A stretch of 64,000 nt of DNA from the NCBI GenBank assembly GCA_951799425.1, contig OX637391.1, positions 11,728,551-11,792,550 of the forward strand, given 5' to 3'. The stretch comes from Ilex aquifolium. Its lineage: Eukaryota > Streptophyta > Magnoliopsida > Aquifoliales > Aquifoliaceae. The notes below the pieces were generated by a model that had not been told where the DNA came from, did no database searches, and worked only from the letters and a program-made list of their open reading frames with translations. Positions 1 through 64,000 of this stretch are shown in pieces (position 1 is the stretch's first letter; each line of letters opens with the position of its first letter). The position numbers and the translations under genes are program-made.

Positions 1-53
1 GCAGATGGTGGAATCAATTATTTATATAAAGTGATACAATGTGAAGATACCTG

Positions 54-434
54 GGGCCTGTTTGGTTTGCGTTTCAAAAACAGGTATCCGAAAACAGTTT
101 TTGAGAAGAGTTTTAAGAAAATAGTTTTGATATTTTTTGAGATAAAAAACTTGTTTGGTTAGATGATTTCAAAAACAATTTTACAGAACAGAAAATAGTA
201 AAACCTGTTTGGACAGCCTAAATATATGTTTGAACAGTAATTCAAACATTAATAAAAAAATATAAGAAAGTTATTTTTAGATTGATAATTTCATAAAAAA
301 AAATTCAATAAACCAAACTTTAAAATATAATATATATTATAATATATAAATTAATATAATATTTATATATTATAATATTCTATTATATTATAGTTATATA
401 TTATATAATATATTATATAATATATATATATATG

Positions 435-472
<38 letters not shown>

Positions 473-1007
473 TCGTATATATAAATTCGTAGATAAATAT
501 ATACATATATATACCAATTTATATATATATTTATACATATATATATTTATATACGAATTTATAAATATATATATATGAATTTATAAATATATATATGTAT
601 AAATATATATATATTTATATACGAATTTATATATATATACGAATTTTAATAATATTATATAATATAATATTTATATATTATATTATAATATTATATAATA
701 TATTAATATATATATATATTATATATTATGAGAGAGAGGAAGAAGTAAAAAAAAAAAAAGAATGAAGAAATTTGCTCCTAAGGAGACTCGAAGGGCAGAC
801 CTCATTAAAGTCCAAAATTGTTCTCCTTGTTTTCAAAATTTTCAAAAAAAACTCCGAAAACAAGCTAGACTTGTTTTCTGTTTCTTTGACTCAATTCTCA
901 AAATTTTCTAAAATTTGGAGAACAAAAAAGCTAAACAAACAGGTTTTGGGTGTTTTTGAAATTTTGAGAACAAAAAACAGTTTTCGAAACACAAACCAAA
1001 CACGCCC
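54..1007. mobile_element. TIR DNA transposon, non-autonomous, AT-rich interior
   Basis: The left end reads GGGCCTGTTTGGTTTGCGTT and the right end is its near-perfect inverse complement (…ACCAAACACGCCC). The next bases (about CAAAAACAG/CGAAAACTG) keep pairing. CTG lies on both outer sides (51-53 and 1008-1010), so a 3-bp target duplication is possible. That length and the GGGCCTGTTTGG terminus suggest PIF/Harbinger-Tourist type, although those usually duplicate TTA/TAA. No transposase is visible. The interior is almost pure TA. It lies about 640 bp upstream of the DG1 start codon. Confidence 0.55.
330..728. repeat. TA-rich microsatellite block
   Basis: About 400 bp of (TA)n and TATAAAT-type repeats contain the recurring word ATACGAATTTATA and its inverse, so the block can fold on itself. 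It sits inside the TIR element and was probably expanded there. Confidence 0.8.
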
Positions 1008-1192
1008 CTGATTTTTTTTTCTCCTTCTCCTATTTTTCCCTTTCCCTTTCCTTCTTCCTCTTCACGTTTCTTCAGTCTGCCTCCATAGCCAACCTCCATA
1101 TCCAAAGGATAACTCATTAAATAATGGGAGAGTTAGGATATTTTGGTGTATTATTGCATTTGGAATTTTAGGAGGGAAATAGAAATATGTTA

Positions 1193-1465
1193 GGGCATCT
1201 CCAACCCAAACTCAAATCTTGATTCAAATTTAAATTTGAGTAAAAAAATATAAAAAAATTTGCTCCAACTTTGACTCAAACTTATACCAAATTAAGAGAC
1301 TCAAATTTTTATACAAATCAAGGGAGACTCAAACTCATATTCAAATATTTAATTGTGAGATTTTACTCTTTTTTAAAGATCCAATGATCATCTTTATACT
1401 TTTTTAAATTTGAATTTCTCTTTCTTTAAATTTGAGTTTCTCTTTCTTTAAATTTGAGTCTCCCA
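1193..1465. repeat. MITE-like remnant and 22-26 bp repeats in the DG1 promoter
   Basis: AGGGCATCTCCAACCC at 1193 is a terminus seen on many plant MITEs. Around 1405-1465 the word CTTTAAATTTGAGT recurs three times in tandem. No matching right end is clear, so this is probably a broken element. It occupies the proximal upstream region of DG1. Confidence 0.35.
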
Positions 1466-1530
1466 TTATAAAATTCCAATTCCAATTCCATTCATTCTTC
1501 TCCTCCAAACAAACATACCCTGGGTATATT

Positions 1531-1565
1531 CGTAATTCGTAATCCGTAATCCGTAATCCGTAATC
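1531..1565 (+). repeat. Five tandem CGTAATC heptamers in the DG1 leader
   Basis: Five head-to-tail copies of CGTAATC (the first is CGTAATT) lie about 80 bp before the DG1 start codon, so within the leader or core promoter. A role is not known. Copy number could vary between individuals. Confidence 0.75.
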
Positions 1566-1643
1566 ATACATATCGGGAAGCAGCCTTACCTCTTTGCTCT
1601 GCAAAACGGTGCTCAGTCACTCTCTCACTTCCCAGTTCTCACC

Positions 1644-4600
1644 ATGGAAGCTTCCCCAGTACTTCCTCGCCTCCCACCTCCTCCAATCGAACCGAACACC
1701 CAGAAAATCAAACAAAATCTCCTCGAAAAAGGGGTCTACCCAACACCCAAAATCATTCACACCCTTCGCAAAAAGGAACTCCAGAAATCAAAACGCCGTC
1801 TCGCCAAACAAACCGCTCAGTCCCAACCCCTCACCGACTCCCAAAAACAAGCCATCGCCGAAGAAAACCATTTCCAAACGATGAAATATGAGTACAAAAC
1901 TTTCACTAAAGCAATTGACACCAGAAGTGGTAAAAGAATGGTGGGGAGGCCCTGGGAGAGCTTGGAGAGGCTCAAATTGCGAGAGCTTGCGAGCGAGAGC
2001 GAGGAGTTTGGTGGTGAGAATCTGAAGACTGAGCACTTGAGCGAATTGAGTGATATTATTGAGAACGAGCGTGATAAGTTGCGGTGGCTTTTGGATGATG
2101 ATATTGAAATGGAGGAAGGCTGGATTGAGAAAGAGAGGCGGAATTTGGCACCGCCGAAGCAGCGCCGTGGCGGTGATGTGGAAGCAATTCACTTTCTTGT
2201 TGATAGGTTGGTATGAACGAATTGTGTAATTTCGTTTATGAGGTGTTTGTGTTTTGTGGGGTTTTTTTTTTTATGTTGATGGGTCGTGGTCTGTGGTTTA
2301 TCGCAGGTTGAGTGGGTGTGCGGAGATGACTGTGAAGGACTGGAAGTTTTCGAGGATGATGAAACAGTCGGGTTTGCAATTTACAGAAGGGCAATTGCTG
2401 AAGATTGTAGAACGGCTTGGTGATAAAGGACAGTGGAGGCATGCTTTATCTGTAGTGGAGTGGGTGTACAGCTCTAAGGAACATAGACATTATAAGAGCA
2501 GGTAAATTAGTATGCTATTAACTTCAGTCAAAATCTGGCCACTAGAGATAAAGCATGTAAATTGTTTGCTTTTCGATAGGTTTGTATACACAAAACTGTT
2601 GGCTGTTCTTGGGAAAGCAAGGAGGCCTCATGAAGCAATTCGAGTTTTCAATTTAATGCATGTAAGAATTAGAAGTTCTTTTTTTATTTTTTTATTTTGG
2701 GGTTCCTTATAGTTTTTGCATGATATTGGTGGATTGAATTTAACTTTTAGTTCTTTAGGGAGATGGCCACATATACCCTGATATGCCTGCATACCACAGT
2801 ATTGCTGTTGCACTCGGTCAAGCTGGTCTTCTGAAAGAATTGATCAACATTATTGAATGTATGAAGCAGAAACCGCCTAGAGGAATTAAAAATATGCGCT
2901 GGAAGAACTGGGATCCCGTCCTTCAACCTGATTTGGTTGTATATAACGCTGTAAGAGAGCTGTGTCTAGATGCCATTTAACTTTACCACAATAGAAGTTG
3001 TTGCTGTTCATTACAGTGCAAATGCTTGATCATTTCCGAATTGTTGGCCAGGTGCTGAATGCTTGTGTCCCAACCTGTCAATGGAGGGGCGTTTCTTGGG
3101 TGTTTGAGCAGTTAAGGAAGAGTGGTTTGAAACCAAATGGTGCAACTTATGGACTTGCAATGGAGGTAGTTACTGGATTTCAATGTCTATTGGCATGCGA
3201 TTTTTCATGCATGTGTTAGGTTTTAGCAAAAAGTAGTTGATTGAAGCAATGTATTGGTACTATGCAAAAATCATTCAATGGAGAGGATCCACTATAGGCA
3301 TTGGGTAGTTTTCCTTTGCACTGCCTCTAAAAAAGCATTTCAGCTATGTGAGGGTTATCTTTTCTCATCCCTTTCAAGTTTTTTATGAGTTTGAAATTTC
3401 ATGTTTAATAGATTGGAATTTCTTTTTTCTTGATATGCATTGGGTTTGTGTAGACAAAAAAGTTTAAGTAATTGTGCACATGATACTAAGAAAAATGCGG
3501 TTGTGATGGCTAAGTTAGGGAATGTGGTATTGGGTTTGTCAAGTGAATCATATGTGATGGAGTGTTTTCTGTCAAAAAATACAGTATAATTTTGTTTTCA
3601 ATACATTTGTAGTTGCGTTTCAGTCATGTGTTATTGATCACTAATAATTTTGCCATCTTGTTTGAAATTACCATATTAGTTGATGATTTGTTTTCTAGCC
3701 AATAGTCGTCATCTTTTTCTGGTATATATGAGTTGGTGTGCGAAGTGGAACAAAGTACTTCCACCTAAAAAATGTTATTTGTCCTTAAATTATATTCATA
3801 TTCAAGTCTTACAGGAAATACTTATTGAAAGGTAATGCTGCAATCTGGGAAGTATGACCTGGTCCATGAGTTCTTTGGGAAAATGAAAAGAAGTGGAGTA
3901 GCTCTTAAAGCCCTTACTTATAAAGGTACTGCTATTTTGGCTTTTACTCTCAAGGGTGTTGATGTATGGTATCTTACACGAATTTTACCTGCAATATTTC
4001 AGTTCTGGTCAAGGCTTTCTGGGAAGAAGGTAAAGTTGATGAAGCCATTCAGGCAGTCAGGGAGATGGAACAAAGGGGTGTGGTTGGAATCCCCTGTGTA
4101 TATTATGAGCTGGCATGCTGCCTTTGCAATACTGGGAGGTGGCAAGAAGCAATGGTGGAGGTAGATTTTTCTTTGCATTCTTTAAGAACTGTCTATCAGA
4201 TGGTTCATTTGACTTGTGTTTTTTAACATGTCTACTTGTTCTCTGAAGGCATACTTTCTGTATCCCCATTCAGTATAATAGCAAGAGGAAGGCCTCTTTC
4301 GGTCCACAAGGATAATCTTTTTATATTTTGGTGAACTTACATTGTGGCATTTCGGGTTTTTTTTTTCCTGGAAATTGTGTAACTCACAGATTGTTTTTTT
4401 TTTTTTTTTTGAAAGAAAAGAAAAGACTACTTGAACAAACAATTTGTTAGGTGAAAATTTTCTATTAGCACCATTATAAATGCCTTCTTTTGATGGTATC
4501 CTAGTGCATGCATGGATCAAAATTTTGTTTCAAATGGTCGAAACAGCCAAAACGTTTCCTTTTCTAAGGAAACCAAAACGAATTAGTGATTGAATCAAGA

Positions 4601-6886
4601 TTTCAATGCTTCAAGTTGTTTTGGAATGTTTCGAGGTGCGTTAAGATATTTATGTATATTTCGACCAATATATAAGAATGTTTTGAAAATAAATTCCCCA
4701 ATTTTTTAACCGTTTCCATTCTATTTGCAAAACGTTTTCGATCGAAACAATGCATTAAAATGAAATTTTGATCCTTGACTGCATGTTGTCTAGAGTTTTC
4801 TTTTTATTTTAATGGACCCCTATATATCTATACATAAAACATATGGAGAGAGAGAGAGAGAGAGAGAGTAGCACAATGGCAGAGACTTTGCAAAATATCC
4901 TTAGGTAGGTGCTTTTTCATGGATTTTTTGATCATGATTCATGGTCTACCAATCAAAGTAAGATAAAAATTAGATAGAAAAACCTACCAAATTTCCTTAT
5001 TCATTGTTGAGGGAACTATAAGGTCAAACGTGAAGCACAAATTTATGCTTCTTGTTCATGATCTGGGCATGTGTGTGCATGCACACACTCAAATACGAGA
5101 GGATTGCATTGGCTTTTTAATGCAGATAACACTGAAAACCGAATTTTGTAGGCAATTCTCGTGTTACGCATGACATTTCAAGCCTTTCTGCTTGAGTCTG
5201 CTCACAAATGTATGGAAATATATTCTTTATAAGCTTTATTACTCGCAGTAGACGAAGAAAGTTTATCCTCCAAAAAACATATCTGCAGATTGAGAAGCTG
5301 AAAAGACTTCCTCGCACCAAACCTTTGGAGGTTACCTTCACTGGAATGATATTTTCTTCCCTGGATGGTGGACATATTGATGATTGTATATCTATCTTTG
5401 AACACAGTAAGGAGCATTGTGCTCCTGACATTGGTATTGTGAATGCCATTTTGAAAGTTTATGCTCAGAGTGATATGTTTTCTAAAGCTAAAGATTTATT
5501 TGAGGAGACTAAGAAAGCTAATCCTGGTTTTAACATGTGCCGGAATGATAATACCAATAGTTCTTCTGTCAGCCCAGATGCTTACACTTACAGTTCAATG
5601 CTTAAGGCATCAGCTAGTGCTCTCCAATGGGAATACTTTGAGTATGTGTACAAGGAGATGGCTCTTTCTGGGTATCAGCTTAATCAAAAAAAACATGCAG
5701 TCTTACTTGTGGAAGCATCCAGAGCTGGAAAAGTAAGCTATGCAGCTCTTACCCCTCTGTTGAAAATGCTGTTGATTGGTCCTTTTCAACTGTATTAAAA
5801 CTCTACTTTCGACAATACTTACCTAAAAAAATTTTAAACAAAAATTATCCTTGGAATAATAAAAACTAAACTCTGATGCAGTGAGTTTTTCCCCCTTCTG
5901 ATATCTATTGACAACCATATGGTTTTCTCTTGTCTAGCTGTGGCCCAATTTTTCAAGTTGCTGGATGGACTATTTCATTGTCGAGTCAATGTGATCCTTG
6001 AAGTGTTTTAACTGGTGTTTTTTTGCAGTGGTATTTGCTCGAGCATGCATTTCACACAATTTTGGAAGCTGGTGATATACCACCTCCGTCATTCTTCACT
6101 GAAATGGTATGTCAAGCCATTGTACGGCATGATTATGAAAGAGCTCTCACTAGTGTTAACACCATTGCTCATGCTCCCTTTCAAGTCAGTGAACATCAGT
6201 GGAAAGACCTCTTCGAGGAAAACAGAGACAGGATCAGTAGGACTAGTTTAAAGGAACTGTTGGACACACTCTGTAATTATGATTTAGCAAAGGAGGCCAC
6301 AGTGTCAAACTTTTCAAGGGTATTGCAATCTCTCTGTGCACCTGGCAGTTCAAATGATTTATTAGAATCAGTTGCTTTTGGAAATGTAACCGCTAGCGAA
6401 TTACCTTCAGATGGTTGTAATGGGGGATTTCTTGGCGATGGAAGTATAGATATGCATCCAACAAGTACAGTTGGTCTCGACCCTCCTGCAAGTACCCTCA
6501 ATTGTAACCCTCGTGAGGATCTTCAAGTTAATAAAGGCAGTGTAATTAGTGTATCTTCAGATAACCTCATTAGTAATGGTAGAGAGGAGGGAGTTGATAT
6601 ATGTTTGAAGTCTGCAAATTACAGTGATAGGATGGCGAAGCATCTGGCTGACGACTTGGAACCTATTGGTTCTATTGATTCTGCGGATTGTTTCCATGAC
6701 AGAAACTCAGAGTACATTGAACATGGTGACTTTGACGTCGTTAATGAGTTAGATCTTTACATGTCAACCCATGAAGTTGGTGATTCTCATGTATCTGACT
6801 TGCCTTCAGCAAATGAAATACTGGAAATTTGGGAGGAAAGCAGGAAGAAGGATGGCATTTACTTTCCCTTTCTTGGCTGGAAGTAA
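1644..6886 (+). CDS. DG1: Pentatricopeptide-repeat protein DG1 (DELAYED GREENING 1), chloroplast
   Basis: Nine exons are inferred: 1644-2206, 2307-2501, 2580-2661, 2759-2950, 3052-3165, 3832-3925, 4003-4160, 5289-5732 and 6029-6886. All introns are GT-AG and all phases fit. They join to 2700 nt, or 899 residues. Recognisable DG1 stretches include VDRLSG, MMKQSGLQFTE, KNWDPVLQPDLVVYNA, ACVPTCQWRGVSWVF, KPNGATYGLAMEV, YYELACCLCNTGRW and SALQWEYFEYVYKEMALSGY. The N-terminus (about residues 1-190) is basic and charged. PPR units fill about residues 200-650, and the C-terminal tail is acidic. In Arabidopsis DG1 is a plastid protein that binds sigma factor SIG6 and supports PEP-dependent transcription and early greening (known from the family). 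The start is the first Met of the conserved N-terminus. Intron 7 (4161-5288) holds a small hAT-like element and a GA microsatellite (about 4845-4868). Confidence 0.93.
4511..4777. mobile_element. hAT-like MITE (CAAGGATCAAAATTTCG family) in DG1 intron 7
   Basis: This 267-bp element starts CATGGATCAAAATTTTG and ends AAATTTTGATCCTTG, which are inverse complements bar one base. AGTGCATG (4503-4510) and ACTGCATG (4778-4785) flank it as an 8-bp target duplication with one mismatch, as expected for hAT. The body is full of AAACGTTTCC-type words. A larger relative sits in a NAGS intron at 39295-40939. There is no coding capacity, and the DG1 splice sites are untouched. Confidence 0.78.
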
Positions 6887-7214
6887 GTGGAAGTTGCATT
6901 TATATCACTCTTCCTGTGTAGCATTTCAGAAGCATTGCTCATATGCCGTTGAGATTTCTTCTATACCAACCTTTATCCTGATATAGTGTTGACTGTTGAC
7001 AATGAATCCACTGAGATGAATGGTGTCTTCTGGCTAGCTGCCCCCCACAAGCTCGTAGGACTTTAGTAGGCGAGTGCAGATCTTTATGGTGTACTTTTTT
7101 TGAGTTGTATATCTTGTATTAGTACTACATTCAATTCCTAATATGATGCAACTATTTTATAGAAAAGGAAAGGAGAAAGATGAAACCTTCATGAAACTTC
7201 ATTTTGTTTTTGAG
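6887..7214. other. DG1 3' flank
   Basis: This is the likely 3' UTR and termination region of DG1. It is T-rich and holds AATATGATG/TTGTATATC-like words. No clear polyadenylation signal can be singled out, and there is no other gene. Confidence 0.4.
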
Positions 7215-8300
7215 GTTTGATTTAATTTGTTTATGTTGTTGGAAATAATAGTTTTTAAATAAATATTTTGATATTTATTTGTTCAAAACTATTAAGTATT
7301 GAATGAGAAATTGTTAAAGTATTTTTGTGACTTTTGGGAGAAATTGGAAATGTGTGAAGTAAAGTTAACATGAAAGACTAGTAATTCAAAATTGGTGACT
7401 TTTGGTTAAAGACATCTATTTAAATAGTTATATTTTTTTTATAAAATCAGCATTATCACTTTTTGGTTAAAATACACTATTACAAATAGTCACAAATTTT
7501 CATAAAAATTACCATTTATATCTCTTGGACTAAAAGACACTATTTCAAATTATTGTAGTTTTTTATAAAGTTACCATTGATACCTTTTGAACTAAAAGAC
7601 ATCATTATAAATGGTTGTACCATTTGTACAAAATTATTAGTTAATCTATAAATAGGTGAGACCTTGCACTCTTTAATTATACAATTGAATAATTCTTACT
7701 TTTTACTAGAATTATTCTCTCATTCAACTTTTCTCCATTATGCTAATTTTGAATTCTATATTCAGTATTTCTTCCCCCTCTCTCTGTATATTGTTGTATT
7801 GTTCTTTCTAAAAAGTTCAAGTGCAAAACACAAAATTGTGTTCGTTAAAATCTTGAAGTACTGCATTTTCAAGAACGAAATTCATTTAAGTATCGAGAAG
7901 AAGCAAATATGTTTTAAGAAAACTGTGATTACACAGAGCTCGGATTATTATTATTATTTATGAATTTCTGGATTCGTATTATTATTGCAGTTTTGCATTA
8001 CTGTAAGTGTATTTCAGTTTCTGTTTTAAACATTCTGTTTTTTTCTAAAATGGTTTGCATATAACAATATATTTAGTAGATTTAAATTTTACTACAGTAA
8101 TTAGTTCTTTAATTTGATTATATATATGTTGGATAACATATGTTTACTAAAAGAAATCTCATACTACTCTTGCATGATCATTAAAGATTTGGCCCCCCTT
8201 AGTGACTCGAGTAGACATACAATGCCACCTATTGGAGAAAATATTGAATATAACGGTGACATTGCTCTCTCATTGTTATACAGTGTCATTATTCAATAAC
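7215..8300 (+). repeat. LTR-like fossil (probable solo LTR, Ty1/copia style)
   Basis: An AT-rich block opens near TGTTGGAAATAATAG. It contains CTATAAATAGGTGAGACC, a TATA-box-like promoter word, followed by a pyrimidine-rich leader and ends near TTCAATAACA. The layout resembles a plant retrotransposon LTR. I could not confirm a target duplication or a partner LTR, so the limits and family are tentative. It looks old and broken. Confidence 0.3.
7397..7644 (+). repeat. Four 62-bp imperfect tandem repeats
   Basis: Four units of about 62 bp share the pattern CTTTTGG-TTAAA-GACA, then an ATTTCAAAT-like word, then TTTTATAAA-TTACCATT. They lie immediately before the TATA-like word CTATAAATAGG of the LTR-like block. 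That is the position of enhancer repeats in some LTRs, and a role here is inference. Confidence 0.75.
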
Positions 8301-8643
8301 AAATCAATATCTAGGCAAGTGAATCCTACTTAGTTTATTAACTACACTTGTTTATTGATAAAAATAACTATCAAGTAGGCTTCTATTATTAGATGGTGAT
8401 GTACATTTGAAGAAATTGGAACTTATTACATTTTTATTGAACCTCAAGAAAATGTTAACTAATATGAAAACTGGCATTATTTTTTAGGTTTCTTTTCTCA
8501 ATTTAATCACTCTGGATTATTTTAATTTAAAATTTGAAACTATAGATGAGATAAAAAAAAAATTAACAATGCTAGACTAACTAAAAACTAAGAATATAAT
8601 AGGGAAGCTTGTTAGTCGGTGTAGCATTACCCATGAAAGTTAG

Positions 8644-9376
8644 TGTAAGGGTGTAAATCCGCTCCGAATCAAACCCTCCACCGAAGGATTTCGACTGACC
8701 TGGACCCCTTCCTAGGGCAATCCAGTAGCTTTTACCTCTCAGTGCCCGTGCGGAGCCTCGTCCCACATCGACTGAGAGTCGTCTCCCCCTCTCCCTTATA
8801 AGCCTTGAGCCCTTCAGGGATGGGTACCCACTAGGCCATCTGATCATCCCATTGCTAGTGGGTACCCGCCCCATGACGGTCCAAGACTTATATGGAGGTG
8901 GGGGAGACGACTCTCTTCCGATGTGGGACGAGCTCCCAGCTGGCGAAGAAAGGTAAAGGCTACTCAGCGTGGCCTGAGGTCAGCTAGAATCCTTCGGTGG
9001 AGGGTTCGGTCCGGAGCGGATTTACACCCTTACAAAAATGCGCCTTTTTGTAAGGGTGTAAATCCGCTCCGAATCGAACCCTCCACCGAAGGATTCCGGC
9101 TGACCTGGACCCCTTCCTAGGGCAATCCAGTAGCCTTTACCTCTCAGTGCCCGTGCGGAGCCTCGTCCCACATCGACTAGATGGCCTAGTGGGTACCCAT
9201 CCCTGAAGGGCTCAAGGCTTATAAGGGAGAGGGGGAGACGACTCTCAGTCGATGTGGGACGAGGCTCCGCACGGGCACTGAGAGGTAAAGGCTACTGGAT
9301 TGCCCTAAGAAGGGGTCCAGGTCAGCCAGAATCCTTCGGTGGAGGGTTCGATCCGGAGCGGATTTACACCCTTACA
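8644..9376. mobile_element. GC-rich palindromic double element with TG...CA ends
   Basis: Two abutting fold-back units (8644-9034 and 9049-9376) each start TGTAAGGGTGTAAATCCGCT and end with its inverse. A 14-bp spacer (AAAATGCGCCTTTT) separates them. GTTAG flanks the pair on both sides (8639-8643 and 9377-9381), a 5-bp target duplication. Each arm of about 200 bp carries TCCCACATCGA, CTTATAAGG and GAGACGACTCTC. One strand shows TGGCCTAGTGGG (like a pol III A box) and GGTTCGATCC (a B box), but about 170 bp apart. TG...CA ends, a 5-bp duplication and a TATAAG word recall a miniature LTR, but the arms are inverted rather than direct. It is far richer in GC than its surroundings. The family is not identified. 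Confidence 0.7.
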
Positions 9377-9381
9377 GTTAG

Positions 9382-9935
9382 GGTGCCAATTTTACTCATC
9401 GACATGTTACGAATCAAAAAATGACACCACCGATTAACAGAAGTAACAAATGAATTAGATTAGTGTTAGACTCAAATAACATGCTTAGCTCGTATTGTAT
9501 ACAAAAAAAAAATAGGTATTTTATTGTTTTATCAAATTTTTATATATGAAAATTTATGAATTGTGTTAAAATTAAATACTTTTTATTAATTCAAATATTG
9601 GCATGTACAATACATAGACTATCCTATAACAAATTGAAGAAGGGGTTGAGAGAGACCTAAGTCACAAAAGAGCGGGGTGGACTTTGAGAGCGAAAGCAAT
9701 TTGAAAACGTCATATTATATGCATATTGATACACATTTATTCATAAAAATTAATAAAAATTAAATTTCATCCAAAACTATGTGAAAAACTATTTAATTTT
9801 AAAATATATATTAATTATAAAGTCCTAAAATGATAATTATAGTTTACAATTGATATGCATATTTAAGTATGGATAAGTATTTTCTAAAGAAAATTTTGAG
9901 TAATAGTAAATAAACGTATAAGTAAGTGAGTGCAC
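9382..9935. other. AT-rich spacer, nothing recognised
   Basis: Low-complexity AT-rich DNA with no ORF, inverted ends or RNA gene that I can support. Confidence 0.5.
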
Positions 9936-9939
9936 GAAT

Positions 9940-10190
9940 ACCACCTGAGCTGATGATTTAGTGGTAAGCCGTACTCGTTTAAAGTCGTCATTGGCTCTAA
10001 TGTAGTTATCAAGTTAGGTTCGATTCACGGGAGCAACGCAGTTTGTTGCTCGACTTTGGTGGTGTTGTAGTGACGGATTACCCTTTTGAATTAGTAGCTA
10101 TGATTCAAACCAAACATTCTATAGTAGAGAGACTCTCATGTTCACGCTTAGGGGTTACTACTTATTAGTTATCCCTCCCTTTCACCAATT
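9940..10190 (+). mobile_element. tRNA-derived SINE candidate
   Basis: An A-box-like TGATTTAGTGG (9954-9964) and a good B box GGTTCGATTC (10017-10026) lie 63 bp apart, the spacing of plant tRNA-derived SINEs. The 3' part has no clear poly-A, and the ends are not defined. It is not a tRNA gene because no acceptor stem or anticodon arm can be folded. Confidence 0.42.
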
Positions 10191-10272
10191 AATTGAATTT
10201 ATAAATTAAAAAATCGAATCCATGAATTTTATAAAATAAGAGCGCAGCGCGAATTGACTGGTGTATTAGCTC

Positions 10273-11089
10273 TTAAAGCTCACATTCGCGCACAGAGCAC
10301 CAGAGCGTGACATAAACTTCTCCACATAACGCGAACTTGCAACCTTTAGGTTCGTGAGCCAGTCTCGTCGATCCACCATCGCTCCTTTCTGGAGAAAATT
10401 CTCCAGAGACTCGTTGGTTGAGATAAATGCCAGAAAGATAGAAATGGTCTCCGGTAGCCTGCAAGCTTAAGTATTATGACCATCATGGCCGCACGTGAAG
10501 CATATCTTCTTAAAGCCTTCATACATAACCAGTTGTTTGTATTTTCCAATGAATATATGTGAGACCAGTGGTTTTGAGATAACGATTTGAACGCACATTC
10601 TTGCAAATCTCCCACGGGACAAGTCGTAAGTTTGGGCATCAATCTTAATCAACCTTCCAATTCGAAGTGCTATTTTCTTAAGGACTAGAGAGTCATAGAA
10701 CTCAATTGATAATCTAGGCAGACAATCCATAGCACCACAGTACGTGCAACCGCAACTGATGGTTGGAATTCTGGCTCCCACAATCTGACCCTGATAAATT
10801 GTTGTCCAAGGAACCATGTGCCTTCATTGAGTATCCTCATAGTATCTTTTTTTGACTGAAAACGAGCCACATAGTAGCCTTCTCCTAAAGCTATGCATTT
10901 CATTTTTTCATTGGGTTGCCTTAAGGCATTCAACTTCCCAATCAAGTACTGATAATTGTATGTGCGCCCATATGTTTTGAAAATAATAGCATCTGCCCAA
11001 GGATGCCTAATTCGAGCTTCATCTTCTTTGGATAGGATTATTTTGGGACTACCTAGATCATCCTCAAGTTTTCTTTCCAATGGTTCCAC
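10273..11089 (-). pseudogene. L1-type LINE ORF1 remnant (DUF4283 plus zinc knuckle)
   Basis: Minus-strand fragments read …HPWADAIIFKTYGRTYNY, FQSKKDTMRILNEGTWF and IRVRLWEPEFQPS, the DUF4283 pattern of plant L1 ORF1. IKIDAQTYDLSRGRFAR and CFTCGHDGHNT follow, the latter a CCHC-type knuckle. The reading frame changes at least twice (near 10685-10820 and 10470-10640), so it is dead. No RT continues in this orientation, and the LINE RT at 15.6-18.4 kb is on the other strand and separate. Such proteins bind LINE RNA. Confidence 0.75.
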
Positions 11090-11969
11090 AAGTTCATTTG
11101 TGGTGGCATAGATTTCTTTGGTGATTCCTGGGACTAAGGGATTCTTGTAGGAAACGTGAAGGGTAATTCAAAAGTCAGGCATTTCTAGTTGAGATTTTGT
11201 TGTAAGGAATCCTTGAGAGGTTGTATAGGTTTTGTTATAGGTTTGAGTTTGGGGTATGGGAGTGGGAGTGGTTTGTTTGCTTGGTATGTGGCTTGTCCAG
11301 TTCCCCCATAGCTGTCTCTAAGAGACTTTTTGACTATGATTTCATGAGGCTTTTTGTCAAACAGTTGGTATGCATTAATGGAGGAGGATCAAAATGAATG
11401 AATTTAAATTCAAAGATGGAATCGCAGCTGAGAGGAGATGAAATTGTTGGTGATTGTAGTAGGAGATTGGAAGCTATGTTTGTGGGTTAGGTTTGATTTA
11501 CAGATGTAAGAGGTTGGGTTTGGGTGTAGTATGATGAATGAACAAGAAAAAAAAGTGGAAAATAGGAGAGGGAAGATAGGTTACTCTAGTAGATGAATAG
11601 CGGAGCTTCCACCAGAAAACGAGCATGTGGCTTGGAGTTGCAGTCGCCACGGTGGGGAAAGAGGGGAACTCTACATCAGAGAGCGAAGCGGTGCTTGCAT
11701 AGGATTTTCTATGAACTCAAATAGTTGCATTCTATCATCTTGTGGGGTTGTATTGTAGATTTTGATCCCAATTCCTTCAGTTTGCTCCATTGATTTGGTT
11801 GATAATTTTGATGAGTACAAAGGGGATTGGTTGATATATATCGTTAGGAAATATATATAGGATTGGTTGTTGATCCAAATTTCAAGTTGAGGTACTTAAT
11901 AATGGTTAATAACACATTGCAAACCATTGTCATTGTGTCTTGTGCTTTCTATAGGCCATAATTAAATTT
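11090..11969. other. Flank of the LINE ORF1 remnant, no gene
   Basis: Slightly G-rich on the + strand. It is probably the 5' part of the same LINE copy, but no domain can be read. Confidence 0.35.
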
Positions 11970-12634
11970 GGAGGATTACACCAGACTCCCTGTTATTTAA
12001 TCATTCAGACCTCTTATTATTTCAAATATTATACACAAACCCCTTAAAATTTATACATTCATAACATTTAAACCCCTGCGGTCAAATGTCCACTAGCACA
12101 CCCGTTAATAAATTACACGTAGACCTCCTAAAACATAATTAGTATATAATTATACTATCTATTGGAATAAAATTAAAAAATCAAAAAAGAGGTCAAACTA
12201 TAATAGATACAATATATTCTAATTTTAATTGGGGTAATTTGGTCGTTTAAACGACCAAATTAAATTCCAATAGACATTATAATTATATACTAATTATAAT
12301 TTTTTAAGAAAAAAATAGATTTTTATTTTTAATTTTATTTCAATAAATTTCATAATAGAACATGAATTTTGGTTGTAAAATTTAAAATAGTTGATATTCT
12401 ATTTTTAATTTGAGTATTTTTTTATTTAAATATAATATTTTAAACTTGAGGGTCTAAGTATTACATGCTACAAACTTCAGGGGTTCTGGATGTAATTTGC
12501 TAACGGATGTTGATGACGGGAGTCTAAGTATTACGTGTGTACAAACTTCAGAGGATCTGTGTATAATAGTTTAAATGTCAAGAAGTCTGAGTGATTAAGT
12601 GACAAACCTCATAAGGTTTAGATGTAATTCTCCC
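11970..12634. mobile_element. Fold-back transposon, 8-bp target duplication
   Basis: This 665-bp element starts GGAGGATTACACC and ends GATGTAATTCTCCC. TTAAATTT flanks both sides (11962-11969 and 12635-12642). The arms pair over most of their length. The centre (12235-12262) is a perfect 28-bp palindrome built on TTTGGTCGTTTAAACGACC. Words such as 'no-more-than CAAACTTCAGGGG' recur in each arm. It is related to 48541-49560. There is no ORF, and it could form a long hairpin RNA if transcribed. Confidence 0.75.
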
Positions 12635-12642
12635 TTAAATTT

Positions 12643-14690
12643 TTTGTCCTGTCGCTTGTTTGCAACCCATGGAATATGTTGGGTGCATTCATGACTGCTG
12701 GAACAAAAATTGTAATATAACAGCTAGAAAAATATTGCATTTAATTTAAACCTAACCAGTAAGTTCAACATTAGTTGGAATTCGAGAGATAGATCACTTT
12801 TTTGCTAAACAAATTGCAAGAGAGAGAAATTAATATCAGAGGCCAGTAAATGGGGTATTGACTCCCACTTCATAGCATTGAAATGTCATTGGGACACTAG
12901 TGATGCTATTTATAATTGAATATTCAACAATTTTTTTGCATGGCGAGGATTTATATACATCAACTAATTTATTATATTTTACATTTATAAAATTTAAAGT
13001 AATTTAAGATTTAATGATGTGGATAAATCCCTACCATTCCAAAAGAATTGTCTAGTTGGATAGAAAATGATAAATAAAAAGGTGAAAAATTAATCAATAC
13101 AACATGGGTTAGTGCACCAAGGAGTGTTATAAGGGGAGAAGAAGCTTGTTGATCTCCTTTGAACATCTCTCCCGTTTACCATTTACCCCATGTAATCACA
13201 AACACCACAATTTTGCTCCGAAGAATTCAACGAGATTTTCTACCAACTTTTTCACAAAAAAAAAAATTAGGAGCTTTCACTTAGGTATATTCATAGCCTT
13301 GAACTCCAATATCATTAGCCATTTTCTTCACTCAATCTTTTCTCAAAATTTTCGAAAATATATAAAAGTTCACTTAAAATGAAGTTTTCAATTACTCACT
13401 AACAATCACACTCGCAAAAGTTCACTCGAGGAAGTTCATCACTCACAATCTCAATATTTCAATGCAAGTTTGGCTTCTTTATTCATGTGTAGTATAAAAT
13501 GATTTTGTTATCATATTTTCTCGTGGTTTATGGCCATCATGCACATCTTCACAAGTGTCATTCGCTCAATTTGTGTGTAGAATTCTCACATGATAAACTT
13601 TACTATTTTTAATGTACAAGAGCTTTCTTTGTCTCATTAGATTTCTCTAGGAAGTTCCTTCATAGAGACATTGTGAAAAAAAATAATCTCGATATTTGTA
13701 AAACTTTTTAGAATACCCAAAAAAAACTCTCCTCACCTAAGCTTGCAACACCCTTATCACGTCTTCTTTTGTGAACCACTAGATGTGTTCTCCAAACCAT
13801 TGCAAAAAGTCTTTGTACTCCAATTAGGGATAAACATGAACCAAATTGAGTCGAGCACTAGTTTGTTTTTGGGCTCAGCTTGATTATTTTGCAAAAAAAA
13901 ATGTTCAGACTTAACTCTGACTCCTGATGATGAGTCTTAAATCTCTTGTTCAAGCTTGACTCCTCTTATGTTTATTTTATCTCTGTCTAAAATTAATACA
14001 CAAATTATACAGTCGTGGATGAAGGTGAAGAGTGAAAGTTTTAATCTCATGCATTGAATGGATGCATCACTAGCACTATGTATATTACATACATAATAGG
14101 TACATTAGTACATTTGAGTCCACAATCCATGCAAAAAGGATGGAGAAACCAGAGAAGTCAAGAAATAAGAAGAAATTAAAATTTTAAAATTTCAGAGTTT
14201 CTTTCATATCCATAATATTAATAGTTGTTCTATAATAAAATGCAATTTTCTTCTTTCCTAGCATCTCCTTCACTTTAGAAAACCTCTAAGAAACTATCTT
14301 ATCAAGGATTATAACATGAAACTTGGTGAAAGCTTTAGCTAGGTGTTGGACTTACAATGAATGTCTAGCATCTATACAAGTGTCATTGATCTATAGTTGG
14401 CCATAATTCTATTACGAAGTATAAAATATCTTGATATTTTTATGTACAAGATCTTTCTTTGCCTAACTAGATTTTTCATATTCTTCTAGAATTCTCTAGA
14501 ATATTTCTAGATTAAATTCAACGATTCAGACAACCACATAATTTTTGTTAAAGAATCAATCAACACAAAGCATAATTAGGATCAAATCCACTTCATGAAA
14601 TTTCAGGCTTCAATCACATATACCTAAAAACATATTGAATTTTCATGAAACAACCAGTCAAAGTTGAGCCTAAACAATTTTCGCCAGTAT
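12643..14690. other. Intergenic, no recognised gene
   Basis: AT-rich sequence with short open frames that lack codon structure or family resemblance. Nothing else can be supported. Confidence 0.4.
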
Positions 14691-14830
14691 TATCAAAACC
14701 GGACCGGACCGGCCAGTTGAACCGGTCCAACCGTGAACCGAGACCTAAGCTGGTCCGATTCTGGAGTTGAACCGTATAAGCAGTCGAACAAAAAAAAAAC
14801 CGTTAAATCGGCCGATTTTTTTATCAAATT
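14691..14830. mobile_element. MITE end with ACCGG-rich subterminal repeats
   Basis: ATTATCAAAACCGGACCGG is followed by several GGACCGG/GAACCGGTCC words, the usual end structure of a plant hAT-type MITE. A matching right end was not found, so this is a partial copy. Confidence 0.45.
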
Positions 14831-15634
14831 GAAAAACCGGACAGTTGGATTTCAAATAATATTAAAAAAAAAAATCCTATTTTTTGGGCAATTTTCCCTA
14901 AATCTTCAATTTCATTCCACCTTTTGCCTTCAATCTTCACTCCTAGGCGACCAGCTACAGGCGACGAAAGACGACGACAAATTAAATTAACATCAAATTA
15001 ACATTGAATTCATCTAATTTATATTCAAATTCGTCCAATTAACCCTCAATTAATCAATTTAACATCCAAAACTATTTTAAAAATATTCAATTTATCAAAT
15101 TAAATTTTAAAAATATTTAAAAAATATTCAATTTTAATTGACTTGAATTATAATTCATAAAAAAATATAATATAGACAAAAAAAAATTAATTATCTTACC
15201 CGATATCCCATGTAAACCGTTTGTCCAATAATCTGGATCCATATCAATTGGCAATTGGCCAGTAATATACCGACACATGAATGAATGAAATTTTGACACG
15301 ATACTAACCCATTTCCTGCCCAAATCCATTCCTCTTGCTTCTTCCGGACGCTTAGTAGCTGCAAATAGCTGGGTTGCTGCTTCACTTTTTTTCGTCTTTC
15401 TCTTTCTCTTTCTTTTCTGAGTTCTTCTCTTCTACTTCATTTCGGTTCCTCGTTCAAGTCTTCTAATTAAAGTGGTGATAACCTCCTCCTCTTCTCTAAT
15501 ATTTTTAATCTCAACTCAAAATATTTATAATGTAATTTCTGTTTAATCCCAGTACAAGTTCTATTGTTTAGCACAAAAAAATGAAACTATTTTTATTGTT
15601 AATGGTGGATTTTATATTTAGGGGGAAAAAGAGC
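14831..15634. other. AT-rich spacer before the LINE
   Basis: No gene recognised. It includes T- and CT-rich tracts around 15390-15500. Confidence 0.4.
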
Positions 15635-18437
15635 TCAAGTTAATCTGATCGGCCAGCAAGTTAATCTGATAGGCCACATGAGGGTTTTCTTTGAAGAGGG
15701 GCATATGAAAAAAGAGTTGAACATTACAAACGTGGTCCTTAGTCCTAAAGAAGCTATGCTTGAATTCATCACCCAATTCAGGCCGATAGCTTTGTGTAAC
15801 TTTTTTGTATAAGGTGATATCGAAAGTAATGGTGAACAGAATGAAAGACATGATTGGGTCTATTGTCTCCCCAAACCAGGCGGCCTTTGTTCCCAACAGA
15901 CAGATCCAGGACTGCTTAGCTATTACCAATGAAGTGTTTCATCATCTCAAGGGTAAGAAGAGAGGCAGAATCCCTGAGCTTGCTATCAAAATGGATATCA
16001 GTAAGTCATACGATAGAGTTGAGTGAGATTTTTTGGAAGCAACCTTGTCCAAACTGGGTTTTGATAGGCGTTGGTTCCAGCTTATTATGCAATGTGTGAG
16101 CACTGTCTCGTTCCAATTTATCTTGAATGGGGTGAGTATTGGGGAAGTTGTGCCACATAGGGGAATTAGGCAAGGTGATCCTCTCTCCCCTTATATGTTT
16201 ATCCTTATTGCAGATGTTCTTTTGCCAATGTTGCAAAGGGGTGTTGATGGGAGGCAGATTATGGGGGTCAAAATTAAGAGAAGAAGCCCAGCTGTCTCAC
16301 ATCTTTTCTTTGTGGACGACTCCCTGTTCTTTATCAAAGCAAAGGAGGGTGGGGTTAAGGAGCTCCTGCGAATTCTTCAAAGCTACTGCGAGGCGTCGGG
16401 ACAGTCTGCTAACTATCAGAAATCAGGGATTATTTTTTCCAGCAATACTACTGAGGAGCAAAAGATTTTCTACTGTCAGCTCTTGGGGATGCAGCCCCCC
16501 CCCCCCCCCCCCCCCACTATGCGAAATATTTGGGAATCCCTACAGTCTGGGGAAGATCTAAGAAGAAATTCTTTGCCTACCTTCTTGAGAGAGTAGCAAA
16601 AAAACTTCAAGGATGGAAAGGTTGTTGTCTCTCCCAGGCAGACAAGGAAGTGTTAATTAAAGCAGTAATCCAGGCAATCCCTAACTATGTCATGTCTGTG
16701 GTTGAATTTCCAAAATTATTTTGTGACAAGTTGAACTCTTATGTAAGGAACTTTTGGTGGAAAGGGAGTGAGGATAGGAGGGGAATCTGTTGGAGAAGGT
16801 GGGACAAAATGGTTGAAGCAAAGGCTGAGGGTGGAATGGGCTTCAAGGACTTCAAGCTCTTTAACCAAGCCCTCTTGGCCAAGCAATGTTGGAGACTGAT
16901 TCACCAACCTGATTCCTACTGGGTTAAATTTATGAAGGCAATCTATTTTCTCAATGATGATCTCATAAAGGCGAAACGTGGAACGAGACCCTCGTGGGTC
17001 TGGAGTGGCCTGCTGTATGGGAGAGAATTGCTAGAAAAAGGGCTTATGTGGCAAGTTGGAGATGGTTGTGACATCAATTTCTGGGAAGACAAATGGATTC
17101 TTCCCCTACTAAGCCAAACTATCCACTCTCAAATGCCCTAGGACTGTTCCATTCACAAGGTGAAGGATGTCATTATGATGAATCCTAGACGATGGGATAT
17201 TACCACTATGAGCAATGTGATTTCAAGAGAGGAGATGAAGGCTATTCAATCCATTCCTTTGTCAGTTAGAAGGGGAAGGGATAGAAGAATTTGGAGCCCT
17301 AGCAATAAGGGTGTGTACACAGTCATACCTGGTTACAGATTGGGTTGCAAGCCAGATTTGGATCAGTTGGTGGCTAGCTCCTCCTTTTCCCCACACCCCA
17401 AATTGTGGCAGTCCATTTGGAGTATGAAGGTGGTCCCTAAGATCAGACACTTTTGGTGGAAAGCATGTCTTAACATTCTTGCTACAAAGGAAAACTTGCT
17501 TAAGAGAAAATGTGCCCCATCCTCCTTGTGTCAGATCTGCAAGCTGGCTCCGGAATCCACTGAGCATATGTTGTTTGAATGTGAATGGACCAAATGTGTG
17601 TGGTTTGGGATGGGTCTTATGTTTCAAGGGGATGCTTCATCTTTCTTGTCTGTGGCCCGAAGATCATCCATGCTCATTCAGTCGGTGCAGGGAGCTCAGT
17701 ATAGACTCGAATTGTTGCGAAAAATGGCTACTGTGGGTTGGGAGATATGAAAAGCAAGAAACCAGTGTATCTTTAATATGGAGAAGGGCAATGCCTATGC
17801 TACTATCATTCGTGCCAAAGCAATGTGGAGTGACCAATTCAAAGTCAGTGAGGTTGAAGTATCAGAGGATCAAAGGAGCCCTTCAGCGGTGGGTTATGAG
17901 GGGTAACCACCACTGGCATCTGATTTTCGTATTTTTTGTGATGGTGCCTTCAAGTCTGACTCTTCCAAGGCTGCTTGCGGAGTAGTGGTTTGTAAGGATA
18001 ATGGGGAACTCGTGTATGGCTGTGCAAAATCTCTCCCTTCTGTTTCAAGTTCTTTCTCTGAAGCTGAGGTAGTAAGGAAGGTCTGCCTTCTAGCGGAAGC
18101 CCATCTGATCTCAAATATTACTATCATGAATGACTGTCTCAACATCATCAAACTCAGCTCAAATGAAGACGTTCCCTCATGGGAAATTAGTGTTATTATT
18201 GAGGATATTAGACACTTAGCTAGGTTATACAACTTTAGCTTCTTACACAAGCCTAGAGCCTCCATTAAGGCAGCTCACTGGGTCGCAACCACAATGTTAA
18301 ACAATTCACTCCAGTTGAATTGGTTAGGCTCCCCCCCCTCCCTCCCGGGAGCTTTCGGCTTTACTTTTGACTGATTGTAACCTCAATTTTCCTACTTAAT
18401 GATACAATCTCTTTGTTTTGCTGATCAAAAAAAAAAA
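15635..18437 (+). mobile_element. 5'-truncated plant L1 LINE (ORF2: RT, zf-RVT, RNase H-like)
   Basis: Reading begins inside RT (FITQFRPIALCN, about 15765). It continues through IVSPNQAAFVPNRQIQDCL, AIKMDISKSYDRVE, GIRQGDPLSPYMFILIADVL and the catalytic FVDD box (about 16308-16320). A zf-RVT region (IWSMKVVPKIRHFWWKACLN, CQICKLAPESTEHMLFECEW) and an RNase H-like end (FCDGAFKSDSSKAACGVVV) follow. The 3' end has an A run (18427-18437). AAAAAGAGC occurs before the start (15626-15634) and after the tail (18433-18441), a likely target duplication. There are in-frame stops (for example about 16024, 17139 and 17748), and a shift beside a long C run (about 16496-16515). The endonuclease part is missing, so it cannot move itself. 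A 21-bp direct duplication (15636-15677) marks its left edge. Confidence 0.9.
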
Positions 18438-18441
18438 GAGC

Positions 18442-18870
18442 AAGCTCATGGGTTTTTTATTAGTGAGAGATTTGTATAATCTAAATACTAAACCAGTTTT
18501 ATTGATCTTATTTGTATGTCATTGATGATGTTATTTCTCCATTGTAACGAGGATTGTTTGAAGACAATGAAAGGAAAGGAAAATAAAAAACTCGGCCATG
18601 GGATAAGGGATATTATGTAATTCTACACTGTGTAGGGGATATGTTGCATATGTGTATATATAACCATTCCACTCACTCATTCAGTTCATGAAACAACTTG
18701 GACTACAATGGAAGAATATGGAATATTGTGAGAAAGAAAAATATATAGAGATGGAAAAGTCATCAAAAAAATAAAAAGAGTTTTGCAAAAAGAAATCTAC
18801 ATCAAAAGCAAAGGTAAATCATAATACTAAATTATTTTTGTAACATGTGTTTATTTTGTGTGTTGTATAA
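18442..18870. other. Spacer between LINE and Ulp1-type relic
   Basis: AT-rich, with no supported feature. It may be the leader of the transposon-type gene that follows. Confidence 0.35.
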
Positions 18871-19891
18871 TGACAAATGTTTGATGGTACAATTGAGAAC
18901 CAGATGTTCACCGAGAATGATGGTGAAAGCAATAGAGAGGTTTAGTGATGAACAAAAATATGGGGTTGAAGAGATTGGTTTTGGAGGTTTGTTAAGCCTC
19001 AAATGCAAAATATTGATGAGAGATTTGTGTGACTGAATGGTTGAACATTTTGACCCTAATTTATGTGTGTTGAATATTCACGGGAAATCCTTAAAGTTCT
19101 CTCCTAAGGATGTAGAATCTATATTGGAGTTGAGATATGGAGGGGATAAATGTGGAGACAAGTGACCCCTATGAAAGAATAAAAGGAATCTGTAACTCCA
19201 TGTTCACTGAAATGAAGGATATTCCAGTGAACTATTTAAATAACAAATTGGATGAAATAAAGGTGGATTCAGAGGACTTTCAGCGTATATTTATCTTATT
19301 TGTACTTGGATGTCTATTATGTCATACAACAAAGACCTCAATTAGTAACTCATTTCTCCATTCTGTGGTGGATGTTGGTTCTTTGGGAGCGAAGAACTGG
19401 GCCAAGTTGGTGTTTGATGCCCTGATTGAGGGGGTGAAAAAATATAAGACATATGGATAAAACAACATTAGTGGTTGTCTACTAGTTCTCAAGGTAATGT
19501 ATTGATTACCTGAAAGATCTTGTACTTAGTATTATTTTTGTTTCGAATTGAGAGTAGTTGCTTGTTGTAGGTTGTTCTAATCGAGAGTAGTTCCTTGTTA
19601 TAGATTTTTTATCTTCAACACCTGACACCCACAGGGGTTTCCCTTGTGCCAATCAAATGTCAATCCATTTCCCGCATTGGAGCATGGGGTGATTTGGAAA
19701 AAAAAATGGTGTGGTTATTTTTAAGAAGTTGACAAATATGAAAGAGGTATCTATTGTTATTATTTGTTAATAAGTGATGTGTATGTATTTCAATTTCAAT
19801 TTGATTATTAGAGTATTAGAGTTATGATTGAAAGTTATGTATGTTATAGGTTCCAGTTGTAGGAGTAGTCCCCCTCAATGCACAACCACAT

Positions 19892-20100
19892 GTTCCACTT
19901 AGGGGTGTTCAAATTTCCGATTAGCCGCAATTTCCTACCCAACTCGACCCTATCCGACCCTATTGAATGGCTAGCCGAAAAAATCGGGTAAGAATGCGGA
20001 AGAGTTTTTGCTCTTCCAATTTGAGTAGGAATGCGGAATAGCCATTAATTTTCGTATTCCTACCCTACCCTACCCGCATTAATATATATATATTCTCTAA
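19892..20100. mobile_element. hAT-like element end (AGGGGTGTTCAAATTTC), left-facing
   Basis: AGGGGTGTTCAAATTTCCG is followed by repeated GGGTA/TACCC words and ends in a TACCCTACCC cluster. The inverse of the same sequence closes at 34679. No matching flanking duplication links the two, so they are best read as two copies of one family. This one interrupts the Ulp1-type relic. Confidence 0.45.
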
Positions 20101-21560
20101 CCCACCACTTGTCTTCCACCATTAAGCCCACCACCAAGCTCCAACATTTATCCCTCCTAATCTTGGCCGAAATTCTCAAGTGGAAAGTTTTTTTTTTTTT
20201 TGCCTTTTTCTTTTTCTTTCTTTCCTTCTTCTTCCCTTGGTTTTCTTCTTCTTTCTCTCTTGGTTCTTACTCTAGCCGAAATCCCCAAGTGCAAGAACCC
20301 TTTTCTTTTTCTTTTTTTTTTCTCTCATTTCCCTTAGCTTTGCATGTGACCTTACTTCTTGTTTTCCTTTCTAACCGTCACTTGCATTCCCCACCCTTGG
20401 TTTTATTATTTTATTTTATTTGCATGCAAGACATGTCTTGCATGTCTTCCAAAGTGGACTATTCCATCATTGCTTGCATATTATATATATATTCCTTATA
20501 CATATATTTCTTATATTTGTACACTTATATGTATATACCCCCCCCCCTTTTTTTTCTTGTATGCATATTTACACATAGACATGTATATACATATATCCAA
20601 AAATATTGATAAACCATTAAATTCGTATTTTGGACCCTTAACCACTCATTGCACATACTAACACATTTTTATTTTTATAGCAATAAATTAATGTCACATG
20701 CTTGTCACCCGATTAATTCCACATGCGCTAACGTACATAAAATAATAAAGTCATATACTATGTCAACATTCGTATTTAGCTTTTCACACTTTAAATAAAA
20801 CAATTTCCCCTATAATCATTATTTATAAAATTATCTTTGTCTTTTAAAATATTCATAATTCAGGTTCAAGTCTCATATCACCATTCCTAATTAAATAATG
20901 ATTATCAACCATGCGCATGCATATCACATGTGAATATGCTTACAATAAATATTTTTATCGAGATCAACACACTATTCATCATATTCCCGATATCTCCCTT
21001 TTTAATTTACGGACTAAAGTTTGACTGTGACTAGATTATGTAACATTCAAATTCATAATATTAAAATGTCTATAGTGCATTCTCGGGTCTCATATAGACA
21101 ATGAAGCAATCCATGAAGAAACCTTAAATGAATCCAAGTATGATAATCGGATGTGGATTCTGCTTCAAATGGTGCAAACACCAGATATAAAGGTTATGAA
21201 AGATACACCGTGACAACATTCAAATGCCATTGTAAACACACTTCACCTTCAACCGGCTTCACACTTATGCACGCAAAAAAAAATACAGCGCAAAGGTGCA
21301 ACAAAAATATAGCGCAAAGATGCTGAGAAAAAACTCTAAGTGGAAGCCAAATAAATACTTGAAATCACCATATGAGATTTTCAAGGTATGATAGGAATTA
21401 TAAAATCTATATTTTTAGTAATAAAAATATATATTCTAAATCTCTAATCTTGTTTGTGTAATCAACAACTTTATTTGAAGAAGTATGAAAATACTATCTT
21501 GAAGAAACACACGACAGATAAAGCGGTCGTATAACACGTCAAACTTAATTGTAGTTTTAG
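20100..21560. other. Insert or intron of the Ulp1-type relic, pyrimidine-rich
   Basis: CT-rich tracts (20190-20350), a C10 run (about 20539) and AT-rich DNA. There is no recognised protein. It separates the N-terminal block from the acidic repeat. Confidence 0.35.
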
Positions 21561-21621
21561 TTGATTACAAGATTAATCGATAATACAATATAATATTGCT
21601 CTATGTGTGTTATCACAGTTG

Positions 21622-22050
21622 GAAAATAATGGAACATTGTTTGAGAAGAAGATAGAGCAAGCTGGAAAGGAGATGGAGGAAACTGTAAAGAATGATGGAA
21701 ATAATGATGAAAATGAGGTAAATGCAAATAATGATGAAGAGGAGGAGATAGAGGCAGCTGGAAATAAGGGTGATGAAGATGAGGTGAATGCATATAAGAA
21801 TGAAGAGGAACAGTTGGAGGTAGCTAGAAATAAGGATGAAGAGGAGGTGAATGTAAATAAGGATGAAGATGAGGAGATGGAGGCAACTGGAAATAAGGAT
21901 GAAGATGAGGAGATGGAGGAAGCTAAAAATAAGGATGAAGATGACAAAGTTAGAATAAGGATGAAGAGAATGTGAATGCAAATAAAGATGAAGCGGAGAA
22001 GATGGAGGAAATTGTAAATAAGCATGAGACTAGTGTTAATGTATATATGG
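21622..22050 (+). repeat. Minisatellite coding acidic repeats (NKDEDEEMEEA type)
   Basis: Imperfect units of 36-60 bp built on AATAAGGATGAAGATGAGGA encode alternating Asn-Lys and Asp/Glu runs (NKDEEEVNVNKDEDEEMEAT and variants). The frame is open for 122 codons, so the repeat expanded in frame. It lies where the Ulp1-type family usually has a disordered acidic linker. Confidence 0.75.
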
Positions 22051-23523
22051 TTGAAAAAATAACAAAGGATGATGAGAAGACCGAAGTCAAAATACATAAA
22101 GTTCAAGAAATAACAATGTTTCACATTCTCTCAACTATCAACGTTCACGAGGTTTTGTACTCCACATTAAACATTTAAATGATTGTTTAAATAAATCTGT
22201 GTATTGACTTTATTTAAACAATTGTGCCACATTTAATAATACTCTTCATTATATTTAATAAACAGATTTCAGATTCCACCAGTTTATGGACCCCATCAGA
22301 TGGGGATTATTCACCCATTGATGAAATTAGTGATTATGATAAAATGTGTGTCTTGAATTACATATTTGACAACTCACTTGACATGACGTATTTATACTAT
22401 ATAGTTTGTGACATTACTAATCCATTTTTTGCATGAAACAATGAGACACTTATGAGATTTGAAACATGTTCTGCCAACATATATTCATTTATTAAATCTC
22501 TAAAATCAAGAAAATGATTGTTAGACATTGTGAATTAAAAATGGATTTATTTATTGTGTTTTTTATATTAACCAAATATTGATTTTGTACATTTTGACGT
22601 GAAGATAATAGATTTGACATCTTGTATTATTCTGAACGATGTGAAGTTTAATCCGTTTACAAAAAGGTCAAGGTGGTACCTACCCACATGGTTTGAGGTA
22701 ATGTGGTTTATTTGACTTTTTTAATCTTGAACATGTACAACGTGGGTTAAATGTGTACCCATATTTTACCTTCAATACCCAGCAAAAAGCATTTGGAAGG
22801 GTAAATGAAGGAAAAGAACAAGAAAAAACAATTGACTTGCTTAATTTTCAAAGGTATTTCATTTCAAATTTCAAGGACTGTGAAAAGGTATGTAGATGTC
22901 CTATTTTTTTTTTTTGTTTATAATTGTTCATTTACACAATAATTAATATCATTGTATTTGTTTATGCAAGTATGTAGATTTATATACCCATGAACGACAA
23001 TAACACCCATTGGTATTTATGCGTGGTGGATGTAGTGAAAAAAAAAGTTTTATTACTTGATTCTCTACCATTATATCCCAACAATAGCCATTTTTGTGCT
23101 GTTGCAAATGTGATTAAACAATTAAATCGAGTCATTTAGCTTGTCATACTTAATTACACGCCAACATTGATCAAGTGGCACACATATGGAGTGGATTGGG
23201 CTCCTAGGCAAACAAGTAGCTATGATTGTGGAATATTTGTCATAAAGGAGATGAATGCTCAATGTTTGGATCAATCATTCACAATTATGGTATGATAGCT
23301 ATTCTCTTTATTTAATATTTAATAGTACTAAATTAAATTTGTGTATGTAACATTTGTCAATTTAACTGTGATTATTGGTTATTGTTTTTAGGATGAATCC
23401 AGTACGATGCGGAAAGATCTAGCATTCGTAGTTGTTACTCACATATACAATGAATCAAAAAACAAGATCATAAGTAAGGCACAACAACACCAACAAAAGA
23501 ATTGTGGTAAAAATCGGAGATGA

Positions 23524-26500
23524 TAATGACCAATTGTTTTATATGTGTGACATATTCTTTTTTTTGTATACAAAAGTCATGTATAGTGTTTATGGGCTTG
23601 ATTTAGTGGCATGATTGTTTTTTGTATAAACAGAAAGAGCTAAGTTGGAATCAATTCCTTTTTGCCAATGTTTTGTTGAATCAATTTTTTTTGCTTGTTT
23701 TGCTGGCCATGGGGTGGTGGTTGAGTTTTGCTGAATTAATTTTTTTTGCCTGTGTTTTACTGACCATGGGGTTTTGTTGGGGTGATTTTGGTAATTTGGG
23801 ATGTTTAATGTGCGAAAATATGTAGATACCATTTCTTTTTATGTGCATATCATTTTTTTTATGGATCCCTTTGCCTTTTGTTTATTTTCTCTTATACTCA
23901 GTTTAGAATTCTTTCTTCGTGTGTCATTCTTTGTCTTGCGTTGTTTTGTCATTTCTTGGAAAAGATCATAGCAAATGGAGAAAATGATGAAGGTTAGTTG
24001 TTAGAAGTACCTTTGATTAGGAATGAAAAAGGTCATAGCAATACTAAGTTGTTAGAAGTACGTTGATGAGGAAGATGAACAATCTGGAGTCATTCCTTAT
24101 ATAAGGCTACAGTAGGCAACAAACCATTCTCACCTACCATTCTTACCCATCATTCTCACCGATCATTCCCATTCTAATGGAACTCAAGACTTTGACAAGT
24201 AGTTATACAAGCGGTATTTTTTTTTTTTTTTTGCATTTTTTTTTGCATTTTTTTTTGTTTGGTAAGGACTAATGTTGTTAGGTGGAGACTAAATATTCTA
24301 CCTCTATCTATATAACATAGTGTAACTATATTACTTTTGAGATAAATTCTCTTCATCTTCATCGTCCAGGCCTACAGTATGTCAACACAATATCTGAGTT
24401 ACTTATATATAACTTACACCTCAATTGGCCTACACACATATACAAATGGCAGTGTGCAAGCCATTTTGAATTGTAGGTTACATATAAATAGTTTTTATTC
24501 ACAATATTGGCAATGCTAAAGTGGTGAAAGTTTGTTGTTTGTGAGATATACTTGTTGAAGATATGTGTTTTATGATACATTGTTCTTCTTTTTTTCATAA
24601 TATGACTTCATTCACATTAATATGTTCATATCGTAAGAACAGGTTCGCCGGATTTCATGCCCATTTAGTGTACCAGTGCTACGATGGGAGAATTATTACA
24701 CCACCCATTGCCCTATTTTTGATCACCCTATTTTCGATCGATTAAAAGACATTTTCCCTCCACCTTCAAACAGTTCAACTGATTTCTAGTAAAAAAAAAA
24801 TGCAAATTCAACAACCACCCAACCCAGATGTGAATTGGCATTAGCATCTGGACACAAGTGAGAAACTGGTCTAGGTTATCTATTTGTTTTTTAAGAAAGG
24901 AGAAGTTTTATTGCAAATTAAACTAAAGATTTACAAGAAGGAACAGGAAAGAAAATAATTTTCAATCCTTATTTACAAGGCTTTAATCCTTCAAAAAATG
25001 AAAAAACCAATAAAATTTCCCCATAGCTCTTCGAATTGCTCCCAACAAGCAACAGGTAGACCACCAGACTACTTTGAGCACATTTCCTATTATTACCCTT
25101 TATCATCAAACAGCAACACCGTTTTTCTTCTCAAGAGGATGTCCATTGGTTTGCAAAGGGGCCTTAGAGCTGCTACAAACGGATTAAAAATATCCACATT
25201 CCACCCAAAATATATCTTGCAAAGTACCATTTTTCAAAAATATTTTATATTGTTGAACAATATTAATAACCCGTGCCTTTGCCACCTAAAAAAACTCTTC
25301 AATTTGAAATAAATTTTCAAGGAAACCAAGCAATTGCGAGTTTCAAGGAAACCAAGCAATATGACATCAAATAAAATCAAATAAGAACTCATAATCCCCA
25401 ATTCAAGATTCCAATAAAGTAATCAAACCTAAAATTCAAATCAAATCAAATCATAGCAAAATCAAACCCAAAGTAATCACAACCTTATTTGAAAATTAAA
25501 CCTAAACGCAATCAAAATAAACCTAACATTGAATTTCAAAACCATAACATCCAATCAAATACCACCAATAACAACTATAACATTCAATAAAAGCCCCATC
25601 TTATAATAACGTCCAAAAACCCATTTCATGCAATTAACGTACAATAATCGTCAACGCAACATCCCAACTCATTCGACTAACAAAAACCCTAACATCTAAA
25701 AACCCAACAAACCCTATTTAATTCATTTTCTTGCCGAGGAACAAACTCCAGTTGCTCTTGTAAAAAATTTGCATGGCCAAACCATAAAAAATGCTTTCTT
25801 ACACCCCATAGATTATGTTCTTAAGTAATCAATACAACTCAATACTCATGAAACCATGTATAAACAAAAAAGGCCTAGCAAATAATATGAAATTATGAAC
25901 ATCAATCGGGTGAAGACAGAGAGTCAAATATTAAGAAAGAGAAGAGAGTGCACATGCGTGTATGTTTGGGTTGCTAGGAAGAAATCAGAGAAAGTTTACT
26001 CTGCTTTATAATTGACACAATCCAATCACAAAACACAAATCCCTTCCCGAAAACCCCAAAACCAACCCCCTCCCAAAAGCCCCTCAACCCAGAATCCTGT
26101 GTGTTTTGTGAAAACCCTAAAACAGAAATCAAGCCCTATTGTGTGTGTCGTTGTGTGTGTGTGTGTGTGATAGGAGCAGAAAGAGGTGGAGAGATAGAGA
26201 GAAAGAAGACATAGCTAGTGTGAAGGGAAGAGTGATGAGAGAGAATAGAGAGGGAGAGAGATGTTGCTGAATGGAGAAAGCTTGATCAGTGATATGTAAG
26301 TCACCCAAATCCAACAGGGACAAGTTCGTTAGTGAAGGAATAAGTGTAACTCCATCTGCAAGAATCATTGGCATACATTATATTTGACCACAAAAACTGA
26401 AAATAAGATAAAGATGCCCAAGATGCACACCCTCAATATCATCCAAATAGTGATGCTCTAAACATTGTCTTGTCCCTATTTTTTTTGGCAAGGTGTGTTA

Positions 26501-26635
26501 CAAAATTGATAGCCAACTCCATGCGCATTTCTATACTAGGTTCCTACAAAAGTAAGAAAACATGTGCATTGACATATTAGAAACCCACATTCTATAACAG
26601 TTTTAAAACAACACTATATGATGTACTACAATATT
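23524..26635. other. Spacer between the two convergent Ulp1-type relics
   Basis: AT-rich. It has T runs (24220-24260), A-rich DNA with AAATCAAATC words (25360-25560) and a GT run (about 26143-26170). No gene is supported. The longest open frames are low-complexity. Confidence 0.4.
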
Positions 26636-26639
26636 TTGT

Positions 26640-29600
26640 GTACTATGTACCCTTATAGGAAATTTTGGACCCAAATGTGGCGCCCGAATCATCTCGATGA
26701 TGTACATTTCACAATCGTATCTATTGCTTTGTATCGGCACTTATCTTGGTGTAATGATAGGCCATTTGTCAATTGGGGTGACCTCTTCCGATAACTCCAC
26801 AATTAGACGATGTAGTACATTCACCTGTTCACGAGTATGAAATATGTAGATGATAAATATTGGGATTACACCTTTCACAAAATTTACTTGGAGTACATAA
26901 ACTTTACCGTTTTCACAGCCTGTGTAAATCGGATATGTTTCTTGCCGGGATCACGCAATGTGTCAAGAATCGTGACCTCCTTATTCTCTACATCTACTAC
27001 AATTAAGTACCAATGAATGTCCCCATCATTTATTGGTACATATATCTACAGTATAAAACATGTAAAACAATGATCATTGAGACATCATAAATATTCATTT
27101 ATTAATAAGGAGGACGAATATAATATAAGTAGCAACGTCAAACCTTATCACATTTTTTAATGTCGCAAATGAAATGGTCATAGATGGATCTAAATTTATC
27201 ATCCAATAGACCATTTTCTAACAACTCTACTAAAACATCTTGTTGCTACAAACAACAATCATAACATAGAAATCATAAGCAAATGTAGAAGTTTTGTTTG
27301 TACAAGCATTGCACAACACAGATGAGTTGATACTGTATCGAGAACCATGTCAAAAAGTACCATCGCTCTTGTTTTGTGATGTTGTCGAGCTTTTCATCAT
27401 TCGGCATAATCAAAGGTAGTGCACTTGTTACATGTTAAGTAAACAATAAGTTAAGTGTCATTTAGGAAATGCTTTAAATCCCGCATAATAATTAAAGACA
27501 ATAAGGGCATGAGAGGAAATACACTTACAGAATCGCACACCCATTCTTTTTCACCCAAGGATTGCAAATCTGATCGATTGAGAAAATAGTGGTTTTCATC
27601 AAACCACACCAACTCCTCCCTGCTTATTAAAGTCACATCATAATTCACATGTGTCACGTACAAATTATGACATATATACTTAATTTGACAAATTTTGTAA
27701 TTCACTTACTCTTTGCTCAACTGGGTGTTCAGTATATACGCCTGTAAATTTCGCTTGTAGAAATCTTGATAGGTCTTGATGTGAGGGTACCCACCTTCAG
27801 GAGGAGGAGGATCAGAGTAATCAACATCTTCATCTTGTCAATGTTATGCACACAAAATTTCAATATTAAATTAAAAGTGTATAAAACAGTAGACAATTCC
27901 TGAAACAGTAGAACAAACATAGTCCCGGTACACTCGCCTCTCCAATATCAACTAAGATGACTTTTTCTTTCGACTTGTTGCAAAAATTGTCCAATCGGTC
28001 AAAAAGTTCTTGTATAAAATTCTTCATTGCGTCAAGCTCCGTATACACTTTCGTCGACTCCTCACGCATGGTTTGATTGATGGAGTCTGATCCACCTCTA
28101 ATCTGGTAAGCCTTGCTTCAATTTCCTAAGCAAATAGAAAATGTTTGTTTAACTGAACAAACATCATTGGAAATACAGTTGTTAGGAGAAGGTGTTGAAT
28201 AATACACCTACTTGTTGATGAAACACCGTTGGACCTCTGATGGCTTCATTAACTTCTGGTCGATCAGAGCGCACCTCAGCAAATGCGATTTTAATCTAAT
28301 TCAAGCATGTCAAATATCGTATGTGATAAGTAACATATAATTCCATTTCATGAATAAACTTACAAAAAATTAAATTGTTGTGCGGGAATCACATTGATTT
28401 ACCTTGTCATTTTTGTAACCTACTAACTTCTGTAGTTGCTGTAGTCGATTTCTTATTTTTTCATCACCCCATGATCTAATGCGAGGGGTTGGTCGAGACA
28501 CCAATGGGGCCACAGTCTCCCCTATTGGTGTCGCACACTCAAGGTAGAAAATCTATATGACACACAACATACGATTAATAAAAATAAAATTGCATAAAAG
28601 ACTTGGGTAACCAATATTAACCAAATATAAATATGTTACCATGAGGACAAAAATGCAACTATTGACACTGTGGCGTTGTGTTGACTTGTAATCTTGTACC
28701 CCTGCAATGATGGAATCAAACACAAATTTTGCCTAATTTCCACCCCCTAAAGATGAGACGTCCAAAAGCATGTGGATGAGGAAGGTATTGATTGTGGTCT
28801 TCATTGTGGGGCACATAAATCTCCCCACAACAAATAGAACAAACAAACGCCGAAATTCTTTGGAATCTTCTTTTAATTTCTCTAGCCTAGACTCTATGTC
28901 ACGTAACAACAACTCATTTTTACCATCAAAAAAGCGATTTTTTAAGATCCTCGATTAATTCTGGGGAGCCGGTCGTCTGCAATTCAGCCCCTCCATAATG
29001 TAACCCCAAGATCAATTCGACATCCAATGGAGTAAAAATGAAAGATTGGTTGTACACGTTCAGAATACATGTATTGGGGTCAAATATGCTCAATATACAT
29101 TCATATAAACCCCTTTTGAACTAGTGGATATGCAGACTTAATAAACCCCCCAATCCCATTTGCTTAACACCTTCCTTTTGTATATCACTAAGTGCTCCAA
29201 TTGTTTTAACTAGTATTGAAAGCGAGCATCAGGTTCGAAGAAGATCTAGAAAAATGTTTTAAAAACTCTAGTTAGTGAATAAAAAAATATTGAAATGGTT
29301 GAAAGCTTAAGCTTGGCAGTAACCTTTTTAGTTTTTTGGCGCTTTATAAGCTCTAGTTTTTCTTGTGCTTTTCATGCCCTCTTCTTTGCCCTGTAACATG
29401 CGCTTACAGATGTTAATACAATAAAATATAAAAAAAATTTTAAAAAAATTATGATGATGTGATACTTACATTATAATAATTCAACTGATTGTGTACTGAC
29501 TTGATGACCTGCCAAATGTTGTGGGTTTATGCTTAGTTTTCAAACGCATAAACATTTACTAAAATGTAGAGGTCTCATTGCATTATATATTATTGCCTTG

Positions 29601-31183
29601 ACTAAATAGAAATGCAAATGCAGTTGGTGATCAAAAAGCATTAACACAATTTAAAAAAGAAAAAAGAAAAAGCTCCATAATAAGTTAGCACAAGAAGAAA
29701 TGGTTATCACAAAAAGTGCTAACTGCAAACCAAAATAATTTTAACCTTATAGTCTAATGTTGTACATGCAACCCCTAAACAGCCTCAATTAGTGGTTACC
29801 TTACCCTAAAGCATGATAACCACACCAAAAAACGTGGTAATATCACCCTAAAACGTGTTATTATAATTGCGTGTTATTGAACACAGACGCGCATTAAGCT
29901 TTACCACTAAACTATAAACACATACTTTGCATACATGTTAAAAAAATTAGTGTATTATTCTATAAATCAATACCACATGAACAATGTATGTTATGGAAAA
30001 AATTCTTTTTGATTGTCCCACCATAAATCGGATTCATAGGAGTGGAATAAGTGTCGCTTGAGTGAATCACAACTCCACAATCCTCCATAATTTTTGAAAT
30101 CAAAATTAGGAATGGGAGACTTTCCCACCTATCTTTCATATGATGTACGAAATAATTTCATCAACTGTTAAACATGGTAGATCGATACATATACCCTTCC
30201 AATGGCATAAAAGAGATGAGCTCGATCAATTCCAAAATCAGCAGTATGTCCTCTTAGAATAATATTGCACCTCACTATAAGGTTTAACATTTTATATTTG
30301 GAAGTAAGGTCTTGCTGATAAAATAGTGGATTGTCAACTCTCATCATAATTATTAGGTATACCCTCAATTTCTACATACATCTTCAAACTTAGGTATGTC
30401 TTTAGAATTCTTGAATGGATAGGTAAGTGTATCTTTAGTAACGAAGGGTCGATAAACTCCCAATATTTTTGAAACTAAATTTGGGGTTACTCCAAAACTT
30501 ACATTTCTTACAAGAGACTTAAACTTGTAATCACATTTATCAATATCATGCATGTTTGCATAAAATATCTTCATCAATGTATTATATGTTTTATCCGTCT
30601 TCTTGATATCAACTATAGAATTTCATTGATGAAGATCAAAAATAACATCACATCCCTCATCCTTTAATTGATCCAATAAAGTACCCTTCTCCAATAATAA
30701 AGGCATATAATAAAAGCACTTATCATACCAATATTTGTAATTTTTGTTGAAGAAATATATGTCTCCATTGGATATGGAGTTGGATGAACTTCCTAAATTG
30801 GGTATACAATTGGATGAACTAGCTGCATTGAATGAGGGATCAACTAGATTAGAGGTGGGATCAACTGCATTGGAGGAGGGATCAATGGAGGAAAGATGAT
30901 TACAGTTCTTCTTCCTCTTCATTTTTTCTCCACTGTTATCCACAAATGGCGACGAATTTGTTGCATTGAATGAGGGATCAACTAGATTGGAGGTGAGATC
31001 AACTGCATTGGAGGATGGATCAATGGAGGGAGTATGATTACAGTTCTTCTTCCTCTTCAATTTTTCCCTACTATTATCCAAAACTTTTGGCCTGTACTTC
31101 TTTCTGCCACGTTCAGTTATTATACTGTTATCTGATCTTGCTGTAACAAGAAAAAATCTAGTCAAAAAATAGAGCAATAACAT
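26640..31183 (-). pseudogene. Transposon-type gene with C-terminal Ulp1 protease, minus-strand copy
   Basis: From the 5' side: a Ser/Asn-rich repeat with two KMKRKKNCNH-type basic units (about 31110-30780); WYDKCFYYMPLLLEKGTLLDQ and MMKIFYANMHDIDKCDYKFK; then RCNIILRGHTADFGIDRAHL (30640-30170), which looks like a plant-transposon protein domain. At 28990-28640 SKEFRRLFVLFVVGRFMCP and LIHMLLDVSSLGG match the N-terminal block of the plus-strand copy. The protease starts at NRSDLQSLGEKEWVCDSV (about 27600-27530), then DIHWYLIVVDVENKEVTILD (about 27030) and NRYDCEMYIIEMI (about 26720). The Gly usually after the catalytic Cys is Glu here. The gene is intron-rich and decayed. Confidence 0.68.
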
Positions 31184-31639
31184 GGCAGATTATCTATTAC
31201 TTTTGACTAATAATGACTAAATGAGATGTGAGGAAGATATGATTGCATTACTTTTGAACCATCATTCACAAAAATCATCATTCAATTGTTCAATCCCAAA
31301 AACACATCTCTTATGCAACTATACAAAAATATGACGAAATTGAGAGAGAGAGAGAATGGATACCTCGGAGAAGATGAAGGCAGTGGCAGTGGCTCCGGTG
31401 GTAGTGAAATCGATTTCAATTTCGCTAGCTGAAATCGATTTTGCTCAGGTTTTTGAAATCGCGCTAGCTGAGAGAGGGATAAGGCTGATTTGGGGTTCTT
31501 GTTAGGGTTTTGGGTATGAAAAATCAGGTTTTGAAATCGATTTGGGGTTCTAGGGTTTTGGGTATGGAAATTTTGGAGTAGAGGAGTTCTTTGATTTGGG
31601 GGAATAAGAAAAGAAAAATGGTATGATCGCTATTTGACC

Positions 31640-31760
31640 AGTATAGCGATCTAATCTGGATCGGTCTTGGTTGGGTGTAGCGATCTTGATTTGATCACTC
31701 ATGGTTGGTGTAGCAAACTAATCTGGATCAGTCATGGTTGGGTGTAGCGATCAAGTTTCG
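31640..31760. repeat. Three imperfect repeats with TAGCGATC words
   Basis: About 50-bp units of the form GGTTGGGTGTAGCGATC…AATCTGGATC recur three times just upstream of the minus-strand Ulp1-type relic. They could be subterminal repeats of that element. There is no proof of function. Confidence 0.55.
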
Positions 31761-32239
31761 ATCATGAGTCCAAAATAAATTTCACTTATACGCCTAAACT
31801 ATCACCCTTTTTCAATTTTTCTCTCATATTTTTTATATTAAACCCTCAATTATCTAATTAGTTTCATAATACCCCAAATTTTTTTACCTAATTTAATTTA
31901 ACCCCAAAAGTTGTTAACTTAACACCCAAATATGATAACTTTTTTGTAATTTATTTAGTAGTGAAAAACTTTGTTGTAATAATTTTAACTTAACCCAAAA
32001 TATAACCCCAAAAAATGATAATTTTACCCAAAAAAAAATTGGTCATAACCTTACCGTACTTTAGTTGTAATTTTGCCTAAAATAGTAGTGAACTTACTTT
32101 GATAAACTAATCCTAACCCAAAATATAACCCCAAAAAATGGCAATTTTACCCAAAAAAAATTGGTCATAACCTTACTGTAACATTTTAATACCCAAAAAA
32201 TGTGATAAACTTTAGTTGTAATTTAGCCTAAAATAGTAG

Positions 32240-32812
32240 TGAACTTACTTTGATAACCTAATCCTAACCTCCTAATATTTCTAACTTAATCTAAAATGGT
32301 AAATTTAATGTCACTCAATAACTCCAAATATTGTAAATTTTTCCTTATATTTTTATTTCAGGTTTAAATATGATAAATAATTATCATTTTTTAAAACTAA
32401 TTTTAATTTCTATTATCACTTAAAATATTGGTGAACTTACTTTGATACCTAATCCTAACCTCCTCATATTTTTAACTTAATCTAAAATGGTAAATTTAAT
32501 GTCACTCAATAATCCCAAATATTGTAAATTTTTTGTTATATTTTTATTTCAAGTTTAAATATGATAAATAATTATCATTTTTTAAAACTAATTTTAATTT
32601 CTATTATCACTTAAAATAGTGGTGAACTTACTTTGATAATCTAATCCTAACCTCCTAATATTTTTAACTTAATCTAAAATGGTAAATTTAATGTCACTTA
32701 ATATTCCCAAATATTGTAAATTTTTTGTTATATTTTTATTTCAGATTTAAATATAATAAATAATTATCATTTTTTAAAACTAATTTTAATTTCTATTATC
32801 ACTTATTTTTAA
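32240..32812 (+). repeat. Three 191-bp tandem repeats with two shorter relatives before them
   Basis: The words GTGAACTTACTTTGAT…CCTAATCCTAACC…AATCTAAAATGGTAAATTTAA recur at 32240, 32431 and 32622, exactly 191 bp apart. The copies are very alike. Two units of about 150 bp with the same GTGAACTTACTTTGATAA word lie at about 31975-32239. The near-constant period points to recent unequal exchange. Ty1/copia remains begin right after. Confidence 0.85.
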
Positions 32813-32823
32813 AGTATACCGGT

Positions 32824-34137
32824 TTCACTGACTATGAGTTTTGGGATGTATAGGTGGCTTCAATACATCGCTTTTACTTTTTCGGCATCGTACCAAAAAA
32901 ATAAAAGGAGTATTGAAACCAACTCCCCTATGAATATGCCCAGCCTTGAATGTGCCTCAAATTTATGTTTTTGAGGAGAGAGATTATGACTAAAACAAAG
33001 ACATCCAAATACTTTAGGGTGGGAATAAAAAGGTGGTTTCCCAAGAAGCATTTCGTAAGGCATTTTTTCCTTCAAAAACTGGTGAGGGGATTTTGTTTAT
33101 CAAATATGCAGCTGTAAGGGCACATACCCATTGGTGATTGAGTTTCTGATTTGTATTTCATCAAAAACACCCAAGAACAGCAGCTAAAATCATCAACTAT
33201 TGTCAAAAAATAATGAGCAACAGAATTGCTAGGAATAGTGAAACTTCCCCAAATATCATAATGAATTAACTCAAACGGAAAAATAATCTTTTTATTACTG
33301 GAAGGAAATGGAGATCTGACATGTTTTCCTAATGGACATACATCACAACCAATATTGTTGGAAAAAGACAGATGAATCCAATGCAGAAATAGAACTTGAC
33401 CGACCAGCAGACGGGTGTCGCAAGTGCCAATGCGAAATGTCAAAGGTTGGCTTCACACTGGTATGAAAACTGGTGGAAGGATGTAAATGGTAAAGGCCGT
33501 TCCAGCAACTACCCACTCCAATCGTTCTCTTCGTGGTGATGTTCTGAAAAAGACAACGGTTGGGAATAATGCAGGGATGAATTAATGGCAGTGACACCAA
33601 TTTGAGTTATGGGTGCAGTTGAACCATTTGACATTTGAACATTAGAAAGAGCTGTATTTGGCGACATAGTATGAAGCAGCCGAGGTGTGGAGCACTTGTG
33701 ATTCGTGGCTCCACTGTCAATAATCCAGAGTTATTCTGAAAAGAGGTCAGAGCAATCAGTTCTTTCTACCTTGCTGTAAAATGGCCAAAATATGATTATA
33801 TTGTCCTTGACTTATGGGTGGTGCTAGCAGGGAAGAAGACTGATCGCCAATGGGTATGGGTGTCGAGGATGGAGAAGGAAACATGTATTGTTCAGATGAA
33901 GCAACTAGACCATGTGGTTGAGAGCGTAGCATACTGGATGTACCATCGTTTGAATGCTGTGGGTATCCATGTAGCTTGTAACACTTGGCAGCAGTGTGGC
34001 ATTCTCGACCATAATGATCAGAACGAGTTCGCTGGCGATGCTTAAATCCACTTCGACTTGGTGCTTGATTAGAACCAGATCTATTGTGCTGGAAAAGTTG
34101 GCCATTGGAGCCCATCCCTGATTTGATATTCTAACTA
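32824..34137 (-). mobile_element. Ty1/copia retrotransposon fossil (gag to integrase)
   Basis: On the minus strand a gag end with a zinc-knuckle-like segment (ECHTAAKCYKLHGYP) is followed by a gag-pre-integrase piece (SHWHLRHPSAGRSS) and an integrase core (CPLGKHVRSPFPSS, ELIHYDIWGSF, HYFLTIVDDFS, VFGCLCFSHNLSPQKHKF). RT, RNase H and LTRs are not visible here. It is a broken, 3'-incomplete fossil with several breaks, probably of moderate age since the motifs are easy to read. Confidence 0.85.
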
Positions 34138-34229
34138 TTGGTATTTGATGCTACGGCTAGAGCGGAACCTTCAGGTAATTTAGGAGTTGAAACTGAAAGC
34201 TCCCGCCGATTCTCTTCAAACAATGGGCT

Positions 34230-34679
34230 TGGAATTCGGGTAGGGTTGCAGAATATATTATATTTTTACAATTTTTTAATTATTAATTTTTGGAACATTT
34301 TAACAACTCAATTAAGTAATTTTTGGTTACTTTTACAATTATGCTATTAAAATATAATATAATAATATATAAACCAACACAATAAATCAATAACACTAAA
34401 GAAAATTCTAATAATATGTTCTTTAAAAGTATAAAACACTATGCATAAACAATTGCAATAAAACACAACATATATATAATTTTTTTTAAATGTAAGATTC
34501 ATCCAAGTCGGGTAGGAAGACGGAATTTTTGTGGGTATTCTGTATTCCTACCCGATATTTTACAGAATATCAAAAAAAAATTCTTTAGTAGGCCAATATT
34601 TTGCGGAAGCCGATCAATCGAGTAGAGTCGAGTCGTGTATGGTCGAAATAGGTCAGGTAAACAGAAATTTGAATACCCC
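34230..34679. mobile_element. hAT-like element end (inverse of AGGGGTATTCAAATTTC)
   Basis: The block ends GAAATTTGAATACCCCT and contains GGGTAGGAAGACGG and TACCCGATATTT. It is the inverse relative of 19892-20100. Its left limit is uncertain. Confidence 0.45.
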
Positions 34680-36330
34680 TACTGAACATAATACGAAGAA
34701 GCTACTTAACTGTTATGAATGTGTTACTCATTTTCCTTTGGTTTTCAATATCTACTTAAATCTTACCGTACCTTTCTTAATTGCAGAATAGGAAGCACCA
34801 GGCGCCAATTTTGAAGGTTTAGGATTGTTCTTTAGTAAATATTGTGGCATTTTTAGTTATTGGCATGAAAGCTAATGCAGATTTTTGGTGATATTTTTGG
34901 CCTGTTCTTCAATTGCAATCTGGAATTTGGATGATTGTTTAGATGGCCCTAAGGATTGAAGATTCTCTCAAGCTTCTGTTGCATTTGCAATTGACTGTTG
35001 GTTGTTGATTAGGGATGAGCATGCAGCCTTGTGCTGGATAGCCTCTGGACTTAATCATATACATTATTCATATTTACTTTGTAGCCACCCTCTCCATAAA
35101 GTGAGTCACCCAATCATTTCCAGCTGAGGCTTCTTTTGTGGTTTTGGAGTAACCTTTGTCACTATAGTCCTTTACCCATTCATTCTGGCATATGCCATGG
35201 ATTTTCCTTTAGTTACCTGGTAGTGGCATATCATGTTTTGTGGATCGGACATATAGCACACTCATTTATTTTTAGCCATTTGTATTAGTGGCAATTCGAA
35301 ATTACAAACATCACACATAAATGGCTGTAATTTCCTTTAATTTTGTATGCCTATTTGGTTCTATTGGCCTTTGATCCAATCCTAAGACAGATTTGGGAAG
35401 TTTTCCTTGAGAAGATCGACTTCTAGGGATACTCAAGGCAGAGGTCATCCTATGCAATGTGCATTTTCTTTGTTGCATTTTTTCTACAACTAGTAATGGT
35501 GAGGTTCCATTGAAGACAACTCTCTCGCACAGGCTCCTTGATTTTAGTTAAGTTAAACTGTTGCGGTGTCCTTTTTCTTTGTCTCATTTCACGTACGATT
35601 AAATTAGAAGGCATTTATCCTCCAATGCACGGGAAATATTTAGGTTTTTTCCTGAATTCCTATGACTATGGAAACAGAATATCAAAGCTATTGTACCACA
35701 GTTGTCATGCGTTGTGATGGATGGTGTTGGGGGTTCGATTCATACCATTGGCACAAAACCGAGAAACAGAATTGAACCCCATCATTCCTGCGTTGGCACA
35801 TACATGCCCTCCTCTCCTGGTTGTCTCCGCCTTCAAATGTACTGGGGAAGTAACATGAGTTCCCAGTGCAGTACCATACTATCTACCCTGCATTCTGCCC
35901 ATTGGTTTGTGCAAATCCACATCTTGAACTAGACTCTTTAAGGCATTGTCAAAGTTAATTAGGTATATATACTTTATTTCCTTAAGGTGAGATGGAAAGA
36001 ATCACACGATAATCTGAAGTCCAAACGCTAAAAACATGGGCAACACGTCAAAAGGTTTTGGTTTTTAAGGCATTCTTTATTTTGGGTCGAATTCTTGATT
36101 TACATTCACGTTGAATGATTGACAAGCTTGATGAAAACAGAAACCATTGGTTCCATGATTTCAACAAAGCAAAACCAATCTCCCAAGTAGAAGCAAAAAA
36201 CATGAGCCACTTCCTACTATTTTGCAATGAAACATTTACCATAAATAGGGTTGGAACCATTTACTCAACCCTTGCTGCGGAGTCACTTGAGAGAAGATGT
36301 TGACATTGCCAGTAGTGTAAGCTCAAGAAT
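34680..36330. other. NAGS 3' flank, no further gene
   Basis: Mixed-composition DNA with several short open frames on both strands, none matching a family I know. It contains the region downstream of the NAGS stop, where its transcript should end. No strong poly-A signal can be singled out. Confidence 0.4.
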
Positions 36331-36335
36331 TAAGC

Positions 36336-39300
36336 TCAAGAATACACCCTATTGAAACGAATTCCGCTCGAGTCAGGTAGCAGCTGCTTTGTATAATATT
36401 TTGATCTACGGGATAGATTGATCTTTTTCCTTCTCTCCTCTGGTATGGAGTCGATGGAACACTCGGTAAATCCACGCCTAACAAACCTGTCAAACAGAGA
36501 GAGAGATCAATTATACAGAGCACTAAAATACCTAAAGATGCCATGTTTTGGACTCCACATTCATGTAATGCTGCCACACCAGATGAAAGTTTCTTAATTT
36601 CTTTTCCATCGCGCACAGAATCGCAAATGTGAAATGCAGGAAAATAGTGAATGAAACTACCATCCTTAAATTTTTTTAATTTTTTTATGTTATTACAATA
36701 TTATCATGAAAACAGCCCTTTTTCTTGGCATTGTTCAACCAATGACAAAAAAGTCAACATAATACCCATCACGCAATGAACACACAAAAGGCGGGAATAA
36801 CAAAAGAAATAAGGTCCAGGGTGGTGTACCTTTGTTCACTTATAGTAACTTTTATTTTATTTTATGAGAGACAAACATCTTTACTGATAAAAAAATAAAG
36901 CAATACATGGGAAGGAATGAAGATGCGGGCATATAGTCCAACCCACAAAGAAACACAGACTTAAAACCAAAGCTGTACTTGCTTGCTGCTGTAAACTGTT
37001 AAAAAGAACACACATCTGCTGCCTGTTACTCCTAATGGTTGTAATAGTCGTATAGGCAACCTAGACTACCCAAGAATATGCAGTCAAATGGTTAGACATT
37101 TTGGTCACAATCAGTTGCTTTATTCGTGTTTGTGGCATCGATAAATCACATGAAATTCACAATATGTCTAGTCAACAAGAAAGTTTAAACTTGCCAAAAA
37201 TGGGAACAAATATACATGCCAGTTATCAGAATTTGAAAATAAGACAAAGCAGAAATAGGTAAAATAGCATACCAATCTGCAGTGCGGGTTGTAAGCAGGA
37301 AAAGCATTTGAAGTCCAAGGGATGAAGCCTTCTTCTCAATGTAATCTGCAAATAATTTATCGTCAAATGATTATTCATATGAAGTGAAGAAGTTTATAAG
37401 GACAGCCAGCAAGGTCGTCTATTCCCGGAAACATGCAAAAGCTGCAAAAATGTGTGCGCCTCTGACTCAATATTGATATAGCTTCATTGATTAAAGGCCA
37501 AAAAGAACTTTAAAATTATATTCACCTATCCTCTCATTGCTAACTGAATATTACTAATTTCAAAAGTATTGCCTAAACTTCAAGTAGAAACTCAGATTTT
37601 GTTATAGAAGCACATGATTTATCCTCAATTACGTGAAATAAAGGAAAGCTGAGGAGACTATGTAGAATACAGGATCTTGCTGTTCTAAGTCATTGCTCAG
37701 TCCCCCTTTCTATGCACATCTTGGCTCCCCCAACTTTTTACAAATTTGAATTTGCTGCAATGTTCCTTAAATGCAGAAAACAAAACTTCAAGTGGGAAAC
37801 TGAATGCGAAAGATATCTCTTTTCCTTTTGGTAAGTCGAATGTGAAATATTATTATCCCTTTACACCTTCAAAATTCTGACAGCTCCTTAGAATTACACC
37901 TACTTCCAAATATTCATATTCTTTCACATTCAATTGCAACAAGAAAAAGGAAAACAATGAATCACCAAAAGATCTCAATCTACAATAATCAGTATCTGAC
38001 GAACTAAGATTGTAACACAAACACTAAAATATTAAGTTATTTGCTATTGTACCAAGTAATTTGTCCCCCTGTCCTTCTCCACGGCATTCAGGAGAAACTG
38101 CAATTGCAGCGACCTCTCCACACTTTTCCTTTTCAAAAGGAAAGAGAGCAGCGCACCCAATGATATGACCCTCTCTCTCCACAACAGTGAATGATTCCAG
38201 TGCTTCAAGTAGCTGGGAACATAAAACAAGTACTAATTAATGGTGACTGAACCAGAAACATTATAACATGAACAAAAGTACATAGTATAGAATGAGTGAA
38301 AACCTCTGCATCAGTCCTCCTGACTAAAATGCCAGATTCTTCCAAAGGCTGTATAATTTGTTTTATTCTGGGAATATCTGCCACCCTGGCCATCCGTGTT
38401 CCTTCATAAAGATCACTGAGAAATGTAATTGCCATATAATGCACACGTCAGTCAAAAATTGCAGTTGACAGCATTGCAAATACGTTTACTTACACAAGTG
38501 AACATCTGCCAACCCTAATATGGCTTACTCATGCCAGCTTAATTTATCTCAGGGTACACTCAATGAGCAAACCCACTGGCTGACTGTATTAGGATTTAAA
38601 AGAATAGAGCCTGGGTGTTTAAAGGTTGTACCACCGCTCAAAATCGCAACCATGCAAATTATAGGATTAACTACATTCAGACCACCAGAGTTTTGCAAAA
38701 ACAATATGGTGATTTCGTGACATCTACAAAAAAACACAGGAAAAGCTGTAACAAACAGACCCTCTCTATTACTTTCCGAAAAAAACAGGCCCTCTCTATC
38801 CCAGGAAAAGATGACGTCACAAAAATAATCCTTAACCTGAACATGAGAACCACAAATATTGTCATTACTAATTTACTAGTATTAAAAGTCATCTGTTAGC
38901 AAAGCACCCACAATGCAATGCAAAATTTTCTAATTTGATTCCCAGCAGCTTGAAAATGATGCATGTGTTTCGAGGAAGAAGACTGGGGAAGGTGGGAGTT
39001 TGACAAAGAGAGGTGATTGGAGGGGTAGTGGGAGTGAAGTCTGGTAGAGTTTGGTTGGCTCCGAAGGTGTAATTGTCGAGTGGGATTTGTAGGGGCAAGG
39101 GAGGGAGAGAGAAAGGAGCGTGGTTAGTGGGGGAGTAGAAGGGTAGGGGTGTGGTTACTATGGGACGAAGAAAGGGAGAGGCAGGAGGTTGCAGAGGGGG
39201 GAGGGGAACTAGGCCGCCACCCCCAATCAATGCTTCTCTCATTTTGTGTGTTATATTTTCACTAATTTTGATAAAGGACAAATAAGTCCCTATGCAAGAT

Positions 39301-42300
39301 CAAAATTTCGTTTCGAAACGTTTCTGTTTCCAAGGAGATCAAAACGAATCAGTGATGGAATCAAAATTCTAATACTTCAAAATATTTCATAATGTTTTGA
39401 GGTATTTTGTCATATTTCAATGCACTTGCACAATTATTTCGGAATGTTTCAAACAAGGATCAAAATATCGTTTCGAGGTACCGTTTTGGTAAGCTCAAAA
39501 ACGGAAACGTTTTGGGAACGCAATGGAAACGCAGAAAAAATATGGAAATACAAATACAATCCATTTATTTATAAAGATAAGCTTAATAATTGATTAATTC
39601 AACATATTTATTGGATTTACATCTATTTATACAAGAATAAATTTAAATTAGAGGAAAAAAAAAGATTGACATGAGGCGAAAATCACTTAAATATGATATG
39701 TATAACACTTTTAAATTAAAATATTATCTAATTAATAATATTATTTTATTATAATACTAATTTAGTAATTAATAATATTAACACTTCGTGCAACATGTTA
39801 TTATACTAATTTGTGCAGCATATTATTATAATACTAATTTATTAAATTGCATCTTCAAATTAATAAATAACATTATTTCATTAATATTAAAATCATTGTA
39901 TACACAATTTGTACACTCATAAATACTTAATTCTAGATATTTAACAAATAAGGTATAATTAATAAAATGACTTGCAATTATTTAATATACCAATTTAATA
40001 AATAATAATAATATAAAAGAATAATTACAAAAAGAAAAAAAAATAATGAAGGGTATTAAATGAAATTAATGGTACTTATGTATACCTAAAAATTAAAAGT
40101 TATAATGCAGTGGGGTATTAAATGTAACTTTTCATAGTTATAACAAAAAAAAAAAAAATATACAAAAGCCAGAAGAAGAGTCAGTCATGTCTCTCTCACC
40201 CACGAACACAGACAGCGACAGAGAGAAGAGAGAAAGGCAATGGTGATGCCAATGCCGGTGCTGGTGCTGGTGCCGGAGAGAAAGAGAGAGAGAAGAAGAA
40301 GAAGATACTTGGTAGCTCATGGGTGGCAGCTTGCAGCGATGAAGACCTAAGTCCTAAGCCCTAGATCTGCGTGGATGGGGGCTAGATCTACTCAAATATG
40401 GACTCAAAGAGGTATACTGAACTTTTTTCCTTCAATTTCTACTGTATAGTCTATATATGTGTCTTTCTCTCTCTCTTCGATTTCATTTGGGTGTGCCTTT
40501 CTCTCTCTATTCTCTCTGCTTTTTTTTTTTTTGCTTGGAAGACCTGGACCTGTGTACATGTGATCTTTGTTTTTCCCCTTTTTTTTTGGGCTTGGAGGAC
40601 TTTACTCTGGAATGCTGTCGAATATTTCGTCGAAACGGTCCGCCACAGCGACGTTTCGACCGAAACTTTGGAATTTTGGGATTCAAGCCATGTTTCGTTT
40701 CGGTGTGTTGAAAATCCGAAATGTTTCGGACGTATCGACACGACATTTCGTTCCTTGGTTTCAAAATATTTCAAGAGACTTTGATATATTTCGACCAATG
40801 TTTTGGAAAAATAATTCTTAAATTTTTTTTTTTTTTCATTTTGTTTCCCAAATAGATGGAAACGTTTTCGAAACATGTCAAAACGTTTCCGTTTCCTAAC
40901 TAACCGAAACAATGTACAGAAACGAAATTTTGATCCTTGTCCCTATGTTATTTCGAAAATATCTTGGGATCATCATGTTGTTTTAAAATAACTCGAGGGT
41001 TTTGAGGGTAGTAATTTACCCCATATTATACCTTAAATCCCGAGGAAAGTAGACAAGTAGTTACGGACGTCCATAAAAGTAGTAGTACAAAAGGCCGATC
41101 AAGTCACACATTATCAAAACTTGTTTTTATTTTTAATTGGTAATATGTTCATAATGACATCTACACTATATATTATTACGAACAAATTAGTTGGGAGAGG
41201 CATTGGGATTTCTTCCCTCCTCATTCTATTTTTTCCTAGAATTTTTGTTTATTTACTTACAAAACAAGATTTTATCAAGTCATTTTATGCCACATATCCC
41301 ATGTAACTACCCATTCACCCCCACTAATTAACTACCATTTATTTAGATTTTCTAACCTCCACGCCACTAATTAACTCACTTATTTATTTTTTTTTTTTTT
41401 TAAATTATTTGTATCACCCTATAATTTACCGTAACTATTATCCAATATCTCAAATAATGGGATAAAAAAGTTTAGAAAGTTTGAGAAAATTATAAATTTC
41501 GTGCATCACAAAGGATCGATACTAGTTCTAAATTAAACTAATGAAAATAACAGGACTAGCAGGTGTACTTTGGAGCAAACATTATAATCTTGCCAAATGG
41601 ATGGGTAGGCTTCTTGAAGTTGGACAACTTAAACTCCAAACCACCTACAATAACCACATATTGACAAGTATTGGAAAGGAAAATAAAAACCGACAATAAT
41701 AATACAGCTAGTACAGTTAGTATAAAAAAGTCATAGTCACTAAATACGCAATACGTTTGGAACACAAACTGGCCCTCCTTTTAAAGTCTCTGTCTTTAAA
41801 TATATACAAAAAGACAAGTCAAGAGTTTGAGAATGGTAGAGAAAGCAAATAGATGTTGAAGGCTGTTAGAACACTATGCCAGTTCAAAATTGAGGATTTT
41901 CTGTCTCACCAGATAACGATTCGATTCAGCATGCATACATTGCATATTGTACATGGTAAGAAGGTTGCTGAAGAGGATATTGCATACCTAGCCACCATTG
42001 TACCGACTCCATCTCTTTGAAACAATTCCTTTAATAAAACTCCGCCAATAGTTCCATCTAATAGGTGAACTCTCTGAACCCCTCCCTGATGGAAAAGCAA
42101 AATAATGGAAAAGGCTGTTAAATACTTAACATAAAATGCATCATAGGAATCAATAAAAGAACACTTGAGGGCTATGAAGCACGGATACTTCGAAATGGTC
42201 AAAGTATCGGTATCGGATACGTTTTGGATACCGATACGCCTCCGATACGGCCGGATACGTATCGGATTTGGCTGAGACGTATCCGAAAATTAAAAAAATA

Positions 42301-45300
42301 AATTTGATTTTCGGATACGGCCGGATACACCTCCGATACGGCCGGATACGCCTCCGATACTTTTCGGATACGGCGGGGTATTACTTGAATTTTTTAAAAA
42401 ATATAGGGGCACAAGAGCAAATATGTTTGAGCCCTTATTTGCAAATATGTATGATTTATAAATGATAGAATGGTTAGTTATTATTATATATCTTTGGTAG
42501 ATGTGTGATTCACTTTATAAATCATAATTATTACATTAAATATAATAATAAAATTTAAAAAAATATATATTTTATGGACGTATCCTAGCCGTATCCGTAT
42601 CCTATTTTTTTAAGTTTTGCCGTATCGCCGTATCCCGTATCGCCGTATCCATATCCGTGCTTCATAGCTTGAGGGTATTTCCTAGGGCCTGACAAAACCT
42701 CTCCCAAGTAAACTTGATCAATGTTGAGTCTACAAATAACCTCTTCCTTCCTTTTCGTTTTTTCAGGATTAGTACAACATATATACCGAAGTTGTAAAAT
42801 GAACTTGAACTCCGCTGTCCGCACCCCCCCTTTCGGGATGGCAGGAGGTACCATTAAAGCTATCAGTTGGTAGAGTTGAGAAACTCAAAAATGAATAATT
42901 GATTCAGTCTTTCAATATGAAACAATGGAAATATGATGTCATCATTTAGAAGCAGAAATCATCTTAGAACGCAAGGAGGGAACCAAAACGTGCTTCTAAC
43001 CAGCATCACCATTTGCAATTGTTCAGTATTTCTATGACAAACTACATTCAGAATCATATGCTTAAAATAAACAGAGTTAGACCAGCTACCAATGTCTTTC
43101 TGAACCTCACCCTTTGGCTGTTGCACACTCTATGTCATTTGACATATTTCACAACAGAGAAGAGAAGAGCCTAACAATCTATCACTGGCCTGACATGAAA
43201 AGCTTACATAAAATAATTTTAGACCATCATTCTACTGAAAGATTGAAGTTTGAAGGTTTAACAAGAGGCATTTTTGCTGATCAGCCAATCGTGAATAAGA
43301 CTTGGAGCCAAATATCAAAGCTATTAGTTTAGCATATTTTCACTGTTGATACCAAATTTTGCTAAAAACATATAGCAGCAAATACAACTCAGATGTAGGT
43401 GTGACCGATGTTACACGAATCATTTTTACCAGCAGTTGAAAGAAGTGAAACAACAAGGAACATCATAGGCAAAACCACAACTCTCTTTAGCTTGCATTAC
43501 ATATTGCACCTCCTTACCAATGATTTGAATATATGAAGAACGAATATATAGCACATTCACAGCATCAAGAAATAACATACAAAAAGTCAATGATGCTTAT
43601 TACTATAAGATTAAAAATGTGTTTTTTGTTAGGTTGATCAAGTTACAAGTATAATGGGTGACCTGATAATGTGTGTCTATTGATACAACTGTGGACTTAC
43701 TCTGCAAACAAAGGCGGCAGCAGCCAATTCTGAGGTGTAACCATTCAATCGGCTCAGCCTCTCTTGACCTCCAATGGCAAAACCTTGTTCACTAGACCAT
43801 AGTCCATTCCCATTGTCAAAGCCAACACCATTCTGAAACTTTACAGTATATCCATCTCTAAAACCATTCCCATTCACTGGAGAAGGGACAGTTCCATTGG
43901 TATCTTTGTGTTCAAGACAAGTAAGATCATCCCGAGCAACAGCTTTCACATAGTTAGCGGCTATCTCGCTTTCCTCAGCTCGCTTGCGAATCAACAAGTC
44001 GGCCTCTTGGAGAGGCAAAAAACGAATAAGACGCCCACACTCATCCTCAATAGGGCCATCTATAATGCAGATAAGCTTCTCTGCTCCCAGAGCCAATGCA
44101 CAAGCCGTAGCAACTTCATATGTGCTGGAATAAAGAGAAGCATGAGACATTCAGAAATTGTCAATGGATTATACGTCATACAGCATCATAAGACTATCAA
44201 AAGCAGTCTCATCTAATCGATTTACAAATGGTTAGCATGCATTGTATATACAACGTCTGTATATGACTACAATACCATGCCATACCATAGGCATAATTGC
44301 ATCCCATCACCAATGCAGAGTACATTAAAGGTACACGAGGGAACCAAGGGATGATGCATTGCATTTATGATTGTTAGACGCATAACTCTGGAATAATTGA
44401 TAAGAACCAATTATTGTCTTCTCCTCATTCAGACTTGCTTAAGGGTTGAGAGTTGACACCAGAGTATATACAAGAAGAATTTTTTTTCTTATAACAATGT
44501 ACCGTGCTGATTACAAGAAGTAGCACAGTGTTATTCAAAGATTTCAATCTAAACCTATTAAATTATCAACTCTTCATGTACCAATGTTTCTCATTGCTGC
44601 CTACTAATTTGTCCACAATTTTTTTTATGTTCACCTATTTTTCTGCCTTCACCTTTATGATCAGACCAAAGCACTACTTACCTCGTCAGTCTTAATTTTA
44701 GTAAAAACTGCCCCAACGAGGATACTTATGCAATGTATCTAATCTAATTATGTATGTGGCAAAGTTCTAAGAAATCCAAAATGGATTACAGGTGAAAAAC
44801 AAAGAAAACAAATGAAGGGGAAACCAAGCATGGATTTTGGAATAAAAAGAAAAAAAACTCTCATAGATAAGAAGTAGAAGCTGTTCTGAGAAACACCCTA
44901 TATAATTCTGCCTAAAAGTCATATGCTAGAGCAGAGGGGAAAATTGAAGCAAAAACTTAATGTACAATCAGATCATGCCAAGCAGTAACAAAGATACCTA
45001 TTAAAAGCCATATAGCATACTTGCAATTTAATACTTCTCCAGAGCTGGAATAAGCAAGATTGCTTAAGATCACTATGCACTCCTGATCAAGCCTCTGATG
45101 AATGCGAGATACATCTATTTTCTTCACTTCGCCTGTTGCTCCAAAATCAATGCCTTCAACAACTCCTCTTCTCTGCCAAAAAGAATATGTCAAACTCACA
45201 GCAAAACCAAAATGAAAAACAAATAAACCATGCATACTGAGCGATAAGTTTCAGAAGGCCATTGATCATACCAAAACAAGGCAACAAAATAAAATATTAA

Positions 45301-47587
45301 ACAAAAATGATACATGCCGAGTTTGCAATAAAACTGTGCTCACCTTAGCTGCAAGAAAATTACCACTAGCAACACTGACACCATCATGCCAACGACTATT
45401 GTCGCCATGACGACGGACGCCACTTAAGGAGGGTCCAGGAGATAGCTTTGCCTCTATCATTATACGAATCCTCCCAGCTGCGTCCATTGATGCCTTGAGA
45501 GAATTAGAGTCTGTAATTCTGTATCGACCAACATACTTGGGCTCACTTCCTGGAAGAAAAATGCATCAGTTTACCAGCTATTTGACAATATGATGAATTA
45601 TGAATTTAGCCCAAAGGAAACTGTAGCTATCGTGAAATTAGACGGAATATACTGTCAAAGTGTTAGGCCTAAGAATAATAAGTGAAAAAAGGCTGTCTAC
45701 ACGCAAAATAGGCAGGGTCACTACGTATTATGTATAGCTTCTGGGAAACACGTCTATAATATTTGCCATTCTAACGAGTTACTGAATCAAAATGTTTTCT
45801 TATCCCAAATTGTTTTAAAGGTTATTACCAGATATAATTAAATTAGAGAACATTCGCGTATTAAGGATGAAGTTGGAAGGTCCATAATTAAAATCTTATA
45901 GTTTTAGTTCTCTTCTGGTCTGAAAGCTGTGTCTTTGACCATCATGTGAATAAGGTGCAAAATGGTAGGTCAATATGGACCCCAAAATCCAATCCACCCT
46001 GATGAAACATCCAACTTTCTTAGTCAAAGCAACAAGGCGGCAAAAAAAGTCCTACAACCTCAATATCATCACTACAGAATAGTAAGCCTATAAAACATAT
46101 GGACACCAAACATCCAATCCACCTTGATGAAGCATCGAACTACTTAGTCAAAGCAACAAGGCAAAACCAGTCACACAACCTCAATATGATCACTACATAT
46201 GACAGTAAGCCTATATAACATCTTGGGCCTCTCGGGCCATGATAATCATTTGTACATGAAGGAAAGTACCCCAAAAAAAACGATAATATACTGCCAAAAA
46301 TTCAAAATGAACCAATAAGATCACAAGCAAACAAAAAAAAAGTTTGGCGTTGCGCATTCTGTGAGACTTTGTTGGGTGGCACCAGTACCATGTCATCTAT
46401 GATATGTTTGGATGTTATGGGTCATAGGGAAAGAGAAGGATGAAGACCATTTGGCGTGGTGCTTTTTTTGCTACTATTTGGGTCATTTGGTTGGTGTGAA
46501 ACACAAGTATCTTGGAAGAAAAAAGTCAGGAGGTTGAACTGTTATGGCTTCCTTTTGTTCTTTAGACACTAAAGAGTTCGAGAATGTTCCTCTTTTTTGC
46601 ACTATGGCAATTTGGACAGCTTCTTGCATAATGTAGTATTATATGACTTTGTTTTGCCCGTCATTAGATTGGACGACTTGTCCACCTTTGGTTGGTTTTT
46701 GTTACTCCTTTTATCTTATTCTATTAATAAAATTGATGTTTCCTATTAAAAATAAATAAATAAAAAAAGTTACGCCAGAGCTGAAAGAAAACAAGACATT
46801 GAAACACAAAGCAACCATGTTTCAATTACCTCTCTCAGCTAAAAGCTTGTCAATTTGCACATGGGTTCCTGGAACTATAACAAATTTGATCCCCAATCCA
46901 TGGAGGAGAGAGATATCCTGCAGTTCAAAAACAATCAAGGCAGTGACACACATGCAAAAAGACTTTATCACAAAACTTAGAGAACTAAAAGAGATACATA
47001 CAGATACACAGAAAAAAATTGAGAATTCCCTCAAATCAATGCAACCAACTTCCAAAGAAGCTCTTTCCCCAAAAAAACAACTTCCAAAGAAGCAACAATT
47101 TAAGGAATAATATGCCAAAATACACCATCATAATTTATTTACAATGATATACACAATTCACTATTCATATAAACCTAGCATAGATTATGCATGTGGAAAC
47201 AAAAGGGAAAGAATAGAAACTTGCCATGAGAATGGGATCCAAATGAGGACTATCAACAATTTCAGCAGAAATTAGAACAACAAATGTACTGCCTCGGTGG
47301 GCGAGAAAGTACGGCCAAGATTCACGGAAAAACTGCACAAATTGATCATCTTTCACAGCATTACTGGCTTCAGTGATGTCGGTCCTCTCTGTTTCCCCCA
47401 AAATACAATCACACCTCCCTCTAATTTTCTTTCCAGACTTACCCACCACAGGCGAGAGATTTATCTCATTGAACCCACCAAATCTCTCCCCAATTCCTTT
47501 TGGACGCTCCCAAATAGTGGTCGGTATAGAAAATTGTCGGGTGTGGGTTTGAAGAGGAATGCAAGGGCTTGTAAGCGAAGTAGCCAT
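36336..47587 (-). CDS. NAGS: N-acetylglutamate synthase (amino-acid N-acetyltransferase), chloroplast
   Basis: It makes N-acetylglutamate from glutamate and acetyl-CoA, the first step of arginine synthesis, in plastids. Ten exons in transcript order: 47587-47225, 46917-46830, 45549-45344, 45172-45021, 44124-43701, 42085-41988, 38415-38304, 38212-38053, 37345-37273 and 36486-36336. All phases fit and give 608 residues, the size of plant NAGS. Residues 1-80 are a transit-peptide-like leader. The amino-acid-kinase-like domain (about 90-400) shows [54 protein letters not shown] and [19 protein letters not shown] linker of GNG/DNGNG repeats precedes [15 protein letters not shown]. The GNAT domain (about 445-600) has the acetyl-CoA loop RGEGQG (525-530). 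Intron 1 has a GC donor (ATG|GCAAGT); the others are GT-AG. Introns 2, 5 and 6 hold transposons. Two extra first exons lie upstream. Confidence 0.94.
39295..40939. mobile_element. hAT-like element, 1645 bp, in NAGS intron 6
   Basis: It begins CAAGATCAAAATTTCGTTTC and ends ACGAAATTTTGATCCTTG, and a perfect 8-bp duplication TCCCTATG flanks it (39287-39294 and 40940-40947). The first 160 bp match the left half of the 267-bp copy in DG1. A second left-type end (CAAGGATCAAAATATCG) starts at 39454, so one copy probably inserted into another. The middle (about 40190-40560) has CT-rich and leader-like sequence that may be captured host DNA. No transposase is seen. Confidence 0.78.
42172..42667. mobile_element. 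TIR element rich in CGGATACG, 496 bp, in NAGS intron 5
   Basis: The ends CTATGAAGCACGGATA and TATCCGTGCTTCATAG are perfect inverse complements. CTTGAGGG flanks both sides (42164-42171 and 42668-42675), an exact 8-bp duplication that fits hAT. Subterminal DNA holds many CGGATACG and CCGATACG words on the left and their inverses on the right, probably transposase binding repeats. There is no ORF. The intact duplication suggests a fairly recent insertion. Confidence 0.88.
46385..46775 (+). mobile_element. LINE 3'-end fragment in NAGS intron 2
   Basis: The stretch has the look of a plant LINE tail: a decayed coding end, then TATTCTATTAATAAAATTGATG and an A-rich tail (AAAAATAAATAAATAAAAAAAG). It lies antisense to NAGS between exons 2 and 3. 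Strong 5' truncation is typical of LINEs. The call rests on the tail and general resemblance. Confidence 0.5.
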
Positions 47588-47599
47588 ACTGGTTGAGAC

Positions 47600-48177
47600 T
47601 TGAGATTGGAATTAAGCAACCATAATTTTATAAAACTAGAAGCCCTTTATAGAGGTGTGGTGGTTGTGGTGTAGACGGCGAGGCCGGCGGCGGTTTAGAA
47701 AGTTCATAGCACGCAGTTGTTGAAAGGTTTTGGAGGTGGACCAAGCGCGAAAATGACGAGTTCTGTGGCGGAGTGTTTGTCTGCAGAATTATGTTGTTTA
47801 TATCCGAGATTGGGATAGCATTGTGATTTCCAATTAAACTCTGTCCTGATTTTATTCGGCTTCTCAATAGGCATATCAACGTATCGATTTGGATTAGTAT
47901 CCTTATCTTGAAGAGTAATAATGTTATTTGAACATATAAATTTGACCTAATTTGTTAACCTAATGATTTAATTTTATTAGAATTATTGAATCAGCACTAA
48001 TTGATATTTCTTTTTCAATTTCTATTCCTAATTGACATTCGTGCAACCATAACCGTTAGATGATAGTGTGGCATAGTAATCCAATGGTCTATATAGGTTG
48101 GTGGAAATTATTAAACAAAATTGATAGAAATAGCATTGCCCTTGACACATTTAAGAACACTAACAAGTTAGAAAATA
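47600..48177. other. Main NAGS upstream region
   Basis: G/C-rich start (47640-47780) then AT-rich DNA. It contains a partial relative (near 47912) of the 168-bp MITE that follows. No further gene. Confidence 0.4.
47645..47652 (-). promoter_or_regulatory. Possible TATA box of the main NAGS promoter
   Basis: CTATAAAG on the minus strand lies about 60 bp before the start codon of exon 1. If it is used, the leader would be only about 30 nt. A second candidate, TTTATAAAA, is nearer the ATG. Confidence 0.3.
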
Positions 48178-48345
48178 GAGCAATGTTATTGGAACCTAAT
48201 ATATTGATCTAATTTATTATGATATTTGGATTGATTGTGGGTCTCATCAAACATTAGAACTTTGTATTGATCAAATAGTTTCACTGAAATTACATTATTA
48301 GATCAATAAATTATGTCAAATTCTTAGGTCCAAATAACATTACTC
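48178..48345. mobile_element. Small TIR element with TA duplication (Stowaway-like)
   Basis: The ends GAGCAATGTTATTGGAACC and its inverse (GGTCCAAATAACATTACTC) enclose 168 bp. TA lies on both sides. A relative of the left end is seen at about 60909, split by another insertion. The TA target points to Tc1/mariner-type MITEs, though the end is not the usual CTCCCTCCG. Confidence 0.6.
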
Positions 48346-48540
48346 TAATATAAAATGATGCATGTGTCCCTCGAAAAGACTTTTTTTCCTCTTAAAAAAA
48401 AAAAAAAAACTAAAGTTTTAAGTCAATTTCAAACAAGTCCAATATAATAGGAGTTACAAGAGTTAGTGACATCAAAAATTATGTATGCAACCTATTATAC
48501 ATAGAATATGAATTCTATAGTGCTGTAAATATTAATTATT

Positions 48541-49560
48541 GGGAGAATTACATTTAGATCTCCTGAGATTTGGTATTTAATTACTCAGATCTCCTGACAT
48601 TTGAAATATTATACACAGACTCTCTGAGGTTTGTAGGTGCGTAACAGTTAAACTTCTGCCGCCAATGTCCTTTAGTATATCCGTTAATAAATTACACTCA
48701 GACCCCCTGAATTTATAGGCATATAATATTTAGATCCCTCATGTTTAAAATGTTATACTTAAATCACAAAAACTCCAATCAAATGTAGAATATTAAATAT
48801 TTAAATTTTACAATCAAAATTCATGTTCTATTGTACCATTTATTGAAAAAATTCAATTTTTTTTTAAAAAAATCGTAATTAAAATACAATTATACTATAT
48901 ATTGAAATAAAACTAAAAAATCAAATAAGGGGTCTAAGTCATTCATAATAGAAAATAAATTTTACAACCAAAAATTATATTATATTATATCATTTATTGA
49001 AATAAAATCAAAAAAAAATTTAATTTTTTTCTGAAAAAATCATAATTAGTATACAATTATACTATCTATTAAAATAAAATTAAAAAATCAAATAAGGGGT
49101 CTAACTGTAATAGATACAATATCTCTTAGCTTTAATTTAAGTAATTTGGTAATTTAATTTGGTCATTAAATGACCAAATTAAATTTCAATAGATAGTATA
49201 ATTATATACTAATTATGATTTTTTTAAGAAAAAAAATTAAATTTTCATTTTTGATTTTATTTTAATAAATGTCATAATAAAATATGAATTTTGATTGTAA
49301 AATTTAAAATATTTGATATTGTACATTTGATTGGAGTATTTTTTGTCTAAGTATAACATTTAAAACTTGAATGGTCTAAATATTACACGCTTAAAAATTT
49401 CAGGGGATCTAAGTACAATTTATTAACGATATTAACGGACATTGACGGCAAGAGTCTAAGTGTTATGCTTCTACAAACCTCAAGGGATCTGTGTATAATA
49501 TTTCAAATGTCAAATATTCTAAATGATTAAGTGACAAACTTCAAAGATATGTATAATTTT
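48541..49560. mobile_element. Fold-back transposon related to 11970-12634
   Basis: It starts GGGAGAATTACATTTAGA and ends in a worn inverse copy (ATGTATAATTTT). Phrases shared with the 12-kb copy include ATTATACACAGA, CCGTTAATAAATTACAC and the near-palindrome centred on GGTCATTAAATGACC (about 49161-49175). Internal repetition of AATTATACTAT…AAAATAAAACT makes it longer (about 1 kb). No clear target duplication remains, so it is older or rearranged. Confidence 0.65.
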
Positions 49561-50620
49561 AATATCATCCTCTATTTCCATTGTATTCTTAATCCTCTTG
49601 CATGTGGCGCACGAGGGCTATTTTCTAACTGGAGTATTATTGGAGCAATTCCAGCAATATCCAACAAAAAACAATAGAAAAAATAAAACTTGACTTTCTT
49701 TTGTTTTCTTCTTATTTTCTCATCTTTACGTCTCTATCCCCATCAAATAGGGAAAACTAAATTCGTTTACCAATTAATTTTCCCGGTTCTCATTCAAAAA
49801 AAACACCAGTTTTTATTATTTATTTTTTTGTATTTTCCATCCTTTCCTCTATACTCTCCCTCCTAAGCAAACTGCTTATTATCGTTTTTCTCTTTGAAGC
49901 CTTCTCTCTACCCATACCTAAGAGCATCTCTAACGAGGATCGCTACTCCTTCCTTTTAGCTGTTTTAGCGAGTAATTCGCACAAATTCAGCTCCAACGTC
50001 CTAACTATCCACCTTACCAAAATCTAGGAAGCCAAAGTTACTCGCCAGATCTGCCGAGGAGAAATTGCTCGCCAATTGCTACTGCTAATCCTTGCTGCTG
50101 TTGCTGCTGATCCTTGCTGTTGCTGCTGTGAACCAGGTATTCCTTGCTACTGCTGATCCTTGATGCTGCTGTCAACCAGATGAGTGAAATGCCCCTCCCC
50201 CAAATTCTGAAACTCCCCCCAAATTTTGAAAACTCCTTAGTTTTTATGTATAATAGAATATTTACATTTAGACCCTTATGAAATATTAATATAAGTATTT
50301 GAGACGTATTGTGTAATTGATTTTTGTTATTTAAAGTGGATAGGTGTTAAATTGTCATTAAATTGTATTATTTAAAGTTTAATTAGAATTATTATTATTG
50401 TATGATTTTGGTTGGGTTGATGATTATACATGTTTTGAGTTGAATTTTTGAAATATATTATTGAAAATTAGTTTAAGTTAGTTGAAATAATAGCTAAAAT
50501 AAAGAGCGTGGTTGGAGTGAATTTAAAAAAAAATGACTACCTAAAATAGAGAATATAATACTTAAATATATTTTGAGTAACTATTTTATTGAGCAGGTTT
50601 GGAATTGGTCTAACACACCA

Positions 50621-50656
<36 letters not shown>

Positions 50657-50660
50657 GGGG
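49561..50660. other. Spacer with CTG-rich tract and MITE-like end
   Basis: GAGCATCTCTAAC (about 49923) resembles a common MITE end, but the partner near 50505 is weak. A CTGCTG/TTGCTG tract runs 50085-50175. An (AG)n run plus 18 G residues (50646-50663) lies beside the duplicated NAGS exon. Confidence 0.4.
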
Positions 50661-50673
50661 GGGTGGAGGATAC

Positions 50674-51027
50674 CTCGAGTATGGAACCCAAGAAAGGACT
50701 GTCAACAATTTCCGCGGATAATATGAGGACGAATGTACTGCCTCTATGTGCCTGAAAATATGGATGAGCTTCTCTCATTATCTTCACAAACTCCTCAGTC
50801 TCAGACATCCAATTCCATCCATTCCCGAAATCACCATTTTTGCAACACCTCAGAAACCACCTTTTCCTCTCACTTATCCCCACTCCCAAACACTCTACTT
50901 TTCTCATCAAATCAAAACTCTTCCTCCTACTAAAATCTGTTTGGATCCATATATTGCAATATGGAGCCCAAGCTTCACCATGGTGTTGCTGAGAAAACCA
51001 TGGCATTGGTTTCAACTTTGTAGCCAT
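50674..51027 (-). CDS. NAGS first-exon copy B (alternative first exon or truncated duplicate)
   Basis: There are 118 open codons from MATKLKPMPWF to …GSILE, ending at CTCGAG|GTATCC, a canonical GT donor in phase 0. The last 40 residues (FVKIMREAHPYFQAHRGSTF then [19 protein letters not shown]) are the start of the NAGS kinase-like domain. The first 80 are basic and hydrophobic, like a transit peptide. If spliced to the NAGS acceptor at 46917 the join reads [16 protein letters not shown], matching the family. No later NAGS exon follows before the real gene. The start Met is chosen by alignment with copy C; the frame is open further upstream. Confidence 0.8.
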
Positions 51028-51329
51028 TAATGTACGCACCCCAAACCTCGAAAGTCCCACAAGCGATGGCACAGAACGATGGGTAAAAGAGAAAATGATC
51101 ATTTTTTAAGGCCAGACAATCTTTATATTTTATGCTACTATGTACTCTGTTAAAAGAGAAAGAAAATATTCTTTGATATCACGTCACTGATATTTGGTAA
51201 TCACTAACCAAGTATAAAAAAAATCTCGCGTGGATTAAATAAATCTCACTATTTCAATAACTAATCATAACCACCACGTTGAATATAAAACTTCATGTTA
51301 GAATAGAGGGGTTTACTTATTTTATATAA

Positions 51330-54300
51330 TCTATATAATAAAGTAGAGCGAAGTTTGAATCCAAAAGACAAAGAGAGGTCCAGATCGTTTTGGGACAAAT
51401 CTAACGGATAATGTAATCCCAACATAAAAGACGGTTCAGATCATCTCAAAAAAATTTGATCCAATGGTCTATGATTAGTCCTAAATTTTTTTTTCCCGCC
51501 CACAAAGAAACCTATCTCTCGCGCATCTCTCTCTCTCACGCCTCTCTCTCTCTCTCACGCTTCTCTCTCCCAATCTATCACGCCTCTCTCTCTCTCTCTC
51601 CCAATAGGGATGGGAGACTGTTATCTCTTCCACAAATATAGTTTCCCTTTAACAATGCTCTTTGTGCTTCAGGGATCATGCTCTCACATCAACGCTGACA
51701 ATGTCAAGATCTTCACAACTCCAAGAAAGCTAATTTGCTCTGTTCAGGAACCAAACGATGCGACAAGAACCAAACCAGGAGGTTTACAAGTCCATCAAGC
51801 AAATTAGAACGGATTTCCACATCTAGGTATGACCAAAATGGCCTATCACAAGATGCAAATGATGAGACCGAAACATATGGAAATTTAGCTCAGAGTCGGT
51901 GTATTCAACAGAAGATGTCTGTGTGGATTCTGATCTACAAGAGTCTCCAAATGTGAGACCTGGAAGTAAAACTGAATCACAAGGTATTAATGTTCGAAAA
52001 CATCATCGGAAACGTACTGTCAACATCTTTCGTGGTCTCTTTGTTCTCCTATTTGCAGTTTTTGTTTGTATAGTTTCATACAGTCATAACGTTTTATTTT
52101 GATGGTCTTGCTTTTTTGGTTGTTTTATTTTCCTATATTGGTTGTTTTATTTTCCTGTATTGGTTTATGCTTTGAAATTCTACCATCACCATTTGTTGTT
52201 CGATTCAGATTTGTGGTTTCATACTGATTTTGTTTTTTCGATTTGATCATCAGGCAATTCCATTTTTGTTATTTGATTGATCCTCAGGCAATTCCAGCGG
52301 TGTCACAGCCAAGCCAACGCTAGAGCCAATTGTCGGTGCGAAGCAAACCGAACGCCACTAGAACGTCGCCGGACTGGCAAGTATTATTTCTATCTCTTTC
52401 TCCTTCCTTTCTCTGCTCCTTTCTTTTCTCTACCTCTCTCTTTGGAAAATCTCCTTCACCACCACAACCACCAGTTTCTACTATTAACCCCCCGGACCCC
52501 TACAACTCACACACACACAAATTCACACATCTCCAATCCAGTCCACCGACATCACCGTAACTCCCCTTCCACCCCTCTCTGCTCCACCCCTGAGTCGTAG
52601 TTTTCGAAGCCCATCCACCTCCTAAGCCACTACCACCCTCTGCTGCCCTAGCCACCATGCCAAACACCGTTAAATTTAGCGTCTACGAAGTGAGTACGTG
52701 TGAGATAAAAATAAACTTATTGAGAGGGTGAAGTAAAATCTTGATGCTTTAATTCCCTCATCTCCGACTCTCTCTGGTGGACTACAAGCTCTTTTTCTCT
52801 ATACGTCTCCAAAATCTTGGTGTGCTTCCGTGTTATATAGGTGCCTCCACGTGTTTGTTAAATTGCTCCATTGATAAAAAGAGTTCAAGTTCTCATTTGT
52901 TTCTATGTTTTATAATCAAGAAACACTATTTCGAATCCATTTTTACCACTTGGGAAAATATAGTGGCACCCAACTATTCGATGTAAATTCTCATAACAAT
53001 AAATAGGTGTATGTTTGTGTGGGGAGTGTTTGATTTGTGAAGGAAAACACAAGCTTCACCATGAGTTTGAAGTTGGTATTGATGAATGTAGTGTTGGTGG
53101 TGTACTGGTGTGGTTATTGATTTCATGGTGTCAAACGACCACAAGGCTATCATCGTCAATGGGTATTTCTAATTTTGATTCACTTGATATTTTTAGATTA
53201 ATTTTATTGTGTAGATTTTGTATTCCTGCTTATTTAAATTTGTAGCATACCCTTAATTGTAATGTTGTCTAATATTGATTAACATGACATTCTTAGATTT
53301 ATTTTACTGGGGAAATTTTCTATTCATGTTTATATCAATAACAAATCAAATATATTATGCAAAATTCTACAAGTGTGTTTTCTTTGTTCCTTCAAGTTGT
53401 ATTTGTCCATGCTATTTGATTTTATTTTTGTTATTGGTGAAAAATTGTGGAATTTTGTATATGGGTAGGTGTGCAAAAGGAAAGAATGGTGCCAGAGGAT
53501 ATGTATGTGCTATCTTCGAGTGGGTTTATATTGTCTTCCCCACTGGCCAACCCGTACCCGCATAAGCCTCCCAAGTGTTCTGATTGTGCCCCTGTTCATG
53601 AAGGTATAATTTATTATGTTAAAAATGGTCCCGACAGTCTGATCTCACAAATACACACATATCGCTCTCTGTTCTTACATCTCTTTGGCGAACACACACA
53701 CATCTAACTCTCTTTGTTCTCACCTCCCTTTCACGCCCGCACACAGTTATAATTTTTATTTTCCCAATTAGTCACAGGAAATTTATTATGCTGCAATTCA
53801 TCATCTTTTGGAACAATGGGCCTCTTTTTGTTGCTGAAAGGTATGTGTTTGAACTTCTTTAGAAATATGGCTTGATGGGTAATTAGTTGTATAGGTATTA
53901 TTTTGTTACTGGGGATATTTTTGCAGAATTCTTGGTATGTTTCGTTGTTTTTGACTAATTGAAAATGGGTTATGGTTTGGTTTCTTTTTTCAAGTTTCAA
54001 TTTCCTCAAACGATGGTTGAATGGTCCACACTCCTGTCTGGGTTAGAAGGTGGACTGCCTTCAAGTTTTTCAGGGCCTTCCACATGATCTTTATGGTTAA
54101 ACTTGCGTGTGCGTGTGTGTTTGTCTTTACTGTTTGAAGTTACTTGGTCTTCTTGGTTTATATTGAGACTTTGGAATAAAACAGCTGAGTGTCTTTAAGA
54201 TCTTTCATATAAAGCACAACCTCTCTTGACTACATTTCAAAGGTTGCATTGCATCTAAAAACTCAAGAAAGATTGCTGCTACAGTTGACGTGTGTGGGTA

Positions 54301-56264
54301 TTTGTTTTATGTTAATTTTGCTTTTTGGGTACTTTATGAAAACTGGTGATGAGTAATAGGTATCCTAATTACTGATTTGGATAAAGAAATGAGATCATAT
54401 TGCAGAGTGTTGCATTGGAAGAATTAATGACAATTAAAATCAAATATTGGATTGATGTTGTTTTTATTGTTTTTAAATTTTTTTCTGCCAAGCAGCTTTA
54501 GTATTAGATTTTGTGTGCTTTATATATGATGATGAACTGTTTGTTATAATGCTATAATGAAAATAACTCAAACTGTGTTAACTCTTTGTGATCTCCTATG
54601 ATTTTAATGTTGTGAGCAACTTACCTATAACCTAACTTAGTGCAAAGATTTGCCATTAAATGTGGAATTCCCAATCCTTTTTATTGCTTAGTTGGTTAAA
54701 GGAGTATGCTATATTCCAATTGTTTATCACAGATCCAATCACATTTGTATGAGTTTGTGAAATTTGTTTGTATTTGGATTGGAGAGCAGGACTTCGGCAG
54801 TGGGATTAGTAGTGAGAGGGGGTGAAGACCATGTTGATGACTTCACTGATGCATGATGACCATTGTTGAATTTAAGGTTTGATTTGTGTGAGTTTTGTTT
54901 TTATATAATATTGGTTGTGTCAATAATGTGATTTGGTGGGTCTATCATGGTGGTGTTGGGTATATAGTGTAACTGTGTAAAATGACTATCAAGAATTAGA
55001 TGTTTTATTTTGTCCACTCACATGCGCATTTGTATGTTGTTTTGGTTTGATTAGAATGTCTTATATTTGTAGTGCATTGTATAATGTTCCACATTAGGTC
55101 ATCAAGTTGAATTTTTTGGTTTTTTTACTCCTTTAGATTGAACTTCTTGAAAAATGAATTGGAACTATATCGAGTTTAAATTATAATTTTTGAATTGAGT
55201 TGGTGACTGGGTGGACTGATTATTATTCTTAGTATGGTTATTGACAATCTTATTTTATTTCTTAGGTGGAAGGGTGTCTACGGTTTTGTGAAAGGTATTA
55301 CATGTTACCATTTTTTGCTTTTGAGTTATATAGACATGAGTCTAAGCAAAGTTTGATTTTAGATGTAAAAGAATATATAATGAGATGATTCTAAATTTGA
55401 TTTTATGCTTAGAAAATTATATTTTTAGATATTTTTTATTTGGGTTGTGATTGTAACCTACATTAATTTTGTATATAGTTTGATATGTTTTTGGAGTCCT
55501 CTTTTTAAGAAAGATTTTGTCCAAATTTTTTTAAAGAATAAAGAAATTTGACTTTGATTAAATGTTGATGATTGTTTTGTTTAGCATAGCATAGTGCCTT
55601 TGGAGACGGACATTTCTTCTAATAGCATAGGTTTGCAAATCCAATAAATGAAGATACATAAAAGAGCTTGGGGAAAAAAAAGAGTATATTAATTCTCAAT
55701 TTTTGTCATTTTAATTCTTTATTATTACTGGTTGATTTAGGCATAGTTGTTAGGTTCTTTTTTTTCTATCAATTTATGATATCTCCTTCGAGTCTTGATT
55801 TATAGAGTTAAATTCCATTTCTTTTTTGAAAAGCTAATTTTCCTTCGCTAATGAAGGTACTCATTTAGCCACATATCTAGCTTTTCGGCAACCCACCTGT
55901 TTTCAAATTCTCCAGTGGTGCAACTTTTTAGTAGTTGGGGGAAATATTATTCTTTCATATTGGCTTTTGGGATTGGGTGATGTGATGGTGTCCATACATG
56001 GATTATTTCAAATATATTGTGGTGGTATTGTGAATTATGATGATTGTTATGTATGATTGTAAGTTCTGTAGACATGTTTAGATTTTTATGGGTTCTTATT
56101 TTTAGAGAAAATTATGCCGAAATTTCTGGATAATAGTATGGACTACTTGATTTCAAATTGACAAGTTGTTTTAGGTTGCAAAGAGTCTTTAGGTAATGTA
56201 AGATTTTTCGAGTTTTAATTTAATTTTTCGTTATGCCGTGCCTTCAGGCACGGGCAATTACTAG
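51330..56264 (+). mobile_element. Non-autonomous Helitron, 4.9 kb, with captured host fragments
   Basis: The 5' end TCTATATAATAAAGTAG follows an A. The 3' end is CTAG followed by T, so it sits in the A|T target that Helitrons use. A GC hairpin (CCGTGCC-TTCA-GGCACGG, 56236-56253) stands 7 nt before CTAG. No Rep/helicase is seen. Captured pieces include a DEP1 exon (53469-53603) and an unrecognised coding-like stretch (51640-52100) ending KRTVNIFRGLFVLLFAVFV, a likely membrane segment. A CT-rich leader-like stretch lies at 52380-52680. It split the duplicated NAGS 5' flank. Confidence 0.85.
53469..53603 (+). pseudogene. Captured exon of DEP1 (methylthioribulose-1-P dehydratase / enolase-phosphatase)
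   Basis: [19 protein letters not shown] and [15 protein letters not shown] match the dehydratase part of plant DEP1, a methionine-salvage enzyme. The exon has its own acceptor (GGTAG|GTGTGC) and donor (GAAG|GTATAA). Near its end about two bases are missing relative to the expected CAPLFMK, so the frame is lost. It lies inside the Helitron, which explains a lone exon here. Confidence 0.85.
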
Positions 56265-56900
56265 TATTTTACTGTTATACAGTGATACCTCGTGCCAATG
56301 AAGACATTGTATTACCAATACTTAGGATTGTATTGAACCTGGGAAGAAAATTCCAAGTATGTAAAGTTATGTTTGGTTGGGGAGTCCCGAGTCCACAGGA
56401 AAATGGACTCACTGATATTTCAAACCTTTCTTCTTCTTTCTTTTGATTCAATGATCAAGCATATTCGAATTAATTTAAGCGCACTTCGATTAATTTTCTT
56501 CTCGGTCTGGTCAAAAGCAATTCATAACTAATCAAATAAATGCATTAAATTAGGTCACCAGACCTCTTACAACATTACCACCTTATATTTTATTCTATTT
56601 TTGTTCAATTATTGGAGTGTACATAAGTTATGAAACATGTTTAGGACGAGGGGTCCCAGAGTGTGCTCTTTGGTGGGGATAACATATGCTACTACCAAAC
56701 AAGCTAGTCTGAGAAAAAGAATAATAATTTGGTTTGTAGTTTGTACAAGACCAGACCAGGATATAGAATTATGCCGAATTATATTACAAGATTCCAATGG
56801 CATAAAAAAGTATGTGCTTTTTGCTAGTTCCTACTATGACCTGCTCAACTCCCGTATATGCTTCTTGCTAGTTAGGAAACAATCATAACGGATATTATTT
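56265..56900. repeat. Duplicated flank of the NAGS 5' region (pairs with about 60640-61940)
   Basis: GGATTGTATTGAACCTGG, TTTGGTTGGGGAGT, ACTACCAAACAAG and GATTCCAATGGCATAA find near matches, in the same order and orientation, at about 60668-60691, 60723, 61817 and 61890. With exon copies B and C this makes one direct duplication, later split by the Helitron on one side and a hAT-like element on the other. Confidence 0.6.
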
Positions 56901-56921
56901 ATTTATTTATTTTTTTTTTTT

Positions 56922-57222
56922 AGGGAGAATTATATTTTATATCCTAAAAAATTTAAGAATTTTTATTTTATATCTTTAAAGATTAAATTTCTTATATTAT
57001 ACCTTCAATATATCAAAAATATTACAATGTGTCCATTTTGTTAGATTTTGTTATGCTTTTCGTCAATGTTAATGGGATGATTTTTGACGAAAAAAATAAC
57101 ACAAAACTAGCAGAATGATCATATTGTAACACTTTTGATACAATGAGAGTACAATATAAAAAAATTTATGTTTGAGAGTACAAAATAAAAATCCTTAAAT
57201 CTTTGAGTGTATAAAATGCAAT
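56922..57222. mobile_element. TIR/fold-back element, about 300 bp
   Basis: GGGAGAATTATATTTTATA…AATTTAAGAATTTTTATTTT on the left pairs with the inverse at the right (AAAATAAAAATCCTTAAAT…ATGCAATTCACTT). The termini resemble the fold-back family at 48541. A short decayed relative is seen at about 60778-60900. Confidence 0.6.
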
Positions 57223-57289
57223 TCACTTTTTTGTTTAATGAGAAAACTCAGGAAGGCACAAGGTCATTTTGGACCCATTCTTGATTCTT

Positions 57290-57460
57290 GTAAGAGTAAA
57301 CCATGAATACATGCAATTATCTACAAATTACAAGTATCAGCCAAATTCGAGAGACATCAGTGAGGGTCAAACTCCTAACATCTCGGGTCTATGGTTCGTT
57401 TAAGTTCAATCTCAGACCGCTGGACTACTCGTACAAGATAATAAGTGACATTATTAATCG
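57290..57460 (-). mobile_element. SINE candidate, tRNA-derived
   Basis: On the minus strand TAGTCCAGCGG (A box) is followed about 50 bp later by GAGTTTGACCC (weak B box). No tail or target duplication is clear. Confidence 0.35.
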
Positions 57461-57469
57461 ATTATAATA

Positions 57470-60060
57470 AATAAAAAAAATCACAAATCAAAACAATATC
57501 TGTTGTTAGATTTTTTATTTTTTTTTTGGTATTATCGAAAACCACTTTTCAGCATCATAGTGATATCCTTATTAGTTTGAACTTTGAAGGGCTTTCCATC
57601 TTCAGTGTTTTAATAATTTCTTCATTGTTTTTTGGGTTTTTCATATTGGGTGGGGATATTTCCACATCACAAATATTCATTTTCACTCTATTTAATTTCT
57701 TATTATTAAACTACTAAATCCACTTTTTTTATATCAACCCTATTAGTAACTAAGTTCACCTCATGCTATACACACTCTATTAGTAATTAAGTTTGACGAG
57801 CCCATGCTATACAGTTATTTTATAAAAAGAGGTTTGGAGAAAAAAAAATGCAATAAACCCTTCACTTATTTGATAGGTTACACGGGTCATGTCTGGTAAC
57901 CCGTCAAATAAATGGGTTGTGTTCAATTTTTTTTAATTTTCACCCGTTTAATAAATGAGTCATGCACGGGTTGAGTGATTTTACCCTTATATATATGAGA
58001 AAGACAGAGTCTTAATTTGAAGAGAAAATAAAGAAAAGATGAATTAAAGAAGAGTAATTGAAGAAAGTGAGAGAAGAGAGAAAGAGTTGGATAAAAGAGA
58101 TAAGAAAGAGACAAAAATTTAAATAAGATATACACCATAACGACCCGAAAGAGAGATAAGAGAAAAATAATGATATAGAAAAAAGAGGAAAGAGATGGAT
58201 TAATGGAAGAGAGAGGAGAGAGAAATAGTGGAATATAATAGAGCGGAGAGAGAAAATAATTGAAGGAAGAGGTGAGAGAGGACAGTTTAATGTCACAGTC
58301 ACGCAATTTTATCAAAATATGCTTGATTAGCTCAAGGTCAAAATAGGAAATAAACAGAAAAAAAAGAAAAAGAAAAGAGTCTATTGAATATTTTTAGGAA
58401 CCAAGCACAACCCAACCATTTAGATCCGACCTGATGGATAGTTTACTTTACTACTGTCTGTCTACCCAACAAGCAAGTGGTGAACTGTCTTTATTTGAAT
58501 CGATTGGCCCAACTTCGAACAAAGCCATCAAGGGATTCACGATTAGCTCAACTATGCAAGCAAAAGACATGAGCGACAAGAATCAAATCAAATCAAGAGC
58601 ATGCCTGAGCCGAGCTACTAGGCCAAGGCTAGAATAGAAGAGAAAAAGAAACATATACAATGATTCACTTGACCGGGGCCTGTGACTAATCAGGTATTTT
58701 TCGTGTCTTTTTACTTTTTTGATTCAATAAAACTATGGTGACCACCTCCCTACAACATTTAAATTTCATTTTATTTGAATTTGCATTTCATTTACCTTTC
58801 TATTGGCCTTTCAATCGTTTTCCATCCTTCAATATTCGATCTCAATCTTCCTTCTCATTCATTTCACAAGCTAATACCTTCATTTCATCTTCTAATTTGT
58901 TCGTCCATCTCTCTGTTTGTGTCTAACTCGCCAACGAATCAAAACTAGTCAATATTCAACTTTCTAGTAATATCGGTTTTCCATATTCATCCATTAATTT
59001 TATACCCAGGTAATCCACACAATTTGATAAGACATTTAGGCATTGAATACTTGGAGTTTTGATATTAATATATTCACATTTCTAATGTTTGTCATAATTT
59101 CTGAAGAATGATATATTATATTGTAGAGACATGAAATAATATATATCAAGTGATTATGCCAATGTAGAATGGAATGAAGAAAATAATGAGAATGAAGAAA
59201 ACAATGAGAATGAAACAGGGAAAAATGTCTTCATATCATGTGTGGACTATTGGAAACAAAACATAGAACTGTCCTTGACACAGACAACTTTGAGAAATAA
59301 TGTGCCCATCAAAGCTCTTACAATATTATAATTCACGAATGATGTTGCAAAAGAATGGAAAAAATCTAAAAGACTATGATTTAGATTTAGATTTTTACCC
59401 AACCAACTAGAAAATATGGAATTACTTTATTGCTAGCGGTTCTTTTTCAAAAATAATATACTTGATTGATTTTTTTTTTTAATAGTCTCACCGGCCCGTA
59501 GAATAGTCTAGTAGTGGGTGAGTAGAGTCTGTGTATATTTGATGTCTAATCTTTTGTTTGTGTCTATTTGGTTCATAAGATTTCTAATTTATATCTACGT
59601 AATTCAATCTCAAACATTCGTTAAAAACTCGTGATGGTTCTAATCACGCGTCAATCACGTGATTGACATAAAGTGGGTTTTCTTTGTTAGGGAAGGGGAA
59701 AAAAAAAAAGAAGCAAGCATAACCAAAGTTCTTAGGAGTTTTTTTTCTCAAATAAGAAAAAGTGTTTTCCTTTTCTTTTCTCACCACCTATCTATCAAAC
59801 AAGAGAAAACAAGAAAAAATTAGCAATTTCTTCTTTCTTTTCTTTTCTTTTCTTCTAAACTCTAATCTATTTTGTCCCATCAAATAAGAAAAAAAAAAAA
59901 AGCAAAATGGATTTCTTTTCCTACCTTTTTCCCCATTATATTTCCTCTTCTCTTTCTTTTTCTGATTCGGGATTTAATTTCCTTTCTCTCCTTGCGTATC
60001 ATATTGATTGTATTTTTTCTCCCTCCAGCTCCATCACACTCAAATAAGTAACATACTCAC
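57470..60060. other. Intergenic, no recognised gene
   Basis: AT-rich DNA with a purine-rich block (58015-58290), an inverted MITE-like patch with ACGGGTCATG/CATGCACGGGT words (57875-57975) and CT-rich DNA before 60060. Open frames are low-complexity. Confidence 0.4.
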
Positions 60061-60090
60061 AGCTAGAGAGAGAGAGAGAGAGAGAGGTAC

Positions 60091-60444
60091 CTCGAGTATG
60101 GAACCCAAGAAAGGACTGTCAACAATTTCCGCAGATAATATGAGGACGAATGTGCTGCCTCTATGTGCCTGAAAATATGGCTGAGCTTCTCTCATTATCT
60201 TCACAAACTTCTCATTTTCCGCCATTGAATTCCACCCATTTCCACAGCTGCCATTACTACAACACCTCAGAAACAACCTTTTCTTGTCACATCTCTCCAT
60301 TCCCAAACACCCAACATTCCTCATCAAATCAAAGTTCTTCCTCCAAAGAAGATTTGTTTGGCTCCATAGATTGCAAAATGGTGCCCAATCTTCACCATCA
60401 CGTTGCTGGAAGAACCATGACCTTGATTTCAATGTCATAGCCAT
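60091..60444 (-). CDS. NAGS first-exon copy C (alternative first exon or truncated duplicate)
   Basis: There are 118 open codons, MAMTLKSRSWFF to …GSILE, ending CTCGAG|GTACCT, a GT donor in phase 0. Its last 40 residues equal copy B except H/Q at one site (REAQPYFQAHRGSTF), while the leader differs freely (WAPFCNLWSQTN against WAPYCNIWIQTD). The 5' leader is also similar (GATCATTTTCT, TCTCGTGGGATTTTC). A GA microsatellite lies just inside the following intron. Stronger conservation of the domain than of the leader is the pattern expected for coding sequence under constraint. Confidence 0.8.
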
Positions 60445-60976
60445 GAATATACAGACCCAAAAATCCAGTGAAGAAAATTTACTGCGGAAAGAAAATCCCA
60501 CGAGAAGTGGAACAGAAATATATGCAGCAAAGCGAAGAAGTTTGAGGTGGAGACAGAAAATGATCGGGAAAAGACAGATCATAATTGTAAGGCTTTGGGA
60601 ATCTTTTAAAACCTGCCAGGTGACCCTTGTCTTGTCTGTTTGAAACTTTGAAGAGATATGTACGTGGGATTGTATTTTGTATCGAACCTGCAAAATTCAA
60701 ACGGATATGCATGTAAGGGTTTGTTTGGTTGCGGAGTTATGGGTTTATATGGAGAAAAAATGACTCCATGTTATTACCGAGGGAATCTCATTGTAACACA
60801 TCGAAAGATATTTCGATTTTTACTGTTAGAGATTAATTTTTCATATTATACATTTAATATATTAAAAATGTTACGGCGCAACTCTTCTATTAGTTTTTGT
60901 TATTTTTAGAGTAATGTTATTTGAATTTAAAATTTTGATCTAATTTGTTGACATAATGGTGTGACTTTAGTAGAGC

Positions 60977-61497
60977 CAAAGGCGGCTTAAGCTAATTTGA
61001 GGCCTAAAACTGAAACATTAAATGAAGGCTTTTTTATTTTTAGTATTATTGTTTTAAAATAATTTTTTATTTTTAATTTTCTATATGAGGGGGAGACAAA
61101 ATAAGAATGTGTTAATGTTATTGATAAAGAGATTTCAACTTTTGTTTTTATTTTTTACCACAAAGAGGGAAAGAGAGTGTTTAATTTCAACTTTTGTTTT
61201 TGTTTTTATTTATTTTTTTTACCGAGAGAGATAGAGTGTGGGAGTAAATATGAGTTGATTTTTGAGTATTTTTTTTATTTCCAAGTTTTTAATGTTATGG
61301 ATTGGATAATAAGTCCAAATTATTGCAATAAAAATTTTGATTGGATTTAATTTTTTGGGGCTTTTTTGTAAGGTTTAAAATTTAATGGATTTAATTTTTT
61401 TTGGTGGGCTAGTGATGTACCTAAAATTATGGGGCCTTCTAAAAATTTAGCGCTTAAAGTCCATGCTTTTTTTTTTCATACTGTTGGGCCGGCCTTG
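60977..61497. mobile_element. hAT-like element, 521 bp
   Basis: It starts CAAAGGCGGCTTAAGC and ends GTTGGGCCGGCCTTG. AGTAGAGC (60969-60976) and AGTAGAAC (61498-61505) flank it as an 8-bp duplication with one mismatch. It interrupts a GAGTAATGTTATTTG MITE that begins about 60909. Confidence 0.65.
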
Positions 61498-62039
61498 AGT
61501 AGAACCATTGAATCAATATCAAGTTCCAATGTTTGATGGGATCATAATCAATCGAAAAGTCATAGTGAATTATATCAATAAATTATATCTCAATAACTTT
61601 GCTCTTATTTTTAATACATTAAAAGTGCAATTTAAAAATTTTAATATTGGGTTGTACAAAATGAACATTCATATTACAAAAGTATTTGTTTATATCATAA
61701 TCTTACCTTCTTTTGAGGACATCTTCACCTTATTCTGTATTGTCATGTAAATGCTTGTGAGGCATTTTATGAGAAGGGATCCAAGATTTTGCTTATGGGG
61801 ATGGCATGCACCGGCTACCAAACAGGATATTATGAGAAAAATATACTAAATGATTTGGTTTGTAGTAGGTCAGGATACCTACTCCTTGAGTCATAGGATT
61901 CCAATGTGATCTGTGCTTATTAGTTATTCCTTTGAAACCTACCTACAGCTATGGGCTTTTAGGTTAATAAGGATAGGTGTGTTTTTTTTTTTTTTTGGAT
62001 TTAAAGGATAATTAAAGGCATAAAGACTAATTTATTCTA

Positions 62040-62810
62040 AATAACATATATATATATATATACTAGTTACATTGGGGGGCAATGAGGGCAACTGCCCCGG
62101 TGCAATTTTAATTTTTTTTTTTTGTGTATTTTTATAAATTTATAAGTTTTTAAAATTTGCCCCCTCTAAAAATTAGAACAACTTTATCTCTACTTCTATA
62201 TTTCAATGACACTTTTAGGTCTAATCTAAAGTAATTTATTTACTAAATAATGTGTTAAATGATGTAGTCTCAGAATAAATCCAAGAGTTCTAATTAAAAT
62301 AATGATATTTTTAATATCTCCACTGTCGTATCATTAGGTCAACAATTTAGGATAAATTTTTAGACCCCAATAGAACTATTCCTTATATTCTTATAAAAAA
62401 ATAGATCATTTCATGAATCAAAAATTTTGATTTAAGTTTCTTTTATACAATTCAATATCATCTCCCTCTCTTTAGTCAATCTTTTTATCTCCAATTTTCT
62501 CTTTTCTCTTTTCTCTTGCATAACAACCGATTATCATTTAAAATCTTTCACGAAATCGCGACAAGTTTGATAGTTGTCATTTAGTTGTTCTATTCAATTT
62601 TCTCTCTCGGACAATGCTCTTTTGATAATTGAATTCTTAATTTTTTGCTTTTTCAACATTTAAATTTTGATACTTGAAATTTGATTATAATAAATTATAT
62701 TTTAGAATAAATTATTCCGATTAATTGGTTTTCATTATAGTTTTAACTTATATATAAATAATTAGTTGTCCCTAATGCAAAAAATATTTTGGCTTCGCTC
62801 CTGAGAGCAC
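62040..62810. repeat. Decayed transposon-like patch
   Basis: TTGGGGGGCAATGAGGGCAA…TTGCCCCCTC and TTGGCTTCGCTCCTGA are phrases common in plant hAT-related remnants. Ends cannot be fixed, and the rest is AT-rich. Confidence 0.35.
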
Positions 62811-62998
62811 ACTTTTAATCTAACAATTATAGTTGATTAGGAGGTCAAAATATATTCTCAGATTACTTCTAAATAACATTTTCCTATTGGTTTAAGTATT
62901 GCACAATTATTGATAATTTCATTTATTTGGACATTCACCATACTGCCTTATGATTCAAACTTGTTACCTGACTGTTTCAACATAAACACTTAGCCTAA

Positions 62999-63187
62999 CC
63001 ATTAGGGTGGTTCAGTAGTTAAGTTTGACCTCTGATAATTCAGAAGTCTCGGGTTCAATATTTCTTATACCCCTTAAAGGTTAGTTATCTTTGTTTCTCA
63101 GACGACATGTTCTAAACTTGCTCAGACTACAATGACCAATATCCGAACTTAAAAGAGTAGTAAGCACAAACTTATAAAAAAAAAAAT
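62999..63187 (+). mobile_element. SINE candidate with A tail
   Basis: TGGTTCAGTAG (63008-63018) and GGTTCAATATT (63052) resemble A and B boxes 44 bp apart, and the block ends in an A run (about 63176-63186). This fits a short tRNA-derived SINE. Confidence 0.5.
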
Positions 63188-63718
63188 GCCCACCTTGCTT
63201 TTGGGGACAGTCTGGGTTGGGTTACATTTTAGAATCTTACTGTAGAGTGTACCTATTAGGATCACTTTAGTTTCTTTTAGTAGATCATCTAAATTCAAGT
63301 AATACCAACGATATAAACGTAAGAAAAACTACTAAAAGGATATGAGTTTGTGCCATATGGACGTGGTAGAAAATGATTTAGATTCTCCCTAATACATTTT
63401 TTTTTTCAATTTCCCATAGCGGCAGATCATCCATGGACAATTCAAACAAAAAGGTCCCATTCGTCTAGAGAAGGATATCTCCATTCCCTTGATGATGACT
63501 CCAAAGAGAGATCGTTGGTGAACGAATAACCACAATCGGAGCCGATGACAGTTCGGTTTAGAAGCAAAAAAAACCAGCAGAAAAGTGCTGAACAACAACA
63601 AATGGAAAGAAGTGTGTCAGCTGTGCAAAGTGAAAACGTGTTTAAAAGGGTTTCAAAAAATGCAGATATATTGAGATTATGCTTTAGATAGATCAAGACC
63701 TAAATTGAGAGAGAGGGA

Positions 63719-63786
<68 letters not shown>

Positions 63787-64000
63787 ATATTTCAATGCAA
63801 ACAGGGAGGTTCCCGTTAGTTGGAGTTCGAGGCGGGTGGGTGTTCTGCTGCTGCTGAGGGTAACCTTGTGGAGAAGTGCCGGGAGGAGGATCAGCATATT
63901 TTGGATCCTCTAGATGAGTAGGATAACCTATAAATATGTGGACAACTGTACAAAAATGATGACCTATACATGTATGCATACAAACACATGCATGATGAAG
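63188..64000. other. Window end; GA and CA microsatellites
   Basis: A (GA)n run (about 63707-63753) passes straight into a (CA)n run (about 63753-63785). No gene is supported. Confidence 0.6.

Follow-up and report, generated by a model that had tools for sequence, protein, structure and literature searches.

Arabis alpina has an FLC orthologue, PEP1, in which exons 1a and 1b stand in tandem and are both spliced to one exon 2; the arrangement is described as a partial tandem duplication of a plant first exon, including parts of the promoter and of intron 1, with little homology between the sequences upstream of the copies (PMC3527215). In the vertebrate UGT1, GCNT2 and protocadherin loci, tandem homologous first exons lie above one constant body, and gene conversion is prominent in the protocadherins (PMC1885805). 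Type I alternative first exons of plants are reported as mutually exclusive, with downstream exons in common and N-termini that may change (PMC2174465). As to NAGS, tomato SlNAGS1 is presented as one gene with a predicted plastid leader, for which arginine feedback is proposed; a single characterised plant NAGS is known to one review (PMC4520006). In bacterial NAGS, the N-terminal helix borders the arginine site and a hexamer interface, and interlaces the subunits (PMC4490483).

The NAGS locus of holly (Ilex aquifolium) resembles each of these systems in part. In the window, i.e. the whole stretch of 64,000 nucleotides analyzed, a complete gene for NAGS, the enzyme that opens arginine synthesis, is preceded by two additional candidate first exons, B and C (exon/intron borders are indicated by a slash):

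60445-60582, minus strand: upstream continuation of the C frame, with 46 codons from ATG 60582, possibly including the true N-terminus
60091-60444, minus strand: candidate first exon of NAGS (copy C) with 118 codons, ends GAG/GTACCT
51028-51102, minus strand: upstream continuation of the B frame, with 25 codons from ATG 51102
50674-51027, minus strand: candidate first exon of NAGS (copy B) with 118 codons, ends GAG/GTATCC
47225-47587, minus strand: exon 1A, which opens the complete NAGS gene, with 121 codons and a GC donor, ATG/GCAAGT
46830-46917, minus strand: NAGS exon 2, with the acceptor that B and C would need
36336-46917, minus strand: NAGS exons 2-10, introns 2-9 all GT-AG, the sole NAGS body found in the genome

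C, B and A may form a variable-first-exon cluster with three members, in a gene that has a single body, and B, C or both would be in use; for and against this reading, we find the balance about even. Three tandem first exons would then lie upstream of one common NAGS body, each with its own transcription start and each joined by splicing, from a donor in phase 0, to exon 2 at its acceptor (46917). The resulting isoforms would contain the same catalytic domains, with different targeting leaders and N-terminal helices, and would differ in location; a difference in arginine feedback or hexamer assembly may also be envisaged, because of the position of the helix in the bacterial enzyme.

The gene is a NAGS of the bacteria-like type (TIGR01890 / NF003641): its full-length product, starting from exon 1A, scores above both curated cut-offs (NF003641, 446 vs 344 bits; TIGR01890, 420.1 vs 202.85 bits). 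A genome-wide search (800 Mb) found one NAGS locus. The other strong relative, a match on C4 considered as a second NAGS paralogue, is a NAGK gene (argB, 270.5 bits vs a cut-off of 151.3), and a match on C10, at E 2.6, was taken as chance. Exon 1A closes in phase 0, as indicated in the initial annotation. The noncanonical donor of the locus, absent from that annotation, belongs to exon 1A (GC) and not to B or C.

B and C had been described as open for 118 codons on the NAGS strand, in phase 0 at a GT donor, and both translation and end sequences agree with this. B, from a MAT start, and C, from a MAM start, are stop-free over 118 codons, a length that is a function of the ATG picked, as further in-frame ATGs are present upstream, at 51102 (B) and 60582 (C); the upstream extension of C shows weak homology to B. 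The open frame alone is weak evidence, since 14 of the 1219 minus-strand ATGs of the window (nested ATGs and true genes counted) are open for at least 118 codons. When B is used as a tblastn query on the window, it matches C with 71% identity (7e-55) and A with 37% identity (3e-14), so that the likeness of the three exceeds chance. For the same query, B, C and A are the only matches at E <= 0.001 in the whole 800-Mb genome, and the B/C exon was not found there beyond this locus. First exon A and the candidates B and C are homologous; they follow one another on the same strand and share phase 0 at the donor.

Joined to the exon-2 acceptor (exon 2 starts at 46917, preceded by CTGCAG), B and C would give a NAGS-like junction, as had been anticipated: with exons 2-10, either one generates a single unbroken frame of 605 residues, against 608 for exon 1A. 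Both lie upstream of the single NAGS body, on its strand, with no separate body behind either of them; one downstream body would be shared through splicing. Remnants of exons 2-10 were found neither in the C-B gap, nor in the B-A gap, nor in the 3.5 kb above C: an exon-5 match in the B-A gap, 20 residues long with a score of 43, holds a stop, is reached by 6 of 300 shuffles and was discarded. Between C and A, 12 ORFs of at least 85 aa (A, B and C frames excluded) gave no Pfam match at E <= 0.05. As the genome search revealed exons 2-10 just once, alternative first exons, which the initial annotation had proposed along with recent or chance duplicates, appear to be the most economical reading.

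Matrix-based donor scores are 1.88 for B and 2.37 for C, and fall among those of the GT donors within the gene itself (-0.98 to 5.59); both donors lack G at +5, and 7% and 5% of random GTs, respectively, score equally high. The base at -3 of the ATG is T in B and C, and A in A. As a possible promoter signal, TATAAA is found 45, 64 and 215 nt before the ATG in A, 100 and 299 nt in B, and 305 nt in C, but either strand of the window holds this word roughly once per kb. Judged by composition, B and C would be poorer plastid leaders than A, because their first 40 residues contain more acidic residues (3-4 vs 2) and fewer Ser/Thr (5 vs 9).

The ends of both copies correspond to a defined segment of the enzyme:

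60091-60210, minus strand: last 40 codons of C, same segment as in B
50674-50793, minus strand: last 40 codons of B, encoding the N-terminal helix of NAGS plus strand one of its amino-acid-kinase fold

On the NAGS profiles, these ends reach scores close to those of exon 1A: B, C and exon 1A obtain 28.0, 28.4 and 28.4 bits with NF003641, and 22.3, 22.5 and 20.7 bits with TIGR01890, the B and C matches covering an N-terminal piece only (profile positions 3-45 or 4-45 of NF003641, 1-38 of TIGR01890). Compared with the Neisseria enzyme, the helix segment shows 12 identities out of 41 for B and C, and 14 for A; the helix reads FVKIMREAH/QPYFQAHRG in B/C, and is a stretch of 17 residues (letters not shown) in A. 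Between B and C, 4 of the 120 nucleotides differ, with 2 silent and 2 replacing differences. The final 40 residues thus differ at two sites (E79K, H88Q), and not at one as initially reported, a figure that holds for 39 residues. In the A-B and A-C comparisons, dN/dS over the 40 codons is 0.19 (NG86) or 0.33-0.34 (LWL85), with p from 0 to 0.013 in neutral simulations. Synonymous differences between B and C are 2 per 25.7 sites in the domain vs 17.5 per 40.5 in the leader (p=0.002): since synonymous changes are also depleted in the last 40 codons, gene conversion is suggested as well as constraint. Gene conversion may preserve a dead exon, too. Capture of the exon by a repeat was discarded, as the last 120 nt of B match nothing in the genome but C.

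The picture of a constrained domain behind a loose leader, given in the initial annotation, is therefore too simple, although constraint is still suggested: the domain shows a synonymous deficit and the leader departs from neutrality only marginally, with differences distributed 12/20/21 over the codon positions. The dN/dS comparison proposed there is marginal for the leader, when compared to neutrality (simulation p 0.04-0.11), and the B-C domain contains too few changes to reveal present selection.

Over 354 nt, B and C differ by 57 substitutions (16% divergence), without stops and, under blastn settings, without gaps, a count that depends on the scheme: with permissive settings, a global alignment introduces 4 compensating gaps, for a slightly higher score (429 vs 423). 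The same program finds 45 indels per 289 substitutions in repeats of this genome, corresponding to 8.9 expected in the B/C exon; the probability of finding none is about 1e-4 (0.012 at half the rate), and that of finding no stop 0.08-0.09. Both frames have survived for long without damage. A recent duplication is contradicted by the divergence, by a leader dS of 0.40-0.64, depending on the method, and by flanks that are similar only in patches. Chance, the other option considered for the open frames, is disfavoured, because of the absence of gaps (blastn) and stops and of the exon-1A-like profile scores.

Similarity between B and C extends into the intron:

59793-59893, minus strand: intron island behind C, alike to the island behind B
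49658-49756, minus strand: intron island behind B, alike to the island behind C, score 66

The island score is reached by none of 200 shuffles and by none of 246 other window stretches (best 45), and positions 59700-60060 have no other genomic match. As this island is shared, more than the exon was duplicated, and the unit extended into intron 1 for at least 300 nt beyond the donor of C. A likeness stopping exactly at the donor is refuted by a significant 2-kb intron alignment, which comes down to this island of about 100 nt. Four further B/C intron comparisons are not significant (reached by 44 to 182 of 200 shuffles): most of the intron likeness is gone, while that of the exon is kept. The island was rejected as a neutral yardstick for indels, since its indel excess over the exon varies with the gap settings (p 6.5e-7, 5.9e-5 or 0.15 under three of them). 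Upstream, none of 500 shuffles equals a 200-bp alignment of B and C, whereas 4 of 420 other stretches of the window do; with other settings, p is 0.005 (200 bp) or 0.215 (700 bp). Past the upstream ATGs, 85 of 118 controls do equally well. On these grounds, no conserved core promoter common to B and C is proposed.

Repeats are found around the copies:

60981-61500: dispersed repeat, 520 bp long and some 540 bp above C, with copies at 80-88%
51329-56275: pieces of repeats in the C-B gap (51329-51639, 52189-53426, 53638-55642, 55643-56275)
48539-49558: dispersed repeat in the B-A gap, hairpin-like and some 1 kb long, with full-length copies at 79-84%

Copies elsewhere of the repeats in the C-B gap are mostly 83-99% identical, and their near end falls about 300 bp above the MAT start of B. 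The repeats in the C-B gap and those above each copy speak against a first-exon cluster, as do the 13 kb that splicing from C would span, the composition of the leaders, the donors without G at +5, the T at -3, the fewer identities of B and C with the Neisseria enzyme, the marginal leader test, the dependence of the gap count and of the island's indel excess on alignment settings, and the signal of gene conversion.

Plant genomes often contain partial tandem copies, and B and C may be relic first exons of ancestral tandem full-length NAGS genes, whose bodies, behind C and B, were deleted, the signature of selection being historical. This origin is a serious competitor, if on the whole somewhat improbable. 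The authors of PEP1 propose a similar one for their partial duplication (PMC3527215); in holly, it fits with a duplicated unit exceeding the exon, as seen from the common intron island, with repeats in the gaps, which could drive deletion, with the mediocre donors of B and C, and with differences in the last 40 codons that are powerless to show present selection. Neither downstream exon remnants nor frame damage were found, which is still compatible with a clean deletion; yet two separate losses of nine exons would be needed, leaving no detectable remnant and two undamaged first exons with their donors. As neither exon contains a stop or, with blastn, a gap, both losses would have to be recent. 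Alternatively, one already orphaned, body-less exon may have been copied locally, both copies drifting since. The spread of leader differences across codon positions and a merely marginal synonymous excess agree with this, but the missing gaps and stops, the undiminished fit to the NAGS profiles, the preserved donors and an intron for the most part unalignable make it very improbable.

The frames of B and C continue beyond the donor up to a stop (174 and 218 residues, stop to stop), as would be required if they were read through to give independent short N-terminal proteins, possibly joining NAGS hexamers as regulators; the tails, however, are largely CT repeats and otherwise dissimilar, and such proteins are hardly credible. 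Within the variable-first-exon reading, it is unlikely that just one of B and C works, the other being a dying copy homogenised by gene conversion: the limitation of the synonymous deficit to the last 40 codons would be accounted for, and the weak upstream likeness implies that the promoters need not be equivalent, but the two leaders are equally intact. Also within the variable-first-exon cluster, and doubtful, is a model in which promoter choice would set both the destination of NAGS and the strength of its arginine inhibition, leader and helix being swapped as one unit, and the likeness of B and C in the helix part would be maintained by gene conversion, with leaders free to diverge.

Alternative first exons of NAGS are not named in the titles or abstract starts among the matches listed on NAGS or on first exons, which is not proof of absence in print. 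If B and C are used, one plant gene would pick the destination of its product and the feedback helix through the choice of a first exon, as a small plant counterpart of the vertebrate variable-first-exon clusters; if they are unused, they would provide a clean example of first exons outlasting their genes. In PEP1, transcripts have been demonstrated, and the predicted proteins are identical in accession Paj (PMC3527215); holly NAGS features two extra copies, which are diverged, and its proteins would differ. The account of tomato SlNAGS1 leaves extra first exons unmentioned (PMC4520006). The words "tandem", "duplicat" and "homologous" do not occur in the main text of the report on type I first exons (PMC2174465), while those of holly NAGS are homologous copies. 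The UGT1, GCNT2 and UGT2A organisations are termed vertebrate-specific, and protocadherin clusters contain more than a dozen variable exons (PMC1885805), against three in the proposed holly cluster. Finally, vertebrate clusters vary substrate or adhesion domains, whereas the NAGS cluster would vary an organelle leader together with a regulatory helix.

Three NAGS first exons, two of them candidates, stand in tandem on the reverse strand, before one NAGS body, in a stretch which also carries several repeats:

46917-36336 (-): NAGS body, exons 2-10, with the exon-2 acceptor at 46917
47587-47225 (-): A, first exon of the complete gene (exon 1A), 121 codons
48539-49558: hairpin-like dispersed repeat of about 1 kb, with long inverted arms, between B and A; dozens of copies, 79-84%
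51027-50674 (-): B, candidate additional first exon
51329-56275: pieces of repeats in the C-B gap; copies on many contigs, mostly 83-99% identical
60444-60091 (-): C, candidate additional first exon
60981-61500: 520-bp repeat above C

No coding domain was recognised in the ORFs scanned within the repeat pieces at 51329-56275, and none of 12 ORFs of at least 85 aa between C and exon 1A (frames of A, B and C excluded) gave a Pfam match at E <=0.05: the stretch is thus uninterrupted by any recognised gene. A 0.5-kb relative of the hairpin-like repeat lies at 12130-12611. Upstream of C, beyond the window, a NEMP-family piece (Pfam PF10225, 3.5e-12) is found on the same strand, at L018:7734-8036 (-), about 11.80 Mb on C1, the contig of the window.

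The complete gene, from 47587 to 36336 (-), has ten exons and encodes 608 residues; its product exceeds both curated NAGS models (446 vs 344 bits for NF003641; 420.1 vs 202.85 for TIGR01890). Introns 2-9 are GT-AG. The donor of intron 1 is GC (ATG|GCAAGT, 47224-47225 (-)), a feature absent from the initial annotation. Intron 5 contains an element, at about 42665-42172 (-), with ends TGAAGCACGGATA and an inverted copy, resembling by eye a small inverted-repeat transposon; intron 6 (38416-41987 (-), 3.6 kb) also appears, by eye, repeat-laden.

The whole host genome, a plant's (G000; 800,232,872 bases, 103 contigs; window at C1:11728551-11792550), was searched, the best candidates only being scored. 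With NAGS residues 1-444 and the TIGR01890 profile as queries, one NAGS body was found, at this locus. A match on contig C4 is an uninterrupted, single-exon frame of 341 residues (L019; G000:C4:44055861-44056886 (-)), the acetylglutamate kinase (NAGK) gene of this genome (argB 270.5 bits vs 151.3); a match on contig C10 (E 2.6) was taken as chance. B, searched as protein at E 0.001 or better, recovers its own locus and two others: C, at 71%, and exon 1A, at 57% over 48 residues. Its final 120 nt match only B and C. No exons 2-10 were found beside B or C, either by tblastn on the window or by exon-by-exon local alignment with reversed-peptide controls; for the only raised score followed up, that of exon 5, 6 of 300 shuffles do as well, and the match has a stop inside.

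As initially annotated, B and C are each open for 118 codons from the start taken here (MAT in B, MAM in C) and end in phase 0 at GAG|GT. Of their 354 nt, 57 differ between the two: 53 in the leader (the first 234 nt) and 4 in the last 40 codons (120 nt). The leader differences (dS 0.40-0.64 by method, dN 0.20-0.21), with the total of 57, indicate that the copies are old. Neither exon frame contains a stop; with the observed number of substitutions placed at random, this has a probability of about 0.08-0.09. The blastn alignment of the exons is gap-free, the single gap falling just past the donor. When blastn was run on repeats sampled at four genomic places (pieces of at least 250 nt, some with a common history), 10,170 aligned positions yielded 45 indel events for 289 substitutions: 8.9 indels are expected for 57 substitutions, and none would occur with P of about 1.4e-4 (0.012 at half rate). 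Against the zero-gap argument, a permissive global alignment of the exons introduces 4 compensating gaps, with a gain of 6 in 429.

Behind the donors of both copies comes a CT repeat. Likeness is then undetectable for about 0.2 kb in C and 0.9 kb in B, until an island some 100 nt long in which the two introns are again alike (score 66):

49756-49658 (-): intron island behind B
59893-59793 (-): intron island behind C

No shuffle out of 200 attains that score, and 246 other stretches of the window score 45 at most; four other comparisons of the B and C introns gave nothing alike. The duplicated unit therefore took in part of intron 1 besides the exon, likeness being preserved in the exon and lost across most of the intron. 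The island was not relied upon as an indel yardstick, since its comparison with the exon varies with gap setting (p = 6.5e-7, 5.9e-5 or 0.15). Upstream, likeness is weak past the first tens of bases: its score is reached by 0 of 500 shuffles and 4 of 420 other window stretches, and under other settings p is 0.005 when 200 bp are compared and 0.215 with 700 bp.

The last 40 codons match the NAGS profiles over their opening 38-45 positions, B and C scoring about as exon 1A. Aligned to Neisseria NAGS (2r8v), they span the N-terminal helix and the first strand, with 12 identities over 41 columns in B and in C, and 14 in A. According to PMC4490483, N-terminal helices of adjacent Neisseria subunits interlace and the helix end adjoins the arginine site. 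As A differs from both B and C at 14 of 40 residues here, a first-exon swap would alter the leader and a putative regulatory helix together.

dN/dS, which the initial annotation had proposed to compare between copies, is 0.19 (NG86) or 0.33-0.34 (LWL85) for A-B and A-C over the last 40 codons (simulation p 0 to 0.013), values which support ancient constraint in both the A and the B/C lineage. Constraint on the B-C leader residues is marginal: dN/dS is 0.33-0.50, and neutral simulation attains the synonymous count at p 0.04 to 0.11, a range set by the share of transitions assumed. Between B and C, the last 40 codons hold only 2 synonymous differences in 25.7 sites and the leader 17.5 in 40.5 (p=0.002); fourfold sites differ at 1/15 and 5/11, respectively; a divergence changepoint at nt 235 lies above all 2000 permutations (p=0.074 for third positions alone). 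Since amino-acid constraint leaves synonymous divergence unlowered, we infer that gene conversion has acted on the 3' part of B and C, or that the nucleotide sequence is itself constrained. The proposed pattern, a constrained domain preceded by a loosely held leader, accounts for the findings only in part.

Donors were scored by a plant donor matrix: B (1.88) and C (2.37) fall within the range of the gene's own GT donors (-0.98 to 5.59). Among random GTs of the window, 7% do as well as B and 5% as well as C; the donors are usable, not strong. At -3 of the start, B and C carry T, exon 1A A. TATAAA is found 45, 64 and 215 nt before the start of A, 100 and 299 before B and 305 before C; in the window at large the motif occurs roughly once per kb on each strand. 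By composition, the leaders of B and C, read from these starts, look less plastid-like than that of A. In-frame ATGs are present 25 (B) and 46 (C) codons further upstream; from that of B, the first 40 residues lack acidic side chains and carry a net charge of +5.

The most economical reading, given about an even chance, is that A, B and C would form a variable-first-exon cluster of one NAGS body: there are three intact tandem first exons, one body and no remnants of others, and the frames have long stayed undamaged. A serious rival, possible though on balance doubtful, is that B and C are relics of two tandem NAGS genes, cleanly deleted. In its favour, the donors of B and C are mediocre, conversion is able to mask decay, and the splicing of the cluster is a prediction from sequence. 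The intron island is as compatible with one reading as with the other and leaves the odds unmoved.

If the variable-first-exon cluster is real, its novelty would lie in divergent homologous first exons changing both leader and feedback helix in an enzyme of primary metabolism. For the arrangement itself, there are a plant precedent, PEP1 of Arabis alpina (PMC3527215), and vertebrate counterparts (PMC1885805).
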